A stretch of 64,000 nt of DNA from Kordiimonas sp. SCSIO 12603. GTDB lineage: Bacteria; Pseudomonadota; Alphaproteobacteria; Sphingomonadales; Kordiimonadaceae. The position numbers and the translations under genes were made by a program. Of the stretch, positions 1 to 64,000 are shown piece after piece. Numbering within the stretch: position 1 is the stretch's first letter; each line of letters starts with the position of its first letter. The DNA is taken from contig NZ_CP073748.1 in NCBI RefSeq assembly GCF_024398035.1, forward strand, positions 735,501-799,500. The letters are read 5' to 3'. The notes under the pieces were generated by a model. That model did not search any database. It worked only from the letters and a program-made list of their open reading frames with translations, and was not told the origin of the DNA.

Positions 1-1584
1 ATCGGGCTTGAGTTAAACCCCGCGAAATTATGGCAGCTCAGGAAGCCAATCTTTGGTCTTGGTACGGCGCAGGTGGCCCTCAGTATTGCTGTCTTGATGG
101 CGGCAGGCATGATGATGGGGCACGGTTTCGCGGTGGCGTGTGCGGCTGCAGTGGCACTGGCGCTTTCTTCTACATCAACCGCTATGCAGGCCCTTGAAGA
201 ACGGGGGCTATCCAACACTACCGTGAGCCAGTCTTCCTTCTCAGTGCTGCTCTTTCAGGATTTGGCGGTGATTCCCATCCTCGCTTTTGTGCCGCTTCTT
301 GGAATGGGCGCGTCTGCTGAACCAACATCATATGAAGATGTGCTCAAAACATTTGGCGTGTTTGTAGGCTTTATCATCGGCGGTCGTTATTTGTTGCGGC
401 CTGTATTCCGTCTGATTGCAGAAACCAAAATTCGCGAGTTATTCACCGCGTTTTCTCTTCTGCTGGTTATCGGTTCCGGCCTCTTAATGGAAGCGGTAGA
501 TATTTCTATGGCGCTGGGGACGTTTCTTGCGGGTGTGCTGCTTGCAGAATCAGAATACAGGCACGAGTTGGAATTGAATATCGAACCGTTTAAAGGCTTG
601 CTTCTTGGCTTGTTCTTTATGGCGGTTGGTATGTCGGTGGATCTATCGATCTTGTTTGACAGACCACTGGTGATTCTCGCGGTTGTTGCTGGTTTCATGC
701 TGCTCAAAGGGATTGTGATTTACCATCTGGGTACAATGGCAGGGCTTACGCGGTCTGACCGTGTGTTATTCGCGCTTCTGCTGGCACAAGGTGGAGAGTT
801 TGCTTTTGTGGTGGTGGCGCTTATCCAGTCACTGGGAATTGTAGATGTAACATTTGCGAGTGAACTGGTGCTTATTGCATCACTATCAATGTTCATTACA
901 CCGTTCCTGCTGCTTCTTAATGAGAAAATCATCATGCCGCGCTTTAATATCAGTACGGTGCAGGAAAGTGATATCGAGCGGAATGAAGGCCATGTGATTA
1001 TCGCAGGCTATGGCAGGTTCGGGCAAATTGCCGGACGGGTGATGCTCTCCCGTAAAATCCCCGTAACAGTTATCGACCATGATCCAAACCATATTGAGTT
1101 CCTGCGCAAGTATGATTTCAAAGTGTTTTACGGTGATGCCACCCGTATTGATCTTCTTGAATCTGCGGGGGCTGATAAAGCCAAGCTTCTTATTCTTGCG
1201 ATGGATGATCAGACCGCTGTGCAAGAAACTGCTGCTATGGTGAAACGTTATTTCCCAGAACTACCTATTCTTGCGCGGGCCAGAAACCGGATGGATTTGA
1301 ACCGCCTGAAGATGGCGGGGGTGAAAGCAAGCAGACGGGAGACCTTCTCTTCCGCACTTGAGATTGCGGAGCTTGCGCTTGTGGAATTAGGTTACGGGGC
1401 GAGGGAAGCGCATCAAACGGTTCTTCGCTTCCGCCACTATGACGAAAAAAATATCGCGGGTGCTGCCGAGTTTATGGAAGATGAAAAATCCATGATCAAT
1501 TATGCAAAACGCACGCGCGCCCAGCTTGAAGAAGTTATGAGCAGTGATCAGGAAGAGCTTTCCAACTCTGATAAAGCTTGGTAA
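1..1584 (+). CDS. Kef-type K+/H+ antiporter (CPA2) with RCK domain, 5' truncated
   Basis: The reading frame is open from base 1, and its first residues (GLELNPAKLWQL) already match the membrane domain of KefB/KefC proteins, so the true start lies upstream of the window; the GTG at 73 is internal. About 527 residues are visible. Hydrophobic helices fill the first 300 or so residues, including the stretch ALLLAQGGEFAFVV typical of CPA2 antiporters. A cytoplasmic RCK/TrkA-N nucleotide-binding domain follows, with GYGRFGQ (GxGxxG fold) near base 1010 and an acidic strand end at VIDHD. The family exchanges K+ or Na+ for protons in the inner membrane and is gated by nucleotide or glutathione adducts. 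It is probably co-transcribed with the small gene 33 bp downstream. KefB versus KefC cannot be told apart. Confidence 0.9.
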   Translation: MGLELNPAKLWQLRKPIFGLGTAQVALSIAVLMAAGMMMGHGFAVACAAAVALALSSTSTAMQALEERGLSNTTVSQSSFSVLLFQDLAVIPILAFVPLLGMGASAEPTSYEDVLKTFGVFVGFIIGGRYLLRPVFRLIAETKIRELFTAFSLLLVIGSGLLMEAVDISMALGTFLAGVLLAESEYRHELELNIEPFKGLLLGLFFMAVGMSVDLSILFDRPLVILAVVAGFMLLKGIVIYHLGTMAGLTRSDRVLFALLLAQGGEFAFVVVALIQSLGIVDVTFASELVLIASLSMFITPFLLLLNEKIIMPRFNISTVQESDIERNEGHVIIAGYGRFGQIAGRVMLSRKIPVTVIDHDPNHIEFLRKYDFKVFYGDATRIDLLESAGADKAKLLILAMDDQTAVQETAAMVKRYFPELPILARARNRMDLNRLKMAGVKASRRETFSSALEIAELALVELGYGAREAHQTVLRFRHYDEKNIAGAAEFMEDEKSMINYAKRTRAQLEEVMSSDQEELSNSDKAW

Positions 1585-1617
1585 AGCCCTCGCGAAACTT
1601 ATTGAAAAGGATTCCTC

Positions 1618-1905
1618 ATGCGTAAGCTTGATGTAACAGTCTTGAAGAACGGTGAAACATTCCTGCACGGCACGTTTGATGTTGAGGATGGCGATTATGA
1701 AATCGTGAAGGGCTTGATGGACCAGGTTGATATGGATCACGGTCAGGCGGCTTCACTTCTCGCGGGCTTCATGCATGCAAAAGATGTTGGCAGTGTAACC
1801 GACGATATGGGCAAAATCGCTATGATCGCGACTGTCTACATGCTTGAGGCTGGTGAAACAGCTATCGAAATCCCGCTTGAAAGCGTTGAAGGCTTGCCTT
1901 CTTAG
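1618..1905 (+). CDS. Conserved-looking small protein, unknown function
   Basis: The 95-residue product is soluble and acidic, with no signal peptide, membrane segment or cysteine. An AAGGA ribosome site lies just before the ATG, and the gene follows the Kef-type antiporter by 33 bp in the same direction, so the two are likely one transcript. The sequence mixes a short beta-like N-terminus (LDVTVLKNGETFLHG) with a helical middle and an amphipathic C-terminus. I do not recognise a family. Its position suggests, but does not show, a role linked to the antiporter. Confidence 0.6.
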   Translation: MRKLDVTVLKNGETFLHGTFDVEDGDYEIVKGLMDQVDMDHGQAASLLAGFMHAKDVGSVTDDMGKIAMIATVYMLEAGETAIEIPLESVEGLPS

Positions 1906-1911
1906 GCGAGA

Positions 1912-2577
1912 TTAAAAAGGCTCTGGTGCTTCAAAAGTAACTTCTTCACCCGTACGCGGGTGAAAGAGCGTATATGTTTTAGCATGCAGCTGCAGGCGAT
2001 CTGCCCCATCATGGGCTTCACCTTCCGCATACAGATTATCACCAAGAATAGCATGCCCCAGAACCAGCGAGTGAACGCGCAGTTGGTGCGAACGGCCTGT
2101 AATAGGTGTGAACTGAACACGGGTGGCTTTTTCTTCCCGTTCCAGCACTTTCCAGTGAGTTACTGCTTTTTTCCCACGCTCATAACATACCATCTGTTTC
2201 GGGCGATTTGGCCAATCGCAAATAAGCGGTTCATCTACCGTACCTTCTTCACCGTCAAGATGGCCAAAAAGGCGGGCAATATATGTTTTACCTGTTTTCC
2301 TGCGCTCAAATTGTTTGCTGATATGTACATGGGCTTCTTTATTAAGCGCCATGATAATCACACCAGATGTTTCCATATCAAGGCGGTGAACAATAGTAGC
2401 CGTTGGGTATTTTTCCGCGGCGCGTGATGCCAGACAATCAGAAAGATATTCATACCGCCCCGGTACCGTCAGGATGCCGCTCGGTTTATTAAGCACAAGG
2501 ATATCCTCATCGGCGTAGATAACGTCGAGATATGGTTCCATCGGCGGATGATATTCACTGAGTGTATGCAAATTCAT
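1912..2577 (-). CDS. rluA: RluA-type pseudouridine synthase
   Basis: The 221-residue product matches E. coli RluA (about 219 residues) almost end to end as I recall it. It has the catalytic motif VHRLDMETSGV with the active-site Asp, the LICDWPNRPKQ segment, and the RSHQLRVH motif near the C-terminus. RluA converts U746 of 23S rRNA and U32 of several tRNAs to pseudouridine. No extra S4 domain is present, which fits RluA rather than RluC or RluD. The gene converges on the small unknown gene (stops 6 bp apart) and lies downstream of the M16 peptidase gene on the same strand, separated by a terminator, so it probably has its own promoter. Confidence 0.92.
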   Translation of the reverse strand: MNLHTLSEYHPPMEPYLDVIYADEDILVLNKPSGILTVPGRYEYLSDCLASRAAEKYPTATIVHRLDMETSGVIIMALNKEAHVHISKQFERRKTGKTYIARLFGHLDGEEGTVDEPLICDWPNRPKQMVCYERGKKAVTHWKVLEREEKATRVQFTPITGRSHQLRVHSLVLGHAILGDNLYAEGEAHDGADRLQLHAKTYTLFHPRTGEEVTFEAPEPF

Positions 2578-2618
2578 GGGGCGGGGTTTAACGGGGTTTT
2601 ATGCTGAGCACAACAAAA

Positions 2619-2640
2619 AAGGCCGGGATACCCCGGCCTT
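2619..2640 (-). terminator. Rho-independent terminator of the M16 peptidase gene
   Basis: A 9-bp GC-rich stem (AAGGCCGGG / CCCGGCCTT) with a 4-nt loop is followed on the minus strand by six T residues. It lies about 27 bp after the stop codon of the peptidase gene. Confidence 0.85.
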
Positions 2641-2666
2641 CCTGTGTTTTCTATAAAAAGCTTTGG

Positions 2667-5567
2667 TTATTCAGAAGTTGGGTTCAGAAGAACCGGATCA
2701 CCAAAACCAAGCTCCTTAAGGCGTTCCATCTGAGTAGATGCATCACCCACAATCACATAGTGCATTGCTTGCGGGCGGATATAATCTGTAGCCAGCTTCT
2801 GGATATCATCCACTGTTACACCTTCCAGATAATTAGCACGCTGCTGTGCATAATCCGATGGCAGGCCAAATACGCTGATGCTGCGGAGCATGCCCAGTTT
2901 TGCACCTTGGGTTTCAAAAGCACGTGTCTGGCTTTTTGAAAGGAAGCTTTTGGTTACACCCAGATCTTTATCTGTGAAGGTCGAACCATAATTAGTGAGA
3001 ATATCTTTCACCAAATCTGTTGCTTCAAGTGTCACATTTGAACGTACACCGGAACCGATCTGGAAGAAGCCGTTGGTTTTACTGCCTTGGAACCCTGAGC
3101 GGATACCGTAAGTATAGCCTTTGCCTTCACGAAGTTCTTGTGTGAGGCGAGAGGCGAAACCGCCGCCGCCAAGGATATAGTTCATTACCGTTGCTGGGTA
3201 CAGTTCAGTGTCACCCGCTTTAGGGCCGGAGTAACCAAAGCGCAGAACTGATTGTTTCGCACCAGGAACGTTATAGAAGTATACTTTGGATTCTGATGGA
3301 TCAGCTGCCATTGCGTAGCTTGGAATGCTTACTTCTTTTGCCGCCCAATCAGTGCCGAGACGTGCTGCTGCCGCTTTCACTTCAGCGTCTGTTACAGCAC
3401 CAACCACATGTAGTTTTGCAACAGATGGTGAAATGTTTGCTGCGTAGAAAGCTTTAAGATCATCAAGTGTGATGTTTGTAAGCGTATCAGCGGAGCCCAT
3501 GATGTTGCGGGACAGGATGTTATTTTCCCCATAAACAATCTTACCAAATTCCTCAGCAGCGATTGCATTCGGGTTTGATTTCGCCTGTGTCAGCTGGCTG
3601 TCGATCCGCAATTTCGCCAGATCAAACTCCTCAGCATCCCAGCGAGGCTCTAACATCATCTCAGCGACAATTGCCATCACTGCATCAAAGTTGCGGGAAA
3701 GAGTTTCACCGCGCAGACGAATGCTTTCACTACCTGCAGAAATATTCACGGAGGCACCAAGGGATTGCAGTGCTTTTTCAAGCTCTGCTGTTGTGCGGTT
3801 AGCTGTACCTTTATTCATCATTTCTGCAACAAGGTTGGCAGTGCCTGCTTTCTCAAACGTATCAAGTAGCTGGCCACCTTCAATTGTCAGGTCAAATTGA
3901 ACAACCGGAATTTCACGGTCCTCAATGCCGTAAACCGTCAGACCGTTATCCATGCCTGCTTCCCAAAGTGTTGGTGCTTTAACAACAGGTGTTTCACCAT
4001 ATGGCGGTTCAACGGAACGGTCGAAGGAGGAAGGTGTTTTTTCGTAAGTGGCAACCACGTTCGGATCAACAGCTTGTTCTGCGCCCTGAACGATTTTTTC
4101 TTCCACCACATTCGCCAGTTCAGCACCTGCAAGCGCAAGTTCTTTCTGGCCTTTAGGTACAAAGCTTGTGGCTACAAACGGCTGACCTTTGATGTATTTA
4201 TTATACACCCGCATTACGTCTTCTTTGGTTACGCCTTTAATACGTGCAAGGTCTGTATCAATATAGCCTGGGTCACCAAGGTACACATCATACTGTGCAA
4301 GCTGGAAACCTTTACCGAGCACACTTTGGATACCACTGTAGAAATCTACCTCGGCCTGCGTTTTGATACGGTTCAGATCAGCGTCTTTGATGCCGTCTGC
4401 TTCAAATTTAGCAAAGGCCTCATCAATAGCTGTTTTCACATCATCCAGTTTCGTGCCCGGGTTCGCGCGTACGCCCAAAGTCATCTGTCCAGCTACTTCA
4501 GATTCGTATGGGAACATAAAGAGTGTGCTTGTTAGTTTCTTATCATCAATCAGCACTTTGTTAAGAGGAGCATCCTTGCCCTCCGTCAGCAAGCTATTAA
4601 GAACCGCAAGCGGGTAGCTATCAGCATCATAAACGGGCACTGTTGGCCAAGTCATTGTTAGTTGCGGCAGGCGCGCAAAGTTATCTTCCCAATAATAGCT
4701 CTTGGTTTCAGGAAGCACACCAGGTTGCCTTGGCTGTTTTTCAACATCCTCACCGCGTGGGATTTCACCAAAATATTTCTCAACCCATTCTTTGGCCTGT
4801 TCAACATCGAAATCACCAGAGATGGTAAGTGTTACGTTGTTTGGCACATACCAGCGGCGGAAGAATTCTTTCACATCTTCCAGTGTTGCCGCGTCTAGGT
4901 CTTCAAGGGAACCGATTACTTGCCAGTTATAGGGGTGGCCTTCCGGATAAAGTGCTTTGTCTGTCACATACTGTGAATGGCCGTATGGGCGGTTATCAAC
5001 GCTCTGACGTTTTTCGTTTTTAACAACCTGCTTTTCTTTGGCGAGCACAGGGTCAGTCACAGTATTAATGAACCAGCCCAGTTTATCCGCTTCTGCCCAG
5101 ATCATTTTTTCAAGCGCGTCTTTAGGTACTGTCTGGAAATAATTGGTGCGGTCTCGGCTTGTGGAACCGTTGGCACCAGACCCGCCGATACGAGCGCTCA
5201 TCTGATCAAGACCACCTTTGCCGAGGTTTTCAGATTCAAGGAACAGCAGATGCTCAAAAAGATGCGCAAAACCAGTGCGGCCTTCTTTCTCACGCGCTGA
5301 ACCAACATGGGCGGTGAGTGCAACCGCAACAACCGGGTCTGAACGGTCAATATGGAGAATGGTTTTAAGACCGTTATCCAGCGTGAAGGTTTCGTAAGCT
5401 ACAAGTGTATCAGATTTAACATCCGCCGCTGTTTCTGCCCCTGCTGGTGTTTTGTTTTGTGAGCTTGTTTGTGCATCCCCACATGCTGCAAGAGTGAAAA
5501 TACCTGCTGCGATCGTGGCTGATTTTAGCATAGTGCTGGCATTCAGCACGTTCATAAGCTGTTTCAC
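2667..5567 (-). CDS. M16 family zinc metallopeptidase, lipoprotein
   Basis: The 966-residue protein begins with a lipoprotein signal: a hydrophobic stretch ending in the lipobox LAAC, with the modified Cys at residue 29. It should therefore be anchored in the periplasm. The N-terminal M16 domain has the inverted zinc motif HLFEH (His102, Glu105, His106) and a downstream Glu in VVKNEKRQ as the likely third ligand. A second M16-like half follows from about residue 530 without an HxxEH motif, as is usual for the inactive partner domain of pitrilysin/insulinase-type proteases. These enzymes degrade short peptides inside a closed clamshell. The gene stands alone with a terminator downstream, and the next gene upstream is divergent. 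Confidence 0.92.
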   Translation of the reverse strand: MKQLMNVLNASTMLKSATIAAGIFTLAACGDAQTSSQNKTPAGAETAADVKSDTLVAYETFTLDNGLKTILHIDRSDPVVAVALTAHVGSAREKEGRTGFAHLFEHLLFLESENLGKGGLDQMSARIGGSGANGSTSRDRTNYFQTVPKDALEKMIWAEADKLGWFINTVTDPVLAKEKQVVKNEKRQSVDNRPYGHSQYVTDKALYPEGHPYNWQVIGSLEDLDAATLEDVKEFFRRWYVPNNVTLTISGDFDVEQAKEWVEKYFGEIPRGEDVEKQPRQPGVLPETKSYYWEDNFARLPQLTMTWPTVPVYDADSYPLAVLNSLLTEGKDAPLNKVLIDDKKLTSTLFMFPYESEVAGQMTLGVRANPGTKLDDVKTAIDEAFAKFEADGIKDADLNRIKTQAEVDFYSGIQSVLGKGFQLAQYDVYLGDPGYIDTDLARIKGVTKEDVMRVYNKYIKGQPFVATSFVPKGQKELALAGAELANVVEEKIVQGAEQAVDPNVVATYEKTPSSFDRSVEPPYGETPVVKAPTLWEAGMDNGLTVYGIEDREIPVVQFDLTIEGGQLLDTFEKAGTANLVAEMMNKGTANRTTAELEKALQSLGASVNISAGSESIRLRGETLSRNFDAVMAIVAEMMLEPRWDAEEFDLAKLRIDSQLTQAKSNPNAIAAEEFGKIVYGENNILSRNIMGSADTLTNITLDDLKAFYAANISPSVAKLHVVGAVTDAEVKAAAARLGTDWAAKEVSIPSYAMAADPSESKVYFYNVPGAKQSVLRFGYSGPKAGDTELYPATVMNYILGGGGFASRLTQELREGKGYTYGIRSGFQGSKTNGFFQIGSGVRSNVTLEATDLVKDILTNYGSTFTDKDLGVTKSFLSKSQTRAFETQGAKLGMLRSISVFGLPSDYAQQRANYLEGVTVDDIQKLATDYIRPQAMHYVIVGDASTQMERLKELGFGDPVLLNPTSE

Positions 5568-5861
5568 GTTGTCCTCCCAATGAAACTATTTGGCATAATT
5601 TCTAAGAGATGCATCAAGGTGGCGCCAGCAGAAAAACAAAATTGTTACTATGGTTTAGGGCATGATTAGGTCCGAATTCTCAATTCTGTTACCTCAAAAG
5701 ACAAATTTAGCTCTGTTTGTCTTCCTTATTTGATGCAAATCAATTTCTAGTTGGGTGTTTCTTGGTTTTAACAAACCGCAGCTACAGGGAAGCAGTGGTT
5801 TTGCAAAGTTTATCAGCCGCTACTGTAGGCATTGGGGGCAAAGATATGAACGAGGTGTTGT

Positions 5862-7199
5862 ATGGAGGGATCAATTCTTCAAGGCGGTGCTGATTTGCAT
5901 AGCATTGAAAGCACAATCGATAAATTGATAGCTGGTAATTTTTCAGAAGTGCCAGAAGGTACATGTGCAATTACACGAAAGCTGAAGCAGTTGGCAGACA
6001 CCAACGTGGCACGGGTTGCGCGCAACCTTGAACGTACGGTTGATATGTCAATCACCGCAAACAAAGGTGTTTCTGGTGTTGCGGAAATGATGAGGGAAAT
6101 CCGTGAGGTGGATTATCAGTCGCAGAGCATTGCGGCAGCGGTGGAAGAATTAGCAGTATCTGTCCATAATATTTCAGATTCGTCCGCCCAGGCTGCAGAA
6201 GAAGTAAGCTACGTTGCGGAAAGTGCGGCAACTGGTATGGATGCCGCAACGAATGCTAAGCAGACGATGGAAGAAATAAGTTCCGCCGTAAAAGAAGCAG
6301 CTGGCAAGGTACAGCAACTATCAGCCGCATCTGAACAGATCGGTACGATTGTTAAGGAAATCGAGGATATAGCCAAGCAAACTAACCTTTTGGCCCTGAA
6401 TGCAACGATTGAAGCTGCGCGTGCAGGAGAAGCGGGTAAAGGGTTTGCGGTTGTTGCTTCAGAAGTGAAAAATCTTGCGAACCAGACAGCTACGTCTACC
6501 GTGAATATCCGTGACCGAATTGAAAACCTGAGAGCTGAAATGACGGGTATTGTTTCAAGCATGCAGGAAGGTGAAAATAAAGCGTCACAGGGCCAGCAGG
6601 TTATTGCCAAATCTGCTGATGAAATGGTGCGAATTTCCCAGCAGGTTGATGTGGTAAATGGCCGTATTCAGGAAATTACCGATATTCTTGGCCAACAATC
6701 TGAAGCTTCGCAGGAGGTATCAAGCGGGGTTACCACAATAGCTCGGATGAGTACCCAGAATGTAAACACTGTGGAACAGGTGATTGGTGTACTTGAAGAA
6801 ACTGAAGCCCCAATTATGGAAGCCATCAATGATCTGGTTGCCCGCGGCGGGAAAACAGCAACAGTTTATGCAGCAAAATCTGATCATATGATCTGGATGC
6901 GAAAACTGGCTCAGATGCTTGCAGGCCGAGCTATTCTTGAGCCAACAGAACTTGCAGACCACCGTAGTTGCCGTATGGGGAAATGGTATGAAAACCAGAC
7001 TGACCCGAGGTTTACAAACTTACCTGAATGGCGGGAAATTCTTGAACCACATCGGCTTGTTCATGCGCGAGGTATTCAGGCAGCAAAACTTTATAAGCAA
7101 GGAGATTTAGAAGGCGCTATTCAGGCGGTGCGAGAGGCCAATGATGCTTCTTCTGAGGTTATGCGGCTTCTTTCTGTAATCGGGCGAAAGTCTAAATAA
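5862..7199 (+). CDS. Soluble methyl-accepting chemotaxis protein with C-terminal CZB domain
   Basis: The 445-residue protein has no transmembrane segment or signal peptide. The signalling domain (about residues 80-300) holds the hairpin tip [20 protein letters not shown], which contacts CheA and CheW. The C-terminal part is a chemoreceptor zinc-binding (CZB) domain, with likely zinc ligands His342, Cys370 (in CRMGKWY), His397 and His401 (PHRLVH). The layout is like Helicobacter TlpD, a cytosolic receptor for oxidative stress or hypochlorous acid, in which the CZB cysteine senses oxidants. The start is supported by GAGGT just upstream. A terminator follows. The gene is divergent from the M16 peptidase gene; no other chemotaxis gene is in the window. 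Confidence 0.92.
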
Positions 7200-7219
7200 A
7201 CCATATAATACAACAGTGT

Positions 7220-7255
7220 ACATAAAGCAGTGGCATTTTTGCCGCTGTTTTATGT
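7220..7255 (+). terminator. Terminator after the chemoreceptor gene
   Basis: A 15-bp imperfect stem (ACATAAAGCAGTGGC paired with GCCGCTGTTTTATGT, with G-T pairs) encloses a T-rich loop and begins 20 bp after the stop codon. Confidence 0.6.
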
Positions 7256-7352
7256 TTGGTTAACAAGCGTGACGGGCGTCACGATACAATCTTAGAACCT
7301 ATGGTATCCACAATTCGTTGTTTTGTGCCTGTATGCGCAAGAGGGGAACTTT

Positions 7353-8165
7353 ATGTGTGATATATTAGAAGCCATTATTATCGCATCCGATAAGGTGGAA
7401 TCTGCGCATATTCGTCAGGCTATAAAAGAACGCCTTATCCTTCACAAGCAAAGTTATCGCCAAATAGAACATGGTTATAATACGCTCACGGTTTCCAAAC
7501 AGGATTTGGATGTCCTTAAAGTGTTCCTCCATGGCTGGAGTGTGCTTTATAATAGTGACCTTGCATTAGCTGGCATTACCAACCGCCTTACTATGGTGCT
7601 TCATGAACAGCCTACCGGTAAAGCAGAAAGCCATATACTGGATGCCATTATCCAGCTGAATTCTTCCATGGATGATGCGCGAAATGGTTCCATGACCAAC
7701 CACCGCCTTTTTAGAACTATGGCAAACACTGTTTGTGCGGGGGAAAGCTGGGCCCAGCCAGATGCTTTGTGTGCTGCTGTGCATGAATTTAAAGCGTGGC
7801 GTGATGCTATTTGTGTTGTGGCAAAAGATATTGAGCTCGGGTTAATGGCTGAGCTTGTTCATATGGTGCATATGCAAGGGCTTTTTCAGGCAATTATTGA
7901 TAAATTGGGGGATTGGTTGCAGGCCCATTACGGGTGGGAAGAAGAGCAAGTTCACGAAAGTCTAGCATGGATTAACCACCAACTTACCACCATTATCCCA
8001 TTGCATTTAGTGAACCTTCAAACAGCCATTAATAGTTATGGAGCGGCATCTGGCAAAACCTGGAATGTGGATATGTTCCATGAAGTGTTTGATGCATATT
8101 CCGGGCATCAGGCTGCCATTGTGAATGCACTGACACAGCGAATGGCAATCAGTGAAGCTGCTTAA
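7353..8165 (+). CDS. His-rich alpha-helical protein, paralogue 1, unknown function
   Basis: The 270-residue protein is predicted mostly helical, soluble and unusually rich in His. The ATG at 7353 is chosen over an in-frame ATG-like start at 7323 because GAGGGG sits 6 nt before it. It is a clear paralogue of the protein at 8923: both share NRL[TS]..[LV]HE, LDAI..LN, a His near [LF]..[LF]..MA, a W in F[K]xW, and YGWE.....SLAWI. Residues conserved in both and suited to metal binding are His60, His84, Glu85, His170 and His218. The spacing of His and Glu over five or six helices recalls heme-oxygenase-like or TenA-like diiron folds, but that is an inference. I do not recognise a named family. Confidence 0.7.
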   Translation: MCDILEAIIIASDKVESAHIRQAIKERLILHKQSYRQIEHGYNTLTVSKQDLDVLKVFLHGWSVLYNSDLALAGITNRLTMVLHEQPTGKAESHILDAIIQLNSSMDDARNGSMTNHRLFRTMANTVCAGESWAQPDALCAAVHEFKAWRDAICVVAKDIELGLMAELVHMVHMQGLFQAIIDKLGDWLQAHYGWEEEQVHESLAWINHQLTTIIPLHLVNLQTAINSYGAASGKTWNVDMFHEVFDAYSGHQAAIVNALTQRMAISEAA

Positions 8166-8205
8166 GGTGTAAGGGAAGCTATCAAGCAAGCGAGACAGCT
8201 TCCCA

Positions 8206-8247
8206 ACCCTTTTTCATCAGGGTACTGCGAGGAATATGAAAAAGGGT
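8206..8247. terminator. Bidirectional terminator between convergent genes
   Basis: A perfect 12-bp stem (ACCCTTTTTCAT at 8206-8217, ATGAAAAAGGGT at 8236-8247) encloses an 18-nt loop between two converging genes. A second perfect 8-bp stem (GGGAAGCT / AGCTTCCC, 8173-8204) lies just before it on the side of the plus-strand gene. Confidence 0.55.
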
Positions 8248-8254
8248 GATAATT

Positions 8255-8653
8255 CTAGTGTTTGAAAAGATCTTCCGCGCAGCTACTGTTCAGCAAGCGG
8301 CTTTCATATTTTTCAATCTCTCTGGCAAGCTGTACCACTTTTCCTTCTTCAAACTTGATATCGAGCTGCGATACGAGGCTATCATTCTGTTCCAGCATGG
8401 CTTCCAGCTTAATAAGCATGCTTTTGGCTTCAAGGATATCAGCAGCAAGCGTTGGTTTTGAAAGCTCAAATAGTTCAACCAGCTTTTGGTGTTCAGTAAC
8501 ACTGGTTGAAAGATATAGCTCATTAAGCTTTCTGAAGACTTCGCCAATTTTAGCTACTCGTAATTCAAATTTTGCTTCAAGTGTGCCGACGCTTTCTTCA
8601 CGGGCGATGGTATCACGTGCTGTCGATTGTGTGCTTTCAAACGAATAGTGCAT
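8255..8653 (-). CDS. Small coiled-coil protein, unknown function
   Basis: The 132-residue product is almost wholly helical, with heptad-like Leu/Ile spacing, charged surface residues, no signal peptide and one Cys near the end. The ATG at 8653 is chosen because AAGGA lies 7-8 nt upstream; a GTG two codons earlier is too close to that site. An overlapping open frame on the plus strand lacks these properties. The gene sits between two paralogous His-rich genes but on the opposite strand. The size and helical content recall small flagellar or secretion chaperones, but no motif supports this. Confidence 0.55.
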   Translation of the reverse strand: MHYSFESTQSTARDTIAREESVGTLEAKFELRVAKIGEVFRKLNELYLSTSVTEHQKLVELFELSKPTLAADILEAKSMLIKLEAMLEQNDSLVSQLDIKFEEGKVVQLAREIEKYESRLLNSSCAEDLFKH

Positions 8654-8827
8654 GATCACTTTCCTTATATGATTGAATAAGCAGCTATGACCTTACAGGT
8701 GGTTTAAGTTTTGAAAAGCGAATAATATCAAACAATAACATTTGAAAATTCGATATAAAAACATTTACCACTCAAGAAAGCTGAAAAACCCCCGACCGAG
8801 CGCTCCTCAGTCAGGCACCCTAAGGTA

Positions 8828-8853
8828 ATAGTCGTGATCTTAATCACGACTAT
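8828..8853. promoter_or_regulatory. Perfect 11-bp inverted repeat upstream of the second His-rich gene
   Basis: ATAGTCGTGAT, a CTTA loop and ATCACGACTAT form a perfect palindrome 70 bp before the start at 8923. No T tract follows it, so it reads better as an operator or a 5' leader hairpin than as a terminator. What binds it cannot be told. Confidence 0.45.
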
Positions 8854-8922
8854 AGGTGTAATTTTATGATATTTATGGGTGCATTAAAGAGGTGCAGTAA
8901 TTTATCAAATTGGGGGGTAAAG

Positions 8923-9738
8923 ATGCATACGTTGATGTCATTTATTGAACCTGTATTGGGGCAGGTTGAAAACAGTTATATTCAGCAAGAGCTGATAAAA
9001 TCATTTAAAACACAAGAACCATATTTCCAAACTATTGAGCAGTCTTTCCATAGTTTTACCGGGCATGTGCAATCTCCAGATTCTTTCAGGAAATTCTTTC
9101 ATAGTTGGAGCCAGACAAATAATAGTGCAGTCACTGTTTCTGGCCTGAGTAACCGTTTAAGTTTGTTGGTGCATGAAGATAAACCTGTTGCAGATAAAGG
9201 CAGGTTGCTGGATGCCATTGCCAGCTTGAACCGCATTACTGATGAAGATCTGGCTGTGAAGGGGCATATCCTGCATTCTGATCTCTTCTACCGGATGGCA
9301 ACAGAAATTTCAGGTGATGACGCTTGGATGCTGAAAGCATATTTATTGCCTGAGGCCAGAAGCTTTAAAAGCTGGAAAGATAAAAACAGCCTCCGTAAAT
9401 TCGACCTGATGATAGGGCTGCTTACCACGCTTGCTCATGAAATCTATACTCACGGTGAGGTGGAGTTCATCCTGCCGTTATTCAGAAAATGGCTGAAGCA
9501 TGATTATGGCTGGGAAGATAAGCGCATTGAGAAAAGCCTAGCCTGGATTCAAGTGCATTGTGGGCCAACGGAAAAGGATCATTTTTTCCATGCGATTAAT
9601 GCCGTTGAGCATTTTGCAGATGCTATGGATATTGATTTGGCGGCCTATGATCTCAGTGAAATTGTCAGTGATTATGTGGCGAAAAAAGCGGCTGTTATGG
9701 CCGCACTTACAGCAAATATCGCGGTGCAGGCAGCATAG
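8923..9738 (+). CDS. His-rich alpha-helical protein, paralogue 2, unknown function
   Basis: The 271-residue protein is the paralogue of the product at 7353, similar over the whole length. The ATG at 8923 follows a GGGGGGT ribosome site; an earlier in-frame start has none. Shared landmarks are the NRLSLLVHE helix, LLDAIASLN, LAHE, YGWEDKRIEKSLAWI, and a C-terminal EKDHFFHAINAVEHF helix with Glu and His spaced as in metal-binding helical bundles. The glycosyltransferase gene begins 2 bp after its stop, so the two are almost certainly translated together. Function is unknown. Confidence 0.7.
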   Translation: MHTLMSFIEPVLGQVENSYIQQELIKSFKTQEPYFQTIEQSFHSFTGHVQSPDSFRKFFHSWSQTNNSAVTVSGLSNRLSLLVHEDKPVADKGRLLDAIASLNRITDEDLAVKGHILHSDLFYRMATEISGDDAWMLKAYLLPEARSFKSWKDKNSLRKFDLMIGLLTTLAHEIYTHGEVEFILPLFRKWLKHDYGWEDKRIEKSLAWIQVHCGPTEKDHFFHAINAVEHFADAMDIDLAAYDLSEIVSDYVAKKAAVMAALTANIAVQAA

Positions 9739-9740
9739 CG

Positions 9741-10682
9741 ATGGCAACGGTTTCAGTTATTATTCCCCTGTATAATAAGGTGGATTATATTGATGAAACG
9801 CTTGCGTCTCTTGTGGCGCAAGAACGCCATCCTGATGAGGTTATTATCGTTGATGACTGCAGTACAGATGGCAGCCTGGAGACAGCGAAATTATTCATTC
9901 TTAAATATTTTAAAACAATGCCTGAAACCCGTGTGCATTTTATCGAGCTTGATGAAAATAAAGGCCCGGGTTTTGCGCGTAATGAAGGCCTAAAGTTTGC
10001 GTCCGGCGATTATGTTATTTTCCTTGATGCAGATGATGTTTATGAACCGCCACTGCTTGAGAAAGCAGTGAGGGTAGTGGAAATGTACCGCTGGGATATT
10101 CTCGCAATTGGTATTGAATTGGTCCCTTCTGGTAAAACATATCCCGAGTTTGAAAGGGTTTCGCCTTATTTTGTCCCTTGCACAGAGGATGTGTTTTTAG
10201 GGCTTGATCCGCTTCTTATTGCTACAACAGAAGGGTTCAATATGGGGCGCGGTAGTAACGTTCTTGTTGCTCGGAAATATGCAGTTAAGGAGAGCTTTTC
10301 AGAAACCGCACGTCTTAATGAAGGAATTGATTATTGGTATCGTGTTTTAAAGCATATTGTGGCGCGCAACGGGAAAATGGGGTTGCTTCTTGGAGGGCAT
10401 TTGAAATTCCGAGAGGTCGCTGGCAGTCTTTCTCGTTCTTATTATAAAAACCTAACGGACGTAAGCTATCCACCTTCCTTTGAGCGCTATTATGATAGCG
10501 AAGATATGTATGATCAATTTCTGTTTGATATGGTTTCAAGAAGATGGACAGCACATACCGTGCGTCATTTGAAATCGCCGCTACATAAGGCTTATTTTAT
10601 GCTGCGCCATTTACCCCTTTTCCGCAGGCAGTACCAAACTGGAAAACTGCGAAAGCGTAGCCACAAACAATATATCATTTGA
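9741..10682 (+). CDS. Family 2 glycosyltransferase
   Basis: The 313-residue protein has a GT-A fold N-terminus: VSVIIPLYNKVDYI (nucleotide-binding strand), VIIVDDCSTDGS, NKGPGFARNEGL, and the metal-binding DxD motif in IFLDADD. It transfers a sugar from a nucleotide donor; donor and acceptor cannot be read. There is no membrane segment. The C-terminal 100 residues are basic. The start lies 2 bp after the stop of the His-rich gene, implying translational coupling and a shared job. No other polysaccharide gene is nearby, so an acceptor other than a capsule or O-antigen, such as a protein, should be considered. Confidence 0.88.
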   Translation: MATVSVIIPLYNKVDYIDETLASLVAQERHPDEVIIVDDCSTDGSLETAKLFILKYFKTMPETRVHFIELDENKGPGFARNEGLKFASGDYVIFLDADDVYEPPLLEKAVRVVEMYRWDILAIGIELVPSGKTYPEFERVSPYFVPCTEDVFLGLDPLLIATTEGFNMGRGSNVLVARKYAVKESFSETARLNEGIDYWYRVLKHIVARNGKMGLLLGGHLKFREVAGSLSRSYYKNLTDVSYPPSFERYYDSEDMYDQFLFDMVSRRWTAHTVRHLKSPLHKAYFMLRHLPLFRRQYQTGKLRKRSHKQYII

Positions 10683-10738
10683 AAATATGATGTGATTTAT
10701 CCATTTTATCGACATCTTCGATTTAAGGAGGCTGATAT

Positions 10739-11599
10739 ATGGATATTTCTCAGGCAAAAACGTTCCTCACAGTGGTTGAACTCAGGAACTTTAAAAAGGC
10801 TGCTGAAAAATTGTTTGTCACACAGTCTACGGTAAGCGCGAGAATAAAGAGCCTGGAGGAGCAACTGGGGTGTACGCTTTTTATCCGGAATAAAGCCGGC
10901 GTAACCTTAACTGCGGCAGCCGAGAAGTTTGAACGGCACGCGCAATCAATTGTACAGCTTTGGGATCACGCAAAAAAAGAAGTTGTTCAAACTGAAGAAC
11001 TCACGCCTTCACTCACTATTGGTGCGCGGTTTGGTTTGTGGGAACCACTTTTGATGGATTGGTTGATGGATATCCGGTCCCAGCTTCCAAATACAGTGAT
11101 TAACGCTCGTATCGGTACTGCTAGTTCACTTATTCAGAAACTTCATAATGGTACTATGGATATTTGCCTCGTTTACACGCCCTATACTAATAAGGGGCTG
11201 AGATTAAAAAAACTGTTTGAAGAGAAGTTTGTACTGGTTTCCGGGAATCCTGAGCCACGCTCCATTGATGAAGAGAGCTATATGTATGTGCATTGGGGGA
11301 GTGAATTTGCGCGTAAGCATAAACTTCATTTTCCTGATTTTACATATTCCAAAATGTCAGCCAATTTGGGTGTGCTGGCGCAAAACCTTCTCTTGCGAAC
11401 CGGGTTAATGGGGTATCTGCCATACCGTACCATTCAAAATGAAATAGCCATAGGAACGTTGCATATTATGGAAGATGCACCCGTGCTCACGCTGCCGGTT
11501 TATATGGTTTATTCAGAAACGATTGAGGAGACGGTGTTTGAGCGTGTTTCTGATAGTCTCGAAGTTCACACCAAAGACCTGAACATGCCGTTTGGCTGA
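10739..11599 (+). CDS. LysR family transcriptional regulator
   Basis: The 286-residue protein has the LysR winged helix at residues 1-60 (FKKAAEKLFVTQSTVSARIK then LEEQLGCTLFIR) and a C-terminal substrate-binding domain. A strong ribosome site (AAGGAGG) precedes the ATG. The N-terminus resembles HdfR-like regulators, but this is a weak impression. It is in the same direction as the glycosyltransferase gene, 56 bp downstream, and could belong to that operon or regulate it. The effector is unknown. Confidence 0.9.
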   Translation: MDISQAKTFLTVVELRNFKKAAEKLFVTQSTVSARIKSLEEQLGCTLFIRNKAGVTLTAAAEKFERHAQSIVQLWDHAKKEVVQTEELTPSLTIGARFGLWEPLLMDWLMDIRSQLPNTVINARIGTASSLIQKLHNGTMDICLVYTPYTNKGLRLKKLFEEKFVLVSGNPEPRSIDEESYMYVHWGSEFARKHKLHFPDFTYSKMSANLGVLAQNLLLRTGLMGYLPYRTIQNEIAIGTLHIMEDAPVLTLPVYMVYSETIEETVFERVSDSLEVHTKDLNMPFG

Positions 11600-11617
11600 T
11601 GCAAAACAGAAGGCCAA

Positions 11618-12799
11618 CTATTCAGCTGGCTCTTTATCTTTTAGTAAAGCTGATGCTCTTTCCACGCTATCTGAATAGGTGCCGGATAATGGATCGCCAT
11701 TCATTTTACTGAGACTTAATGATGTTTCAAAATTATTGAGAGCCTTTTTGATTTCGCCAACTTTTTCATATGTCAGGCCCAGGCTATGATAGCCAGTTGC
11801 TGATCCGGGATATGTTTTAATAACCCACTCAAACATCTCAGTAGCTTCATCGAGCCTATTTAGATAATAGAGCCATGTGCCGTAACCGATTGCTCGGTCC
11901 TCTGGCAAAATGATGGAAGTTTCAAGCTGCTTGGACATGGCTTCGTAACGGGTGAGTAAATCCTCCAGCGTTTGAGGTGCATCAGGAATTTCCCAAATAT
12001 TAAAGATATCGGAAAAACCTTTATACTGGCTGATAAGAACTCCACTGTTATGGTTTTCATTCGGAAATCGTCGGTTAAACGATTTAAGCTTTTCAAACTT
12101 GCTCTCGGCGAGGAACTTAACCAGCTCCCCATAGGGGGTTGTCATCATATCAGGCTCATTTGAAAGTGAGATATAGATCTGTCTGGGAGCCAAATTCGCG
12201 AACTGCATCGGAATGGTTTTAATAGTCTTAGCTGCGTGCTTAAGAGTAGCTTTGTTATCCCACCATAAAGATGGGCTTACGGCAATATAAGCATTGAAGA
12301 GTTCTGGTTTGGTGGCAAAGCTGTGAATAGTAAAAAGGCCGCCAAATGATGTCCCGGAAAGCACCTTATAGGGCAGAGTGCGGTATCGCTTGCTAATTTC
12401 CACCATCAGTTCCTTTTCCAGAAAGGTAAGGAATAGATCAGCACCCGTTGGTGTTTGGCCGATTTGTTCATTTATCGGAGTTGGCCTTAGGTCTCTGTTG
12501 CGGTCGGTATTCACAATCCCAACAATAATGGACTTTGGCATTTTATGTTGGTTGTAAAGGAAATCAGCTGAAGCGCTTGTATGGTCCATATGCACTTCGG
12601 CATCAGTAAGATAGATAACAGGATAAGATCTTGCTGAGGCGTTATATCCTTTTGGAAGATGCACGAGAATTTCTCTATGTTCGCCTAAAAGCTCGCTTTG
12701 AATGATGAAGCGTTCCCTTGTTTTCTCGGTGGTTTGGCTTGTTGCCAATGAGGGAGTAATGCCACTGAAAAGCAGCAGTAAAATCAACACAAATTTCAT
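11618..12799 (-). CDS. Secreted esterase (esterase D/Fes-like) with C-terminal TPR repeats
   Basis: The 393-residue protein starts with a signal peptide (MKFVLILLLLFSGI...). Residues about 30-260 form an alpha/beta hydrolase of the putative esterase family that includes enterochelin esterases; the nucleophile elbow is SGTSFGG. From about residue 290 there are TPR-like helices, for example TGYHSLGLTYEKVGEI and KKALNNFETSLSL. The same layout, hydrolase plus TPR, recurs in the unrelated serine hydrolase at 21109. The substrate is unknown. The gene converges on the LysR gene (18 bp between stops). Confidence 0.82.
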   Translation of the reverse strand: MKFVLILLLLFSGITPSLATSQTTEKTRERFIIQSELLGEHREILVHLPKGYNASARSYPVIYLTDAEVHMDHTSASADFLYNQHKMPKSIIVGIVNTDRNRDLRPTPINEQIGQTPTGADLFLTFLEKELMVEISKRYRTLPYKVLSGTSFGGLFTIHSFATKPELFNAYIAVSPSLWWDNKATLKHAAKTIKTIPMQFANLAPRQIYISLSNEPDMMTTPYGELVKFLAESKFEKLKSFNRRFPNENHNSGVLISQYKGFSDIFNIWEIPDAPQTLEDLLTRYEAMSKQLETSIILPEDRAIGYGTWLYYLNRLDEATEMFEWVIKTYPGSATGYHSLGLTYEKVGEIKKALNNFETSLSLSKMNGDPLSGTYSDSVERASALLKDKEPAE

Positions 12800-13129
12800 A
12801 AGTCCACGCCCATCAATATATTAAAGTTATGTTATTATGTATCGTTTCGTGGATATGTAAAGTGATAAATAATAACTAATCGGCGTGGGAACGGTGCCTC
12901 TGGAAGCTTATTGTTTCAGGGGTTGGAATTTTTTCCTTATCGGGATTCAATATAGCCTGTTACCGGGGCAATATCGGCGAAATGTACACTAAATACATTG
13001 GTTTATAATCATTGGTTTTTGTTACCTGTTTGACTGGTTTTTCTTGCTTGTGAAACCTCCATCCTTCTCACAGAGTAAGCTCGTGTCTATTGGCCTACGG
13101 AGCGGCCACTGAGATACGGGGGAGGAAAA
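12800..13129. other. 330-bp divergent intergenic region
   Basis: This stretch separates the esterase gene and the DPP-IV-like peptidase gene and should hold both promoters. I see no good open frame. A TTGACT element near 13030 could be a -35 box for the peptidase gene. The peptidase gene has a strong ribosome site (GGGGGAGGA) directly before its ATG. Confidence 0.4.
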
Positions 13130-15433
13130 ATGAAAACACCACTAATAGCCGCGCTGCTGGCAAGCGCGTTCTTGTCTGCATGTCTGGATGAGCAGAAAAC
13201 CAACACGCCTTTGGAAGTGCCGACAGCGCTAACATCCGCCGATTATGATCGGGCATCTGCACTGTTACCACAGAATTCTCGCAAGCTTGCATACCGCTTA
13301 AGCATTCGGCCGAACTGGATCGGGGAAAGTGACCGTTTCTGGTATATCCGCGAACAAGCCGAGGGGTATGACTATATGTTTGTGGACCCCGCAGAAGGGG
13401 TTCGTCGCTCGTTATTTGATCATGAACGTTTAAAGCAAGCTTTTGAAGATCAGCATGATATTGAGGTTGATGCGTCTGAGTTTGGGCTGAGCACTCTTGA
13501 CGTGCAAGATGATGCACTTGAGTTCAATATGCAGGGCAGCCACTGGCGGCTTACACTTGCCGATTATTCACTTGTTAAATCCGATATCCCTTCTACTGAG
13601 CGCGGTACATCGCCTGATGGTAAATGGCTGGCGTTCAGGAAAGAAGAAAACCTGTTTTTGCGGAACCTTGAAACAGGGGATGAAAAGCAAATTACCACAG
13701 ATGGCATAGAAGGCTTTGGATATGCAGCGCCACTGATTAACCCAAGAAGCCTCATTAATGGCCGCATCAGCAACCCAGATGAATTTACAACGGTTTATTG
13801 GTCGCCAGACTCGAAGAAAGTTGCTTTCTACCGCATTGATAAACGTGAAGCAGGGAAGCTTACGCTTGTGGAATCAAGTCCGAAGAGCGGAGGAACACGG
13901 CCAAACCAGTATGATTATGTATATGCTTTGTCTGGCGAAGAAAAAGTTCCGTTTGCAGATGCGTACATCGCTAATATTGAAACAGATACACTGGTGAAAA
14001 TGGCGCTTGATCCCATTCCAGTACTTTATTACGGCGGTCCTTATTTTAACTGGAATGCTGATAGCGAAACAGCAGTTATTCGCCAGCCGGAACGTGGTTA
14101 TAAAGCTATCCGGTTGATCGCAATTGATGCGGATGATGGCAGCAGCAAAGTGTTGATTGACGATAATCAGGATGACTTTGTTGATTACTATGCCCACCAG
14201 TGGAACCCGGTTGAGGAAACAGGGGAGCATTACTGGTCATCTTTTATTGATGGATGGCAGCATCTGGTACGTTATGATCCTAAAACTGATGAAGTAACAC
14301 CTATCACAAGTGGTAACTGGCGTTACCGTTACATCGCACGCTTAGGTGAAGAAGATGGTTCCATCTATTTTGTGGCGGGCGGCAAGGAAGCAGGCCGAGA
14401 TCCCTATTACAGGCATCTGTACCGCACCGACCGTGACGGCAGTGAGCCTGTACTCCTGACCCCAGAAGCACTTGATCACGGGGTGGATGTATCCCCGACA
14501 GGCACCTATTTTGTGGATAACATGTCAGAGATGAATGTACCCACACGTACGGTGCTAAGAAGCGGTGTTGATGGTGCCATTTTAATGGAACTGGAAACCG
14601 CACAGGCAGATGCTTTGTTTGCAACAGGCTTTCAGATGGCCGAGCCGTTTGAAGCTGTGGCGGCAGACGGTAAGACACCTATTTATGGGGCTATTTACCG
14701 CCCAAGTAACTTTGACCCGAACAAAAGCTACCCGGTGATTGATAACATCTACACAGGGCCTCATTATGTGATGACCCGCAAATCCTTCAGCCGCAGTGTG
14801 CGCACCGAAGCAATGGCGATTGCGGAGCTTGGTTTTATTGTGGTGCATATTGATGGCAGGGGCACGAACCAGCGTTCAAAGGCTTTCCTCGTAGAAGCTT
14901 ATAAAAACCTTGGGCAAACAGGTTATAAAGACCATGAAGTGGCTATCCGCCAGCTTGCAGAAAAATACCCTTATATGGATGCTGACCGAGTAGGTGTTTA
15001 TGGTTTCTCGGCTGGTGGCTATGATACAGCGCGGGTGATGTTCACAATGCCTGATTTTTATAAAGTGGGTGTGGCAGCATCCGGTAACCATGATCACCGC
15101 TCGGATAAAGCGGTGTGGAATGAGCAGTGGATGGGGTTCCCGGCGGGTAGCCATTACGACCGGGATAGCAACCTAACAGTTGCAGGAAACCTGAAGGGTA
15201 AACTATTTCTTGCTCATGGCGAGCTGGATGAAAATGTTAACCCAATGGCAACGCTTCAGCTTGTTGATAAACTGATCGCAGCGAACAAGGATTTTGAATT
15301 CCTGATCGTGCCGGGGTACGGACACTTTCTGGATGATTCACCTTATTTCCAGCGTCGAAGGTTTGATTTCTTTGTAAAACACCTGATGGGGGGCACCCCG
15401 CCCCAAAGGTATGAGATCAAGTTCGAAGACTGA
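13130..15433 (+). CDS. S9 family (DPP-IV-like) serine peptidase, lipoprotein
   Basis: The 767-residue protein has a lipoprotein signal with lipobox LSAC (Cys near residue 18), so it is exported and membrane-anchored. The N-terminal two-thirds is a DPP-IV-type beta-propeller (SPDGKWLAF, VYWSPDSKKVAFYR). The C-terminal alpha/beta hydrolase domain has the nucleophile Ser627 in GFSAGG, the Asp in HGELDENVNP and the His in GYGHFLDD. Enzymes of this group release dipeptides, often after proline, from the N-terminus of peptides. The gene is monocistronic, with a terminator 15 bp downstream. Confidence 0.92.
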   Translation: MKTPLIAALLASAFLSACLDEQKTNTPLEVPTALTSADYDRASALLPQNSRKLAYRLSIRPNWIGESDRFWYIREQAEGYDYMFVDPAEGVRRSLFDHERLKQAFEDQHDIEVDASEFGLSTLDVQDDALEFNMQGSHWRLTLADYSLVKSDIPSTERGTSPDGKWLAFRKEENLFLRNLETGDEKQITTDGIEGFGYAAPLINPRSLINGRISNPDEFTTVYWSPDSKKVAFYRIDKREAGKLTLVESSPKSGGTRPNQYDYVYALSGEEKVPFADAYIANIETDTLVKMALDPIPVLYYGGPYFNWNADSETAVIRQPERGYKAIRLIAIDADDGSSKVLIDDNQDDFVDYYAHQWNPVEETGEHYWSSFIDGWQHLVRYDPKTDEVTPITSGNWRYRYIARLGEEDGSIYFVAGGKEAGRDPYYRHLYRTDRDGSEPVLLTPEALDHGVDVSPTGTYFVDNMSEMNVPTRTVLRSGVDGAILMELETAQADALFATGFQMAEPFEAVAADGKTPIYGAIYRPSNFDPNKSYPVIDNIYTGPHYVMTRKSFSRSVRTEAMAIAELGFIVVHIDGRGTNQRSKAFLVEAYKNLGQTGYKDHEVAIRQLAEKYPYMDADRVGVYGFSAGGYDTARVMFTMPDFYKVGVAASGNHDHRSDKAVWNEQWMGFPAGSHYDRDSNLTVAGNLKGKLFLAHGELDENVNPMATLQLVDKLIAANKDFEFLIVPGYGHFLDDSPYFQRRRFDFFVKHLMGGTPPQRYEIKFED

Positions 15434-15447
15434 TAAACGATACGGAG

Positions 15448-15473
15448 AAGCCAGCTATTAAGCTGGCTTTTTC
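15448..15473 (+). terminator. Terminator after the S9 peptidase gene
   Basis: A 9-bp stem (AAGCCAGCT / AGCTGGCTT) with an ATTA loop is followed by a short T run, 15 bp after the stop codon and just before the converging MOSC gene. Confidence 0.75.
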
Positions 15474-15479
15474 TATAAT

Positions 15480-16172
15480 CTAGCCGTTTAAGCGGGCACT
15501 GGTATCTTCCGCCTTGTTTCCTTCAGCGAACTTGGCAAATGCTGTACGCCAACCTTCTGCGAGCTCTGGCATTTTTGCGAGATAAAGCGCATCTTCTTTT
15601 GATACCTGTTTGGTAAGCCGCGCACGGGTAACGCGTTCCACTGTCCAACCATCTTGTGGCCGATCAGTAAGATGCATCATATCCCCTTTTTCGGCCATGC
15701 CTGGTGTGAGAACCCTGTAGTACCAGCCTGTGAAACCTGTTTTTAGAAATAGAGATGTCATCTGTTTGTTGTTGGTGTAGGCATTTAGCTTCCAGCAGGG
15801 CTGACGGCCTTGGCTTATTTGCACGACAGCGCTTCCTATTTCAAAAATATCGCCAATACATACGTCTTGTTCAGTGAGGCCGAGCGTAGAGATATTTTCA
15901 CCGAATGCAGCAGGTGTTGCTGCTGCTGGCAGGTGGCCATTATCGCACCAGAAAGGATAATGGTCTGCGGCATAATGATGAATAGCTTTGTCTGCTCCGC
16001 CATGTACTGTTAGGTCGGCCTGTTCATCGGCGATGAAGCCATTGGTTTCGATGGTCTGAGCGCCATAAGCGACTGTTTTGTGAATGGCTGAAGGTGCTTT
16101 ACCGGGCCAAAGCTCCTGTTTGGCGCCAACGAAGATGTTTTCAATAGTTGTTTTGAGGTTTGGTAAAGCCAT
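15480..16172 (-). CDS. MOSC domain protein, YiiM-like
   Basis: The 230-residue protein has the MOSC beta-barrel signature: LTVHGGADKAIHHY, FGENISTLGL and the conserved Cys in ISQGRQPCWKL. The start at 16172 (MALPNLKTT) is preferred because GGAG lies 8 nt upstream. E. coli YiiM, with this size and motif set, is a molybdenum-cofactor protein that reduces N-hydroxylated compounds such as 6-N-hydroxylaminopurine. The upstream LysR gene lies on the same strand. No molybdenum-cofactor biosynthesis genes are in the window. Confidence 0.85.
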   Translation of the reverse strand: MALPNLKTTIENIFVGAKQELWPGKAPSAIHKTVAYGAQTIETNGFIADEQADLTVHGGADKAIHHYAADHYPFWCDNGHLPAAATPAAFGENISTLGLTEQDVCIGDIFEIGSAVVQISQGRQPCWKLNAYTNNKQMTSLFLKTGFTGWYYRVLTPGMAEKGDMMHLTDRPQDGWTVERVTRARLTKQVSKEDALYLAKMPELAEGWRTAFAKFAEGNKAEDTSARLNG

Positions 16173-16248
16173 GCACAATCTCCATAATTGCACACAAAGT
16201 ATCGAGTCGAAACATTTTGTGCAATGATTTAATATGGGTACTTTGGTA

Positions 16249-17082
16249 CTACGCAGAGAAATGTTTAATTAGGTCACGTACACGTTGCGGCAAAAGCCGT
16301 TTTTCCGGGTAGACGATATGCATGGTGCGAAGGGCTGGTTTACAGTTTGAAACGTCGAGAGCTACAAGATTATCTGTAATCATATCAGCAGGCAAAAGTG
16401 CGATCCCCATATGTTCACGGGCCGTCATTTCTATAAGCTGTAAATCATCAAACATATGTTTGATTTTCTTTGGCTTTAAAAGGGAGCCGCCTTCTAGTAG
16501 CCATCCATATGCCGAAGCAATGGCGGGCTGGTCTAGCATAGTTTGTTTTGTGATTTTTGTTGGTAAGCTGCGACTGTTTAAAAAATCCCTGCTAGCGCAG
16601 AAACTGTAGGGTACATCCCACAGATATCTTGCGATCAGATCACTGTCCGGCAGCGGGCCAAGCCTAAAAGCTACATCGATGTTATCTCTTATGAAGTCTA
16701 GCCGTTGGTTGGCTGTGATCAACTCGACCTTCACCTGAGGGTATGCTTTCATATAGGTAAGCAGTTTTGGTGCTATTGTTCTGCGGGCTGCGAGTGAAGC
16801 TGCGGTAATACGAATAGTTTGTGCTTTCAGTGTTTCGCCAAAACCACTGATACCTTCAAGAGTTTCCATAGGTGCCTGGCAGCGATCAAGCAAGGCTCGC
16901 CCCTCTTCTGTAAGGCGTACTTGTCGTGTGGTGCGTTCGAATAACTTGATGCCAAGGTGTGTTTCAAGATCAGCAATCCGCCTGCTCATTCGGCTGGGAG
17001 GAATATTCAGTTCTGTCGCTGCTTTGGCAAAATTTTCGGTGCGGGCAACACTGATGAAGAGGGCAAGATCGTTATAAATCAT
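16249..17082 (-). CDS. LysR family transcriptional regulator, likely controls the adjacent quinone reductase gene
   Basis: The 277-residue protein has a LysR helix-turn-helix (FAKAATELNIPPSRMSRRIA, DLETHLGIKLFERTTR) and a C-terminal effector domain of the LTTR type. The ATG at 17082 is chosen because the homologous region starts there; 19 more residues are open upstream. It is divergent from the quinone oxidoreductase gene 97 bp away, the usual arrangement for a LysR regulator and its target. A partial palindrome ATTC-N8-GAAT lies near 17085-17100. Confidence 0.88.
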   Translation of the reverse strand: MIYNDLALFISVARTENFAKAATELNIPPSRMSRRIADLETHLGIKLFERTTRQVRLTEEGRALLDRCQAPMETLEGISGFGETLKAQTIRITAASLAARRTIAPKLLTYMKAYPQVKVELITANQRLDFIRDNIDVAFRLGPLPDSDLIARYLWDVPYSFCASRDFLNSRSLPTKITKQTMLDQPAIASAYGWLLEGGSLLKPKKIKHMFDDLQLIEMTAREHMGIALLPADMITDNLVALDVSNCKPALRTMHIVYPEKRLLPQRVRDLIKHFSA

Positions 17083-17179
17083 AATTCTATTTTTGGAATA
17101 ATTAAGTGCTAAATAGTCTATTATCATACTGTTGTGCAAATGTCATGTTTACGCCAGACAAGCCGAATGGAGATACGAC

Positions 17180-18175
17180 ATGGCATATTCAATAACTATT
17201 CCACAAACAGGTGGCCCCGACGTTTTAGTTTGTGAAGATAAAACGGTGCCAGCGCTTGGAACTGGAGAAGTGTTGGTGCGTAATCACACAGCAGCCGTAA
17301 ATTTTATCGATACAATCATTCGCCGCGGTGAAATGCCTGAAGGTATGATGCCCGACTTACCGCATGTGCCAGGTGTTGAAGGTGCAGGTGTTGTCGAGGC
17401 GATTGGTGCAGGTGTTGATGGCTTCACGATTGGTGACCGAGTTGCGTGGATGGGCCCAATTGGTGCTGCTGGTTATGGTTCATATTCGGTTATCGGTAGC
17501 CATTATATCACTAAACTGGATAAGGATATTTCCTTTGAGCGTGCGGCATCAATTCCAGTAAACGCTATGACCGCGTGGCATATGCTTGTGAATTTAGGTC
17601 AAGCAAAGCGTGGGCAAAGTGTTTTGGTACATGCCGCGGCGGGCGGTGTTGGAACTATGGTTACTCATATCGCCAAGCATCTTGATTTGAAAGTGATAGC
17701 TTCCGTAAGTAGTGATAAAATTGAGTACGCGAAGGCGCAGGGCGCCGATTTCGTTATAGATTACCGCACAGAGAACCTGATTGATCGTGTAAGGGATATT
17801 ACGGACGAAAGAGGTGTTGATCTTACTCTTAATCCGATCTCCGGGGAAAGCCTGAAGGCGGATATGGAAATGCTTGCCCCTCTTGGTACAGCAGTGCTCT
17901 TTGGTTTTCTGGCTGGTCCACCAAAGGGTACATTTGAAGAAGATTTAACCAGACATTTTGGTAAGTCTATCGCGGTTCGTGTTTCCGATATCTACACTTA
18001 TTTCTTCAATCGTCCGGAAGCCTTCAGCGCTGACCTTAAAAGTGTTTTTGAGCTTTTAAACACCGGGGTCCTGAAGCCACAAATCCAAGTTCTACCACTG
18101 AGGGAGGTAGCGGAAGCTCACCGCATGCTTGAAGCGGGAGAAGTGAAGGGTAAACTTGTGCTGGCGATAGATTAA
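17180..18175 (+). CDS. NADPH:quinone oxidoreductase, zinc-independent MDR family
   Basis: The 331-residue protein resembles QOR1/zeta-crystallin: N-terminal GroES-like domain with NFIDTIIRRGEMP and PGVEGAGVV, then a Rossmann domain with HAAAGGVGTMVTHIAKH for NADPH. It lacks the zinc-binding residues of alcohol dehydrogenases. The reaction is NADPH-dependent one-electron reduction of quinones or reduction of reactive carbonyls. The start at 17180 has GGAG upstream; a longer frame from 17132 has no support. It is probably induced through the divergent LysR regulator. Confidence 0.92.
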   Translation: MAYSITIPQTGGPDVLVCEDKTVPALGTGEVLVRNHTAAVNFIDTIIRRGEMPEGMMPDLPHVPGVEGAGVVEAIGAGVDGFTIGDRVAWMGPIGAAGYGSYSVIGSHYITKLDKDISFERAASIPVNAMTAWHMLVNLGQAKRGQSVLVHAAAGGVGTMVTHIAKHLDLKVIASVSSDKIEYAKAQGADFVIDYRTENLIDRVRDITDERGVDLTLNPISGESLKADMEMLAPLGTAVLFGFLAGPPKGTFEEDLTRHFGKSIAVRVSDIYTYFFNRPEAFSADLKSVFELLNTGVLKPQIQVLPLREVAEAHRMLEAGEVKGKLVLAID

Positions 18176-18234
18176 TCTTATGGCCGTTCGTTGGAATGGC
18201 AGGCGTAAGGGCGGCAACATATCTATAAGGGCGT

Positions 18235-21012
18235 TTATTCCCAGGTACTGTTGATATCTGTTTTCTTCTGGAAGTAGGCGGCGGTGGATTTAAACCGTGC
18301 TTTTAGAAGTAGCTGCCGTCCTTTTGGGGTGCGTGTATAAACCAGTGCAGACTTCCCCACATACCTGTTCCAGCACTTCTGGTAAAAGGCCGCTGTTTTC
18401 TTGTGTTTGGCGAATGCATGGGGCACCGGGTGGTAATCAACACGGAGCATGCTGCCTAAGAATGAGTTCCGGACAAGGATATAGCGGTCGTTATCAACAG
18501 GGCCAAGCGCTTGCGCCATTGCGGTGTTGAACTGGTGGCGTTCAGGGTTGCTGGCCCCGAGAATATGGCAGCGCACTGTGCCGTCTGATTGTTTGGTGGT
18601 GCGTAGTTCAATGTTCTTTGGCGCGGTACGGATGATGTCTGCTTGATATAGCGTATCAAGTACTGCGTGGCCAACCTGCTTCATGCTTCCTTCCAGGCTG
18701 CCGTTCCGTAGGAAAACATATAGTGCAGTGATCAGCTTCGGTGCAGCGACGAGCATGCCCACACCAATAGCCCCCATAAGTGAGTATTTGAGGTTCTGCG
18801 TAATATCCTGCAACACGGATGCGCCCCAGAAAACACCGCCCATAGCACCTTGGAAAGCAAGTGCTTTAAGAGTGTCCATAAAGGCTAGACTTTTAGGAGC
18901 ATAGTTAGCGGATGTAGCCTCCCGCATTTCTGGCCGGGGGTTTTTGCCTTGGAGGGATTGATCCCATTTTATCTTTAAGGCACCTCTGTCAGCAGCTTCC
19001 TCAAGCATACGTTCATTCAGTTGCTGCAGCCCGTTTGTAGTCCACTTAGCATCCTTCAGGTTCAGGCGCCGAATACCATTTTGGATAAGAGGTATATCGC
19101 CAAGAGAAATGCCTTCAAACGCTCTGAAACGGCGTTTCAAAATTTGCATGTCTGGCCCAAGTTTTACATTCAGGTCTTCGAACGGTGAAACAGTTTTGAT
19201 CGGTGGTCTGTACCCCTTCAGGGCGTTGACGAATTCCTTCTTAAGAAGTTCCTTCAGTGTTTCTCGTTCAATTGCGGCGAGGTGCCATATATTTGATGCT
19301 TTTTCCGGGGAAGAACGATCTATCCTGATTGCTCTGCCACGCATCTGGTTAGAGAGCATGAAGGACCCGATATTGGATGCAAGTATCAGCGTGTTCACGC
19401 TGGGGGCGTCCCAGCCTTCTCCAAGCAGTGCCTGTGTTCCGACAAGGCAAGTCACGCCGCCCAAGCGGAATAGTGCGGTGACAAAAGCAACTTGCTGTGT
19501 GCTAAACCGGCCCTCTAGTGAAACCTCCAGATAATCTGGTGTGTGATGCAGAGGCTTTACCTTTAGCGCTGCTTCAGGGATTTCCAATTGCTGAAGAATT
19601 TGGGGCATGAGTGAGGAAGCGCTTTTTGGTGCAACTATCAGTGAACCCGTAAGAATGCCTAGTTTAACACCGGAGGTAAGATGTTGCCGCAAGTGTTCAA
19701 AAATTGGCACCACGCCCAATTTGCTCATGGGACGTTTATCATCTGGGCCTGAGGGTAATTCTTTCAAACGAATGTAATTCGTCAGAACGACCATCCGAAG
19801 ATCATCGCCCATATTTTTAGCTTCGGCCTCTGCAATGGCGACAATACTGGCGAGTTTGCTAACGCTGTTGGCCAACAGTTTGCTGGTTTCTTTGGTATCT
19901 GTAATGGTTACGCGGCAGCGTTCAATACAGCCTATTTTTTGAAAGCGTTTTTGCCACCGGGTGAGCGTTTCCTCATGTTCAGAAAGAAAATCCCGCTGGG
20001 TAAAGAAAACACCTGTAAGGAAAATTTCCAACCATTCTGGCGTTAAGGTTGGTATCTTTTCTTTTTCTGCGCCCAGTAATTTTAAAGCATTTCTTGATGG
20101 TGGGTAGCCAATTGTATTGAAATAAATGATCAGTGCGGAAAACATCTTAGGATCAGCGAGGATGGCTTCGAAATCTTCTTCCGCAACTTTCAGCCAGGGA
20201 TGGCTGGAGATGGCTTTCTCAAAACTCGCACATGTGAGTAGTTCTTTGGTAGCTAGCGCAACCTCGGTCTTGAAATTTTCAAGTTGATCTGCTTCCAAGC
20301 CTCTGGGTTCAGAAAAATAAACATAATCCTGATGGGGACAAAGATCGCCGCGCTTTACGAGTTCAGGCACGGAAATTTCTGTGTCGACCGGACCACATAG
20401 CTCCTCGTATCGCTGCCATTCGCTATATTCTACATCATAGGGAGGTGTAGCAGTGAGCGAGAGCATTGTAGGTTTGCCCAACCCTTTTTTTACCTTGGTT
20501 AAAACGGCCCACCATTCTTTGCGAAGATGGTGTGCTTCATCCAGCACAATGGTGTGCGTGCCAACCTTTTTCAGGGTTTTGATAACGTCAATTTTTTCCG
20601 GTTTCGATTGGCCGTTTGTTTCTTCTTCCTCTGCATAGTCTTCTTCATCCTGAGCTACCTTTCCCGTCATTGCAGCATGGAGAGCTTGGTAGGTGATAAA
20701 GATAAGCGGTTTGGATTGCCTGAGATCGCGGCTGATTATCTGATCAACATCATAGGTCTCTGGTGCGAAAGCTTCTTTCAGGCGGCTTACCCATTGGTCT
20801 CGTATGGTAAGGGACGGCGCTAAAATAAGGCTTGGTTTCTGAAGCCTGATAAGAACCTCTAACCCCAGCGTGGTTTTGCCTGAACCAGGTGCCGCTACAA
20901 CATGGAGATGTTGATCATCCAGATGGCTATCAAGTTCATCTAGTACACGTGCTTGATATGCACGCCATTTGCCGCGAAACCCTAATTCTTCAAACAATGA
21001 AATCCCCCTCAA
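18235..21012 (-). CDS. Large SF2 DEAH-box helicase with hydrophobic C-terminal segments
   Basis: The 925-residue protein has a full SF2 core: Walker A APGSGKTT (residues 41-48), DEAH (158-161), SLTATP (185-190), and a motif VI-like QMRGRAIR in the second RecA domain near residue 560. About residues 710-775 hold two hydrophobic stretches (around GGVFWGASVL and GAIGVGMLVAAPKL) that look like membrane or membrane-associated helices, which is unusual for a helicase. The last 150 residues form an unrecognised domain. The core resembles Res subunits of type III restriction enzymes, but no methylase or nuclease motif lies nearby. It is a solitary gene; a role in defence or DNA repair is possible but unproven. 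Confidence 0.85.
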   Translation of the reverse strand: MRGISLFEELGFRGKWRAYQARVLDELDSHLDDQHLHVVAAPGSGKTTLGLEVLIRLQKPSLILAPSLTIRDQWVSRLKEAFAPETYDVDQIISRDLRQSKPLIFITYQALHAAMTGKVAQDEEDYAEEEETNGQSKPEKIDVIKTLKKVGTHTIVLDEAHHLRKEWWAVLTKVKKGLGKPTMLSLTATPPYDVEYSEWQRYEELCGPVDTEISVPELVKRGDLCPHQDYVYFSEPRGLEADQLENFKTEVALATKELLTCASFEKAISSHPWLKVAEEDFEAILADPKMFSALIIYFNTIGYPPSRNALKLLGAEKEKIPTLTPEWLEIFLTGVFFTQRDFLSEHEETLTRWQKRFQKIGCIERCRVTITDTKETSKLLANSVSKLASIVAIAEAEAKNMGDDLRMVVLTNYIRLKELPSGPDDKRPMSKLGVVPIFEHLRQHLTSGVKLGILTGSLIVAPKSASSLMPQILQQLEIPEAALKVKPLHHTPDYLEVSLEGRFSTQQVAFVTALFRLGGVTCLVGTQALLGEGWDAPSVNTLILASNIGSFMLSNQMRGRAIRIDRSSPEKASNIWHLAAIERETLKELLKKEFVNALKGYRPPIKTVSPFEDLNVKLGPDMQILKRRFRAFEGISLGDIPLIQNGIRRLNLKDAKWTTNGLQQLNERMLEEAADRGALKIKWDQSLQGKNPRPEMREATSANYAPKSLAFMDTLKALAFQGAMGGVFWGASVLQDITQNLKYSLMGAIGVGMLVAAPKLITALYVFLRNGSLEGSMKQVGHAVLDTLYQADIIRTAPKNIELRTTKQSDGTVRCHILGASNPERHQFNTAMAQALGPVDNDRYILVRNSFLGSMLRVDYHPVPHAFAKHKKTAAFYQKCWNRYVGKSALVYTRTPKGRQLLLKARFKSTAAYFQKKTDINSTWE

Positions 21013-21062
21013 GTATCAACGCTTAGTGAATACCAGAGGCGATTATCAGGTCAAGGCGAAAG

Positions 21063-21089
21063 ACCACCTTCCCAGACAGGAAAGGTGGT
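21063..21089 (-). terminator. Possible terminator after the serine hydrolase gene
   Basis: An 8-bp stem (ACCACCTT / AAGGTGGT) with a 11-12 nt loop lies about 20 bp beyond the stop on the minus strand; only a short T run follows, so it is weak. Confidence 0.4.
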
Positions 21090-21108
21090 TCTTGATGTTC
21101 TGCGGGTT

Positions 21109-22548
21109 CTAGGAGGCTGAAAGCCGTTCAATGCCTTCTTTGGCAGAGGTGAAGCTTTCATCCAGTTCGAGCGTTTTCCTGTAGTTGGCAATAGCTGCGT
21201 CTTTGTTGCCGAGGCGCTCGTAGATCAGTCCCAGGCTATCAAAGGCATTGGCCACAGTAGGGAACAGTTCCACGTTTTTCTTAAGAACCGCCAATGACAT
21301 GTCCTGTTCACCTTCGTCCCAAAGTATAAAGCCCAAATGGTTCAACCAGCGATCTGAATAATCCTTATAGCCCGCTTCTTTGATGGCGGTTTCAAACTTC
21401 TCGCTGAAGGCTTCAATACCGTTTTTCTCTATGTAAAGATACGCAAAGAAACCAAGTGGTAATAGAGCTGGTTCTGGTGTTTTACCTTGGTGAAGGTCGG
21501 CAATGCGCTGTGAAATCCGTTCTGCAACTAGTTGATCTGTGTTTGCTAAAACAATGATGAACAGCTTGTCTTTGAATAGCACTTCAACGGCAGCACTAAC
21601 GCCCGGGCCTCCGCCATAGGAACTCCAGATATTGTCTGGGTTTGCTTTGATTTCTTCCCATTTTCGATCGCGTTTCTGGTAGTGGTTACCGAGCACTGCC
21701 TTCATTTCATCATTCAGGATCGTGTTCTCATAGAACAGGTGAGAATAGAAGCGCGCGAGATCAGAAGGCGTGGAATACATGCCGCCGTCCGGTGTTACAT
21801 TTTCCAGCATTGCTGTGCGGTCAACTTTCTTGCCAGTCATAGTAGTGCTGTAGCTGAGCGCTTTGCCAGTTACATCTTCTGTGAGCGCATATTCGGTATC
21901 GTTTGCACCAATTTTGGAAAGGATTTCTTGCTTGAGAACGCTTGCGAAATCCTGACCGGATATTTTCTCAATAATCGCGCCCAAAACGATATAATTATAG
22001 TTGGAATACTCTCGCTTTGTACCCGGCTCTGAAAGCAGTGGCTTATCCATTAAAAGCGGTAATTTATCCTGAATGTTTTTGAGGGATTTATAGGTGCGGT
22101 AATATTCATCATTGAAGATATCCGCGAAGCCAGAGCGGTGAGAGAGAAGCTGTCTTACCGTGATTTTGTTCGCAACCTCAGCAGGAAACCCGAGATCAAA
22201 TTTTGCCAGTGTATCTTCCAGGGTTAACTTGCCGTCTTGCACCATGCGAAGAAGGATAGCGGCAGTAATATGCTTGTTGATTGAGCCAATACGGATTTTT
22301 GTATTGCTTTGGTTCGCTATGTTATTTTCAATATCAGCGAGGCCGTAGCTCTTATCAAAGATAATCTGATCATCTTTATAAATGGCAACAGTGCCTGTAA
22401 ACCAGCCACTTTCCGTGTAGCCCTGAATGATAGCTTCTGCGCCTTCGATGAAAGCAGTGTTTTTGTCTGTAGTATCTTGAGAATGAGCCTGAGCACTGAA
22501 ACCAGCAATAAGCATCAGGCTGCAAGCAATGTGCTTGAAGCGTTTCAT
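21109..22548 (-). CDS. Exported serine hydrolase (class C beta-lactamase fold) with C-terminal TPR
   Basis: The 479-residue protein has a signal peptide (LMLIAGFSAQAHSQ). The beta-lactamase/transpeptidase-like domain has the S-x-x-K motif SINK (Ser89, Lys92) and the Tyr-x-Asn motif in REYSNYNYIVLG. Such proteins include esterases, D-aminopeptidases and penicillin-binding-like enzymes; the substrate cannot be read. The C-terminal 100 residues contain TPR helices (FDSLGLIYERLGNKDAAIANY) very like those in the esterase at 11618. The gene is monocistronic. Confidence 0.87.
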   Translation of the reverse strand: MKRFKHIACSLMLIAGFSAQAHSQDTTDKNTAFIEGAEAIIQGYTESGWFTGTVAIYKDDQIIFDKSYGLADIENNIANQSNTKIRIGSINKHITAAILLRMVQDGKLTLEDTLAKFDLGFPAEVANKITVRQLLSHRSGFADIFNDEYYRTYKSLKNIQDKLPLLMDKPLLSEPGTKREYSNYNYIVLGAIIEKISGQDFASVLKQEILSKIGANDTEYALTEDVTGKALSYSTTMTGKKVDRTAMLENVTPDGGMYSTPSDLARFYSHLFYENTILNDEMKAVLGNHYQKRDRKWEEIKANPDNIWSSYGGGPGVSAAVEVLFKDKLFIIVLANTDQLVAERISQRIADLHQGKTPEPALLPLGFFAYLYIEKNGIEAFSEKFETAIKEAGYKDYSDRWLNHLGFILWDEGEQDMSLAVLKKNVELFPTVANAFDSLGLIYERLGNKDAAIANYRKTLELDESFTSAKEGIERLSAS

Positions 22549-22719
22549 AGTTCAATTTTCCTCGCATCGCATATGTTTATTAGTAAGCAGTTGTTCTGCT
22601 TTGTGCTGAACGTAGGTGCTTGAGTTTGTTTTTACAAATCGTTTCGAGCAAGGAGCATGCGCTTTCACAAGTTGTGTGATGTTTTTGCGCCGCTTATTTT
22701 ACTATGGTTTAGATCTCAT

Positions 22720-22753
22720 AAAAAAACCGCTTCCCCCAAATTAGGGAAAGCGG
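22720..22753 (-). terminator. Terminator of the isocitrate lyase gene
   Basis: On the minus strand a 10-bp GC-rich stem (CCGCTTTCCC / GGGGAAGCGG) is followed by seven T residues, 25 bp after the stop codon. Confidence 0.85.
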
Positions 22754-22777
22754 CAGTTTTGGGTATTGCAGGGCTTA

Positions 22778-24415
22778 TTAACCGAACTGGTTCATGGTGT
22801 TGTCTTCACCAGCTGCCTTCAGAGCAGCTTCACCAGCGAAATATTCTTTATGGTCATCACCAATATCTGAACCAGCCATGTTCTGGTGTTTTACACAAGC
22901 GATGCCTTGGCGAATTTCTTCGCGCTGAACTTGTTTCACGTACCCAAGCATTGCTTCATCGCCGAAGTAGCGCTTCGCAAGATTATCTGTAGACAGCGCA
23001 GCTGTGTGGTATGTTGGCAGCGTGATCAGGTGGTGGAAGATACCAGCCCGCTTTGAACCGTCTCGCTGGAAGGTGCGGATCTTCTCGTCAGCCGCTGCAG
23101 CCAGTTCTGTATCATCATAATCCACACTCATCAGGTTCGCACGGTCATAGGCAGACATATCCTTGCCTTCTTCTGTCCATGCATCAAACACCTGCTGGCG
23201 GAAATTCAGGGTCCAGTTAAAGGATGGTGAATTGTTATAAACCAGCTTTGCATTTGGAATTACATCACGGATACGGTCAACCATGCCTGCGATTTGCTCA
23301 ACATGTGGTTTCTCGGTTTCAATCCACAGAAGGTCAGCACCATTTTGAAGCGATGTGATACAGTCAAGAACACATCGGTCTTCGCCAGTGCCCGGCTTGA
23401 ACTGGAACAGGTTAGACGGCAGGCGTTTAGGGCGCATCAATTTACCATCGCGGTTAATTACAACATCATTTGAATTCAGATCGGTTGCCGCCACTTCTTC
23501 GCAGTCAAGGAAGCTGTTGTACTGGTCACCCAGATCGCCCGGCTCTTTGGAAACCGCAATCTGTTTTGTAAGGCCAGCACCGAGGCTGTCAGTGCGGGTA
23601 ACAACGATGCCGTCATCCACGCCCATTTCAAGGAAGGCATAGCGGCATGCCCGCACTTTAGCGAGAAAATCTTCGTGAGGAACAGTTACTTTACCGTCCT
23701 GGTGACCACACTGCTTTTCGTCAGACACCTGGTTTTCGATTTGAAGCGCACAAGCACCTGCCTCGATCATTTTCTTTGCAAGAAGGTATGTTGCTTCTGC
23801 GTTACCAAAGCCCGCGTCAATATCAGCGATAATTGGCACAACATGGGTTTGGAAATTATCAATCTTGCCTTGAATTTCCTGCTCAAGCGCCGCATTGCCA
23901 GCGCCGCGTGCTGCGTCCAGATCACGGAAAAGGCCGCCAAGCTCGCGGGCATCAGCTTGTTTCAGGAATGTGTACAGTTCTTCAATCAGTGCAGGCACAG
24001 ATGTTTTTTCGTGCATACTTTGGTCGGGCAGTGGGCCAAACTCGGAACGCAGAGCAGCAACCATCCAGCCAGATAAATATAGATAGCGGCCCTTTGTACT
24101 GCCGAAATGCTTTTTAATTGAGATCATCTTCTGCTGACCGATAAAGCCGTGCCAGCAACCAAGGGACTGTGTGTAGTTCGCTGGATCTGCATCATAAGCA
24201 GCCATATCGCGGCGCATGATGCTTGCGGTGTAACGGGCAATGTCAAGGCCTGTATGGAAACGATTCTGGGCGCGCATGCGGACTACGGCCTCGGCATCAA
24301 TACCATCCCAAGTACCTTCATAACTTTTGATAAGGTCCTGAACGTTTTTGATGTCGCTTTGGTAATTCATAGTATTGTTACCGCCTGAAATTCCAGAATT
24401 ATTGTCGTAAGGCAT
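22778..24415 (-). CDS. aceA: Isocitrate lyase, long proteobacterial type
   Basis: The 545-residue enzyme cleaves isocitrate to glyoxylate and succinate, the first step of the glyoxylate shunt for growth on acetate or fatty acids. It has the magnesium-site stretch IADIDAGFGN and the catalytic loop KQCGHQDGK with the active-site Cys. The length and the KQCGH form match the Pseudomonas-type enzyme (about 530 residues) rather than the 430-residue E. coli enzyme. It stands alone, divergent from a ScfR/RamB-like regulator. Malate synthase is not in the window. Confidence 0.95.
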   Translation of the reverse strand: MPYDNNSGISGGNNTMNYQSDIKNVQDLIKSYEGTWDGIDAEAVVRMRAQNRFHTGLDIARYTASIMRRDMAAYDADPANYTQSLGCWHGFIGQQKMISIKKHFGSTKGRYLYLSGWMVAALRSEFGPLPDQSMHEKTSVPALIEELYTFLKQADARELGGLFRDLDAARGAGNAALEQEIQGKIDNFQTHVVPIIADIDAGFGNAEATYLLAKKMIEAGACALQIENQVSDEKQCGHQDGKVTVPHEDFLAKVRACRYAFLEMGVDDGIVVTRTDSLGAGLTKQIAVSKEPGDLGDQYNSFLDCEEVAATDLNSNDVVINRDGKLMRPKRLPSNLFQFKPGTGEDRCVLDCITSLQNGADLLWIETEKPHVEQIAGMVDRIRDVIPNAKLVYNNSPSFNWTLNFRQQVFDAWTEEGKDMSAYDRANLMSVDYDDTELAAAADEKIRTFQRDGSKRAGIFHHLITLPTYHTAALSTDNLAKRYFGDEAMLGYVKQVQREEIRQGIACVKHQNMAGSDIGDDHKEYFAGEAALKAAGEDNTMNQFG

Positions 24416-24536
24416 TGTTTCTCTCCGTTACACAAATCTACACAAATCCAAATTGCCGCTGAAAATGGGCGGCTGATCTGCCTTTAAAGAAACGGTATGT
24501 GTTTTTTTGCCTTTTGACCCGCAGTAAAAAGTGAAC

Positions 24537-24580
24537 TTGTAAAATCTTACAAAATATTTTGTAATGTTGTAAGATTTGTA
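24537..24580. promoter_or_regulatory. Palindromic operator between aceA and its likely regulator
   Basis: An 18-bp perfect palindrome (TTACAAAAT/ATTTTGTAA, 24547-24564) is nested in further TTGTAA/TTACAA half-sites: TTGTAAAATCTTACAA starts at 24537 and TTGTAAGATTTGTAA runs to 24580. The site lies 30-73 bp before the regulator start and about 120-180 bp before aceA. It is the obvious target for the divergent XRE-type regulator; that is an inference. Confidence 0.7.
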
Positions 24581-24609
24581 AGAATACATATGTAATGATG
24601 GAGCTGGCG

Positions 24610-26001
24610 ATGAGCACAGAACGCAGCACATTTATGGGGCCAAGGATTCGCCGCCTTAGACGGGACCTTGGTTTAACGCAGGTTGTGATGGCGGAAGATC
24701 TGGATGTTTCTCCATCCTATATCGCGCTTATCGAAAACAACCAGCGGCCTGTAACAGCTTCCATGCTTCTAAAGCTTGCGGATATTTACAGAATAGATAT
24801 CGCTTCGCTGGCACGCGGTGCTGGGGATGATTTCCATGCCCAGCTTTCTTCAGCTTTTAAGGCCCCTCTCTTTGCGGACCTTGATCTTTCGCCACTTGAG
24901 ATTCAGGATTTTGGCAGCACTTTCCCTGCAACAGCTGAGGCAGTGATGCGGCTCTATACCGCTTATCAGGAAGGTCAGCTTGCGCTGGCGGACCAAACTG
25001 GTGGTGATTCCTCGGGGCCTGATCCTGTGAGCGAAGCACGGCGTTTCTTAGCTGCGCGAAAAAACTATTTCGCTGAAATTGATGGCCCGGCCGAGGAACT
25101 GGCCCAGCATGTGAGCCGGGCAGGGGGCTTTGAGAAATATTTCAACGACCAACGCTTGCGGGTCAGGCGATTGCCATCTGATGTGATGATGGGTTTTACG
25201 CGCCGGTTTGATATGCACCGGCGGGAAATTGTGCTTGAAGAATCGCTTGATGGCGCCAGTGCTACTTTCCAGCTTGCACTACAGGTCGTGTATCTTGAGA
25301 TGAACGATGTGATTGGTGAAATCCTTGCGGGCACCAGCTTTGAAACTGAAACGGGGGAGAAGCTCACTCGCCGGGCGCTGGCTAATTACGCTGCAGGCGC
25401 GATTATGATGCCTTACAGCAAGTTCGTGCGTGCTGCCAAAGACCGGCATTATGATATCGAAGCGCTTGGCCGCCAGTTTGGCGCTAGTTTTGAGCAAGTG
25501 GCGCATCGGCTTACCACACTACAGAAACCAGGACAGGAAGGGGTGCCTTTCTTTTTCATTCGGGTTGATGCTGCAGGTAATGTTTCGAAGCGGCTGGACG
25601 GGGCCGGTTTCCCGTTTGCGCGGCATGGTGGCTCGTGCCCGCTGTGGAGCCTCCACGGTGCTTTCTCAAGCCCCCGTAAGCTCCTTACCCAGTGGGTGGA
25701 GCTGCCTGACGGGGAGAAGTTCTTCTCGATCGTACGCACAGTTACGGCGGGTGGCGGTGGTTACGGCAAACCACAGGTGGAACGGGCCGTGGCTCTTTGC
25801 TGTGCATCCCAGCATGCCTCTCACTTGGTCTATACAAAAAGTGTGGATATAGCTGCCGTGAAGCCAACACCTATCGGGATCAATTGCCGCCTTTGTCACC
25901 GAGCGGGCTGCCTTGCCCGCGCGGAACCACCTATTGGCCGTTCACTACTCTCAGACGATATCCGCAGGCCGGTAACACCGTTCGGCCTCGCTGATCCCTG
26001 A
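24610..26001 (+). CDS. ScfR/RamB-like XRE family regulator of short-chain acyl metabolism
   Basis: The 463-residue protein has an N-terminal XRE helix-turn-helix (IRRLRRDLGLTQVVMAEDL, VSPSYIALIENNQRPVT), then an IrrE/ImmA-like middle domain and a C-terminal short-chain fatty acyl regulator domain with several Cys (CCASQHASH, INCRLCHRAGC). Corynebacterial RamB, of the same architecture, controls aceA. The ATG at 24610 is chosen because GGAG lies 7 nt before it; earlier ATGs lack a site. It is divergent from aceA with a nested palindrome between, so it very likely regulates aceA and itself in response to an acyl-CoA or acetate signal. Confidence 0.88.
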   Translation: MSTERSTFMGPRIRRLRRDLGLTQVVMAEDLDVSPSYIALIENNQRPVTASMLLKLADIYRIDIASLARGAGDDFHAQLSSAFKAPLFADLDLSPLEIQDFGSTFPATAEAVMRLYTAYQEGQLALADQTGGDSSGPDPVSEARRFLAARKNYFAEIDGPAEELAQHVSRAGGFEKYFNDQRLRVRRLPSDVMMGFTRRFDMHRREIVLEESLDGASATFQLALQVVYLEMNDVIGEILAGTSFETETGEKLTRRALANYAAGAIMMPYSKFVRAAKDRHYDIEALGRQFGASFEQVAHRLTTLQKPGQEGVPFFFIRVDAAGNVSKRLDGAGFPFARHGGSCPLWSLHGAFSSPRKLLTQWVELPDGEKFFSIVRTVTAGGGGYGKPQVERAVALCCASQHASHLVYTKSVDIAAVKPTPIGINCRLCHRAGCLARAEPPIGRSLLSDDIRRPVTPFGLADP

Positions 26002-26082
26002 TGATTTTGATTTGACGAAATATTTTAGGAGATAGGGCGAAAGAGAATACCTGAGTATATTTACCTTCGAATTGGATGAATC

Positions 26083-26487
26083 ATGAAACTTAAGAACATT
26101 AAATCATTTTCCCATAATTTTACCCATTCTTTTGTAAGTTATAATAATTACATAGACGATGGCTTTGTGATGAGAGATTTGGCTAAGCTTGCACGAGCCA
26201 ATCAAGGCGAGGCGATTTGTATTGATTGGTTGTCGGAGGAACCACCATTTTGTGGTAGAATTGCTAAAAGTATTAAGCTCTGGAAAAAACGGATGCCGGA
26301 GCTTTTGAAAAGCCATAATATAACTTTAGATTGCATTTTTGCCTTGCGTACGGAGGTAAGAGTGATGCCTAATTATGAGGTTAGCGTGTTGGCTTTTGCT
26401 AAAGACATAAATGGGAAAGAATATCAATCGCTGATTTCTGAGTTTGTAGACTGTCCCTCAACAGTATTTGTTCATTTCACTGTCTGA
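26083..26487 (+). CDS. Hypothetical protein
   Basis: The 134-residue product is soluble, with no signal peptide and three Cys. No domain is recognised. The first 150 bases are clearly more AT-rich than the neighbouring genes, and the ribosome site is weak (GGATGAATC before the ATG). It stands between the regulator of aceA and a convergent secreted protein gene. Coding is likely from length and frame but not certain. Confidence 0.45.
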   Translation: MKLKNIKSFSHNFTHSFVSYNNYIDDGFVMRDLAKLARANQGEAICIDWLSEEPPFCGRIAKSIKLWKKRMPELLKSHNITLDCIFALRTEVRVMPNYEVSVLAFAKDINGKEYQSLISEFVDCPSTVFVHFTV

Positions 26488-26572
26488 AGGGTGTTCTTTA
26501 ATTACTGTTCTAGGTTGGACACTGATACGAAAGAAGGTTTCTTCATTATTAGTGTATCGCTATGGCGAAACA

Positions 26573-26986
26573 TCAGTTACACAAATCCTGATGCCGTTTT
26601 GCTATAGGCTGAAGCCTTTTATTTTCTTCTTGAAGAAATTCGGTAAGTTGTTGAACGCCAGCGTTTACTTTTGCCGATATGTTTGCAGGGCAGTTGGTCT
26701 GCACCTTATCTTTAACCTGATTTAGTTTTTTGAGCCCATCTAGTGCACGAGATGAAATTTCCATTGCGGTAGGCAGGTTTTTGGTTGCCTTACAGTAAAA
26801 AGCTACTGAGCTTCTTTTTTCCAGATGTATGTTTTCGACAATGGATGCGACTTGGTCACTATCCGCAAGAATTGCTTTGGAGGTCTGTGTGTATTCCACA
26901 AGGTTAGCCTTACATTCATTCGCTTTCCCGGTTTCTGAAATACCAAGGCCAGCAATGAAAATGAATACAGCTGTTTTTAGATGCAT
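26573..26986 (-). CDS. Small secreted helical protein, unknown function
   Basis: The 137-residue product begins with a signal peptide (MHLKTAVFIFIAGLGISETGKA) and is then mostly helical with four Cys, so it is probably periplasmic with disulfides. The start at 26986 is supported by GGGGGAC 8 nt upstream; a start 12 codons earlier lacks a site. No family is recognised. Confidence 0.6.
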   Translation of the reverse strand: MHLKTAVFIFIAGLGISETGKANECKANLVEYTQTSKAILADSDQVASIVENIHLEKRSSVAFYCKATKNLPTAMEISSRALDGLKKLNQVKDKVQTNCPANISAKVNAGVQQLTEFLQEENKRLQPIAKRHQDLCN

Positions 26987-27052
26987 TTGATAAAGTCCCC
27001 CATAAAATGAAAGGCAGTGCATACCAGCTTATGGGAATGAAGAATAGCCAAT

Positions 27053-27082
27053 AAAAAAGCCAGTCTGTCGGCCGGCTTTTTT
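27053..27082. terminator. Hairpin terminator downstream of the CadC-like gene
   Basis: AAAAAAGCC and GGCTTTTTT pair as a 9-bp stem around a 12-nt loop, giving T tracts in both directions. It sits 23 bp after the stop of the minus-strand regulator gene. Its left flank closely resembles the terminator at 30459. Confidence 0.65.
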
Positions 27083-27104
27083 GGGGCGCAAGAGATTATT
27101 TTCT

Positions 27105-29114
27105 TCAGTGAGTATTTGCAGTGATAGTTGTGCGCATAATATCACTGGTTTTTTGCACAAACCGAGATGTGGCGATATTCCCGTTGGAGATGGAATAATA
27201 CCGCATAGGCCCAACATGGGTGTTCAGCAGTGTTGATGTTTGCATATCGCTGAGAAGGCGCAGTTGGGTTTGGTTGTTTTTATCAAGGCAGTATAAATTC
27301 TGCCCCGAGAGGCGGTATGTCAGGATACTATTATGCAGGGGCGAGCTGCATTCTGCCGTGTTAATTGCTGTTGTTGCATTCAGGAATGCCTGCATATTCT
27401 GGTCAATATATAAGGTATGATCCTGTTCTGAAAATGCAAAGGCCCACTGTGCACTCAGGCTGTCTCTCTGCCCCGTAAATATATTCTGGCGGTATAAGTG
27501 CCAGCGGTTTTCCGAGTATTGGCTATGGAAAATAGAAGATGCATCTGCCCATGTCGCTGCACGGGCGGGCTTTGCCGTCTCCAGCGTTTTAATGGTTTTG
27601 CCAGCTGCTAAATCAACGATAATGATTCCTCTGCTGCTATTGATAAGGATGTGGGCATCATCATTTGCCCAATCGATACTTATGAAAGAATGGCTTACGT
27701 GTGGCAGTTCTACAGAAGACAGATTCTCTGAGTTCAGGTCTTTGATCCATAACATGTCATCCCCGGTGCGCCTTGAAATAAACGCCAGTTGCTCACCGCT
27801 CCGGGAGTAGGTTGGAAGATAATCCATGTCGGAAGAATTGAGGCTGAGAAAGTCTTTACCATTCACCGTGATATTATGATTGCTAAGATAAGATCCGAAA
27901 AGATAATCCCGCCCATTACTGAGGCGTTTCATGCCGCCAATACGGCGTGAGCCAGGCACGAGAATACGCGAGCTGCCGCCGAATAATGTTTCTATCAGGT
28001 GATGAGAGGGATGCGGGCCAGAGTGTATAATGCCTGTGCCGTCATGGTTCCAGATGGCTGCGAGTAATTCATAATCCATATCCAGTAGTTTGGAATATGT
28101 ACTGTCCGCCAGATTGACCTCAAAAATACTGGAATGTTCGCTCGTTTGGTTGGCAACTAGCAGAAGGTGTCCGGTGTGCGGGTTGGTATCAATATGATAG
28201 TTGCCAATGCCTGATGGTAAAGGCTGAGGTAGGCGGCGCTTGCTGTCATTGTCCAAATCAAGTTCATAGAGAATAAATGGCGCATAGCGGTGGGCGCGTT
28301 CTGTGAAAAATAGTTTTGTACCATCGCGGTTGAAGGCTAGCGCTTTCAGGTTTGGTCCTGAGGTGCATTCATAGATGGGCTTTGGTGCTTGAGGAATGGC
28401 AACCTGAAACTCCACCATATGCAATTGGCAGGTTCCGGGTGCTGTATATTTATAAACCAACCGATTATCATCCGGTGCCCAGTGAGATAGTGATGCGTCA
28501 CCACCCTGTTGGCTGATGATCTCAGGGGCCGCTTCGCCTTTTTTGAGTAAATGAATTTCTGCGGGCTGGTTATCTACTCTGCGAGAATAGGCCAGCATTT
28601 CACCGTTATTAGACTGTTCAACATCGAATTGAATACCGTCTAACCTGACAAGCGGGGATACCTGAATACTCTCTGATTGCGGCGTGGGTTGGCTTATCTG
28701 GTAAACAACAAACCCGATGATCAGCACCAGCACAGCGGCGATGCTGAGATGGAAAACAGAGAATCTATTGGCGGCACGCGAAGGTGCTACAACCACTGTT
28801 GCTTGAACTTCCTGGGCCTTGCATACAAAGCGGTATCCCACCTTCGGAATAGTGATGATGAAACGTTTGGCTTTCTCTGTATCGCCAAGAGCTTTACGCA
28901 AATTCAAAACGGCGCGGTTAATGGCGTGATCAGAGACGATCTGACCGTGCCACACGGATGCTATCAGATCATCCCTGCTGATGTCTTTGCCGTTGTGCGC
29001 GATGAAGAAGCTAAGGAGAGCGGCTGTTTTAGGCTCCAGGCGCTCTTGGCCGTTCGGCCCTGTGAGCAGATTTTTTTGTTGATCGAACTCAAAGTTTTCC
29101 AGTTGCCAGCGCAT
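27105..29114 (-). CDS. CadC/ToxR-like membrane transcription factor with periplasmic beta-propeller
   Basis: The 669-residue protein has an OmpR/PhoB-type winged helix at residues 1-98 (ISRDDLIASVWHGQIVSDHA, IPKVGYRFVCKA), one transmembrane helix at about 119-141, and a large C-terminal region of TolB/WD40-like propeller repeats. The DNA-binding part is cytoplasmic and the propeller periplasmic. Such proteins sense an external signal and act at promoters without a phosphorelay. The neighbouring divergent esterase gene is a plausible target. The signal is unknown. Confidence 0.88.
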   Translation of the reverse strand: MRWQLENFEFDQQKNLLTGPNGQERLEPKTAALLSFFIAHNGKDISRDDLIASVWHGQIVSDHAINRAVLNLRKALGDTEKAKRFIITIPKVGYRFVCKAQEVQATVVVAPSRAANRFSVFHLSIAAVLVLIIGFVVYQISQPTPQSESIQVSPLVRLDGIQFDVEQSNNGEMLAYSRRVDNQPAEIHLLKKGEAAPEIISQQGGDASLSHWAPDDNRLVYKYTAPGTCQLHMVEFQVAIPQAPKPIYECTSGPNLKALAFNRDGTKLFFTERAHRYAPFILYELDLDNDSKRRLPQPLPSGIGNYHIDTNPHTGHLLLVANQTSEHSSIFEVNLADSTYSKLLDMDYELLAAIWNHDGTGIIHSGPHPSHHLIETLFGGSSRILVPGSRRIGGMKRLSNGRDYLFGSYLSNHNITVNGKDFLSLNSSDMDYLPTYSRSGEQLAFISRRTGDDMLWIKDLNSENLSSVELPHVSHSFISIDWANDDAHILINSSRGIIIVDLAAGKTIKTLETAKPARAATWADASSIFHSQYSENRWHLYRQNIFTGQRDSLSAQWAFAFSEQDHTLYIDQNMQAFLNATTAINTAECSSPLHNSILTYRLSGQNLYCLDKNNQTQLRLLSDMQTSTLLNTHVGPMRYYSISNGNIATSRFVQKTSDIMRTTITANTH

Positions 29115-29519
29115 TATCCTGAAATTCCTTGCCCGCCAATGTGGTTATTTTTAACGGTCATCATAAATACTCATAAAAACTCATGCTCGGGACACGACTA
29201 TTTTCCATTCCGTCGCCAGTATCTGTGGGCACTCAGTCCAGAAGTGGGTGCTTCTTTGTTGAGTAATGGATACTGGAACACTGAATGATCGATCCTTTCG
29301 GAAATGTACCAGCCGCAGATAGCGCATATAATACGAAGCCATCCCGAATAGCGGGAACTACACACTTTTATCATGCCTGTTGTCAATGTGGGAGGTGCAC
29401 CCTGCGGTACAGGCAAGGTTTCGCGCGCTGTTTCGTTCAGGTTTCTCTTAAGTCCATTTCAAAGGCAGCTTTCTGCCTGAAGTTTCAAATAGTTTAATGT
29501 TAGAAGAAAGAGAAACATC
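29115..29519. other. 405-bp intergenic region with no convincing gene
   Basis: It divides the CadC-like gene and the esterase gene, which are divergent, and should carry both promoters. A short perfect hairpin (AGGCAG-CTTT-CTGCCT) lies at about 29462-29477 in the esterase leader. Open frames across it lack ribosome sites and look random. A small RNA cannot be excluded. Confidence 0.4.
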
Positions 29520-30431
29520 ATGTTTTGTTCCTTCAAATCAGCCTTGTGTTTAGTGTTGCTGTTCATCGCTAGTAGCGCTTACGGGGCTTCGCCTGAAATG
29601 AAAACCTTATCAGATATCGACTATGGCCAGCATACTGCACAAACCATGGACGTTTATATACCTGAGGGTGCCAATGGGGCCCCTATGATATTTATGGTGC
29701 ATGGCGGCGGCTGGAGAGGCGGGGATAAGGCCAATTCAGGCGAGGTGGATAACAAGATCGCCCATTGGGTGGAAAAGGGGTTTGTCTTTGCCTCTACCAA
29801 TTACCGTACCCTGCCGGAGGCTGATCCGGTGACACAGGCGAGTGATGTTGCGGCGGCCTTGCTGTTTGCTCAAAAACAAGCGCATGTGTGGGGTAGTGAT
29901 CCCGCAAAAGTCATCTTGATGGGGCATTCCGCTGGGGCGCATCTGGTCTCACTTGTATCTGCGCAATATAGCACTGGTGCAGCGAAACTGTTGAAGCCGC
30001 TTCTTGGAACGGTATCGTTGGATATCACCGGCTATGATATTGTTGAGAAATTCACACCTCCCAATCATTCTGAATTTTATGAGAGAAACTTTGGCACTGA
30101 CCCGGAGTATTTAAAAAAGGCGTCTCCGTTCTATGCCCTTAAAGCTCAAATTCCGCCGTTCTTGGCAGTGTGTTCTATTCATACAGTAACGGCTTGTGCA
30201 CAAAGCGAGAAATTCGTCAAAAAGGTACTAAGCTATGGTGGTTATGCGGGGCTTATATCTGTGAGCTTAAAGCATATGCCATTAAATGCGGAACTGGGGA
30301 AAGTGGGCTGTTTTACAGCGGAGGTTGATGGTTTCCTGAGAAAGCTGGATCCAGTTGTTGCTGGTTTGTTGCCGCTCCAAAAGGTTGAGACGCAGGGAGA
30401 GTGTGTGCTGGTAAAAGGGCTTGAAGGATAA
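29520..30431 (+). CDS. Secreted alpha/beta hydrolase (carboxylesterase-like)
   Basis: The 303-residue protein has a signal peptide ending near SSAYGA. It carries the oxyanion-hole motif HGGGW and the nucleophile elbow GHSAG, as in the hormone-sensitive-lipase/BD-FAE type of esterases. A His near the C-terminus (SLKHMPLN) is a candidate for the triad. The site GAAAGAG precedes the ATG. The substrate is unknown. It may be controlled by the divergent CadC-like regulator. Confidence 0.85.
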   Translation: MFCSFKSALCLVLLFIASSAYGASPEMKTLSDIDYGQHTAQTMDVYIPEGANGAPMIFMVHGGGWRGGDKANSGEVDNKIAHWVEKGFVFASTNYRTLPEADPVTQASDVAAALLFAQKQAHVWGSDPAKVILMGHSAGAHLVSLVSAQYSTGAAKLLKPLLGTVSLDITGYDIVEKFTPPNHSEFYERNFGTDPEYLKKASPFYALKAQIPPFLAVCSIHTVTACAQSEKFVKKVLSYGGYAGLISVSLKHMPLNAELGKVGCFTAEVDGFLRKLDPVVAGLLPLQKVETQGECVLVKGLEG

Positions 30432-30458
30432 GCCTTCTGAAAGAGAATTGTAGCCAAC

Positions 30459-30488
30459 AAAAAAGCCAGTCCGAAGACTGGCTTTTTT
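30459..30488. terminator. Bidirectional terminator
   Basis: A perfect 13-bp stem (AAAAAAGCCAGTC / GACTGGCTTTTTT) with a CGAA tetraloop-type loop lies between the esterase gene and the converging tRNA-Phe. Confidence 0.9.
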
Positions 30489-30491
30489 AAA

Positions 30492-30566
30492 TGGTGCCCG
30501 GGGGCGGATTTGAACCACCGACACGCGGATTTTCAATCCGCTGCTCTACCCCTGAGCTACCCGGGC
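30492..30566 (-). tRNA. tRNA-Phe (anticodon GAA)
   Basis: The cloverleaf is complete: acceptor stem GCCCGGG/CCCGGGC, D-arm with GCTCAGGGGTAGAGC, anticodon stem GCGGA/TCCGC around loop TTGAAAA, T-arm with GGTTCAAATCC, discriminator A and encoded CCA at 30494-30492. It lies 130 bp downstream of yacG, in the same direction. Confidence 0.97.
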
Positions 30567-30696
30567 ACATAATATTCTCGGGTGGGTGCCCCGAGGTGCG
30601 AGGGGGTGTTTAGCTAATATTTTGACCCCTGTCCAGCACCTATTACATTTTTTTTGCGATTATTTTTCTGAGGCGCTGCTTTAAAAGCCTGAGACG

Positions 30697-30873
30697 CTAT
30701 TCTTCAACCAACTCATCGGGGATTTCCGTATCGCCCGGAAGCACATACCCTTCAGAGAACCACTTGCCTAAATCCACGTCTGCGCAGCGTTTTGAGCAAA
30801 AAGGGCGGAATTTATGATCTGTTGGTTTGTTGCATTGAGGGCATTTTGCGCCCTGTTTTTTGGCTTCAGTCAT
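30697..30873 (-). CDS. yacG: DNA gyrase inhibitor YacG
   Basis: The 58-residue product has a zinc finger of the pattern CPQC ... CSKRC, followed by DLGKWFSEGYVLPG, the YacG signature. YacG binds the C-terminal domain of GyrB and blocks DNA binding. The start at 30873 overlaps the 3' end of the RNase E/G gene by 8 bp, so translation is coupled; a longer frame to 30945 is inside the upstream gene. Last gene of the housekeeping operon. Confidence 0.92.
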   Translation of the reverse strand: MTEAKKQGAKCPQCNKPTDHKFRPFCSKRCADVDLGKWFSEGYVLPGDTEIPDELVEE

Positions 30874-32260
30874 GACGGATATAAACCTCTGTTTTTTCAC
30901 CGGGGCTGATATCAAGCTGGCGCTGAGTGCTTGCTTCAAGAGCATCCAGAAGAGAATCGTTTGTAATTAACCAGCTCATGGCATTTTGTGGCAGTTTAAT
31001 CACCAGTTTTCCGGGTTCAGCAGAAAGACCAGCCGCTTGCGCTTTCTGGAGTGTATCCAGGGCTGTTGCCATATCTCGTGCTACAGGTGTGCGCTGCCGC
31101 TGCATCCGGTCACGGAGAGACAAGCCACTGCGCTTGCGGGTAAACTCAACAAGCCCGAAGGTGGATATACCTGTGTGCTGAACAGGTACCCGGTCTTCCC
31201 GCATGGTGCGTTCTATAAGCTGCATCAGCTCCCGCGCATGCCCTTTGCCAGACATATCAATATAATCCACCACAATAAGGCCGCCAATGTCCTGAAATTG
31301 CAGGTGGTGAGCGATGGCCATTGTAGCTTCCATATTCACTATAAGCTTAGCTTCTCCCGCATTCATATGCTTGAGTGCACTACCCATATTCACATCAACC
31401 ACTGTCATGGCAGGTGTTGGTGTGATGGAAATCCAACCGCCAGACGGCAGGTCAATACGGTCAGCCAGCGATTCTTCGATCGATTCGTTCACGCCTAATT
31501 CTTCGAAGGCATTTTTGCCGTCATAACCTTTGATGCGCGGTAGCAGGTCAGGCCACTGGGATTTTGCGAGCTTTTTCACATCAGCCGCAAAACTACCGCC
31601 TTCAATCATAATAGGCAGATCGCTGTCTGGAGCACTAAGAAGGGCGCGTTCCGCTTCAGAGTAGCTGAACACAAGGCCAGGTTCACCAACAAGGCTGCTT
31701 AAAGCCTCTGTTAGACGTTTGGCCTCAGCTATTACCGCTTTGGGATCAATATCCACAGCACGGGAGCGCACGATGATAGCTGCATTCGCAGCAAACGGGC
31801 TTAGGCCTTCCCTCAGTGCCTTTAGCGTACGCGGTGGCAGGTCCTTTGAGAAATTGAGGCGCGCACCACCTGTTTCCACCACCAGATAGCGGCCTGTGAT
31901 CCGTGGACGTACGCTCACACTCAGCGCTTTGCCGTCTTCAATGGAAGAAGGTTCAGCTATCACCTGCACCCTTAGGGCTTGGCCTTCCTGAACGCAGTCA
32001 CCAATGCCGCCTACTTGCCCTTTCACGAGAAGCCTTGCCCGGCGAAAATTAAGGGCACCCATCAGGCCGTTTCCTAAATCAAGGAATGCCATGTCCAGAG
32101 CATGATCTACATTGGTTACACGAGCGTCGAACACAGCCTCCAAGGGGCTGATAGCAACGCTTTCATGAAAGCGCAGTGCAACTGGCAGTTCGTCAGCATC
32201 AATATCAGCACTGCGCCACTGGCCAATACCGGGTTCAATAATGGTAAAACCGTTGTTCAT
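30866..32260 (-). CDS. Ribonuclease E/G family protein
   Basis: The 464-residue protein contains an S1-like region and a catalytic core with both magnesium-binding aspartates, in VVDVNMGS and GGLIVVDYIDM, plus the RSGLSL segment. It cleaves single-stranded AU-rich RNA in mRNA decay or rRNA maturation. It lacks the long disordered tail of RNase E. The ATG at 32260 overlaps the maf stop codon (TAATG), which favours it over an upstream start at 32293. The short form beside maf and infA is common in Alphaproteobacteria, which carry a separate full RNase E elsewhere. Confidence 0.92.
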   Translation of the reverse strand: MNNGFTIIEPGIGQWRSADIDADELPVALRFHESVAISPLEAVFDARVTNVDHALDMAFLDLGNGLMGALNFRRARLLVKGQVGGIGDCVQEGQALRVQVIAEPSSIEDGKALSVSVRPRITGRYLVVETGGARLNFSKDLPPRTLKALREGLSPFAANAAIIVRSRAVDIDPKAVIAEAKRLTEALSSLVGEPGLVFSYSEAERALLSAPDSDLPIMIEGGSFAADVKKLAKSQWPDLLPRIKGYDGKNAFEELGVNESIEESLADRIDLPSGGWISITPTPAMTVVDVNMGSALKHMNAGEAKLIVNMEATMAIAHHLQFQDIGGLIVVDYIDMSGKGHARELMQLIERTMREDRVPVQHTGISTFGLVEFTRKRSGLSLRDRMQRQRTPVARDMATALDTLQKAQAAGLSAEPGKLVIKLPQNAMSWLITNDSLLDALEASTQRQLDISPGEKTEVYIRHD

Positions 32261-32877
32261 TATGGGTGTGTTTCCATATGTGCGTTCAGCCAACCGCCTA
32301 CTTCAAAGAGCGGCAAGCCTACCACATTGCTGTATGAGCCTGAAATAAAGCGCACAAATGTAGCGCCCAGACCCTGAATGGCATATCCGCCTGCTTTGCC
32401 GTCCCATTCGCCGCTTGTGATATAGCGCTCTGTATCCTCGTGAGAGAGGCGCTTGAAAGCAACAACAGTGGAAACGGATTTAGTGAGCTGTTTCCCGCAA
32501 GGCAAAATAAGTGAAATACCAGAGATTACCTTGTGCCGTCTGCCTGAAAGCAAGGCAAGGCACTCTCGCGCAGTTCTTTCATCTTCTGCTTTGGGCAGGA
32601 TGCGTTTCCCTACTGCAACAACTGTGTCAGCCGCCAAAATCAGGTTACCGCTTTTGCTTTCAGCAACCTTGGCGGCTTTCTCATGCGCAAGCCGTTCTGC
32701 GTGGGCTTTCGGCAGCTCACGGTCAAACGGGGTTTCATTAATATCAGCGGGGATAATGGCGGAAGGTGTCACGCCAATTTGGCCGAGCAGGTCTAATCGC
32801 CGCGGAGATGCGGACGCTAGTATCAAACCTACTGGAGAAGCTCCCGGTTCAACAAGCTTGGTGGTCACGTCAGCCAC
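32260..32877 (-). CDS. maf: Maf family nucleotide pyrophosphatase
   Basis: The 205-residue protein opens with LILASASPRR, the Maf signature, and has the catalytic Asp region AADTVVAVG. Maf proteins hydrolyse non-canonical or modified nucleoside triphosphates to monophosphates. It lies 9 bp downstream of infA and shares TAATG with the RNase gene, so it is co-translated within this operon. Confidence 0.93.
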   Translation of the reverse strand: MADVTTKLVEPGASPVGLILASASPRRLDLLGQIGVTPSAIIPADINETPFDRELPKAHAERLAHEKAAKVAESKSGNLILAADTVVAVGKRILPKAEDERTARECLALLSGRRHKVISGISLILPCGKQLTKSVSTVVAFKRLSHEDTERYITSGEWDGKAGGYAIQGLGATFVRFISGSYSNVVGLPLFEVGGWLNAHMETHP

Positions 32878-32885
32878 CGAAGTGC

Positions 32886-33104
32886 TTATTTGAAGCGGTA
32901 TGTGATACGGCCTTTAGTCAGGTCGTAAGGTGTCATTTCAACGAGAACGTCATCGCCCGCTAGAACACGAATGCGGTTTTTGCGCATCTTGCCAGCTGTG
33001 TGGCCGAGGATCTCGTGGTCATTCTCAAGCTTTACACGGAACATTGCGTTAGGCAGCAGTTCTGTAACTGTGCCGCGCATCTCGAGTACTTCTTCTTTTG
33101 CCAT
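32886..33104 (-). CDS. infA: Translation initiation factor IF-1
   Basis: The 72-residue protein ([11 protein letters not shown]...) is a single S1/OB-fold domain with [17 protein letters not shown] and ending in GRITYRFK. It binds the ribosomal A site during initiation. GGAG lies before the ATG at 33104; eleven extra upstream codons are not used. The 181-bp gap upstream holds the likely operon promoter. Confidence 0.97.
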
Positions 33105-33285
33105 TATGGCTCCTTGTTGTGGCTTTGGCCCTTTCAAATTCGGCCATATTCATGGCCTCGTTAAAGCTTAATTGCAACAGCTTTGCTGCAATTTCCTATG
33201 AAAAATATAGAATAAATTGGTTAAATATCTGCGAACAGCGGTTTTTTTGCATCATTGGAGTGATGAGAAATAGCGCAAAAGTTGC

Positions 33286-33711
33286 TTATGCGCCTTCGAA
33301 TTGAAGGCGATCAGCGATTCGCGTTTCAAGGTGATCCCGCACCAGACGGTAACTATCCATCACTTGATCACGGTTGCCTTCTGCGTCTGATGGGTCAGGT
33401 GTTGCCCAAAATTCCAGGGCCACGTCCGGGTATTTGTTGGTGATCATATCCCGGCTTTCTTCTGTAAGTGTAATCACCAGATCAAAAAGGGTGATATCCA
33501 CATCAGCAAGTGTTTTTGGGTTATGGTCCGCGATATCAATGCCGATTTCGGCCATTGCAGAAACAGAGAAGGGATCAAGGGCGCCAGCGATTAAGCCACT
33601 TGATTCTACAAACACACGGCGTTTGCTGTGCTTGGAAGCAAGGGCGCTGGCCATTGGGCTTCTTACCGCATTCTGATTACAGACAAAGAGGATGCTTTTA
33701 AGCTTGGTCAT
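33286..33711 (-). CDS. Low-molecular-weight phosphatase family protein
   Basis: The 141-residue protein has the phosphatase P-loop CNQNAVRS (C-x5-R-S) near the N-terminus and the acid motif DPSD further on (ATPDPSDAEG). The family dephosphorylates phosphotyrosine or reduces arsenate; this branch, coupled to UPF0262 in Alphaproteobacteria, has no settled substrate. The ATG overlaps the UPF0262 stop codon (TAATG). Confidence 0.87.
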   Translation of the reverse strand: MTKLKSILFVCNQNAVRSPMASALASKHSKRRVFVESSGLIAGALDPFSVSAMAEIGIDIADHNPKTLADVDITLFDLVITLTEESRDMITNKYPDVALEFWATPDPSDAEGNRDQVMDSYRLVRDHLETRIADRLQFEGA

Positions 33712-34205
33712 TAGCGTGGTCCTCGTCCGTCTTTTAAGTGGAGTACACATACAAGGGTAAACAGCCGCCTTGCGGTTTGGTGATCAATCTCGATCTTGCC
33801 GTCGAGCCGTTCTTTCAGTAGTTCGCTACCTTCGTTATGGAGACCGCGACGGCCCATATCAATGGCTTCAATCTGTGATGGGCTTGCAGATTTAATCGCT
33901 TCATAATAGCTGTCACAGATTGCGAAATATTCGCGGATAATCCGGCGGAATGGTGTAACTGCCAAGCGGAACGACATCAATGGGCTTTGATCTTCTGCCT
34001 GCACATCAAAAGCGAGCCTGCCTTCGATAATACCCAAATGCAGTTTATAGGGGCCTGCGTAGCTTTGATCCGATGTTTGAACCAGATCAAAGCTGTTTTC
34101 TTCAAGAAGATCATAGATGGCGATGCGGCGCTCGTGCTCAATATCGGCACTCCAGCGCACAATGGTGCTTTCATCCAGCGTTACATCTACGAGTTTCTTG
34201 CTCAT
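33711..34205 (-). CDS. UPF0262 family protein
   Basis: The 164-residue soluble protein matches the alphaproteobacterial UPF0262 family in size, sequence style ([25 protein letters not shown]) and place between hisD and a phosphatase gene. It begins 8 bp after the hisD stop. The molecular function is not known. Confidence 0.88.
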
Positions 34206-34213
34206 AGGCCTCG

Positions 34214-35512
34214 TTACTTTGTTTCCTCAAGCCTGATGGCCACAGAGAGCGCATGCGCTCCCAAGCCTTCTTCTTCCGCTAACCTAACAGCAGAAGGACC
34301 GATTGCGCGAAGGCTTTCTTCAGTGCAACCAACAAAAGTAGTGCGTTTCATGAAATCGTAAACGCTCAGACCGCCAGAAAATCTTGCTGTGCGCGCGGTT
34401 GGCAGCACGTGGTTTGGCCCTGCCACATAATCACCAATAGCCTCCGGTGTGTGTCTCCCAAGGAAGATCGCACCAGCGTTGCGGATTTTTTCCTGCATTT
34501 CAGAAGGGTTGTCCACAGCCAGTTCAAGGTGTTCCGCTGCCAAGCGGTCAATCAGTGGGATGCTGGTTTCAAGATCATCAACCACAATAACTGCGCCGTA
34601 ATTGGTCCAGCTTTCAAGCGCGATATCTCGGCGGTCAAGCGACGCCAGGTGATCTTCAACAGCGCCAATTACCATTTCAGCATATTTTTCACTGTCTGTG
34701 ATCAGGATGCTCTGGGCCGCGGTATCATGCTCTGCTTGTGACAGAAGATCAGCTGCAATCCAGCGTGGGTCGTTTTTATCATCAGCCACCACAAGAATTT
34801 CACTTGGGCCTGCGATGCTGTCGATCCCCACTTTACCGAATACTTGGCGCTTGGCTTCTGCAACAAAAGCGTTACCCGGGCCAACAATTTTATCCACCGG
34901 TTTGATGGTGTCGGTACCGTATGCCAGTGCCGCGACCGCTTGTGCGCCGCCGATACGGTAAATCTCAGTCACACCTGCCAGCTTGGCTGCTGCCAGCACA
35001 AGGGGGCTTAATTCATCATCAGGGGTTGGTACCACCATCACAAGGCGGTCAACGCCCGCAACCTTCGCAGGGATTGCGTTCATCAACACAGAAGACGGAT
35101 AACTAGCAAGCCCGCCTGGCACATAAAGGCCTGCTGCTTCCACAGCTTTCCAGTGTTGGCCCAGCCTTACACCTACCTCGTCGATATAATCGAGATTTTC
35201 CGGTAACTGTTTCACGTGAAAAGATTTTATCCGGTCAGCCGCTACTTCGAGAGCACGCATTGTCTCTGCGTCTACCTGTGTGCAGGCTGCTTCAATTTCT
35301 GCTTCTGTGATACGCAGACCTTTAGAGGCTGCATCAAACCGGTCAAACTTTGTTGTTAGCTCTATGAGTGCTTCATCACCGCGTTCCTGCACATCTTTGA
35401 TAATACCGCGTACGGTATCACTTACATCAGAAGAGCTTTCGCGCTTCATGCCCAGAAGGGCTTCGAACGCGCTTTCGAAATCAGAATTTTTTGTATTAAG
35501 CCGCAGAACCAT
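34214..35512 (-). CDS. hisD: Histidinol dehydrogenase
   Basis: The 432-residue enzyme carries out the last two oxidations of histidine synthesis, L-histidinol to L-histidine with NAD+. Family features include the loop [12 protein letters not shown] and the zinc-site region with [11 protein letters not shown]. The ATG at 35512 overlaps the end of hisG by 17 bp and has GAGG upstream, so it is preferred over a start at 35539. hisG and hisD are coupled; other his genes are elsewhere. Confidence 0.96.
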
Positions 35513-36164
35513 TGTCGAGAGCCTCTCTAAATCTATCAATCCAGTAATTTACCTCCTTTGGGCGCGTTTTAAACGCCGGCCGGTTCACCACCAGCCGCGA
35601 GGTAATATGGGTCAAGACTTCAACTTCCTTCAGTTGGTTCGCGCGCAGCGTACCACCTGTGGAAACAAGGTCTACGATACGGCGGGAAAGCCCAAGCTTT
35701 GGGGCAAGTTCCATCGCGCCGTTGAGCTTAATGCATTCTGCCTGCACGCCGCGGTTCGCATAATATTCCCGGGTGAGGTTCGGATATTTGGTTGCCACAC
35801 GAATGTGGGACCACTCACGCGGGTCTTCCTCGCAATCATCTTCCGGCATGGCAAGCGACAGGCGGCAGTGGCCGATATCCAGATCAAGCGGGGAATAAAG
35901 ATCACTATATCCGAATTCCTGAAGAACATCATTTCCAACCACGCCAAAATGGGCCGCGCCAAAGGCAACAAATGTTGCCGCATCAAATGCTCTAACACGG
36001 ATGATGTTTAGATGTTTGAGGTTGGTTTCAAATTCCAGTTTGCGAGATTTCGGGTTTGTGAAATCATCTTCAGGGATAATGCCTGCTGCGTGCACTAGCG
36101 GCATTACTTCTTCCAGAATTCGGCCCTTCGGCAGGGCAAGAACCAATTTTTGGCTTAGTTCCAT
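35496..36164 (-). CDS. hisG: ATP phosphoribosyltransferase, short form (HisG-S)
   Basis: The 222-residue protein catalyses the first step of histidine synthesis. It has LVLALPKGRI at the N-terminus and STGGTLRANQL, the PRPP-binding loop, near residue 168. It lacks the C-terminal regulatory ACT-like domain of the 300-residue form, so it needs the regulatory subunit HisZ, which is not in the window. Starts 54 bp after the DUF2948 gene. Confidence 0.95.
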   Translation of the reverse strand: MELSQKLVLALPKGRILEEVMPLVHAAGIIPEDDFTNPKSRKLEFETNLKHLNIIRVRAFDAATFVAFGAAHFGVVGNDVLQEFGYSDLYSPLDLDIGHCRLSLAMPEDDCEEDPREWSHIRVATKYPNLTREYYANRGVQAECIKLNGAMELAPKLGLSRRIVDLVSTGGTLRANQLKEVEVLTHITSRLVVNRPAFKTRPKEVNYWIDRFREALDNGSAA

Positions 36165-36218
36165 TGGGGGATCCAGTTCTGTTTGGATATAACTTTAAAC
36201 GATCGTAGCTATGTGTTG

Positions 36219-36665
36219 TTACAGTGAATGTGTTGGGCGAGCGATTGCTTCCCAGCCTTCTGATAAATCAGATGCCACTGCATCAATCGCTTCGACAGCA
36301 AGTTTAATTGCCGGACCACCCGCAAAATTCAAAATCACAAAAAAGCCAGCGTCGCTTTCTACTGCTTCAACGCTTAGAAGCTCAAGAAAGCTTTCCTTTT
36401 CAGATAGATCAATCCCGCTCAGTTGAGCATCGTTTACACCAGAGAAGTGGAAGCCGGTTCTGATACGCTCACCTTTTGGTTTGCGGAACAGGCGCTTCTT
36501 TTCCCAGCGGTAGCGGTTGCCAACGGCTGCGAAGCGCTTTTCTTCAGGCAACCAGGCAATATCGCCAACCCTGATTACCATATCCTGCAAAAGCGCAGAA
36601 ATGACAGTTAGGTCGTCAGGGGTTTGTGCAACAAGTTTCAAAATGTCGCTTTGTGGTTTTGACAT
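36219..36665 (-). CDS. DUF2948 family protein
   Basis: The 148-residue soluble protein matches the DUF2948 family in length, in the FLELLSVEAVE and FAGGPAIKL segments, and in its place between murA and hisG in Alphaproteobacteria. No enzymatic motif is visible and the role is unknown. Confidence 0.88.
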   Translation of the reverse strand: MSKPQSDILKLVAQTPDDLTVISALLQDMVIRVGDIAWLPEEKRFAAVGNRYRWEKKRLFRKPKGERIRTGFHFSGVNDAQLSGIDLSEKESFLELLSVEAVESDAGFFVILNFAGGPAIKLAVEAIDAVASDLSEGWEAIARPTHSL

Positions 36666-36772
36666 ACAAATGGTCCAATCAATTCAGCCAACAGGTGCAA
36701 TGTAGTGATGAAGGCGCGAAGGTTCAAAAAGAATTGTCGGATTCCACTAAATTTTCTGTGTTTTGAGCGCGT

Positions 36773-38053
36773 TTAGGTTGGAACGCGCTCAATATCCGCG
36801 CCTACCTGGCGGAGTTTTTCCTCAAGGCGTTCATAGCCCCGGTCCAGATGGTATAGGCGATTCACATGAGTCTCGCCTTCAGCTACCAATCCAGCAAGCG
36901 CAAGGCTCATGCTGGCTCTGAGGTCTGTTGCCATAACGGGTGCACCCACCAGCTTATCAACACCGCGCACGGTGGCGCTTGAGCCAGACACAGTGATATC
37001 TGCGCCTAAGCGGCTTAGTTCAGGCACGTGCATATAGCGGTTTTCAAAAATGGCTTCATTAATCACGCTTGCGCCGTCAGATACGGCAGCTAGTGCCATA
37101 AACTGGGCTTGCATATCGGTTGGGAAACCAGGGAAGGGTTGGGTTACAATATTGAAACCACCCAAATGACCATTTGATTTAACCCGAACACCGTTTTCTT
37201 CTTCCGTGACAATGGCACCAGCTTCTGTGAGCACATCAAGGGCCGCTTGCATATGCTCAGCCTTCGCGCCTTCAAGAAGAATATTACCGCGGGTCATAAG
37301 GGCAGCGACCGCATAAGACCCAGCTTCCACCCGGTCAGGGATTACATCGTGGGTACAGCCGTGGAGTTTTTCCACACCTTCCACGGTAATGGTTTCGTGG
37401 CCTGCGCCTGTGATTTTCGCGCCCATTGCATTCAGGCATTTGGCGAGATCAGCGATTTCAGGTTCGCGAGCAGCATTTTCAATGATGGTTGTGCCTTTGG
37501 CGAGAGCTGCTGCCATAAGGATGTTTTCTGTGGCTCCTACAGAAACAAAGGGGAAGCGTACTGTACCGCCTTTTAGGCCTTCTGGTGCACTTGCACGAAC
37601 ATATCCGTTCTCAAGTTCAATCTTCGCACCAATGGCTTCAAGAGCTTTGAGGTGCAGATCAATAGGGCGGTTACCAATAGCACAGCCACCGGGCAGCGAA
37701 ACAATTGCTTCACCTGCGCGGGCTACCAGAGGGCCAAGCACAAGAATAGAGGCGCGCATCTTCCGCACCATATCATAGGGGGCAACCGTATCCGCGATAT
37801 TGCCTGCGGAAAAAGTGAGGCTACGACCGCGGATTTTACCGCCCTTGCCGCCTTCAATAGTGATGGTGACACCCAGATGGTTCAACAAGTCAGATAGCGT
37901 ACTGATATCGGCAAGACGCGGAAGGTTGGTAAGCGTAACTGGTTCATCGGTTAAAAGCGGGGTACACATAAGCGGCAGTGCTGCATTTTTCGCGCCGCTG
38001 ATAGGAATAGTGCCTTCAAGCTTTTTTCCGCCTCTGATAACCAGTTTTTCCAT
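36773..38053 (-). CDS. murA: UDP-N-acetylglucosamine 1-carboxyvinyltransferase
   Basis: The 426-residue enzyme adds enolpyruvate to UDP-GlcNAc, the first committed step of peptidoglycan synthesis. The N-terminus ([20 protein letters not shown]) and the active-site loop [15 protein letters not shown], with the Cys that fosfomycin alkylates, are intact. The start at 38053 is set by AGGGTAAG upstream and by homology; the frame stays open 53 more codons without support. First gene of the housekeeping run. Confidence 0.97.
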
Positions 38054-38263
38054 AAATCTTACCCTTAATCTGCGATTTTTATTGCAGCTACATTCCCCCG
38101 CAATAGCGGCAGCAAGTGGGCAATGTAAAGTCGTTTGTGAGAATTTATTGACGAAAGTTTGCCGGAGGATGTGAAACCATTCCAAAGAACAGATTGTTGC
38201 CTTAATCAGCAATTAGCTGCTAACCATCACTATCAGATACAAAATCCTGAAAACAGTGGCCCT

Positions 38264-39412
38264 ATGACAGACATAAATTTTGTACCATATCTTTCTGCTG
38301 CCCTTGGATTTCACAGCCTCTTTATGGTGCTGTATCTTTTTTCTGAGCGGTCAGAAACACGCATACATTATCAGATGCTGGGCTGTGTCTTTATCCTTTT
38401 AGGCGCATGGTTCTTTACAGAATTTTTGGAACGGTCAGGGGTTTTTGCACGTTACCCCATGATTATTGGTTGGCCGACTGTTTGGTCGCCGCTTCTTATA
38501 CCCAGCCTATATTTTTATGTGGTGGCAATTAGTGCCCGCAGGCGTTGGAGCTTGAAGGAAGTGTCTCGTTGGCACTGGATTTTCGCGGGTGGTATATTGC
38601 TTCTTGAATTGCCGATACAGTTCTCTTCGCCTGAGATGAAGCTTTTGCAGGTAAGCACATATGCGAGCCTGCCAGAGATGGGTGACCCACTTGTTCTGAA
38701 GCTCAGTAAAATTCACCACCTTCTTATGATGCTACAGGGCGCGGTTTATATTGGGCTTTCTGTACGCAGAATCCTAAGGCACGACAAGCGCGTGAAATCC
38801 TATTTCTCAAACCTTGAGAACCGCAGGCTTATTTGGCTTAGGAACTATATCCTGTTACTCATCCTCATGTGGTTGTTAGGTGTTTCTGATTTCTTGCATC
38901 TGCAAGATGCCATGATGGGGGCTCTGCATTTCGTCACGGCGGCTTGGCTGATGGCTTTCAGTATATACGGTATTCGGCAGGACCGTGTTTTTGCGGGTAT
39001 GAAGCTTGGCGAAGAAAAACAGGAACAGACAGAAGAAGCGAAGCCTTCAAAAAAACAGGTATCAGATGACAGGCGCGAACGTATTGCCAGGAAAATCCGC
39101 CATGCGGTGGATGAGGACCATCTTTACCGAGATGCTGATCTGACACTCAGGAAATTAAGCGATGCCATCGGGGTTTCCACCCACCATATCTCTGAAACCT
39201 TGAGGGATGAAATCGGCCTGAATTTTTATGATTATATCAATGGCTGCCGTATTAGCGAAGCATGTGAGATATTAACGTCTACAGATCAGGCGACTATCGA
39301 TATTGCTTATGCAGTGGGCTTTAACAGCCGTTCCACTTTCAGTGCTGCTTTTAAAAAGCATACGGAAACATCCCCCGCTCAGTACCGAAAAGACCGTAAA
39401 ACCATGTCCTGA
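38264..39412 (+). CDS. AraC family regulator with N-terminal membrane domain
   Basis: The 382-residue protein has six or seven hydrophobic helices in residues 5-210 (for example YLSAALGFHSLFMVLYLF), a charged linker, and an AraC-type DNA-binding domain at the C-terminus (LRKLSDAIGVSTHHISETLR; DIAYAVGFNSRSTFSAAFKK). It should sense a signal at the inner membrane and act on nearby DNA. The start at 38264 is where the membrane domain begins; the ribosome site is weak and an upstream TTG or GTG start is possible. Two 21-bp direct repeats at its 3' end lie before mipA, its likely target. Confidence 0.87.
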   Translation: MTDINFVPYLSAALGFHSLFMVLYLFSERSETRIHYQMLGCVFILLGAWFFTEFLERSGVFARYPMIIGWPTVWSPLLIPSLYFYVVAISARRRWSLKEVSRWHWIFAGGILLLELPIQFSSPEMKLLQVSTYASLPEMGDPLVLKLSKIHHLLMMLQGAVYIGLSVRRILRHDKRVKSYFSNLENRRLIWLRNYILLLILMWLLGVSDFLHLQDAMMGALHFVTAAWLMAFSIYGIRQDRVFAGMKLGEEKQEQTEEAKPSKKQVSDDRRERIARKIRHAVDEDHLYRDADLTLRKLSDAIGVSTHHISETLRDEIGLNFYDYINGCRISEACEILTSTDQATIDIAYAVGFNSRSTFSAAFKKHTETSPAQYRKDRKTMS

Positions 39413-39446
39413 TCGTACGGATCGGTGTCCTGTTCGTTCGGTCAGG
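39405..39446 (+). promoter_or_regulatory. Tandem 21-bp direct repeat, candidate AraC-type operator
   Basis: Two adjacent copies begin with TGTCCTG and agree at 16 of 21 bases (39405-39425 and 39426-39446). They overlap the stop codon of the AraC-type gene and end 64 bp before the mipA start. A 21-bp period, two helical turns, is typical of direct-repeat sites of AraC regulators. Confidence 0.6.
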
Positions 39447-39510
39447 TCGCCTGATACCTAAATCTCCAGTAGCTCAAGTTCCAAGGTTTTTGAGTTTCAG
39501 GAGAATAAAA

Positions 39511-40272
39511 ATGCGAGTTACGACACGAGGACTTGGAGCATTGATGCTTGTGGCTATACTGCCTGCTGCTGTGAACGCGCAGGAAAGTGAGCAGGAACAG
39601 CCATCATCCAGCACACTCACCGTGGGAGTGTTCACAGGTGGTGGGCAATCTGCTCTTATCGGTAAGCCACAAATTCTGCCGATGCCGTTTATCTTTTACC
39701 AGAATGATTATCTGACATTTGAAACGACAAACCTTTACCTGCACCCGTTTGATACAGGGCCTTTCAGTTTATCAGCTGTTGGTTCGCTTCGTATTTCAGA
39801 GATTGATTTCGCAAACGATGACCGCCTGAATGATTTTGACCGTGACTTCGCCTTTGAAGTGGGTGCTCATGCTTCTTACACCCATGGTGGATTCTCCTTA
39901 TACGGACAGTTTCTCAAGGATGTAACAAACGCCCATGAAGGGGAAGAGTTTACTTTTGGCGGCACGTGGCAGGGGGCGGTTGGGCCGCTATTCCTGAACA
40001 TGGACGCAGGCGCGAGCCACAGGTCATCAGAACTTGGTACATTCCTCTACGGTGTGAAAGCGGTGGATAGCGCTGCGGGTTTTGCACTCTATGAAGTGGA
40101 AAGCGGTTGGTATCCGTTCCTTGATGCCTCTGCCACATATCCCATCAGTGGTGGATGGTCTGTGCTTCTGAATGCAACAGCAGAGCGTTTGCCCGCGCAG
40201 GCAGCTGATAGCCCGATTGTAAGTAAACGACATAACCTGATGGCAGGTATCGGATTGGCGTACAGCTTCTAA
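39511..40272 (+). CDS. MipA/OmpV family outer membrane protein
   Basis: The 253-residue protein has a signal peptide ending in AVNAQ, alternating hydrophobic beta-strands and a terminal Phe (AGIGLAYSF) as in outer-membrane barrels. The motif FLYGV and the late segment WSVLLNATAERLPAQAADSPI fit MipA/OmpV. The ATG at 39511 follows CAGGAGA; a start seven codons earlier is unsupported. MipA can scaffold murein enzymes; OmpV-like members are adhesins or stress porins. Probably controlled by the adjacent AraC-type regulator. Confidence 0.85.
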   Translation: MRVTTRGLGALMLVAILPAAVNAQESEQEQPSSSTLTVGVFTGGGQSALIGKPQILPMPFIFYQNDYLTFETTNLYLHPFDTGPFSLSAVGSLRISEIDFANDDRLNDFDRDFAFEVGAHASYTHGGFSLYGQFLKDVTNAHEGEEFTFGGTWQGAVGPLFLNMDAGASHRSSELGTFLYGVKAVDSAAGFALYEVESGWYPFLDASATYPISGGWSVLLNATAERLPAQAADSPIVSKRHNLMAGIGLAYSF

Positions 40273-40318
40273 TGCAGGAACCCCTATAACCTGCATACGC
40301 TCTATGCCAACCTCGCGG

Positions 40319-40361
40319 CTGGCCCGGCACGGTTCCCCCCGCATGTCGGGCCAGTTTTTTT
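40319..40361 (+). terminator. Terminator of mipA
   Basis: CTGGCCCG and CGGGCCAG form an 8-bp stem around a 20-nt loop, followed by seven T residues, ahead of the converging dcd gene. Confidence 0.75.
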
Positions 40362-40382
40362 ATTCTCGGAAGAAAGGGCAGC

Positions 40383-40937
40383 CTATAGTTTCGGCAGTGT
40401 TACGCCCCGTTGGCCCTGATATTTGCCTGAGCGGTCGCTGTAAGCCACTTCACACGGCTCATTACCTTGAAGGAACAGGAACTGACACGCACCTTCGTTG
40501 GCATAAATTTTTGCGGGCAGTGGTGTGGTATTTGAAAACTCAAGCGTTACATGACCTTCCCAGCCCGGCTCAAGCGGCGTTACATTCACGATAATACCGC
40601 AGCGCGCGTATGTGGATTTCCCAAGGCAGATAACCAGCACATCTTTCGGGATGCGGAAATATTCCACGGTGCGCGCAAGCGCAAAGCTGTTTGGCGGAAT
40701 CACACATACATCTGTGTCGCGGTCCACAAAGCTTTTGTCAGAGAAATTCTTTGGGTCCACCACAGCGCTATCCACATTGGTGAAAATCTTAAATTCAGGC
40801 GCTACCCGTGCATCATATCCGTATGATGACAACCCGTATGAGATATTATCATCCCGCACCTGGCCATCCACAAACGGTTCAATCATGCCGTGGTTTTGCG
40901 ACATTTCCCTGATCCATTTATCAGACATAATAGCCAT
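40383..40937 (-). CDS. dcd: dCTP deaminase
   Basis: The 184-residue enzyme deaminates dCTP to dUTP for thymidylate synthesis. It starts [12 protein letters not shown], as many alphaproteobacterial Dcd proteins do, and contains GKSTYARCG and the catalytic Glu in VTLEFSNTT. The trimeric dUTPase-like fold is complete. It lies 153 bp downstream of the small basic protein gene on the same strand. Confidence 0.96.
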
Positions 40938-41089
40938 GGTTGCTCTCCCGAATTTTTATAAATTTACCAAATATGGCTTCAAGTAGTAGGCCAGAAATCA
41001 GGCATGCACAAGGAAGAATTCACACGCCTGTGAAATGCTTGAAACTTAGGTATATCAACGGCTGTGGCTGACCAAAAGGTCAACAATCC

Positions 41090-41254
41090 TTAGTCGTCTT
41101 TACGTTCACGGGATTGGCTTTTGCGGCGCCTTAGGTTGGCACGCAGGGCTTCGGCAAGCCGGGCCTGCTTATCATTTGATTTCAGCTTTTCCGAAGGACG
41201 GTCCTTGGCTTTCATCGCTGCCTTTTCCGCCTTTTTATCTGTCTCATCCGCCAT
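41090..41254 (-). CDS. Small charged protein with basic tail
   Basis: The 54-residue product (MADETDKKAEKAAMKAK...) ends in RLAEALRANLRRRKSQSRERKDD. Similar short Lys/Arg-rich proteins ending in LRANLxRRKxQ are familiar from Alphaproteobacteria, often close to murA or dcd, and are of unknown function. The start is uncertain: a Met 12 codons earlier (41290) is also open. No membrane segment is present; nucleic-acid contact is possible. Confidence 0.6.
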   Translation of the reverse strand: MADETDKKAEKAAMKAKDRPSEKLKSNDKQARLAEALRANLRRRKSQSRERKDD

Positions 41255-41413
41255 GGAGGTATTGTCCCTATGTTTTCCTCTCTTGCTCATAGGAAAAATT
41301 GCCATAGACGGGCAAGGAGAATTTGCAAACCTGCGTATGTTTTTGCTTGCACGCACGCTATACATATGGCAATAGACCGCCCTGCACAACACGTGCAACC
41401 TGCCTTATAAAGT

Positions 41414-41488
41414 GCTGCCGTAGCTCAGGGGTAGAGCACTCCCTTGGTAAGGGAGAGGCCGGAAGTTCAAATCTTCTCGGCAGCACCA
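41414..41488 (+). tRNA. tRNA-Thr (anticodon GGT)
   Basis: Acceptor stem GCTGCCG/CGGCAGC, D-arm GCTCAGGGGTAGAGC, anticodon stem CTCCC/GGGAG around loop TTGGTAA, T-arm with GTTCAAATC, discriminator A and encoded CCA are all present. Confidence 0.97.
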
Positions 41489-41640
41489 TTTATCTTTTAA
41501 AACTTACACCTTCCATATAGTAGCTGATTTTTATGCCTTAGCCTTTGGTTTTTAGCGTGAAAAACTATATCAGCCGTTGTGTAAATTTCCCAATTAGGTA
41601 CAGTTAATTATTGTATTATACAATTATTGGGGAATTTTTT

Positions 41641-42126
41641 ATGTCTTTAAATGATGGAACTATTGGTGAAGTAAGATTATGGGCGGGTAATTTCGCCCCG
41701 AAAAATTGGGCCTTCTGTGATGGGCAGGTTTTGAGAGCTGAGGACAATCAAATGCTCTTTTCCGTAATCGGCGCAACATATGGCGGTGATGGCTTCAGAA
41801 CATTTGCTCTCCCTGATATGAGGGGGCGTGTAGCCATTGGAACAGGTACTGGGCCGGGACTAAGCCAGAGCCAGTTAGGGGGGCAACGCGGTGTTGAAGC
41901 TGTCACCTTGTCAGTTGAAGAACTGCCAGCCCATGCACACCAGCTGAATTTTTCTACAACATCAGGGGTGGCGGGCACGGATGGGCCTCCTGCAACTTTC
42001 CTGAATACAGCCAGCACGATGCAATCTGATGTAACTGGCGGTGGCAGAGCGCACGAAAATATGCAGCCCTCACTGGGGTTGAATTATATTATTTGTACAG
42101 AAGGCCACTACCCTGAGCGCAGTTAA
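41641..42126 (+). CDS. Tail-collar domain (MdpB-like) protein 1
   Basis: The 161-residue protein is a phage-tail-collar domain protein of the type called microcystin-dependent protein in cyanobacteria. It has GEVRLWAGNFAPKNWAFCDGQ at the start, YGGDGFRTFALPDMRGRV, LPAHAHQL and the ending LNYIICTEGHYP. No signal peptide is visible. No other phage gene is near, so it is a domesticated or independent family member. The start at 41641 follows GGGGAA; ten codons more are open upstream. A second member lies at 53110. The function of such proteins in bacteria is not established. Confidence 0.88.
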   Translation: MSLNDGTIGEVRLWAGNFAPKNWAFCDGQVLRAEDNQMLFSVIGATYGGDGFRTFALPDMRGRVAIGTGTGPGLSQSQLGGQRGVEAVTLSVEELPAHAHQLNFSTTSGVAGTDGPPATFLNTASTMQSDVTGGGRAHENMQPSLGLNYIICTEGHYPERS

Positions 42127-42143
42127 GCTTTTAGCTTAACGTG

Positions 42144-42176
42144 AGGGCGCAGCAAAGGGGCTGTGCCCTTATTTTT
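42144..42176 (+). terminator. Terminator of tail-collar gene 1
   Basis: AGGGCGCAGC and GCTGTGCCCT pair (one G-T) around a 6-nt loop, followed by TTTTT. A perfect 8-bp hairpin (GTTAAGCT-TTT-AGCTTAAC) covers the stop codon just before it. Confidence 0.75.
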
Positions 42177-42195
42177 GAGGGGCATGTCTTCAGCT

Positions 42196-42696
42196 TTATG
42201 CGCGGATTTTGGTGCGCTCAAGCCATGCCTCGCGGGTCAGGCGGAATTTAAGGAAGGTTTCGCCGCCTATTGTGCTCTCACCATCAGCTATGAAACCAAC
42301 ACGCCTCAAAGCACCGCTGTTGGTGCGGTTTGGCGGAAACAGGATGGTGATGGAAGGTATCTTCCATTCACTGAAGGCATGATCTGCCACGCGCATAAAA
42401 ATCCGCCGCCCCCAGCCCCAGAATTTGGGCGAGAGCACAAGGGCGAAATCTGCGTCCCCATCTTCATCCTGCAAACCACCCCATCCCGCGAAGGCACCAC
42501 CGATGATAAAAGCAAAAGGGCCATAGCCGTTCTCTGCCCACAGGGTTTGTTTAGCGGCGACAAACGCACGGCACTGTTCAGCGGTGAAAGGCACGGGAAG
42601 TAGCGGCATAAAGGCTCGCACCTGCGGCTCATTCATCAGCGTTAAAAGTGCTTCCTCTGCCACGCTTTCAAGCGGCACCATGTCTATGTGGGGCAT
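42196..42696 (-). CDS. GNAT family N-acetyltransferase (RimJ/RimL-like)
   Basis: The 166-residue protein has the GNAT layout: FAFIIGG..AGWGGLQDED, then FALVLSPKFWGWGRRIFMRVAD in the acetyl-CoA-binding motif A position, and FPPNRTNSGALRRVGF, the NxxSxxxxxxxGF motif. The substrate may be a protein N-terminus or a small molecule. It converges on the tail-collar gene. The motif-A loop (KFWGWGRR) is a variant of Q/RxxGxG/A. Confidence 0.82.
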   Translation of the reverse strand: MPHIDMVPLESVAEEALLTLMNEPQVRAFMPLLPVPFTAEQCRAFVAAKQTLWAENGYGPFAFIIGGAFAGWGGLQDEDGDADFALVLSPKFWGWGRRIFMRVADHAFSEWKIPSITILFPPNRTNSGALRRVGFIADGESTIGGETFLKFRLTREAWLERTKIRA

Positions 42697-42961
42697 ATGG
42701 ATTCCTGATTATGGTCTGACGAAACAGATAGTTGATAAAGCCAGAAATTCAAATCTTTTCGATAGCCCATTTACTTCAATGGTTTATTTGTTTTCTGCGT
42801 TTGGTTGTTACGCGGAAATTAGGCGTATGGCGATAAAGGTGTGTGCAAAAATGTTCAGGTTTCCCGTGTTAAAAATATTATCGTCGTAAACATGATTCTT
42901 ATCTGGACTCTCTTCTATATATCCATTAATCTCGATATATCGATAAATTAAGGATACAGCT

Positions 42962-43345
42962 ATGAAATATCTTCTCTCACGGGGTATCATTACGGCGTTT
43001 GCTGTGGCAGCTGCCCTTTCTGCACCTGTTCAGGCGGCGGAACCTCTTAAATCTGTTACGCTTAAATTCTCTGGCGAGAAAAAATGGGCGGCGACATGCT
43101 CGCTCGCGAAATCAAACGGTAAGGTAAAAGCCTTTAAAAAACGCGGTCGGGGCCACCGATCTAACCAAGTGATTGCGAGCCGCCAGATCGCAGGCGGTGA
43201 ATGCGCCATTACTGTGCCAGAAGGTACCACGCTTGTGGTCTCGTTCAACAGCCGCCCGCCGGGTAGTTGCCCGTTTGGGGAAGGCGTGAAAACATGCGCA
43301 AAACGGTTCTCCGCCGGGGAACAAAGCTTCCGCTTTGGTGCTTAG
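42962..43345 (+). CDS. Small secreted basic protein with four cysteines
   Basis: The 127-residue precursor has a clear signal peptide (FAVAAALSAPVQAAE). The mature part of about 100 residues is rich in Lys and Arg in the middle (KAFKKRGRGHRSNQ) and has four Cys, enough for two disulfides. AAGGA precedes the ATG. A perfect palindrome TCGATATATCGA lies 19 bp upstream. No family is recognised. Confidence 0.65.
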   Translation: MKYLLSRGIITAFAVAAALSAPVQAAEPLKSVTLKFSGEKKWAATCSLAKSNGKVKAFKKRGRGHRSNQVIASRQIAGGECAITVPEGTTLVVSFNSRPPGSCPFGEGVKTCAKRFSAGEQSFRFGA

Positions 43346-43397
43346 GCACCAAAGTTACCACATGTGTATTTGGTGATTATTTAGAGACATAGACCTT

Positions 43398-43868
43398 ATG
43401 AAAATTCTTTATATCTGTACCCATAACCGCTGCCGCAGTGTGCTTTCAGAAGCGCTGACGAACCATATGGGCGGCGGCAAGATTGAAGCCCGTAGTGCAG
43501 GCAGCCAGCCGGTGGGTGAAGTGCACCCGCTTACCAAACATTATCTGGCAGAGCATGGTGTGCCCACACACGGGCTTTTAAGCAAAAGCTGGGATGATAT
43601 GGAAGATTTCACCCCTGATGTGGTGGTAACCGTGTGTGATAGCGCGGCGGGCGAAAGTTGCCCTGTATGGATGGGGAAAACGCTGAAGCTCCACTGGGGG
43701 CTTGAAGACCCATCGAAAATTGAAGGAACTGACGCTGAGAAAGCGGAGGCTTTCCGCGCGACCATCCGCGAGATTGAACGCCGGGTGGAGCGCATGCTTG
43801 CGTTTGATTTCAGCAGTATGGACCAAGCGGCTCTGAAGGCGGCGATGGCCGAGATGGGCGCGCACTAA
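43398..43868 (+). CDS. arsC: Thioredoxin-coupled type arsenate reductase (LMW-PTP fold)
   Basis: The 156-residue protein starts MKILYICTHNRCRS, the C-x5-R P-loop of ArsC proteins of the low-molecular-weight phosphatase fold. Further Cys residues (VTVCDSAAGESCPVW) lie where the redox-active pair is found in thioredoxin-dependent ArsC, and HWGLEDPS is the typical acid loop. It reduces arsenate to arsenite. No arsenite efflux pump or ArsR gene is next to it. A TetR regulator gene follows in the same direction. Confidence 0.9.
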   Translation: MKILYICTHNRCRSVLSEALTNHMGGGKIEARSAGSQPVGEVHPLTKHYLAEHGVPTHGLLSKSWDDMEDFTPDVVVTVCDSAAGESCPVWMGKTLKLHWGLEDPSKIEGTDAEKAEAFRATIREIERRVERMLAFDFSSMDQAALKAAMAEMGAH

Positions 43869-43972
43869 TATTATCTCCCCCGTATCTCTCTTGCGCTTGA
43901 TGGTTATAGCTTCGGCTTGACCTTCGGCTCCTGTTTGTTAGAAGCAAATGGGGGCCGGAAGGAAGTGGGACA

Positions 43973-44641
43973 TTGACAACGAAAACAGTGCCAGTGGGAG
44001 TGCAGCGGGAAACCGCACCAAGGAAACGTGCAAGCGCAACACGCACCGCACTTATCGAAGCGGCGGAACGGTTGCTTGCGGAAGGTGGTGTGCGCACGCT
44101 TTCGCTCAGGCAAGTAAACAAAGAAGCCGGGCAGAAAAACTCAGGCGCTATTCATTATCATTTTGGTTCCAAGGAAGCGATCCTTTCCGCAATTCTTGAA
44201 AAACGTATGGCTGTGCTGGATGCGGAGCGGCAAGAAAAGCTGCGCGCAGTGGATGCAGAAGCGCTTTCAAATGTGGAACTGCTTATCATGCTGGGGCGGC
44301 CGCTTTCAGAACGCATCGAACAAGATGAAGGCTGGCGGCATTATGCGCTGTTCGCTAAAGACCTGAGTGAATACCAAAACCGGGAATACAGGCCACTGTA
44401 TGAAGGGCGCTTCAGCGCCGGGGCAGAACAGATTTTCGGTATTTTAAAAAGCCGGGCAGGGGATGTGGATGCCGCGCGGTGGCACGAGAAAGTTCACACT
44501 TCTGTTCACATAGGTTTCACTTTTGTTGCTGATAGGGTGCAGAAAATGATGGGGGGTGCCCAAAAATGTGCCCTTGAAGATGTGGAAGATTTCCTGCGTA
44601 GAAAAGCAGAAATTCAAGCGCTTATTTTGTTTGGCGATTGA
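43973..44641 (+). CDS. TetR family transcriptional regulator
   Basis: The protein of up to 222 residues has a TetR helix-turn-helix (TRTALIEAAERLLAEGGVRTLSLRQVNKEAG; NSGAIHYHFGSKEAILSAIL) and a helical C-terminal ligand domain. The start is uncertain: TTG at 43973 has GGAAGGAAG upstream, and a GTG at 43991 is also in frame. The domain begins after about residue 18 either way. The gene follows arsC by 104 bp; it need not regulate it. Confidence 0.87.
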   Translation: MTTKTVPVGVQRETAPRKRASATRTALIEAAERLLAEGGVRTLSLRQVNKEAGQKNSGAIHYHFGSKEAILSAILEKRMAVLDAERQEKLRAVDAEALSNVELLIMLGRPLSERIEQDEGWRHYALFAKDLSEYQNREYRPLYEGRFSAGAEQIFGILKSRAGDVDAARWHEKVHTSVHIGFTFVADRVQKMMGGAQKCALEDVEDFLRRKAEIQALILFGD

Positions 44642-44656
44642 GAATACATTCGGTGC

Positions 44657-44696
44657 AAATAAATACCCTTAGCTGATGCCGAGGGTATTTATTTTT
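44657..44696. terminator. Bidirectional terminator
   Basis: A perfect 13-bp stem (AAATAAATACCCT / AGGGTATTTATTT) with a 12-nt loop lies between the TetR gene and the converging giant gene, followed by T residues on the plus strand. Confidence 0.8.
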
Positions 44697-44711
44697 CAAG
44701 CCTTATCTAAC

Positions 44712-47700
44712 CTAGAATAATATGACATTACTCTCGGTTAGGTCACTGAGTGAGACATTTTCAAGCAGGATGCTCTGGTCATCGGCAAGCGCGATACGCA
44801 CTGAGGTACCGTCTTGTGTTGCGGCACCGATAAAGGCTGCAAAATCTGCAAAATCATGTGCGGGATCAAAGAGTTCGATAGTATCTTCAGTGGTATCAAA
44901 ATCAGTGATGACGTCATCGCCAATTTCTGCGCCAAACACAAAGGCGTCCGCACCTGCACCGCCTGAAAGGGTGTCATCCCCGGCGCTACCCCAAAGCATG
45001 TCATTGCCTGCACCGCCTTCAACGAGATCATTACCCTGGCCGTTATGGATTATATCATTTCCGGTGCCGCCAAAGAGGGTATCGTTGCCCTGACGACCCC
45101 AGATAAGATCATTATCGTTACCACCCATAATGATATCATTTCCGGCACCACCACCAAGTGTATCATCCCCGGCTGAACCACTAACGCTATCATCACCCAT
45201 ATCGCCAATACCTGCGAACACCAGGTCATTACCGCCAGCAGTGTTCACCACATCTGCATCACCGCCGCCAAAGATTGTATCATTGCCGTTACCAGAGGTA
45301 ATCATGTCATCGCCAAGGCCGCCATCAATAAACAGTGGATCATCGTCTTCGGTGCTCGCTGTAACGGTGTCATCCCCGGCGCCTGCATCAACGGTATCCT
45401 CACCGCCTAGGAGCGTAATCTCGTTGTCAGCATCAGACAGGCGGATATTATCGTCTTCTGGTGTTGAAACGTTTCCAGAATTTGTGCCGACGCCAATGAT
45501 TGTTACGGTTACTACATGTGTTGAACCATCAGAGGCTGTGAAGCTAATATTATCTGTAGCCGTTTCCCCATCGCTCAGGTCAAGCCCTTCTGGTGTGGGT
45601 GTGTATGTCCATGTGCCTGATGTAAGTGTAAAGACGCCAAAACCGTTGGCACCGAGTGTTGGTGCTACATCAGGGAATGTTGGGTCCGTATCGTCTACAT
45701 CTGTCAGGGAAATAGTGCCACTGATTGGAGTGCCGTCTTCGATAACTTCGCCGAATATATCACCAGATAAAACAGGGGCATCATCTGAGCCAGTGATCGT
45801 GATAACGATAGCCTGTGGTGTACCATCTTCAGAACGAACCTGAAGAGTATCAGTGAGTGTATCACCGACATTAAGTTGATTTACCGCGTCTACTGTTGAA
45901 TTAACTTCATAACCCCAGCTGCCGTCTGCGCTAATAATAAGCTGCCCGTATGTGCCATTTACGATATCAGCACGGAAGCTGTCATTTCGGTTGTCCAAAT
46001 CAATCGAAGTGAGGTTACCTGTTAACGTGCCGGGCTCATTTTCTGCTATTGTTCCAGTAACGTCACCGCGGATAACAGCTATATCATTTATAGAGGTGAT
46101 ATCAGCATTAATGGTGCCCAGTTCAACATCGCCTGAACCGTTCGTATCATTTGCGGTAATGGTAAAGGTGCTAGCATTGTCGCCATTATCATTCGGTGCA
46201 GGTGTCCAGTTAATTACCGTTGTTGTATCCAGATATGTGCTGATATCTGCTGGTGAGCCAGTAAGTGTGATGGTGGTGTTATTCACCAGTGTAGCAGTAA
46301 CTCCAGCACCCACGCTGGTACCGCTTGAAGGAGCACTGAAGGTACCTTCATTTGCTGTAAGTGTTACTGTAATGCTGTTGCTATCGACATCTGTAAAGCT
46401 AAGAGAAGATAAATCGAGAGCGTTGGCGGTGTCTTCAGTGAACTCTATATCTGCCGGCAAACCAGTGACTGCTGGGTTGTCGTTGGTAGCCGTAATATCG
46501 ATGCCTGATGTGCTAACGTTTACAAACCCGATAGTATCATTTTCATCCACAGCGATAGTGAGGATGGCGGCATCATCACCGTTGCTATCAAGTGTGCTTG
46601 TGTAGGTTACATTACTGGCTGTATCCAGATATGCTTCAATGTTTGTCAGGGTACCTTGAAGGGAAATAACTGATGTTCCAGAACCAGATATGGTTACCCC
46701 CCCACTTGATGTGGCCGCAAGGGTGCCATCGCTGGCTGTCAATCTTATTGTCACATTACTCGGATTATCTACGGCACTAAAATCTACCCCAGAAAGGTCA
46801 ACATTGGATGCTGTATCTTCTGTCACGATTATATCAGATGGAACGCCTGTTGCTGTTGGGGTATCATCTACAGCTGTTATATCAGCATTTACTGTACCAA
46901 GCGTTACATTATCGGAACCATCCCCATCATTAGCTGTAATAGTGAAAGTACTTGTATCATTGCCAGTGTCATTGGCGGTTGGTGTCCAAGTGATGGCACT
47001 TGCAGTATCCAGATATGTGCTGATATCTGCTGGCGAACCTACTAATGTGATAGTTGTTGGGTTTACCAGTGTTTCTACAACGCTGGAGCCACCGTCAGCA
47101 GGTGTTCCAAATGTACCTTCGCTTGCTGTAATGGTCACGGTAATGGAAGTGCTGTCCAGATCACCAATAGTAGATGAGCTAAGATCTACATTACCTGAAG
47201 TATCTTCCGTGAAAGTAAGGTCAGTAGGTAGCGCAGTATCAAGAACCGGAATAGTATTTACAGGATTGACATTCACCGTCACTTCGGCAGCGTTTGATGT
47301 AGCGCCTGTTCCGTCAGAAAGCGTGATTGAAACAGTTCTGTTGCTATCCGTTGGGGTGTTAGCTTCAACGTTATTATATTGAATAGTTCTGAGTAATTCC
47401 TGCACCAGTGCTGGTGTTGCGTTTGAATTCAGGCTGACAATCAAGTCTTCATTGGAGCCGCCAGTCGCGCCAGAGTCAATTGTACCGATAGCTGTTCCGC
47501 CCACGGATACCGTTGAACCCGCTGTTTGTCCTGCAGACAGGCTAATATTGCCGCTGGTATCAATAACCAAGCGATCTTCGGCTTCTTGATTTGCAGTAAC
47601 TGAAATAGTGAGATCACCGCCATTAAAATTGGCGGAATCTGCATCAGTAACAGTTAGATTACTGCTTATATCAAGGTTTGATGCGCTATCGCCTTCTGTA

Positions 47701-50700
47701 AAGGTGAAGCTGTCACCATTCAGATTAGTAATTACTGGTGGATTGGGGCTTACAACGATGGTGAAGTTGGCGGTGGAATCCTCATCGCCACCGTTTGCTG
47801 TACCTCCATTATCATTGAATGTAAGCGTAAAAGTACGGCTATCGACACCCGATGGACCTTCGTATAAGAGGTTCTGAAGCAAGGTGGAGTAAGTAATTGG
47901 ATCTCCGGCAGTATTAACGAAATTAAGGACTAGAGTATTACCGCCCTGACCATCATCTGTAGCATCAACTGTAGCAATAGTGACGCCATCTACCTGAATG
48001 TCTTCACCTGCTGAGATTATTGCATCCCCGCCGGATGTCACTGTTGTACCATCAACAGACCAATTGCCATTTGTGGTGCCAGTATTTTGAGAAATAGTAA
48101 GGGAACCGCCGCCAAAATCTGTTGAATCGTGATCTGTTACAGAAGCATCATCCAAGAGAGTGATGTTAGTTGCTCCGTTCCCAGACACAATAGTAGAGCT
48201 TTCGCCATCTACACCGGAGATGATTGGTGCGTCATTCACCGCTGTTAGTGATACAGTGGAGATTAGATTAGGTGTTGAATTATTATCACCACCATTTGCT
48301 GTACCGCCATTATCTGAAATATCTGTAATTGTAACTACGCGATTGCCGGTTGGATCTGGGTTGTCGCTGGTGTTGCTGTAAGTGAGCCCATCCACCAATG
48401 TCTGGAACTGTGCGGATGTAAGGGTTTCACCAGAGAAGCTCACTGTTGCCGTTGAACCTGTGACCGATACAGAAACATCAAGACCATTCGTGGCTGTAGT
48501 CACCATCGTACCGTTGGTGAGAGTCACATCTGAGCCGTCAATGCGCAATATCTCATTCGCGCCATTAGAAACATTGGTGACCGTTAGGGTCATGGATGAG
48601 AAGCTATCAGCACTTTCAATGGTAGATGCAGATACAGTGTTAAACAGATCTTGCGCCGCACCACCTTCAACGAAGGTTGGGTTACCGCCCGTCGCCGTTA
48701 GTGTTGGTGCATCATTCACATTGGTAACCGAAACAGTTGTTGAACCAGTGACCGTGCCAGGGTTGTCGCCTGTGCCCTGAGCGTCGCCGCTGTTGCCGTC
48801 ACTGAAGGTCCAGTTAAGCTGAATGCTGGCGGATGGGGTATCGCTGCTGTTTGAATAACGAACAGCTTGAAGAACTTCATTCACCAGTGCTGTTGTTGGT
48901 GTGGTACCGTTATCTGCGAATGTAACGGTAAGCTGACCATTGACAGACCCTGTATCAAATGTAGCGATAACATTACCGCCTGCGGAGATATTGTTGCCAG
49001 AGACAGTCAGGTTACCGCCTGTAGTGAAAGCATAAGCGTCACTCGCATTCGCACCACCATTGCGCACGATAGTGAGAGTAGCGCCCGAATAATCACCATT
49101 ACCGCTGTTTAAACTGCCAAGTTCAATATCGGCTATTGATACATTGTTATCCAGTATAACGGCGCTACCACCTTCTGTGTAGGTGGGCGTATTATCTAGG
49201 TTGGAGAATACGGGCGCATCATTAACTGCAGCAACCGCTATAGATGCTGTGTCTGCTGCGGCTGAGAAGGCTGTTGCTCCTCCGTTTGTTGTCGTATCTG
49301 CTGTGCTGCCATTGCTACCGCTTGATTGGTCCCATGCGCGGAATGTAATGGTCGCAGAACCACTGTAATTTTCACCTGGCACAAAGCGCACTAATGCTGT
49401 TGAAGAGAGAAGCCTTGATGCGGATGAAAGATCAACTGTGCCGGAAGTAGCAGAAAAGGCATTCCAATTGCTACCGCCATCTACAGAAAATTCCCAAACA
49501 CCATTGGTGTTATCCACGGCGGTTACAGCGATCGCTTCAACAGCACTACCATCAACATCCGTGATTGAACCGTCAGCGACGATAGAAGCAACGGTTGAAC
49601 CGCCATTGTTCGTATTATTGGAGGCGTCGTCATCACCGTCTACACCTGAATTATCATCATCTCCAGCATCTTCAGATATCCCCATTAATGTTGGGGACAG
49701 AGCGGCATTTAGGCCGGGTGCATCATTCACAGCTGTAATGTCGAAATTAGAAGTTCCAACCGTTACAAAGTTTGGGTCTTCAGCTTCGTCATCATCAACG
49801 GCAATAGTTAATGTTGCCGCATCATCGCCGCTGTCATTTGATGCACCTGTGTATGTTACATTACTCACCGTATCCAGATAGGTTTCAATGTTATCCAGTG
49901 TGCCGTTCAGCGTGAGGACAGAGGTACCATCGCCGGAAACAGAAACACTACCGCCAGATGAAGCAGAAAGTGTTCCTTCACTTGCTGTAAGTCTTACAAA
50001 AACAGTGCCTGTGCTATCCACATCGGTGAAATCAACGCCAGATAGATCAACATTTGATGCTGTATCTTCCATAACTGATATATCATTAGGTACACCTGTT
50101 GCTGTAGGTGCATCATTTGCTGCAGCTACGTCAGCGTTAATGGTGCCAAGCACTATATCGCTGGTATCCTCATCTCTTGCTGTAATCGTGAATGTGGATG
50201 TATTATCACCATTATCGTTGAGGGCAGGTGTCCAGCGGAGATTGCTGAACGTATCCAGATAGGTATTGATGTCTGCAGGAGCACCCGCAAGTGTGATTGT
50301 TGTAGCATTCACCAGTGTTTCTGTAACACCACCGCCAACGCCGGCGCCGTCTGCTGGTGCGCTGAATGTACCTTCACTGGCTGTGATGGTTACAGTGATG
50401 TTATCACCATCTACATCCTCAAAAAGAGTAGAAGGTATAGCTAAATTGCTTGTTGTGTCTTCAAGGAAATCAACATCATCCGGTATACCTGTTGCTGTCG
50501 GAGCATCATTTACAGCGGTGATATTTACATTAACAGTGCCTATGGCCACATTGCCGGAACCATTGCCATCGTTTGCGGTTACGGTGATAGTGGCTGCAGC
50601 GTTGCCGCTTACATTAGAAGCCCCAGTGTATTGAATGTTGGATGCCGTATCCAGATATGTGTTGATATCAGCTGGTGCACCCGCAAGCGTGATAGTAGTT

Positions 50701-52679
50701 GGGTTTACAAGTGTTTCTGTAACACCTGAACCATCAGCTGGTTGAGCAAAGGTTCCAGCAGATGCTGTGAGGGTGACTGTAATGCTGGCGCTGTCAACAT
50801 CGCTGAACACAGTAGTGCCAAGATCGATGTTGCTCAATGTGTCTTCAGTTACTGTAACTGAGGGGGGGAGGGTAGCTGCTGCTGGATCATCATTCGCAGC
50901 GGTAATATTTACGTTAACGGTGCCTATGGCCACATTGCCGGAACCATTGCCATCGTTGGCGGTTACGGTGATGGTGGCTGCAGCGTTGCCGCTTACATTA
51001 GAGGCCCCGGTGTATTGAATGTTGGATGCCGTATCCAGATATGTGTTGATATCAGCTGGTGCACCCGCAAGCGTGATAGTAGTTGGGTTTACAAGTGTTT
51101 CTGTAACACCTGGACCATCAGCCGGTTGAGCAAAAGTTCCAGCAGATGCTGTGAGGGTGACTGTAATGCTGGCGCTATCTATGTCGCTAAACGCTGTAGT
51201 GCCAAGATCGATGTTGCTCAATGTGTCTTCAGTTACTGTAACTGAGGGTGGAAGGGTGGCTGCTGCTGGATCATCATTCACAGCGCTGATAGAGATGTTC
51301 ACTGTATCAGTAGTGCCATTCACGGTACCGTCATTTGGGGTAACTGTCAGAACTGCTGTTGTTGTGTCATTGGACGCAGTTGTGAATGTGATATGTGATG
51401 TATCGTTCAGATAAGTATTAAGCGCTGCAGCAGTACCCTGCAGAGTCATTGAAGCTGTGCCAGAACCAGCAATCGTCACACCACCGAATGTACCATTTGT
51501 ATCTATAGAGGCAATGGTGCCGCGGTCGACAGCTAGTGTAAGAGTGATGGTGTCACCTGCATCAGCATCAGAAATATTATAGGCAGACAGATCAATGGCT
51601 GTCGCGACATCTTCCGTTGCGGTGTCATCTGCAGGTGTGCCGCCCAATTCGGGCGCACTGTTAGACGGACCAGAAGCAGTAAACGCAATTTCGTCAACAC
51701 CAAGTTGCCATGTTTCCGTTCCTGAATAAGATACAGTTATTTGAGTTACATTCGTCCAGTCTGCAGGACTATAGACCTGAACAGAATCACTTAATTCTGG
51801 AGCATTAGAAGCAACGGTTATGGTTGTTCCATTACCATTTGTAACATCTATGGTATAATTTCCGCCGTCGTTCGCATTCGCGAACTCCAAAATTTGGAAA
51901 CTTGAAATATCCACAGCACTATCGAAAGAAATTGTATAGCTGTCGCCTTGCGACAACGCTGACGGGCTAACCCCGTTTCCAACAATGGCGGGCGACACGG
52001 AAAAAATAGTTGAAGCTCTAGTAATAGTAACGGTAACGCCGTCAACTGTTTCCGTTATTGTGTCCGTTCCGCTCCCGGATGCCGTATTGAAGCTAAATGT
52101 GCCCAATGTGCCCATGAAACTCGTTTTTTTACCGTCAAATGGTAAAGGGTGGTTTAGTAAGTTTGGGTTATATTCAAGTTCCCAGTTCCCATTATATTTA
52201 GGAAACCCAGTTAAAGTTTCTGAAGCTACGACAGCAATTCCAATTTTATTTTCAAGAGCATCAATAAATGAACGTCCCTCTTGGTTTTTGGCAATTTCAC
52301 AACCATAAAGATGGAGGGTGGCATCATCTTCTGTAACGGAGATAAGAGTATTCAGTAGCTCCGCATAGTCATCTAGAGTTTCGGTTGTTAGGTGTTCACC
52401 GGCTAAATTAAGCTGACCAACATTACCGTGAGATAAAATGGAGATAGAGGAAACATTGCTCACTCCCTTTAGGGCATCTACTAATCCAGCAATGCCTTCA
52501 TCGGGATCAAGCATAATCACATGCGCATCAGGTGAAATTCCCTCAAGAAGATTTTCATACCCTTCAACAGATTTATCAATAACCACAATATCAAGCACCG
52601 CATTCTTTGCCGGTGTATCCGTTAGGGCGGATTTACTGTGTGGAATTGGTGAAAATGTGCCAGTGCGATTAAATGTCAT
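44712..52679 (-). CDS. Giant DUF4347-cadherin-VCBS-RTX surface or secreted protein
   Basis: The 2655-residue protein is one intact frame. Residues about 28-185 form a DUF4347 domain (DIVVIDKSVEGYENLL; LHLYGCEIA). Then about 15 cadherin-like or immunoglobulin-like repeats follow, each closing near VNDAP, with two VCBS-type repeats at about 2200-2396. Residues about 2418-2576 are glycine-rich RTX nonapeptides (GGAGNDIIMGG, GGTGNDIIHNG) that bind Ca2+. The last 75 residues carry an acidic, hydrophobic end (ESNVILF) like a type I secretion signal. There is no N-terminal signal peptide. The HlyB/HlyD/TolC exporter is not in the window. It is probably an adhesin or biofilm protein. It contains two nearly identical 384-bp repeats. 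Confidence 0.9.
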   Translation of the reverse strand: MTFNRTGTFSPIPHSKSALTDTPAKNAVLDIVVIDKSVEGYENLLEGISPDAHVIMLDPDEGIAGLVDALKGVSNVSSISILSHGNVGQLNLAGEHLTTETLDDYAELLNTLISVTEDDATLHLYGCEIAKNQEGRSFIDALENKIGIAVVASETLTGFPKYNGNWELEYNPNLLNHPLPFDGKKTSFMGTLGTFSFNTASGSGTDTITETVDGVTVTITRASTIFSVSPAIVGNGVSPSALSQGDSYTISFDSAVDISSFQILEFANANDGGNYTIDVTNGNGTTITVASNAPELSDSVQVYSPADWTNVTQITVSYSGTETWQLGVDEIAFTASGPSNSAPELGGTPADDTATEDVATAIDLSAYNISDADAGDTITLTLAVDRGTIASIDTNGTFGGVTIAGSGTASMTLQGTAAALNTYLNDTSHITFTTASNDTTTAVLTVTPNDGTVNGTTDTVNISISAVNDDPAAATLPPSVTVTEDTLSNIDLGTTAFSDIDSASITVTLTASAGTFAQPADGPGVTETLVNPTTITLAGAPADINTYLDTASNIQYTGASNVSGNAAATITVTANDGNGSGNVAIGTVNVNITAANDDPAAATLPPSVTVTEDTLSNIDLGTTVFSDVDSASITVTLTASAGTFAQPADGSGVTETLVNPTTITLAGAPADINTYLDTASNIQYTGASNVSGNAAATITVTANDGNGSGNVAIGTVNVNITAVNDAPTATGIPDDVDFLEDTTSNLAIPSTLFEDVDGDNITVTITASEGTFSAPADGAGVGGGVTETLVNATTITLAGAPADINTYLDTFSNLRWTPALNDNGDNTSTFTITARDEDTSDIVLGTINADVAAANDAPTATGVPNDISVMEDTASNVDLSGVDFTDVDSTGTVFVRLTASEGTLSASSGGSVSVSGDGTSVLTLNGTLDNIETYLDTVSNVTYTGASNDSGDDAATLTIAVDDDEAEDPNFVTVGTSNFDITAVNDAPGLNAALSPTLMGISEDAGDDDNSGVDGDDDASNNTNNGGSTVASIVADGSITDVDGSAVEAIAVTAVDNTNGVWEFSVDGGSNWNAFSATSGTVDLSSASRLLSSTALVRFVPGENYSGSATITFRAWDQSSGSNGSTADTTTNGGATAFSAAADTASIAVAAVNDAPVFSNLDNTPTYTEGGSAVILDNNVSIADIELGSLNSGNGDYSGATLTIVRNGGANASDAYAFTTGGNLTVSGNNISAGGNVIATFDTGSVNGQLTVTFADNGTTPTTALVNEVLQAVRYSNSSDTPSASIQLNWTFSDGNSGDAQGTGDNPGTVTGSTTVSVTNVNDAPTLTATGGNPTFVEGGAAQDLFNTVSASTIESADSFSSMTLTVTNVSNGANEILRIDGSDVTLTNGTMVTTATNGLDVSVSVTGSTATVSFSGETLTSAQFQTLVDGLTYSNTSDNPDPTGNRVVTITDISDNGGTANGGDNNSTPNLISTVSLTAVNDAPIISGVDGESSTIVSGNGATNITLLDDASVTDHDSTDFGGGSLTISQNTGTTNGNWSVDGTTVTSGGDAIISAGEDIQVDGVTIATVDATDDGQGGNTLVLNFVNTAGDPITYSTLLQNLLYEGPSGVDSRTFTLTFNDNGGTANGGDEDSTANFTIVVSPNPPVITNLNGDSFTFTEGDSASNLDISSNLTVTDADSANFNGGDLTISVTANQEAEDRLVIDTSGNISLSAGQTAGSTVSVGGTAIGTIDSGATGGSNEDLIVSLNSNATPALVQELLRTIQYNNVEANTPTDSNRTVSITLSDGTGATSNAAEVTVNVNPVNTIPVLDTALPTDLTFTEDTSGNVDLSSSTIGDLDSTSITVTITASEGTFGTPADGGSSVVETLVNPTTITLVGSPADISTYLDTASAITWTPTANDTGNDTSTFTITANDGDGSDNVTLGTVNADITAVDDTPTATGVPSDIIVTEDTASNVDLSGVDFSAVDNPSNVTIRLTASDGTLAATSSGGVTISGSGTSVISLQGTLTNIEAYLDTASNVTYTSTLDSNGDDAAILTIAVDENDTIGFVNVSTSGIDITATNDNPAVTGLPADIEFTEDTANALDLSSLSFTDVDSNSITVTLTANEGTFSAPSSGTSVGAGVTATLVNNTTITLTGSPADISTYLDTTTVINWTPAPNDNGDNASTFTITANDTNGSGDVELGTINADITSINDIAVIRGDVTGTIAENEPGTLTGNLTSIDLDNRNDSFRADIVNGTYGQLIISADGSWGYEVNSTVDAVNQLNVGDTLTDTLQVRSEDGTPQAIVITITGSDDAPVLSGDIFGEVIEDGTPISGTISLTDVDDTDPTFPDVAPTLGANGFGVFTLTSGTWTYTPTPEGLDLSDGETATDNISFTASDGSTHVVTVTIIGVGTNSGNVSTPEDDNIRLSDADNEITLLGGEDTVDAGAGDDTVTASTEDDDPLFIDGGLGDDMITSGNGNDTIFGGGDADVVNTAGGNDLVFAGIGDMGDDSVSGSAGDDTLGGGAGNDIIMGGNDNDLIWGRQGNDTLFGGTGNDIIHNGQGNDLVEGGAGNDMLWGSAGDDTLSGGAGADAFVFGAEIGDDVITDFDTTEDTIELFDPAHDFADFAAFIGAATQDGTSVRIALADDQSILLENVSLSDLTESNVILF
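50509..51276 (-). repeat. Two near-identical tandem 384-bp repeats in the giant gene
   Basis: The block coding for one cadherin-like domain of 128 residues occurs twice head to tail; for example TATGGCCACATTGCCGGAAC is found at 50541 and 50925. Only a few residues differ (such as TTAFSDID versus TTVFSDVD). The boundaries are approximate. The other domains of the protein are much more diverged, so this looks like a recent duplication or ongoing homogenisation. Confidence 0.85.
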
Positions 52680-52827
52680 GATTTAAACTTTGCTGTATTA
52701 AAACAGCACAGGACAAAAGCATGCGTAAAACATAAATACAGCACCCCCCCATCACAGTATGCTGTTAACCCCAATAAACCTTTATTAAAACAGGTATAGG
52801 TGGTTATTTGAAATAAAATCTAGAATG

Positions 52828-52848
52828 TGAAAATATGTCATATTTTCA
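52828..52848. promoter_or_regulatory. 21-bp palindrome upstream of the giant gene
   Basis: TGAAAATATG and CATATTTTCA flank a single central T, a perfect 10-bp inverted repeat. It lies 149 bp before the giant gene's start and 262 bp before tail-collar gene 2, so it could serve both as an operator. Confidence 0.5.
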
Positions 52849-52987
52849 TAAAAAGTCTATATAAATTCTTATATTTTGGCAATTAAATTAACAATGATAA
52901 TAACGTCCTAATAGGAATAGTATTACTATTAATAGATAATTTTTACACTTCAATGACACCATTAAGTTGCTGTTATCCTAATATAAG

Positions 52988-53017
52988 TTGACAATACTAG
53001 TTTTAATGTTTTGTATT
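52988..53017 (+). promoter_or_regulatory. Candidate promoter of the tail-collar 2 operon
   Basis: TTGACA at 52988 is followed after 18 bp by TGTATT, about 93 bp before the ATG. The -10 box is only a partial match. Confidence 0.3.
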
Positions 53018-53109
53018 AACAAATTATAGTTGCGTTTCTTAGTATTTTTCACATCTATTTTAAACCTTGCATGCGATCCATGAAAGGCATGCATTTAGGA
53101 GGGGGTATC

Positions 53110-53757
53110 ATGGAAGCATTTATGGGAACAATTTTGGCCTTTGGTTTTAACTATGCGCCAAGAGATTGGGCAATGTGCCAAGGACAGCTTGCTGCAATAG
53201 CAAACCAAACGGCTCTTTATTCGCTTTTAGGCACTATATATGGTGGCGATGGACGTACTACTTTTGCGTATCCTGAACTTCGTGGTCGTTCTGGAGTTAG
53301 CTTTGGGCAACAGCCCGGCTTCAACCTCTACGTACAAGGTCAATTGCAGGGGGCTACTAATATACATCTCAGCCAGGCACAAATGCCCCAACACACTCAC
53401 ACACATTCATATAATGGCTCTGCTGGTGGTGATGTAACTTTGGAAGGCTCCCTAAGTGTAGCTGAAACCCATGGCACCAAACAAATCCCAGATGCTGGCG
53501 ATTACATAGCTGCACCAAGCAATAGCTTTGGTTCCGCGCTTGAAGGGAAATTATATGTTACTCCTGCAGAAGCAGCCTCGGTTGGAACAGTACCGGTAGG
53601 CGGGTTAGCATTATCAGCAAGCGGTGGCGGCAGCTTTGATAATGCCTCTTTTACGATTAACCAAACCGGCTCCAGTAGCGACATAAACATTCAAAACCCA
53701 GTTACTGTCCTTAATTACTGCATAGCAATAGAAGGGATTTATCCACCTCGCAGTTAG
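53110..53757 (+). CDS. Tail-collar domain (MdpB-like) protein 2
   Basis: The 215-residue protein is a larger relative of the product at 41641: MGTILAFGFNYAPRDWAMCQGQ, YGGDGRTTFAYPELRGR, MPQHTHTH, and an ending LNYCIAIEGIYPPRS. The central 90 residues, rich in Gly and Ser, are an insert the shorter protein lacks. The ATG at 53110 follows TTTAGGAGG. It is the first gene of a three-gene unit with the DUF6916-like and GNAT genes, divergent from the giant RTX gene. No signal peptide is seen. Confidence 0.88.
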   Translation: MEAFMGTILAFGFNYAPRDWAMCQGQLAAIANQTALYSLLGTIYGGDGRTTFAYPELRGRSGVSFGQQPGFNLYVQGQLQGATNIHLSQAQMPQHTHTHSYNGSAGGDVTLEGSLSVAETHGTKQIPDAGDYIAAPSNSFGSALEGKLYVTPAEAASVGTVPVGGLALSASGGGSFDNASFTINQTGSSSDINIQNPVTVLNYCIAIEGIYPPRS

Positions 53758-53796
53758 AACAGTATTTTAGGTAGACTGAAAAGGTCTTGAATATTT

Positions 53797-54144
53797 ATGT
53801 CCGATATCAAATTATCTGTGGCACTGGACGAAGTTTCCGCGGCCGACTTTGCAAAATACGCTGACAAAACTCTTACGGTTTGCAGTGGCAATTATAAATT
53901 AAAAGTCGCTTTAGTGGAATGCGTGGAGCGTCCTAAATCAACAGGGTATGATGCTAAACGAACGGCTTTTCGTTTGATCTTTAGGTCGGAAGAAGCTGAA
54001 CCTCATCCGCTGCTCGATAACCCTAGTTACAACTGCATGATAACAGAATTGGATATAGAGGATATTGGGCCGGTTTTGATAAACCGTATCATGCGCCCAA
54101 TTGAATTCGGGCCGGGTATATATTTGCAAGTTAGTTTTAACTGA
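53797..54144 (+). CDS. DUF6916-like protein
   Basis: The 115-residue protein is soluble and beta-rich, ending in FGPGIYLQVSFN. It resembles the small DUF6916 proteins often coded next to tail-collar (MdpB-like) genes; the match is from memory of size, style and place. It begins 39 bp after tail-collar gene 2. Its function is unknown; a role as partner or assembly factor of the collar protein is only suggested by the neighbourhood. Confidence 0.65.
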   Translation: MSDIKLSVALDEVSAADFAKYADKTLTVCSGNYKLKVALVECVERPKSTGYDAKRTAFRLIFRSEEAEPHPLLDNPSYNCMITELDIEDIGPVLINRIMRPIEFGPGIYLQVSFN

Positions 54145-54175
54145 CCTGCATTCACCCGTATAATGAAAGAATGTT

Positions 54176-54736
54176 ATGATCGACGGAACTGTTGCATTAC
54201 CGCATGGTATCACGGCCCGCCCCGCAAGGCGCGGTGATAAAGACTTTTTGGCTAAACTCTACCGAGCCAACCGCGATGATATTCGCTTGGCTGAAGGTGA
54301 AACTGACTATCTAGAAAATATCATCGAAATGCAGTTGGAAGCTCAAATAAATGGATATGGTGATCAGTTTCCTAATGCTCTTTATTTGGTGTTGGAAAAA
54401 AATGGTTCACGCATTGGTCGCGTTACGTTTGATATAGGCTCAGTAGAATTGCGTTTAATTGATCTGGATTTTATCAAAAAAGCAAAAAATAAAGGCTATG
54501 GGTCAGGTATTATTATTTGGATGATGCAAACAGCTGCAAAAATTAAAAAGCCAGCTCTAGTCCCAGCCCGCAGGGATAATCAGCTTCTTCTAAGGTTCTT
54601 GCATAAGTATGGATATACAGAAGAAAGCACTATGTCTGACGATGTTTTTGCTCGAATGATTTGGTTTCCAACAACCGAAGAAATGGCTGGTTTGACGGAT
54701 ATTCGACCAAGGCCTGCGGTTATGGGTGCGGTTTAG
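54176..54736 (+). CDS. GNAT family N-acetyltransferase
   Basis: The 186-residue protein has a GNAT core: ALYLVLEKNGSRIGRVTFDIG, then IDLDFIKKAKNKGYGSGII, with the acetyl-CoA loop KNKGYGSG, and a C-terminal helix RRDNQLLLRFLHKYGY. It begins 31 bp after the DUF6916-like gene in the same direction. The recurring pairing of tail-collar, DUF6916 and GNAT genes suggests it may modify one of the partner proteins, but no substrate is known. Confidence 0.8.
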   Translation: MIDGTVALPHGITARPARRGDKDFLAKLYRANRDDIRLAEGETDYLENIIEMQLEAQINGYGDQFPNALYLVLEKNGSRIGRVTFDIGSVELRLIDLDFIKKAKNKGYGSGIIIWMMQTAAKIKKPALVPARRDNQLLLRFLHKYGYTEESTMSDDVFARMIWFPTTEEMAGLTDIRPRPAVMGAV

Positions 54737-54875
54737 AAAGCTTTCTAATCTTTTAAATTTGGCTACGCCGGATAATCACAAGTTACCATAGTAGCATAAG
54801 ACCAGCCTTTGCAGGCTCTTTCTTCGCTGATTGCATGGGCGATGCTTAATTGTTCTTCATTGTTGCGATAATAAA

Positions 54876-55352
54876 CTACAGTTCTGGGGCCACATAGGTG
54901 AGCGGCAGCGCGGTGGACGACATATTGTTGACCAGACAGATGTTTGAGTTGATTTCCCGAACGCCTTTGGCCTTTGAAAGGCTCTCCCAAAAGAACTCCT
55001 TATAATCAGCCACTGAGGGCACCACGATTTTGAGGAGAAAATCATAATCCCCCATCATGGTATGGCATTCAAGAACCTGGGGATATTGGTAAGCGTAATC
55101 CGCAAAGCTTTCCAGTGAGCTGCTGTCATGCTTGTTCATTTTTACATGAGCGAACACGGTAATTCCGAGGCCGATTTTTTCCTGATTAACGATTGCAACT
55201 CTATCGCGGATATACCCCTTATCCACCATATGTTGGATACGCCTGCCACATACGGATTTGGATGATCCTATTTTCTCTGCAAGCGCACTGAGCGAAATCA
55301 TGCAGTCTTGCTGTAGTTCTTCTAGGATTTTGAAATCTATCGCATTAAGCAT
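54876..55352 (-). CDS. Lrp/AsnC family transcriptional regulator 1
   Basis: The 158-residue protein has an N-terminal winged helix (IDFKILEELQQDCMISLSALAEKIGSSKSVCGRRI) and a C-terminal RAM domain (HTMMGDYDFLLKIVV) that senses amino acids. The usual Lrp ending (SSTALPL) is reached, followed by eight extra residues. AGGGAC precedes the ATG. It is the outermost gene of the lysine region and is convergent with the GNAT gene. Confidence 0.9.
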   Translation of the reverse strand: MLNAIDFKILEELQQDCMISLSALAEKIGSSKSVCGRRIQHMVDKGYIRDRVAIVNQEKIGLGITVFAHVKMNKHDSSSLESFADYAYQYPQVLECHTMMGDYDFLLKIVVPSVADYKEFFWESLSKAKGVREINSNICLVNNMSSTALPLTYVAPEL

Positions 55353-55450
55353 AATTGTCCCTAGTTTTTATTAATAATGGGAAAGTGTCCTGAAATTATA
55401 AAAAATAACGCGACATTAGGGAAGAAAAATATGTGTGCAGGCGTTATAAA

Positions 55451-55777
55451 ATGGCTATCCAATCCAATTTGAACGCTGAGTTAAGGACACGCACAATGGT
55501 TATGGTTAGCAAAGATCGGTTTCGTTATACATTTGTCACTGAAAAGTGTGCGGAAGATCTGAATCTGTTGCTTGATAGCATGCGGACCTCGAACCTGTGG
55601 CCCTCTAGTTTGGAGACGAACCAAGATTTCAGTGGTCGAACCAAGGTGGAAATTGAATTAAGTGGTGGGCGCAATTGGCATACCATGTTCATGAAATCCA
55701 TGTTCAAGCGTCGCACCAGCATTCTTTACTTTGAATGTGATGAAGAGGCGGCGTCAATTGTAAGCCTTGCCGCCTGA
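55451..55777 (+). CDS. Small hypothetical protein
   Basis: The 108-residue soluble protein (MAIQSNLNAELRTRTMVMV...) has no recognised domain. It lies between two Lrp/AsnC genes, divergent from the first and converging on the second (4 bp between stops). Its ribosome site is weak and the start could instead be 55433. It contains two Cys and a charged middle. Confidence 0.5.
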   Translation: MAIQSNLNAELRTRTMVMVSKDRFRYTFVTEKCAEDLNLLLDSMRTSNLWPSSLETNQDFSGRTKVEIELSGGRNWHTMFMKSMFKRRTSILYFECDEEAASIVSLAA

Positions 55778-55781
55778 AGTC

Positions 55782-56207
55782 TTAGGTTTCTTTCTTAGCG
55801 GACAGCACCAGTGACGTTGTGGTTTTATTCACCCCATTAATGGCGCAGATGAAATCAAGAGTTTGGTCAATTTCTTCCAGTGATGGTGCTTTGATAATAG
55901 CGATCAGATCATAACTGCCGCTTACCACATAAAGCTTTTTAATTGCCTGATGGGTTTTCATCAGGCCGATGGCTTGCTGCGCATATTTTTGATCTATCGA
56001 TAAAAGCACATGGGCGGAAATAAGCTTCTGCGCATAATCAGGGTGGTGCCGTACTGTGAAGCCGGAAATGATTTTCCGGTCCATCAAACGGTTGATCCGG
56101 TCTTGTACAGTGGAGCGCGAAAGCCCCAACTTTCTGGCAAGAGATGAGGTGGATTCCCGGCCATCAATTGTCAGTAGTTCCAGCAATTTTTCATCTGTAG
56201 TGTCCAT
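55782..56207 (-). CDS. Lrp/AsnC family transcriptional regulator 2
   Basis: The 141-residue protein has a winged helix (EKLLELLTIDGRESTSSLARKLGLSRSTVQDRINRL) and a RAM domain (VVSGSYDLIAIIKAPSLEE). It is divergent from the HglS gene with 146 bp between them, so it is the prime candidate for control of the lysine catabolic genes, with lysine or a pathway intermediate as effector. Confidence 0.92.
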   Translation of the reverse strand: MDTTDEKLLELLTIDGRESTSSLARKLGLSRSTVQDRINRLMDRKIISGFTVRHHPDYAQKLISAHVLLSIDQKYAQQAIGLMKTHQAIKKLYVVSGSYDLIAIIKAPSLEEIDQTLDFICAINGVNKTTTSLVLSAKKET

Positions 56208-56353
56208 GTCGTTAAAATGCCGGGTGTGCCGTTAATATGTCAATCAATAGTTTGTAATTTGCACAATATTCTTATTTCTTCTTATGAAACTGCTCCCTAA
56301 ATTCCTCGCAAACCCATTAGGGGTGTTTCTATTGTTTAGTTCGAGGTCCCGTC

Positions 56354-57754
56354 ATGAAACAACAAGCCTTTGTTCCTGCTCATGAAATTAGAGCATCTTT
56401 CACAGCTGCAATGTCTGAAATGTACCGCACTGAAGTGCCAGCATACGGCACTCTTGTTGATCTTGTGGAAGAGATTAATGGGGAAACCCTGAAGGGAAAC
56501 ACTGGGCTAAAACAGTCTCTCACGCTATCTGGTGGTCTTGAACGCCTTCAGGATGAACGCCATGGGGCTATTCGTCTTGGCAAGCCGGAAGAGCTGTCTA
56601 TGATGCGCCGTGTGTTTGCGATTATGGGGATGTTGCCGGTAAGCTATTATGATCTGAGTATCGCGGGTATCCCTGTACACTCCACAGCATTTCGCCCAGT
56701 TGATAAAGTTGAGCTCGAAAAGAACCCTTTCCGTATTTTTACATCACTTTTACGCCTTGATATGATCAAGGATGAAAGCCTGCGCGCTGCTGCTGCTGCT
56801 GTTCTTGAAAAACGAGATATTTTTACAAACGGCGCATATGTACTCGTAGAAAAAGCAGAAAACGAAGGGGGACTATATGCAGAAGATGTGAAAGCTTTTG
56901 TTGCAGAAGTTCTTGAAACTTTCCGGTGGCACAGTGAAGCAGCTGTAAGCGAAGAACTTTATGAACGCCTACATAGTGCACACCGATTAGTTGCTGATGT
57001 GGTTTCTTTCAAAGGTCCACATATTAATCACCTAACTCCCTGCACGCTTGATATCGATAAAGTGCAGGCGGATATGCCGAAAAAAAACATCTCCCCTAAA
57101 GCAGTTGTTGAAGGGCCGCCATCGCGCAAATGCCCGATCCTACTGCGCCAAACATCGTTTAAAGCACTGAATGAACAAGTGAATTATCAGGAAGAGGATG
57201 GCAGTTTTAAAACAGGTTCCCATACCGCACGGTTCGGTGAAATTGAACAGCGTGGCTGTGCGTTAACACCAGCAGGCCGGGCTTTATATGATGAGCTTCT
57301 TCTTAAGGCGCGGGCAGAAATTACACCGGATGCAAGTGGTGAAAATGCTGGCGTATATATTGAAAATCTTGAAAAGACCTTTGCTGACTTCCCTGATACA
57401 TGGGATGGACTCCGCCGTGAAAAACTCGCTTATTTTGTGTACAGTCTTACTGCAAATGCAGAGGGAATACGGCTAGACACAGCTGTGCCTCTGGAAGATC
57501 TCGTTGCTGATGGTCTCGTTGAGTTTGCGCCAGTGATTTATGAAGATTTCCTACCTGTAAGTGCAGCGGGTATTTTCCAATCTAATCTCGGTGATGAAGC
57601 GGCCCAGGACTTTATTGAGCTGCCTAACAAAGCGTTGTTTGAAAATGCGTTAGGCGCGAAGGTTTTGGATGAGTTTGAGCTTTATGCGTCAATGGAAGAA
57701 GCTTCGATTGCAGCTTGTTTTGCTGGACTTGGCTTGAAAGGACGAGCAGCATAA
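56354..57754 (+). CDS. hglS: 2-oxoadipate dioxygenase/decarboxylase (HglS, DUF1338)
   Basis: The 466-residue protein is a VOC-fold Fe(II) enzyme that turns 2-oxoadipate and O2 into D-2-hydroxyglutarate and CO2. The essential residues reported for Pseudomonas putida HglS, as I recall them, fall at the same numbers: His70 and Arg74 in ERHGAIRLG, and His226 in GPHINHLTP. The third ligand is a Glu in RFGEIEQRG (residue 296 or 298). It shares a TAATG junction with the next gene, D-2-hydroxyglutarate dehydrogenase, which uses its product. Earlier annotation names are ydcJ or DUF1338. Confidence 0.93.
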   Translation: MKQQAFVPAHEIRASFTAAMSEMYRTEVPAYGTLVDLVEEINGETLKGNTGLKQSLTLSGGLERLQDERHGAIRLGKPEELSMMRRVFAIMGMLPVSYYDLSIAGIPVHSTAFRPVDKVELEKNPFRIFTSLLRLDMIKDESLRAAAAAVLEKRDIFTNGAYVLVEKAENEGGLYAEDVKAFVAEVLETFRWHSEAAVSEELYERLHSAHRLVADVVSFKGPHINHLTPCTLDIDKVQADMPKKNISPKAVVEGPPSRKCPILLRQTSFKALNEQVNYQEEDGSFKTGSHTARFGEIEQRGCALTPAGRALYDELLLKARAEITPDASGENAGVYIENLEKTFADFPDTWDGLRREKLAYFVYSLTANAEGIRLDTAVPLEDLVADGLVEFAPVIYEDFLPVSAAGIFQSNLGDEAAQDFIELPNKALFENALGAKVLDEFELYASMEEASIAACFAGLGLKGRAA

Positions 57755-59178
57755 TGATGCTGAAAGCAGAACAAAAAGAAGTGCTGATTGGTATTCTGGG
57801 CGATACTGGTTTTGTTGAAAATAGAGCGGATAAGGCCGCCTACGAAAGCGGTGCTCGTTATGATAATGGTGCAGCACTTTTTGTTGCTCGCCCTCAAAAT
57901 ACAGAACAGGTCTCAAAGCTGCTTGCTTACTGTGTGGCGGAAGAAATTTGCCTTGTGCCTCAGTCTGGTAATACCGGACTGGTTTCTGCCTCAACGCCAG
58001 ACGGCACAGGCGCACAGGCAGTTTTAAGCCTGGACCGCATGAACCAGATTGCTGATCTGGATGTTTACAATCGCAGTATCCACGTGGGTGCTGGGGTCAA
58101 ACTTTCAGCCCTTAATGATGTGCTTGAGAAAGATGGAATGTTCTTTCCCATTGATTTGGGCGCTGACCCCTGTATCGGTGGAATGGTCGCGACTAACACC
58201 GGCGGTACACGTTTCGTGCGGTATGGTGATGTTCGACAGAATTTGCTAGGGCTCAAAATAGTACTCGCAGATGCTGAAGGAACGGTGCTCGATTTCACAA
58301 ACCCTATTCGCAAGAATAATACTGGACCAGATTGGAAGCAGATGTTCGTGGGCACAAGTGGTGTGTTTGGTGTGATAACTGAGTGTGTTTTGAATGTTGT
58401 TCCTAACCCGAAACAATCCTCATCTGTATTGCTTGTACCGACAGGATTTGAGACTGTGAATAGCTTGCTTGTGAACATGGAGCGTTTGTTTGGTTCGTCT
58501 TTCACTGCCTTTGAAGGTATGTCTAAAAATGCGGTTGAAGCAGCCTTTGATCATGTGCCATCACTTTCAAATCCGTTTCCGGGTGGAGAAATCCCTGATT
58601 ATGTTATTTTGGCTGAAATTTCGCGAGATTGGCTTCCAACAGAAAGCGAAATGTCACTAGAGGACATGCTGGAAAATGCCTTAGCCAGTATTTGGGAGCA
58701 GGACGAGACGCCTCTCGCAGATGCCTTTATGGGACGCAGTGAAAACATGTGGGCTATCCGCCATGCGCTTTCAGAAGGTGTGAAAAATCTAGGGCAACTG
58801 ATTGCTTTTGATGTTTCTTTCAGGCGCGGTGATGTAATGGCGTTTACGGCTTATATGGCAAAGGCGCTTCCAGAAAAGTTCCCGGATGTGAAAATCTGCG
58901 ATTTTGGCCACATAGGGGATGGGGGCTTGCACTTCAATTTGGTTGTCCCGAACGACGATACTTACCTTACGTCTGTGGAGTTTGAACGTGAACTTCGGGA
59001 CTGGGTGTATAGCATTACGGTTGAGAAGTTTGGCGGTAGTTTCAGCGCGGAGCACGCAGTTGGCCCGAAAAACCAGCGATATTATGATCTTTATACACCG
59101 AATTCCGTTAAAAAGCTCGCAGCAGCATTCATGGCAAACGCATCTGTGTTGCAACTAGGGAATACCCATTTTTCGTAA
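57754..59178 (+). CDS. D-2-hydroxyglutarate dehydrogenase, FAD-dependent
   Basis: The 474-residue flavoprotein has a VAO-type FAD domain (LVPQSGNTGLVSAS; GGMVATNTGGTRFVRYGD) and a C-terminal oxidase domain with GHIGDGGLHFNLVVP, the metal/substrate segment. It oxidises D-2-hydroxyglutarate to 2-oxoglutarate and passes electrons to an acceptor such as ETF or quinone. Its ATG overlaps the HglS stop codon, so the toxic intermediate is produced and consumed by coupled products. A glycolate or D-lactate dehydrogenase is the main alternative, but context settles it. Confidence 0.88.
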   Translation: MMLKAEQKEVLIGILGDTGFVENRADKAAYESGARYDNGAALFVARPQNTEQVSKLLAYCVAEEICLVPQSGNTGLVSASTPDGTGAQAVLSLDRMNQIADLDVYNRSIHVGAGVKLSALNDVLEKDGMFFPIDLGADPCIGGMVATNTGGTRFVRYGDVRQNLLGLKIVLADAEGTVLDFTNPIRKNNTGPDWKQMFVGTSGVFGVITECVLNVVPNPKQSSSVLLVPTGFETVNSLLVNMERLFGSSFTAFEGMSKNAVEAAFDHVPSLSNPFPGGEIPDYVILAEISRDWLPTESEMSLEDMLENALASIWEQDETPLADAFMGRSENMWAIRHALSEGVKNLGQLIAFDVSFRRGDVMAFTAYMAKALPEKFPDVKICDFGHIGDGGLHFNLVVPNDDTYLTSVEFERELRDWVYSITVEKFGGSFSAEHAVGPKNQRYYDLYTPNSVKKLAAAFMANASVLQLGNTHFS

Positions 59179-59205
59179 GCTAACCATATATTATAAAATG
59201 ATTTT

Positions 59206-59231
59206 AAGGCTGCATATTGTGCGGCCTTTTT
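59206..59231 (+). terminator. Terminator after the D-2-hydroxyglutarate dehydrogenase gene
   Basis: AAGGCTGCA and TGCGGCCTT pair (one G-T) around a 5-nt loop, followed by TTT. The saccharopine genes downstream therefore have their own promoter in the 59232-59396 gap. Confidence 0.7.
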
Positions 59232-59396
59232 CATTGCTACCGTAAGGGAAAAGCTATTTAGACGGAATCAAATTGCCGGAAGAAACTTTAGATAAAAACC
59301 GATTTAACGGAAATATCCTTCAATATGCCTATTTAGAGCCGACAATATGCTTCGTACACTTGATTAAAGTATAAAAATGATCGAAGTGGGTGGATT

Positions 59397-60488
59397 ATGT
59401 CAGAGTTTGAGCTGTGGTTAAGGGAAGAGTTTCGCTCCACTGAGCGCCGGACACCGCTTTTGCCTGAGGGAGCAAAAGAACTAGTTGATGCCGGGGTGAA
59501 AGTTGTTGTTGAAGAATCTGAAAAACGGATTTTCTCGAATGAAGCCTATGCTGAAACAGGCTGCGAGCTTGTTAAAGCTGGCAGCTGGCAGCGCGCCCCT
59601 CGGTCCGCTACTATTTTGGGTTTGAAGGAACTTCCAAGTCAACCTTGTGCGCTTAGAAACACTCATGTGTATTTCGCTCACGCCTTTAAAGAACAGGCTG
59701 GCTGGCAGGATTTGTTAACACGTTTTGAAGTGGGCGGTGGAAACCTTCTTGATATCGAATATATGGTAGATGCAAATGCCTGCCGTGTTGTGGCATTTGG
59801 TTACTGGGCTGGTTATATGGGCGCAGCTCTTGCCCTGATGCAGTGGTATGACCGAAAAGCTGGACGTTCTTCTACGATTGCTAAAGAGCTTCAGCCGTTT
59901 AATTGTGCTGATACGCTCGATGAAATCATCCGTAATCTGAAAACAGAAGGTGATGCACCAAAAGCGCTCGTTATTGGCGCAGGTGGCCGTAGTGGTAAAG
60001 GTGCTGCTGAAATCCTAGAGCGTCACGGTATTGCAGTTACAAAATGGGGCCGCAAGGAAACAGCTGATCTGGATCGCTCAGTCATTCTTGAGCATGATAT
60101 ATTGGTGAATTGCTCCTTTGTGGCGGATATGATCCCACCATTCCTGCGCAAGGAAGATCTTGTTGAGGATATGAAGCTTCAGGTTATTTCGGATGTATCA
60201 TGTGATCCGTTTAGTGAATTTAACCCATTACCGCTTTATGAAGCACCAACCCCTTGGGATGCACCATTCGTAACTGTGGAAAACGGTTCTGCGTCTCTTG
60301 ACCTGATTGCTATTGATAATTTGCCGTCGCTCCTCCCGAAAGAAGCAAGTGATGAGTTTGCAGGCCTTCTCCTTCCTTATTTGAAGACACTTGGCAAGCC
60401 AGAAGCTGACCCTGTTTGGGCTGCTTCGAAAGCTTCATTTGATGCAGCGTGTGAACAGATGCATGCTGCAATCAAGATTGCGTCTTAA
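59397..60488 (+). CDS. Saccharopine dehydrogenase (L-lysine-forming type, Lys1-like)
   Basis: The 363-residue protein has an alanine-dehydrogenase-like N-terminal domain (RTPLLPEGAKELVDAGVKVVV) and a Rossmann domain with VIGAGGRSGKGAAEIL for NAD(H). The family links saccharopine with L-lysine plus 2-oxoglutarate. In fungi it makes lysine; here, with a glutamate-forming partner and a semialdehyde dehydrogenase, it most likely acts as lysine-ketoglutarate reductase in breakdown. Direction is an inference from the cluster. Confidence 0.9.
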   Translation: MSEFELWLREEFRSTERRTPLLPEGAKELVDAGVKVVVEESEKRIFSNEAYAETGCELVKAGSWQRAPRSATILGLKELPSQPCALRNTHVYFAHAFKEQAGWQDLLTRFEVGGGNLLDIEYMVDANACRVVAFGYWAGYMGAALALMQWYDRKAGRSSTIAKELQPFNCADTLDEIIRNLKTEGDAPKALVIGAGGRSGKGAAEILERHGIAVTKWGRKETADLDRSVILEHDILVNCSFVADMIPPFLRKEDLVEDMKLQVISDVSCDPFSEFNPLPLYEAPTPWDAPFVTVENGSASLDLIAIDNLPSLLPKEASDEFAGLLLPYLKTLGKPEADPVWAASKASFDAACEQMHAAIKIAS

Positions 60489-60510
60489 ATCGGGCTAAGG
60501 AGTTTTGAGT

Positions 60511-61665
60511 ATGACAAAAGCTGTACACTGGATTGGCGCTGGTCTTGCGTCTGCACCTGGTATTGTGTCTTTGGCTGGAAAGCTCGAGAAACTTACCGTT
60601 TGGGATATGGATACCACGCGGGCTGAACACCTGAAGGCTAGTATTACTGTGGGTGAATTATCCGTTGCCAAACTTGATCTTAATGATGATGCATCAGTTC
60701 TGAATTTCACCAATCACCTCCATAAAGGCGATGTGGTTGTTTCCATGCTGCCAGCATTTCTTCATGTAAGAGTGGCAGAGATCGCGCTGGCAAAAGAAGC
60801 GAACCTTGTTACATCCAGCTATCTTTCAAGTGAGATGGTACTTCTGGAAGAAAAGGCGAAAAAAGCTGGCGTTGCACTTGTGAACGAAGCTGGGCTTGAT
60901 CCTGGAATTGATCATCTTTTTGCACATGTTCTTGTGGATGCAGCGAAGGAAGCGGATGTACTTGGCCGTGGCCGTCATGTGGAATTTGTTTCTCATTGTG
61001 GCGGTATTCCGGCGGAAGCGACAGAATTTACTTATAAGTTTTCATGGACGCCACTTGGTGTTCTGACTGCACTTAAGAATTCCGCCCGCTATATCTATGA
61101 AGGAAAAACCAAAGATATTTCTCGTGCCTGGGAAGCGGTGAGTGAGCTTGATATCTTGGGTGAAGTATTTGAGGTTTATCCAAACCGCAACAGTATGCCT
61201 TACATCAAGGAATATGGTCTTGATAAAGAACCGGGACTTCATACCTTTGTGCGAGGCACTCTGCGTATGGGTGGTTGGAAAAAGGCTTGGGCTGATATTT
61301 TCACGCAGGTGGAACATGCTTCTCAGGAAGACCTAAAGACACTTTCAGAAAAACTATGGAATGAGCACACATATTCTGATGGTGAAGAAGATCGGGTCGT
61401 GCTTTATGTTGGCCTGAAAGTGAAAGATGAAACAGGCAGTGAGTGGCAAGCTTCGCTCGCACTTGATGAAGTGGGTAGTGGTTTAAATACCGCGATGGCA
61501 CGTACAGTTTCGCTCACTGTGGCTGAGGCGGTGAAAGCCGTATTAAGAGATGAATTTGAACCAGGTGTACATGCCGCGACAGAGAATGTAGCACATGCAA
61601 AACTTTGGTTAGAGGGACTGGCTGAGAGCGGTATTAAAACCATCGCTCAGGGCATTGAAATTTAA
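60511..61665 (+). CDS. Saccharopine dehydrogenase (L-glutamate-forming type, Lys9-like)
   Basis: The 384-residue protein begins with a Rossmann fold (VHWIGAGLASAPGIVSLAG) and contains VNEAGLDPGIDHLFA and SHCGGIPAEATEF, hallmarks of the glutamate-forming enzyme. It splits saccharopine to 2-aminoadipate semialdehyde and glutamate. The ATG at 60511 follows AAGGAG; it is 22 bp after the previous gene. In animals and plants this and the Lys1-like activity are fused as LKR/SDH; here they are separate but adjacent. Confidence 0.92.
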   Translation: MTKAVHWIGAGLASAPGIVSLAGKLEKLTVWDMDTTRAEHLKASITVGELSVAKLDLNDDASVLNFTNHLHKGDVVVSMLPAFLHVRVAEIALAKEANLVTSSYLSSEMVLLEEKAKKAGVALVNEAGLDPGIDHLFAHVLVDAAKEADVLGRGRHVEFVSHCGGIPAEATEFTYKFSWTPLGVLTALKNSARYIYEGKTKDISRAWEAVSELDILGEVFEVYPNRNSMPYIKEYGLDKEPGLHTFVRGTLRMGGWKKAWADIFTQVEHASQEDLKTLSEKLWNEHTYSDGEEDRVVLYVGLKVKDETGSEWQASLALDEVGSGLNTAMARTVSLTVAEAVKAVLRDEFEPGVHAATENVAHAKLWLEGLAESGIKTIAQGIEI

Positions 61666-61697
61666 GAAGAATAAACACTTAATTTAAGGGAAAGATG

Positions 61698-63209
61698 ATG
61701 AACATCGAACAGATTTATGCTGATCTGGGCCTTACAGACGCAGACCTGAAAACAGGTAGTTTGAAAGTTGAAAGCCCAATCGATGGTGCTGAAATCGCAA
61801 GTGTGAAAACACACACAGAAGCTGAGGCAGATGCGATTATCGCGAAATCCAAAGCTGCGTTCAAAGAATGGCGCAATGTACCGGGCCCACGCCGCGGTGA
61901 ACTTGTTCGCCTGCTTGGCGAAATTCTTCGCGAGAAGAAAGAAGCACTTGGTGCGCTCGTAAGCCTTGAGTGTGGTAAAATTTACCAAGAAGGTCTTGGT
62001 GAAGTTCAGGAAATGATCGATATCTGTGACTTTGCAGTTGGCCTTAGCCGCCAGCTTTATGGTCTTACAATCGCATCTGAACGCCCAGGCCACAAGATGC
62101 GTGAATATTGGCAGCCAATCGGCCCTGTTGGTATCATCAGTGCATTCAACTTCCCTGTAGCCGTTTGGGCATGGAATGCGGCGCTTGCACTTGTGTGTGG
62201 TGATAGCACAATCTGGAAACCGTCTGAGAAAACACCGGTAACAGCTATTGCTTGTCAGAAACTGTTTGATGAAGCTGTGAAGCGTTTTGGTGATGATGCG
62301 CCGGAAGGTCTTTCTCAGGTTCTTGTTGGTGAGCGAGAAATCGGTGAAGTGCTTGTAAACGATAAGCGCGTACCAGTTATCTCAGCAACAGGTAGCTGTG
62401 CGATGGGCCGTATTGTCGGACCTAAAGTGGCTGCACGTTTTGGTCGTAGCATTCTTGAGCTTGGTGGTAACAATGCAATTATCGTGGCACCGTCAGCTGA
62501 TCTGAACCTTGCTTATCAAGGTATTCTGTTTGGTGCTGTGGGTACGTGCGGCCAGCGCTGTACATCAACACGCCGTATCTTTGTACACGAAGAAGTATAT
62601 GACGAGTTGGTGCCGCGCCTGAAGAAAGGTTATAAAGGCCTGTCTATTGGTAGCCCGCTTGATGATAAAACACTGGTTGGGCCGCTGATTGATGAACAGT
62701 CATTTAACGCTTTTGAAGCAGCGCTTGAGCTTGCTCAGAAAAATGGTGGTGAAATCACTGGCGGTGGCCGTGCGCTCGCAAGTGAATACCCGAATGCATA
62801 CTATGTAAATCCAGCCATCGTTGAGATGACAGGTGATGTAGATAACGTGCAGGAAGAAACATTTGCACCAATCCTTTATGTGTTCAAATACACTGATCTG
62901 GAAGAAGCAATTGTGCGCCAAAATGATGTACCGCAGGGCCTTTCTTCTGCGATCTTCACACGTGATGTACTTGAAGCTGAAATCTTCACATCTGAAAGCG
63001 GTAGTGATTGCGGTATCGCTAACGTAAACATCGGTACATCCGGTGCGGAAATCGGCGGTGCATTCGGCGGTGAAAAAGAAACTGGCGGCGGCCGTGAAAG
63101 TGGTTCCGATGCTTGGAAAGCATACATGCGCCGCATGACAAGCACACTCAATTATTCAAAAGAATTGCCTCTTGCACAGGGCATCACATTCGGTGGTGAT
63201 GACGAATAG
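61698..63209 (+). CDS. 2-aminoadipate semialdehyde dehydrogenase (ALDH7/antiquitin type)
   Basis: The 503-residue enzyme has the ALDH7-type stretch REYWQPIGPVGIISAFNFPV, the general base Glu in LELGGNNA and the catalytic Cys in GQRCTSTRR. It oxidises 2-aminoadipate semialdehyde to L-2-aminoadipate with NAD+. The second of two tandem ATG codons is favoured by spacing to AAGGGA; 61695 is the alternative. It is the last gene of the saccharopine operon and ends in a strong terminator. Confidence 0.92.
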   Translation: MNIEQIYADLGLTDADLKTGSLKVESPIDGAEIASVKTHTEAEADAIIAKSKAAFKEWRNVPGPRRGELVRLLGEILREKKEALGALVSLECGKIYQEGLGEVQEMIDICDFAVGLSRQLYGLTIASERPGHKMREYWQPIGPVGIISAFNFPVAVWAWNAALALVCGDSTIWKPSEKTPVTAIACQKLFDEAVKRFGDDAPEGLSQVLVGEREIGEVLVNDKRVPVISATGSCAMGRIVGPKVAARFGRSILELGGNNAIIVAPSADLNLAYQGILFGAVGTCGQRCTSTRRIFVHEEVYDELVPRLKKGYKGLSIGSPLDDKTLVGPLIDEQSFNAFEAALELAQKNGGEITGGGRALASEYPNAYYVNPAIVEMTGDVDNVQEETFAPILYVFKYTDLEEAIVRQNDVPQGLSSAIFTRDVLEAEIFTSESGSDCGIANVNIGTSGAEIGGAFGGEKETGGGRESGSDAWKAYMRRMTSTLNYSKELPLAQGITFGGDDE

Positions 63210-63239
63210 TCGCCACCTGAACTAAAAATTCTGCCACTT

Positions 63240-63282
63240 AAGGCCACTTCCCGATCCACTCTCCGGGAAGTGGCCTTTTTTT
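63240..63282 (+). terminator. Strong terminator of the lysine operon
   Basis: A 13-bp stem (AAGGCCACTTCCC / GGGAAGTGGCCTT) with a 12-nt loop is followed by seven T residues, 30 bp after the stop codon. Confidence 0.93.
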
Positions 63283-63346
63283 GGTTGATACTCTCAATTA
63301 GTAGGTTTATCGCTTAAAGGTTGAAAATGCACACATGGAGAAAATT

Positions 63347-63565
63347 ATGACTCAGGTTATCACTGAACTGACAACAGAAGAACTTAATTTAGTGGGAGGT
63401 GGGGGTGAAGATCTTGACCCGATCGAGGTTTTTACAACTTTTTTTAACGCTTTTAATCCTTTTTCCGGATTGGGTGGCGTCGGATCTGGAGGTAATTCAG
63501 AAAGAGACTACTTTATAAGAATAGATATTGATGTAGCTGGAATTGAGATTGATGTGGCGCTCTAG
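63347..63565 (+). CDS. Small peptide with double-glycine leader
   Basis: The 72-residue product opens with MTQVITELTTEELNLVGG, a match to the leader pattern of bacteriocin-like peptides (ELxxEELxxVxGG) cut after GG by C39-type peptidases. The remainder of about 53 residues is rich in Gly, Phe and acidic residues, and ends with alternating Ile/Asp. The ATG at 63347 is chosen for the GGAG 7 nt upstream; an ATG four codons earlier overlaps that site. No C39 peptidase transporter is visible; the ABC gene downstream begins without one. Role unknown. Confidence 0.65.
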   Translation: MTQVITELTTEELNLVGGGGEDLDPIEVFTTFFNAFNPFSGLGGVGSGGNSERDYFIRIDIDVAGIEIDVAL

Positions 63566-63666
63566 TGTTTTGAGAAGAGTGTATCGTTATACTAGATAAT
63601 TATCTCTAAGGGGCCTGAAGTAACATAGTCATCAGATTTAGTTGTTTGGTGGCTTTTTTTTGTGAA

Positions 63667-63695
63667 TTGACAAATTATTATTGTTTTACGATAAG
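63667..63695 (+). promoter_or_regulatory. Candidate promoter of the ABC transporter gene
   Basis: TTGACA is followed after 17 bp by GATAAG, 136 bp before the ATG of the ABC gene. The 14-bp palindrome at 63742 lies just downstream. Confidence 0.4.
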
Positions 63696-63741
63696 GTATT
63701 TTAATTGCAACTTTGGTTGTAAGGTTTTTGAAAAACAATAG

Positions 63742-63755
63742 ACTGCTATAGCAGT
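63742..63755. promoter_or_regulatory. 14-bp perfect palindrome, candidate operator
   Basis: ACTGCTA and TAGCAGT meet without a spacer, 76 bp before the ABC transporter start. The symmetry and place fit a repressor operator; the protein is unknown. Confidence 0.45.
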
Positions 63756-63830
63756 AGGATGGCCAAGAATAAGTAAAGAGTATGCTGGAAAACCAGCCGC
63801 GGCCCGGGCACAGTACAGAGAGGATACAAA

Positions 63831-64000
63831 ATGTTGTCGATTAAAAATTTGAGCCACACCTATCCAAATGGTGTGAAGGCTCTTAATAACCTGAATCTGG
63901 AAGTTCCTAAGGGAATGTTTGGTCTGTTGGGGCCAAACGGCGCTGGTAAATCAAGCCTAATGCGCACAATTTCCACCCTTCAGCAGCCAACAGAAGGCAG
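63831..64000 (+). CDS. ABC transporter ATP-binding protein, 3' truncated
   Basis: The first 56 residues are visible (MLSIKNLSHTYPNG...), with the Walker A motif GPNGAGKSS. AGAGG precedes the ATG. The form GMFGLLGPNGAGKS and RTISTLQ is that of ABC-2-type exporters, some of which are paired with a permease fused to an M1 aminopeptidase. No N-terminal C39 peptidase is present. The rest of the gene is beyond the window. Confidence 0.9.
   Translation, partial: MLSIKNLSHTYPNGVKALNNLNLEVPKGMFGLLGPNGAGKSSLMRTISTLQQPTEG

What the first reader, a model, noticed from the sequence alone, without database searches (positions are those of the whole stretch)
55782..63209. Plant-type lysine catabolism (saccharopine plus HglS and D-2-hydroxyglutarate dehydrogenase) in one bacterial cluster
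Two adjacent saccharopine dehydrogenases and an ALDH7-type dehydrogenase convert L-lysine to 2-aminoadipate. HglS and a coupled FAD dehydrogenase convert 2-oxoadipate to 2-oxoglutarate by way of D-2-hydroxyglutarate. In Pseudomonas putida HglS serves D-lysine breakdown; the union with the saccharopine branch is what plants are thought to use. Here both halves sit together behind an Lrp regulator, with HglS His70, Arg74 and His226 in place. The aminotransferase for 2-aminoadipate is missing from the cluster.
Basis: partly seen in the sequence, partly recalled or inferred. Interest (0 to 1): 0.72.

Follow-up and report, generated by a model that had tools for sequence, protein, structure and literature searches.

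The report
Plant-like lysine breakdown cluster in Kordiimonas
A marine bacterium appears to carry, side by side, genes for both halves of the lysine-breakdown route that plants are thought to use; each half was already known separately in bacteria, and seeing them joined looks uncommon and like the exchange of ready-made gene modules.

Summary
In a Kordiimonas close to K. laminariae, one cluster encodes an Lrp/AsnC regulator, HglS, a human-like D-2-hydroxyglutarate dehydrogenase, a LYS1-type lysine-2-oxoglutarate reductase (LKR), a saccharopine dehydrogenase and an ALDH7 enzyme. HglS and ALDH7 pass their NCBIfam cut-offs; HglS keeps its metal and substrate residues. The genome has lysA, so the saccharopine genes are best read as catabolic: L-lysine -> saccharopine -> 2-aminoadipate -> 2-oxoadipate -> D-2-hydroxyglutarate -> 2-oxoglutarate. 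No aminotransferase is in the cluster; the genome shows only generic candidates.

Each half is known in bacteria; the union looks rare. In a sample of 387 alphaproteobacterial genomes, 12 have full-length HglS and 12 a strong LKR; only this one has both. Three of 19 Kordiimonas genomes have both, linked within 6 kb, in two gene orders. Elsewhere hglS often neighbours ALDH7, an aminotransferase or a pipecolate-oxidase-like gene. In 14 of 18 Kordiimonas genomes viewed, ALDH7 instead sits beside a thiamine-diphosphate enzyme, usually after LKR-SDH or a lysine-dehydrogenase-like gene. Entry and exit modules seem to be exchanged around ALDH7; the thiamine enzyme is a candidate 2-oxoadipate decarboxylase. 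New variant of a known kind.

The parts
55782..56207 (-). lrp2, Lrp/AsnC-family regulator, divergent from hglS
   Evidence: PF13404 and PF01037 above cut-off; best NCBIfam hit LysM 91.8 bits, below its cut-off of 180; 69-82% identical genes beside lkr or hglS in relatives
56227..56245 (.). weak match to the palindrome found in relatives' lrp2-lkr gaps
   Evidence: 97th of 127964 scored positions in the window; inconclusive
56354..57754 (+). hglS, 2-oxoadipate dioxygenase/decarboxylase
   Evidence: NF049974 701.8 bits, cut-off 550; active-site residues kept
57754..59178 (+). FAD-dependent D-2-hydroxyglutarate dehydrogenase, ATG overlapping the hglS stop (the ORF list starts at an upstream TTG, 57715)
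   Evidence: 6lpn human D2HGDH E 8.4e-51; TAATG junction
59294..59312 (.). weak match to the same palindrome, in the gap before lkr
   Evidence: 78th of 127964 scored positions in the window; inconclusive
59397..60488 (+). lkr, LYS1-type lysine-2-oxoglutarate reductase / saccharopine dehydrogenase (L-lysine-forming)
   Evidence: 237 bits to 3ugk; the only match in the genome
60505..61665 (+). sdh, saccharopine dehydrogenase (L-glutamate-forming); ATG at 60511 after AAGGAG is the likelier start
   Evidence: PF16653 and PF03435 above cut-off; 1e5l, 5l78; start region
61695..63209 (+). ALDH7-type L-piperidine-6-carboxylate / 2-aminoadipate-semialdehyde dehydrogenase
   Evidence: NF050084 813.6 bits, cut-off 730; 6dbb and antiquitin structures

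Best explanation
The cluster is an L-lysine catabolic locus. LKR condenses L-lysine with 2-oxoglutarate to saccharopine; SDH splits saccharopine to glutamate and 2-aminoadipate semialdehyde; ALDH7 oxidises the latter to L-2-aminoadipate; an aminotransferase encoded elsewhere gives 2-oxoadipate; HglS (Fe(II), O2) decarboxylates and hydroxylates it to D-2-hydroxyglutarate; the FAD dehydrogenase oxidises that to 2-oxoglutarate, which re-enters LKR or the TCA cycle. Lrp2 may control both transcription units. The locus probably arose by joining an hglS-D2HGDH exit module, elsewhere often part of pipecolate/D-lysine-like operons, to LKR-SDH and ALDH7 of Kordiimonas. Shown here: gene identities, conserved residues, recurrent linkage. 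Inferred: flux and direction, regulation, the aminotransferase, the evolutionary path.
For: Family, cut-off and structure matches for all enzymes and HglS active-site residues. lysA present. Six-gene set kept in K. laminariae and, rearranged, in G008: 3 of 3 genus genomes that have hglS also have lkr within 6 kb. hglS-D2HGDH adjacent in 5 of 11 other alphaproteobacterial hglS loci and ALDH7 near in 4 of 11. In relatives lrp2 is divergent from lkr.
Against: No biochemical evidence. No aminotransferase in the cluster; the 2-aminoadipate transaminase model finds nothing over its cut-off in the genome. The presumed alternative ThDP gene persists in the HglS genomes. Co-occurrence within the genus is not significant by count alone (P 0.087). 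The operator found in relatives is only weakly present in the window, and its half-site is not enriched over the window (11 found, 12.4 expected).
Confidence: 0.75

Rival explanations
1. The two halves are neighbours but serve different substrates: LKR-SDH-ALDH7 makes 2-aminoadipate or an osmolyte from lysine, while HglS-D2HGDH handles 2-oxoadipate from D-lysine or pipecolate, as in Pseudomonas.
For: In G008 the halves are separate convergent units. In the window a 218-bp gap separates d2hgdh from lkr. Other alphaproteobacterial hglS loci can carry a pipecolate-oxidase-like gene. Links of bacterial lysine breakdown to osmotic stress are reported (passages).
Against: No pipecolate-oxidase-like gene is in the window's cluster. 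ALDH7, shared by both routes, sits at the end of the lkr unit in the window and G008 and not elsewhere in this genome at more than 35% identity. I did not search the genome for pipecolate oxidase or D-lysine genes.
Confidence: 0.1
2. HglS is accessory: 2-oxoadipate from lysine is mainly consumed by the unlinked ThDP enzyme, as proposed here for other Kordiimonas, and HglS-D2HGDH is a minor or conditional branch.
For: A 77% identical ThDP homolog is in the window's genome at C1:1083910-1085550; in 14 of 18 genus genomes viewed it sits beside ALDH7.
Against: In all three HglS genomes of the genus the ThDP gene has no ALDH7 beside it, and ALDH7 sits with lkr, sdh and hglS instead. The ThDP enzyme's substrate is unknown.
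Confidence: 0.12
3. LKR-SDH works in the synthetic direction (2-aminoadipate to lysine), and HglS drains surplus 2-oxoadipate.
For: LKR is of the LYS1 type, which in yeast works in lysine synthesis (recalled; one search gives the match).
Against: lysA of the diaminopimelate route is present; ALDH7 runs the opposite way; relatives put ALDH7 behind LKR-SDH too. Homocitrate synthase and aminoadipate reductase were not searched for.
Confidence: 0.03

Closest known systems
Plant lysine catabolism (LKR/SDH, ALDH7, HglS homologs AT1G07040 and FLO7, D-2-hydroxyglutarate dehydrogenase)
   Same: Same proposed chain of reactions from L-lysine to 2-oxoglutarate (PMC7286885 and PMC7253579: abstract, sections or passages).
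   Different: Here LKR and SDH are separate genes and LKR is LYS1-type; HglS is the bacterial kind, where plant homologs are about 15% identical (PMC7286885); no chloroplast or mitochondrion is involved; all but one enzyme lie in one cluster.
Pseudomonas putida D-lysine/pipecolate route with HglS
   Same: HglS (6w1g, 506.9 bits), D-2-hydroxyglutarate as intermediate, a piperidine-6-carboxylate dehydrogenase.
   Different: Entry by saccharopine in place of pipecolate; the dehydrogenase is human-like, not YdiJ (62.6 bits against 1350).
Alphaproteobacterial hglS operons, e.g. on Agrobacterium plasmid pTiCFBP4996
   Same: hglS, FAD dehydrogenase and ALDH in one operon.
   Different: LysR-family regulator and an aminotransferase in the operon; no LKR or SDH near any of the 11 class-sample loci.
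Kordiimonas lrp2-LKR-SDH-ThDP-ALDH7 clusters (e.g. K. gwangyangensis)
   Same: Orthologous lrp2, LKR, SDH; ALDH7 of the same lineage (94/90 support).
   Different: A ThDP enzyme (PRK08199 subfamily, 848.9 bits against 539) sits where the window has no gene, and there is no HglS.
Ruegeria (Silicibacter) pomeroyi saccharopine pathway
   Same: Bacterial lysine catabolism by saccharopine (passages, PMC4334477).
   Different: No HglS linkage described in the passages seen; R. pomeroyi's genome was not compared here.

Membership tests
HglS (2-oxoadipate dioxygenase/decarboxylase) | Match above the curated equivalog cut-off | tested here: met
   NF049974 701.8 bits, cut-off 550; PF07063 517.8, cut-off 25
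HglS (2-oxoadipate dioxygenase/decarboxylase) | His-His-Glu metal triad and the 2-oxoadipate-binding arginine | tested here: met
   H70, H226, E296 and R74 (reference residues from PMC7286885)
HglS (2-oxoadipate dioxygenase/decarboxylase) | Turns 2-oxoadipate into D-2-hydroxyglutarate | not testable with these tools
   Needs an enzyme assay
D-2-hydroxyglutarate dehydrogenase (human-like, FAD) | Closest solved relative is D2HGDH; GHxGDGxxH and SxEHxxG motifs | tested here: met
   6lpn E 8.4e-51, next 3pm9 2.7e-48; motifs at 398 and 444 (their role recalled). No curated model covers it; GlcD 146.8 of 567.9 and YdiJ 62.6 of 1350 bits are not met
D-2-hydroxyglutarate dehydrogenase (human-like, FAD) | Activity on D-2-hydroxyglutarate rather than D-lactate or glycolate | not testable with these tools
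   D-lactate dehydrogenase and glycolate oxidase chains also match, more weakly
Lysine-2-oxoglutarate reductase, LYS1 type | Full-length match to LYS1, with the residues aligned to yeast Lys77 and His96 | tested here: met
   3ugk residues 4-368, 237.1 bits; both aligned residues kept (their catalytic role recalled)
Plant LKR/SDH | LKR and SDH fused in one polypeptide | tested here: not met
   Two ORFs, 59397-60488 and 60505-61665
Saccharopine dehydrogenase (L-glutamate-forming) | Both Pfam domains above cut-off | tested here: met
   PF16653 140.6 and PF03435 54 bits; 1e5l E 2.2e-44
ALDH7 / L-piperidine-6-carboxylate dehydrogenase | Match above the curated equivalog cut-off | tested here: met
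   NF050084 813.6 bits, cut-off 730
Complete L-lysine to 2-oxoglutarate pathway | 2-Aminoadipate aminotransferase in the cluster | tested here: not met
   None in the ORFs of the cluster
Complete L-lysine to 2-oxoglutarate pathway | 2-Aminoadipate aminotransferase in the genome | tested here: inconclusive
   NF049976: five matches, best 437.6 of 650 bits; a 57% identical relative of an hglS-linked class-I aminotransferase
Complete L-lysine to 2-oxoglutarate pathway | Carbon from L-lysine passes through saccharopine and D-2-hydroxyglutarate | not testable with these tools
   Needs labelling or mutants
Lrp2 regulon | Operator shared by both promoters | tested here: inconclusive
   Full palindrome in 4 of 4 relatives' gaps examined; only weak sites in the window

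The most novel reading that the evidence does not exclude
Lysine catabolism in Kordiimonas is a plug-in system around ALDH7: entry is LKR-SDH or a lysine-dehydrogenase-like enzyme; exit is HglS-D2HGDH or an undescribed ThDP-dependent 2-oxoadipate decarboxylase (NCBIfam PRK08199 subfamily) that makes glutarate semialdehyde. The window shows the plant combination assembled convergently by changing the exit module.
Probability: 0.3. Interest if true: 0.66.

Novelty: new variant of a known kind. Interest (0 to 1): 0.52.

Why it matters
If the flux is confirmed, this is a compact bacterial model of the full plant-style L-lysine route; in plants the HglS step rests on coexpression, mutant phenotypes and in vitro assays (PMC7286885, sections read). 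It also gives a natural comparison: related species with the same ALDH7 lineage but different entry and exit genes. And it points to a thiamine enzyme subfamily as a candidate for a reaction that has no assigned bacterial gene in the papers I could search.

Tried and rejected
Lysine synthesis by the saccharopine genes: unlikely, given lysA. Chance neighbourhood: unlikely, linkage in 3 of 3 genus genomes with hglS, though two of the three are near-identical. Import of ALDH7 together with hglS from another alphaproteobacterial operon: not favoured; the ALDH7 of the window, G016 and G008 groups with the ThDP-linked Kordiimonas ALDH7s, but support is moderate (94/90) and the tree has 17 rows. A strict ThDP-for-HglS exchange: not supported; G024 and G027 also have the ThDP gene without ALDH7 beside it and have no HglS, and G013, G017 and G020 have ThDP-ALDH7 without an entry gene there. 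A shared operator: inconclusive; half-site TTRACGG 11 found against 12.4 expected in the window, TTRACGGAAA 1 against 0.32. Co-occurrence by count alone: not significant in the genus (P 0.087), and the lack of other co-occurrences in the class sample is no avoidance (0.31 expected).

Literature: no description of this union was seen in the listings. Searches listed only 10 of 141, 10 of 32 and 6 of 241 papers, in an open-licence library without most subscription journals. '2-oxoadipate decarboxylase' gave 0 papers. Passages of PMC9007349 did not bear on the question.

The odds of the best explanation are my first statement of them in well-formed shape.
Full report
WHAT IS THERE. The window lies in a complete 3.85-Mb genome. 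Its LKR is 98% identical to that of Kordiimonas laminariae, so the host is a Kordiimonas close to that species. The cluster at 55782-63209 holds a divergent Lrp/AsnC regulator, hglS, an FAD dehydrogenase, lkr, sdh and an ALDH7 gene. The hglS stop and the dehydrogenase ATG share one base (TAATG). The next ORF downstream starts about 0.6 kb on; the ORFs after it look by eye like ABC-transporter and arsenic-type genes (not searched).

ENZYMES. HglS scores 701.8 bits against a cut-off of 550 and aligns nearly end to end with P. putida HglS 6w1g. The metal ligands (His70, His226, Glu294 in P. putida; PMC7286885 section 6) and Arg74 are kept, the Glu at 296 here. The FAD enzyme's closest solved relative is human D-2-hydroxyglutarate dehydrogenase; it is far below the cut-offs of GlcD and YdiJ. 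LKR is LYS1-type (237 bits), with 76 bits to the human AASS chains, over residues 9-143. SDH matches Magnaporthe saccharopine reductase and human AASS. ALDH7 passes the L-piperidine-6-carboxylate dehydrogenase cut-off; the other 12 matches to it in the genome are at most 35% identical.

DIRECTION AND MISSING STEP. One lysA match is above cut-off, so lysine is very likely made by the diaminopimelate route and LKR-SDH is best read as catabolic. The cluster lacks an aminotransferase. The 2-aminoadipate transaminase model gives five matches in the genome, none over its cut-off, best 437.6 of 650 bits. The aminotransferase of one alphaproteobacterial hglS locus finds four matches, the best 57% identical at C1:3297243-3298421, with a UvrB-like ORF and, by eye, no lysine gene in the 11 kb viewed. 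Both are candidates only.

HOW COMMON IS THE UNION. In a sample of 387 alphaproteobacterial genomes (the same settings in both calls, and by their shared handles the same sample), HglS matches at E<=0.001 in 19: 12 full-length (446 bits or more) and 7 short, of 61-96 bits. The LKR query matches in 29: 12 strong (279 bits or more), one of 94 bits (G171) and 16 weaker. Only the window's genome has full-length HglS and strong LKR. At the raw threshold G310 and G353 would count too, but their LKR matches cover 112 and 88 residues at 31% and 36% identity, and I dropped them. These limits were set after seeing the scores, and a single-protein query would miss LKR of other subfamilies. By chance 0.31 other co-occurrences were expected, so this shows rarity, not avoidance. 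None of the 11 other full-length HglS loci has LKR or SDH in the 7-8 kb fetched on each side, and none of the 11 other genomes with strong LKR has an HglS match. Among plasmid records 77 have HglS and 12 have LKR. Of the 60 HglS records listed, one (Embleya NZ_CP108785.1) is also in the LKR list, the best places about 1.8 Mb apart; 17 HglS records were not listed there.

WITHIN KORDIIMONAS. Of 19 genus genomes searched, HglS is in 3 (G000, the window's own; G008; G016) and LKR in 9. All three with HglS have LKR within 6 kb. G008 has lkr-sdh-aldh7 facing d2hgdh-hglS, with lrp2 beyond. Trees put HglS (92/90, 14 rows) and D2HGDH (98/97, 8 rows) of the three together, and LKR inside a clade from the same order (100/97, 11 of 23 rows; G001's LKR is missing from the tree because my ORF caller skipped it). 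I infer that the exit module entered once and was rearranged, and that LKR is native.

WHERE THE HALVES COME FROM. In the 11 other class-sample HglS loci a D2HGDH-type gene is adjacent in 5 and ALDH7 is near in 4. Of the neighbours I searched, two (L073, L075) carry a class-I aminotransferase domain and two (L071, L073) an FAD oxidoreductase domain; the one in L071 scores 460.8 bits to the L-pipecolate oxidase model, under its cut-off of 600. Three annotated plasmids that I picked from the hits each show hglS, ALDH and an aminotransferase; an FAD-binding oxidoreductase directly follows hglS in one.

In Kordiimonas without HglS, ALDH7 sits beside a thiamine-diphosphate enzyme (PRK08199 subfamily, 848.9 bits against 539). 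I viewed the place of this ThDP gene in 18 of 19 genus genomes (G009's match is a contig fragment). Eight have lrp, a 364-aa saccharopine-dehydrogenase-like gene, ThDP and ALDH7. Five have lrp2-LKR-SDH-ThDP, with ALDH7 next in four and the contig ending inside ThDP in the fifth (G007). Two have ThDP-ALDH7 without an entry gene. Three, which are the three HglS genomes, have ThDP without ALDH7. So ThDP and ALDH7 are neighbours in 14 of 18. Of eight further family genomes viewed, five have the 364-aa gene with ThDP-ALDH7, one has ThDP-ALDH7, two have ThDP without ALDH7; none has HglS. The other two family genomes (G019, G026) have only distant ThDP matches. The 364-aa protein has both saccharopine-dehydrogenase Pfam domains and matches 3abi (E 5e-23), which I recall as a lysine dehydrogenase; the call names it only PH1688. 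The entry genes thus differ at one chromosomal place while ThDP-ALDH7 mostly stays, and in HglS genomes ALDH7 lies with LKR-SDH and HglS-D2HGDH. I infer that the ThDP enzyme may consume 2-oxoadipate. Against this: it is kept in HglS genomes, some ThDP-ALDH7 pairs have no entry gene, and its nearest solved relatives are acetolactate-synthase-like.

REGULATION. The lrp2-lkr gaps of G005, G007, G011 and G012 each hold a palindrome CCGTYAAWTTRACGG (G001 was not examined). A matrix from these finds only weak sites in the window's two gaps (97th and 78th of 127964 positions) and, in G008, its best site of the 18-kb stretch before lkr but none of note before hglS. Control by Lrp2 is plausible, not shown.

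KNOWN OR NEW. HglS and its role are known in Pseudomonas and proposed for plants (PMC7286885: abstract, passages, sections 6 and 9). Bacterial saccharopine catabolism is reported for R. pomeroyi (passages of PMC4334477; general statements in passages of PMC7253579 citing Neshich 2013, which is not held). P. inhibens was reported not to use saccharopine (passages of PMC5653290). I saw no description of the union in the searches named under Tried and rejected. The finding is a new combination of known enzymes with a real comparative signal, not a new kind of system.

Noticed in passing
L048:11538-13247 and G000:C1:1083910-1085550: A ThDP enzyme of the PRK08199 subfamily neighbours ALDH7 in 14 of 18 Kordiimonas genomes viewed; a candidate 2-oxoadipate decarboxylase, also present unlinked in the window's genome.
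   Followed up: partly
L062:7768-8862: A 364-aa saccharopine-dehydrogenase-like gene replaces LKR-SDH in front of ThDP-ALDH7 in 8 of 18 Kordiimonas genomes viewed; a candidate lysine dehydrogenase.
   Followed up: partly
L040:16311-17612: Near lrp2 in G008 lies a class-III aminotransferase: GABA transaminase model 607.4 of 506.65 bits, 2-aminoadipate transaminase model 462.3 of 650; it may or may not serve the missing step.
   Followed up: partly
L044:8001-10243: G005 has a second, more distant LKR-SDH pair (46% and 41% identical to the window's) with no other gene of the set in the stretch fetched.
   Followed up: no
L114:5985-12630: The plasmid HglS match ranked first (64.3%) belongs to a LysR-hglS-FAD oxidoreductase-ALDH-aminotransferase run on the Agrobacterium plasmid pTiCFBP4996.
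   Followed up: partly
window 54876-55352: A second Lrp/AsnC-family regulator lies on the far side of lrp2; it is kept in K. laminariae and was not seen beside the G008 cluster.
   Followed up: no
window 53071-53757: An ORF with a Phage Tail Collar domain (PF07484, 80.2 bits) lies upstream of the cluster.
   Followed up: no
window 44712-52679: A 2655-aa ORF of long internal repeats with a glycine- and aspartate-rich, calcium-binding-like C-terminal part (by eye).
   Followed up: no
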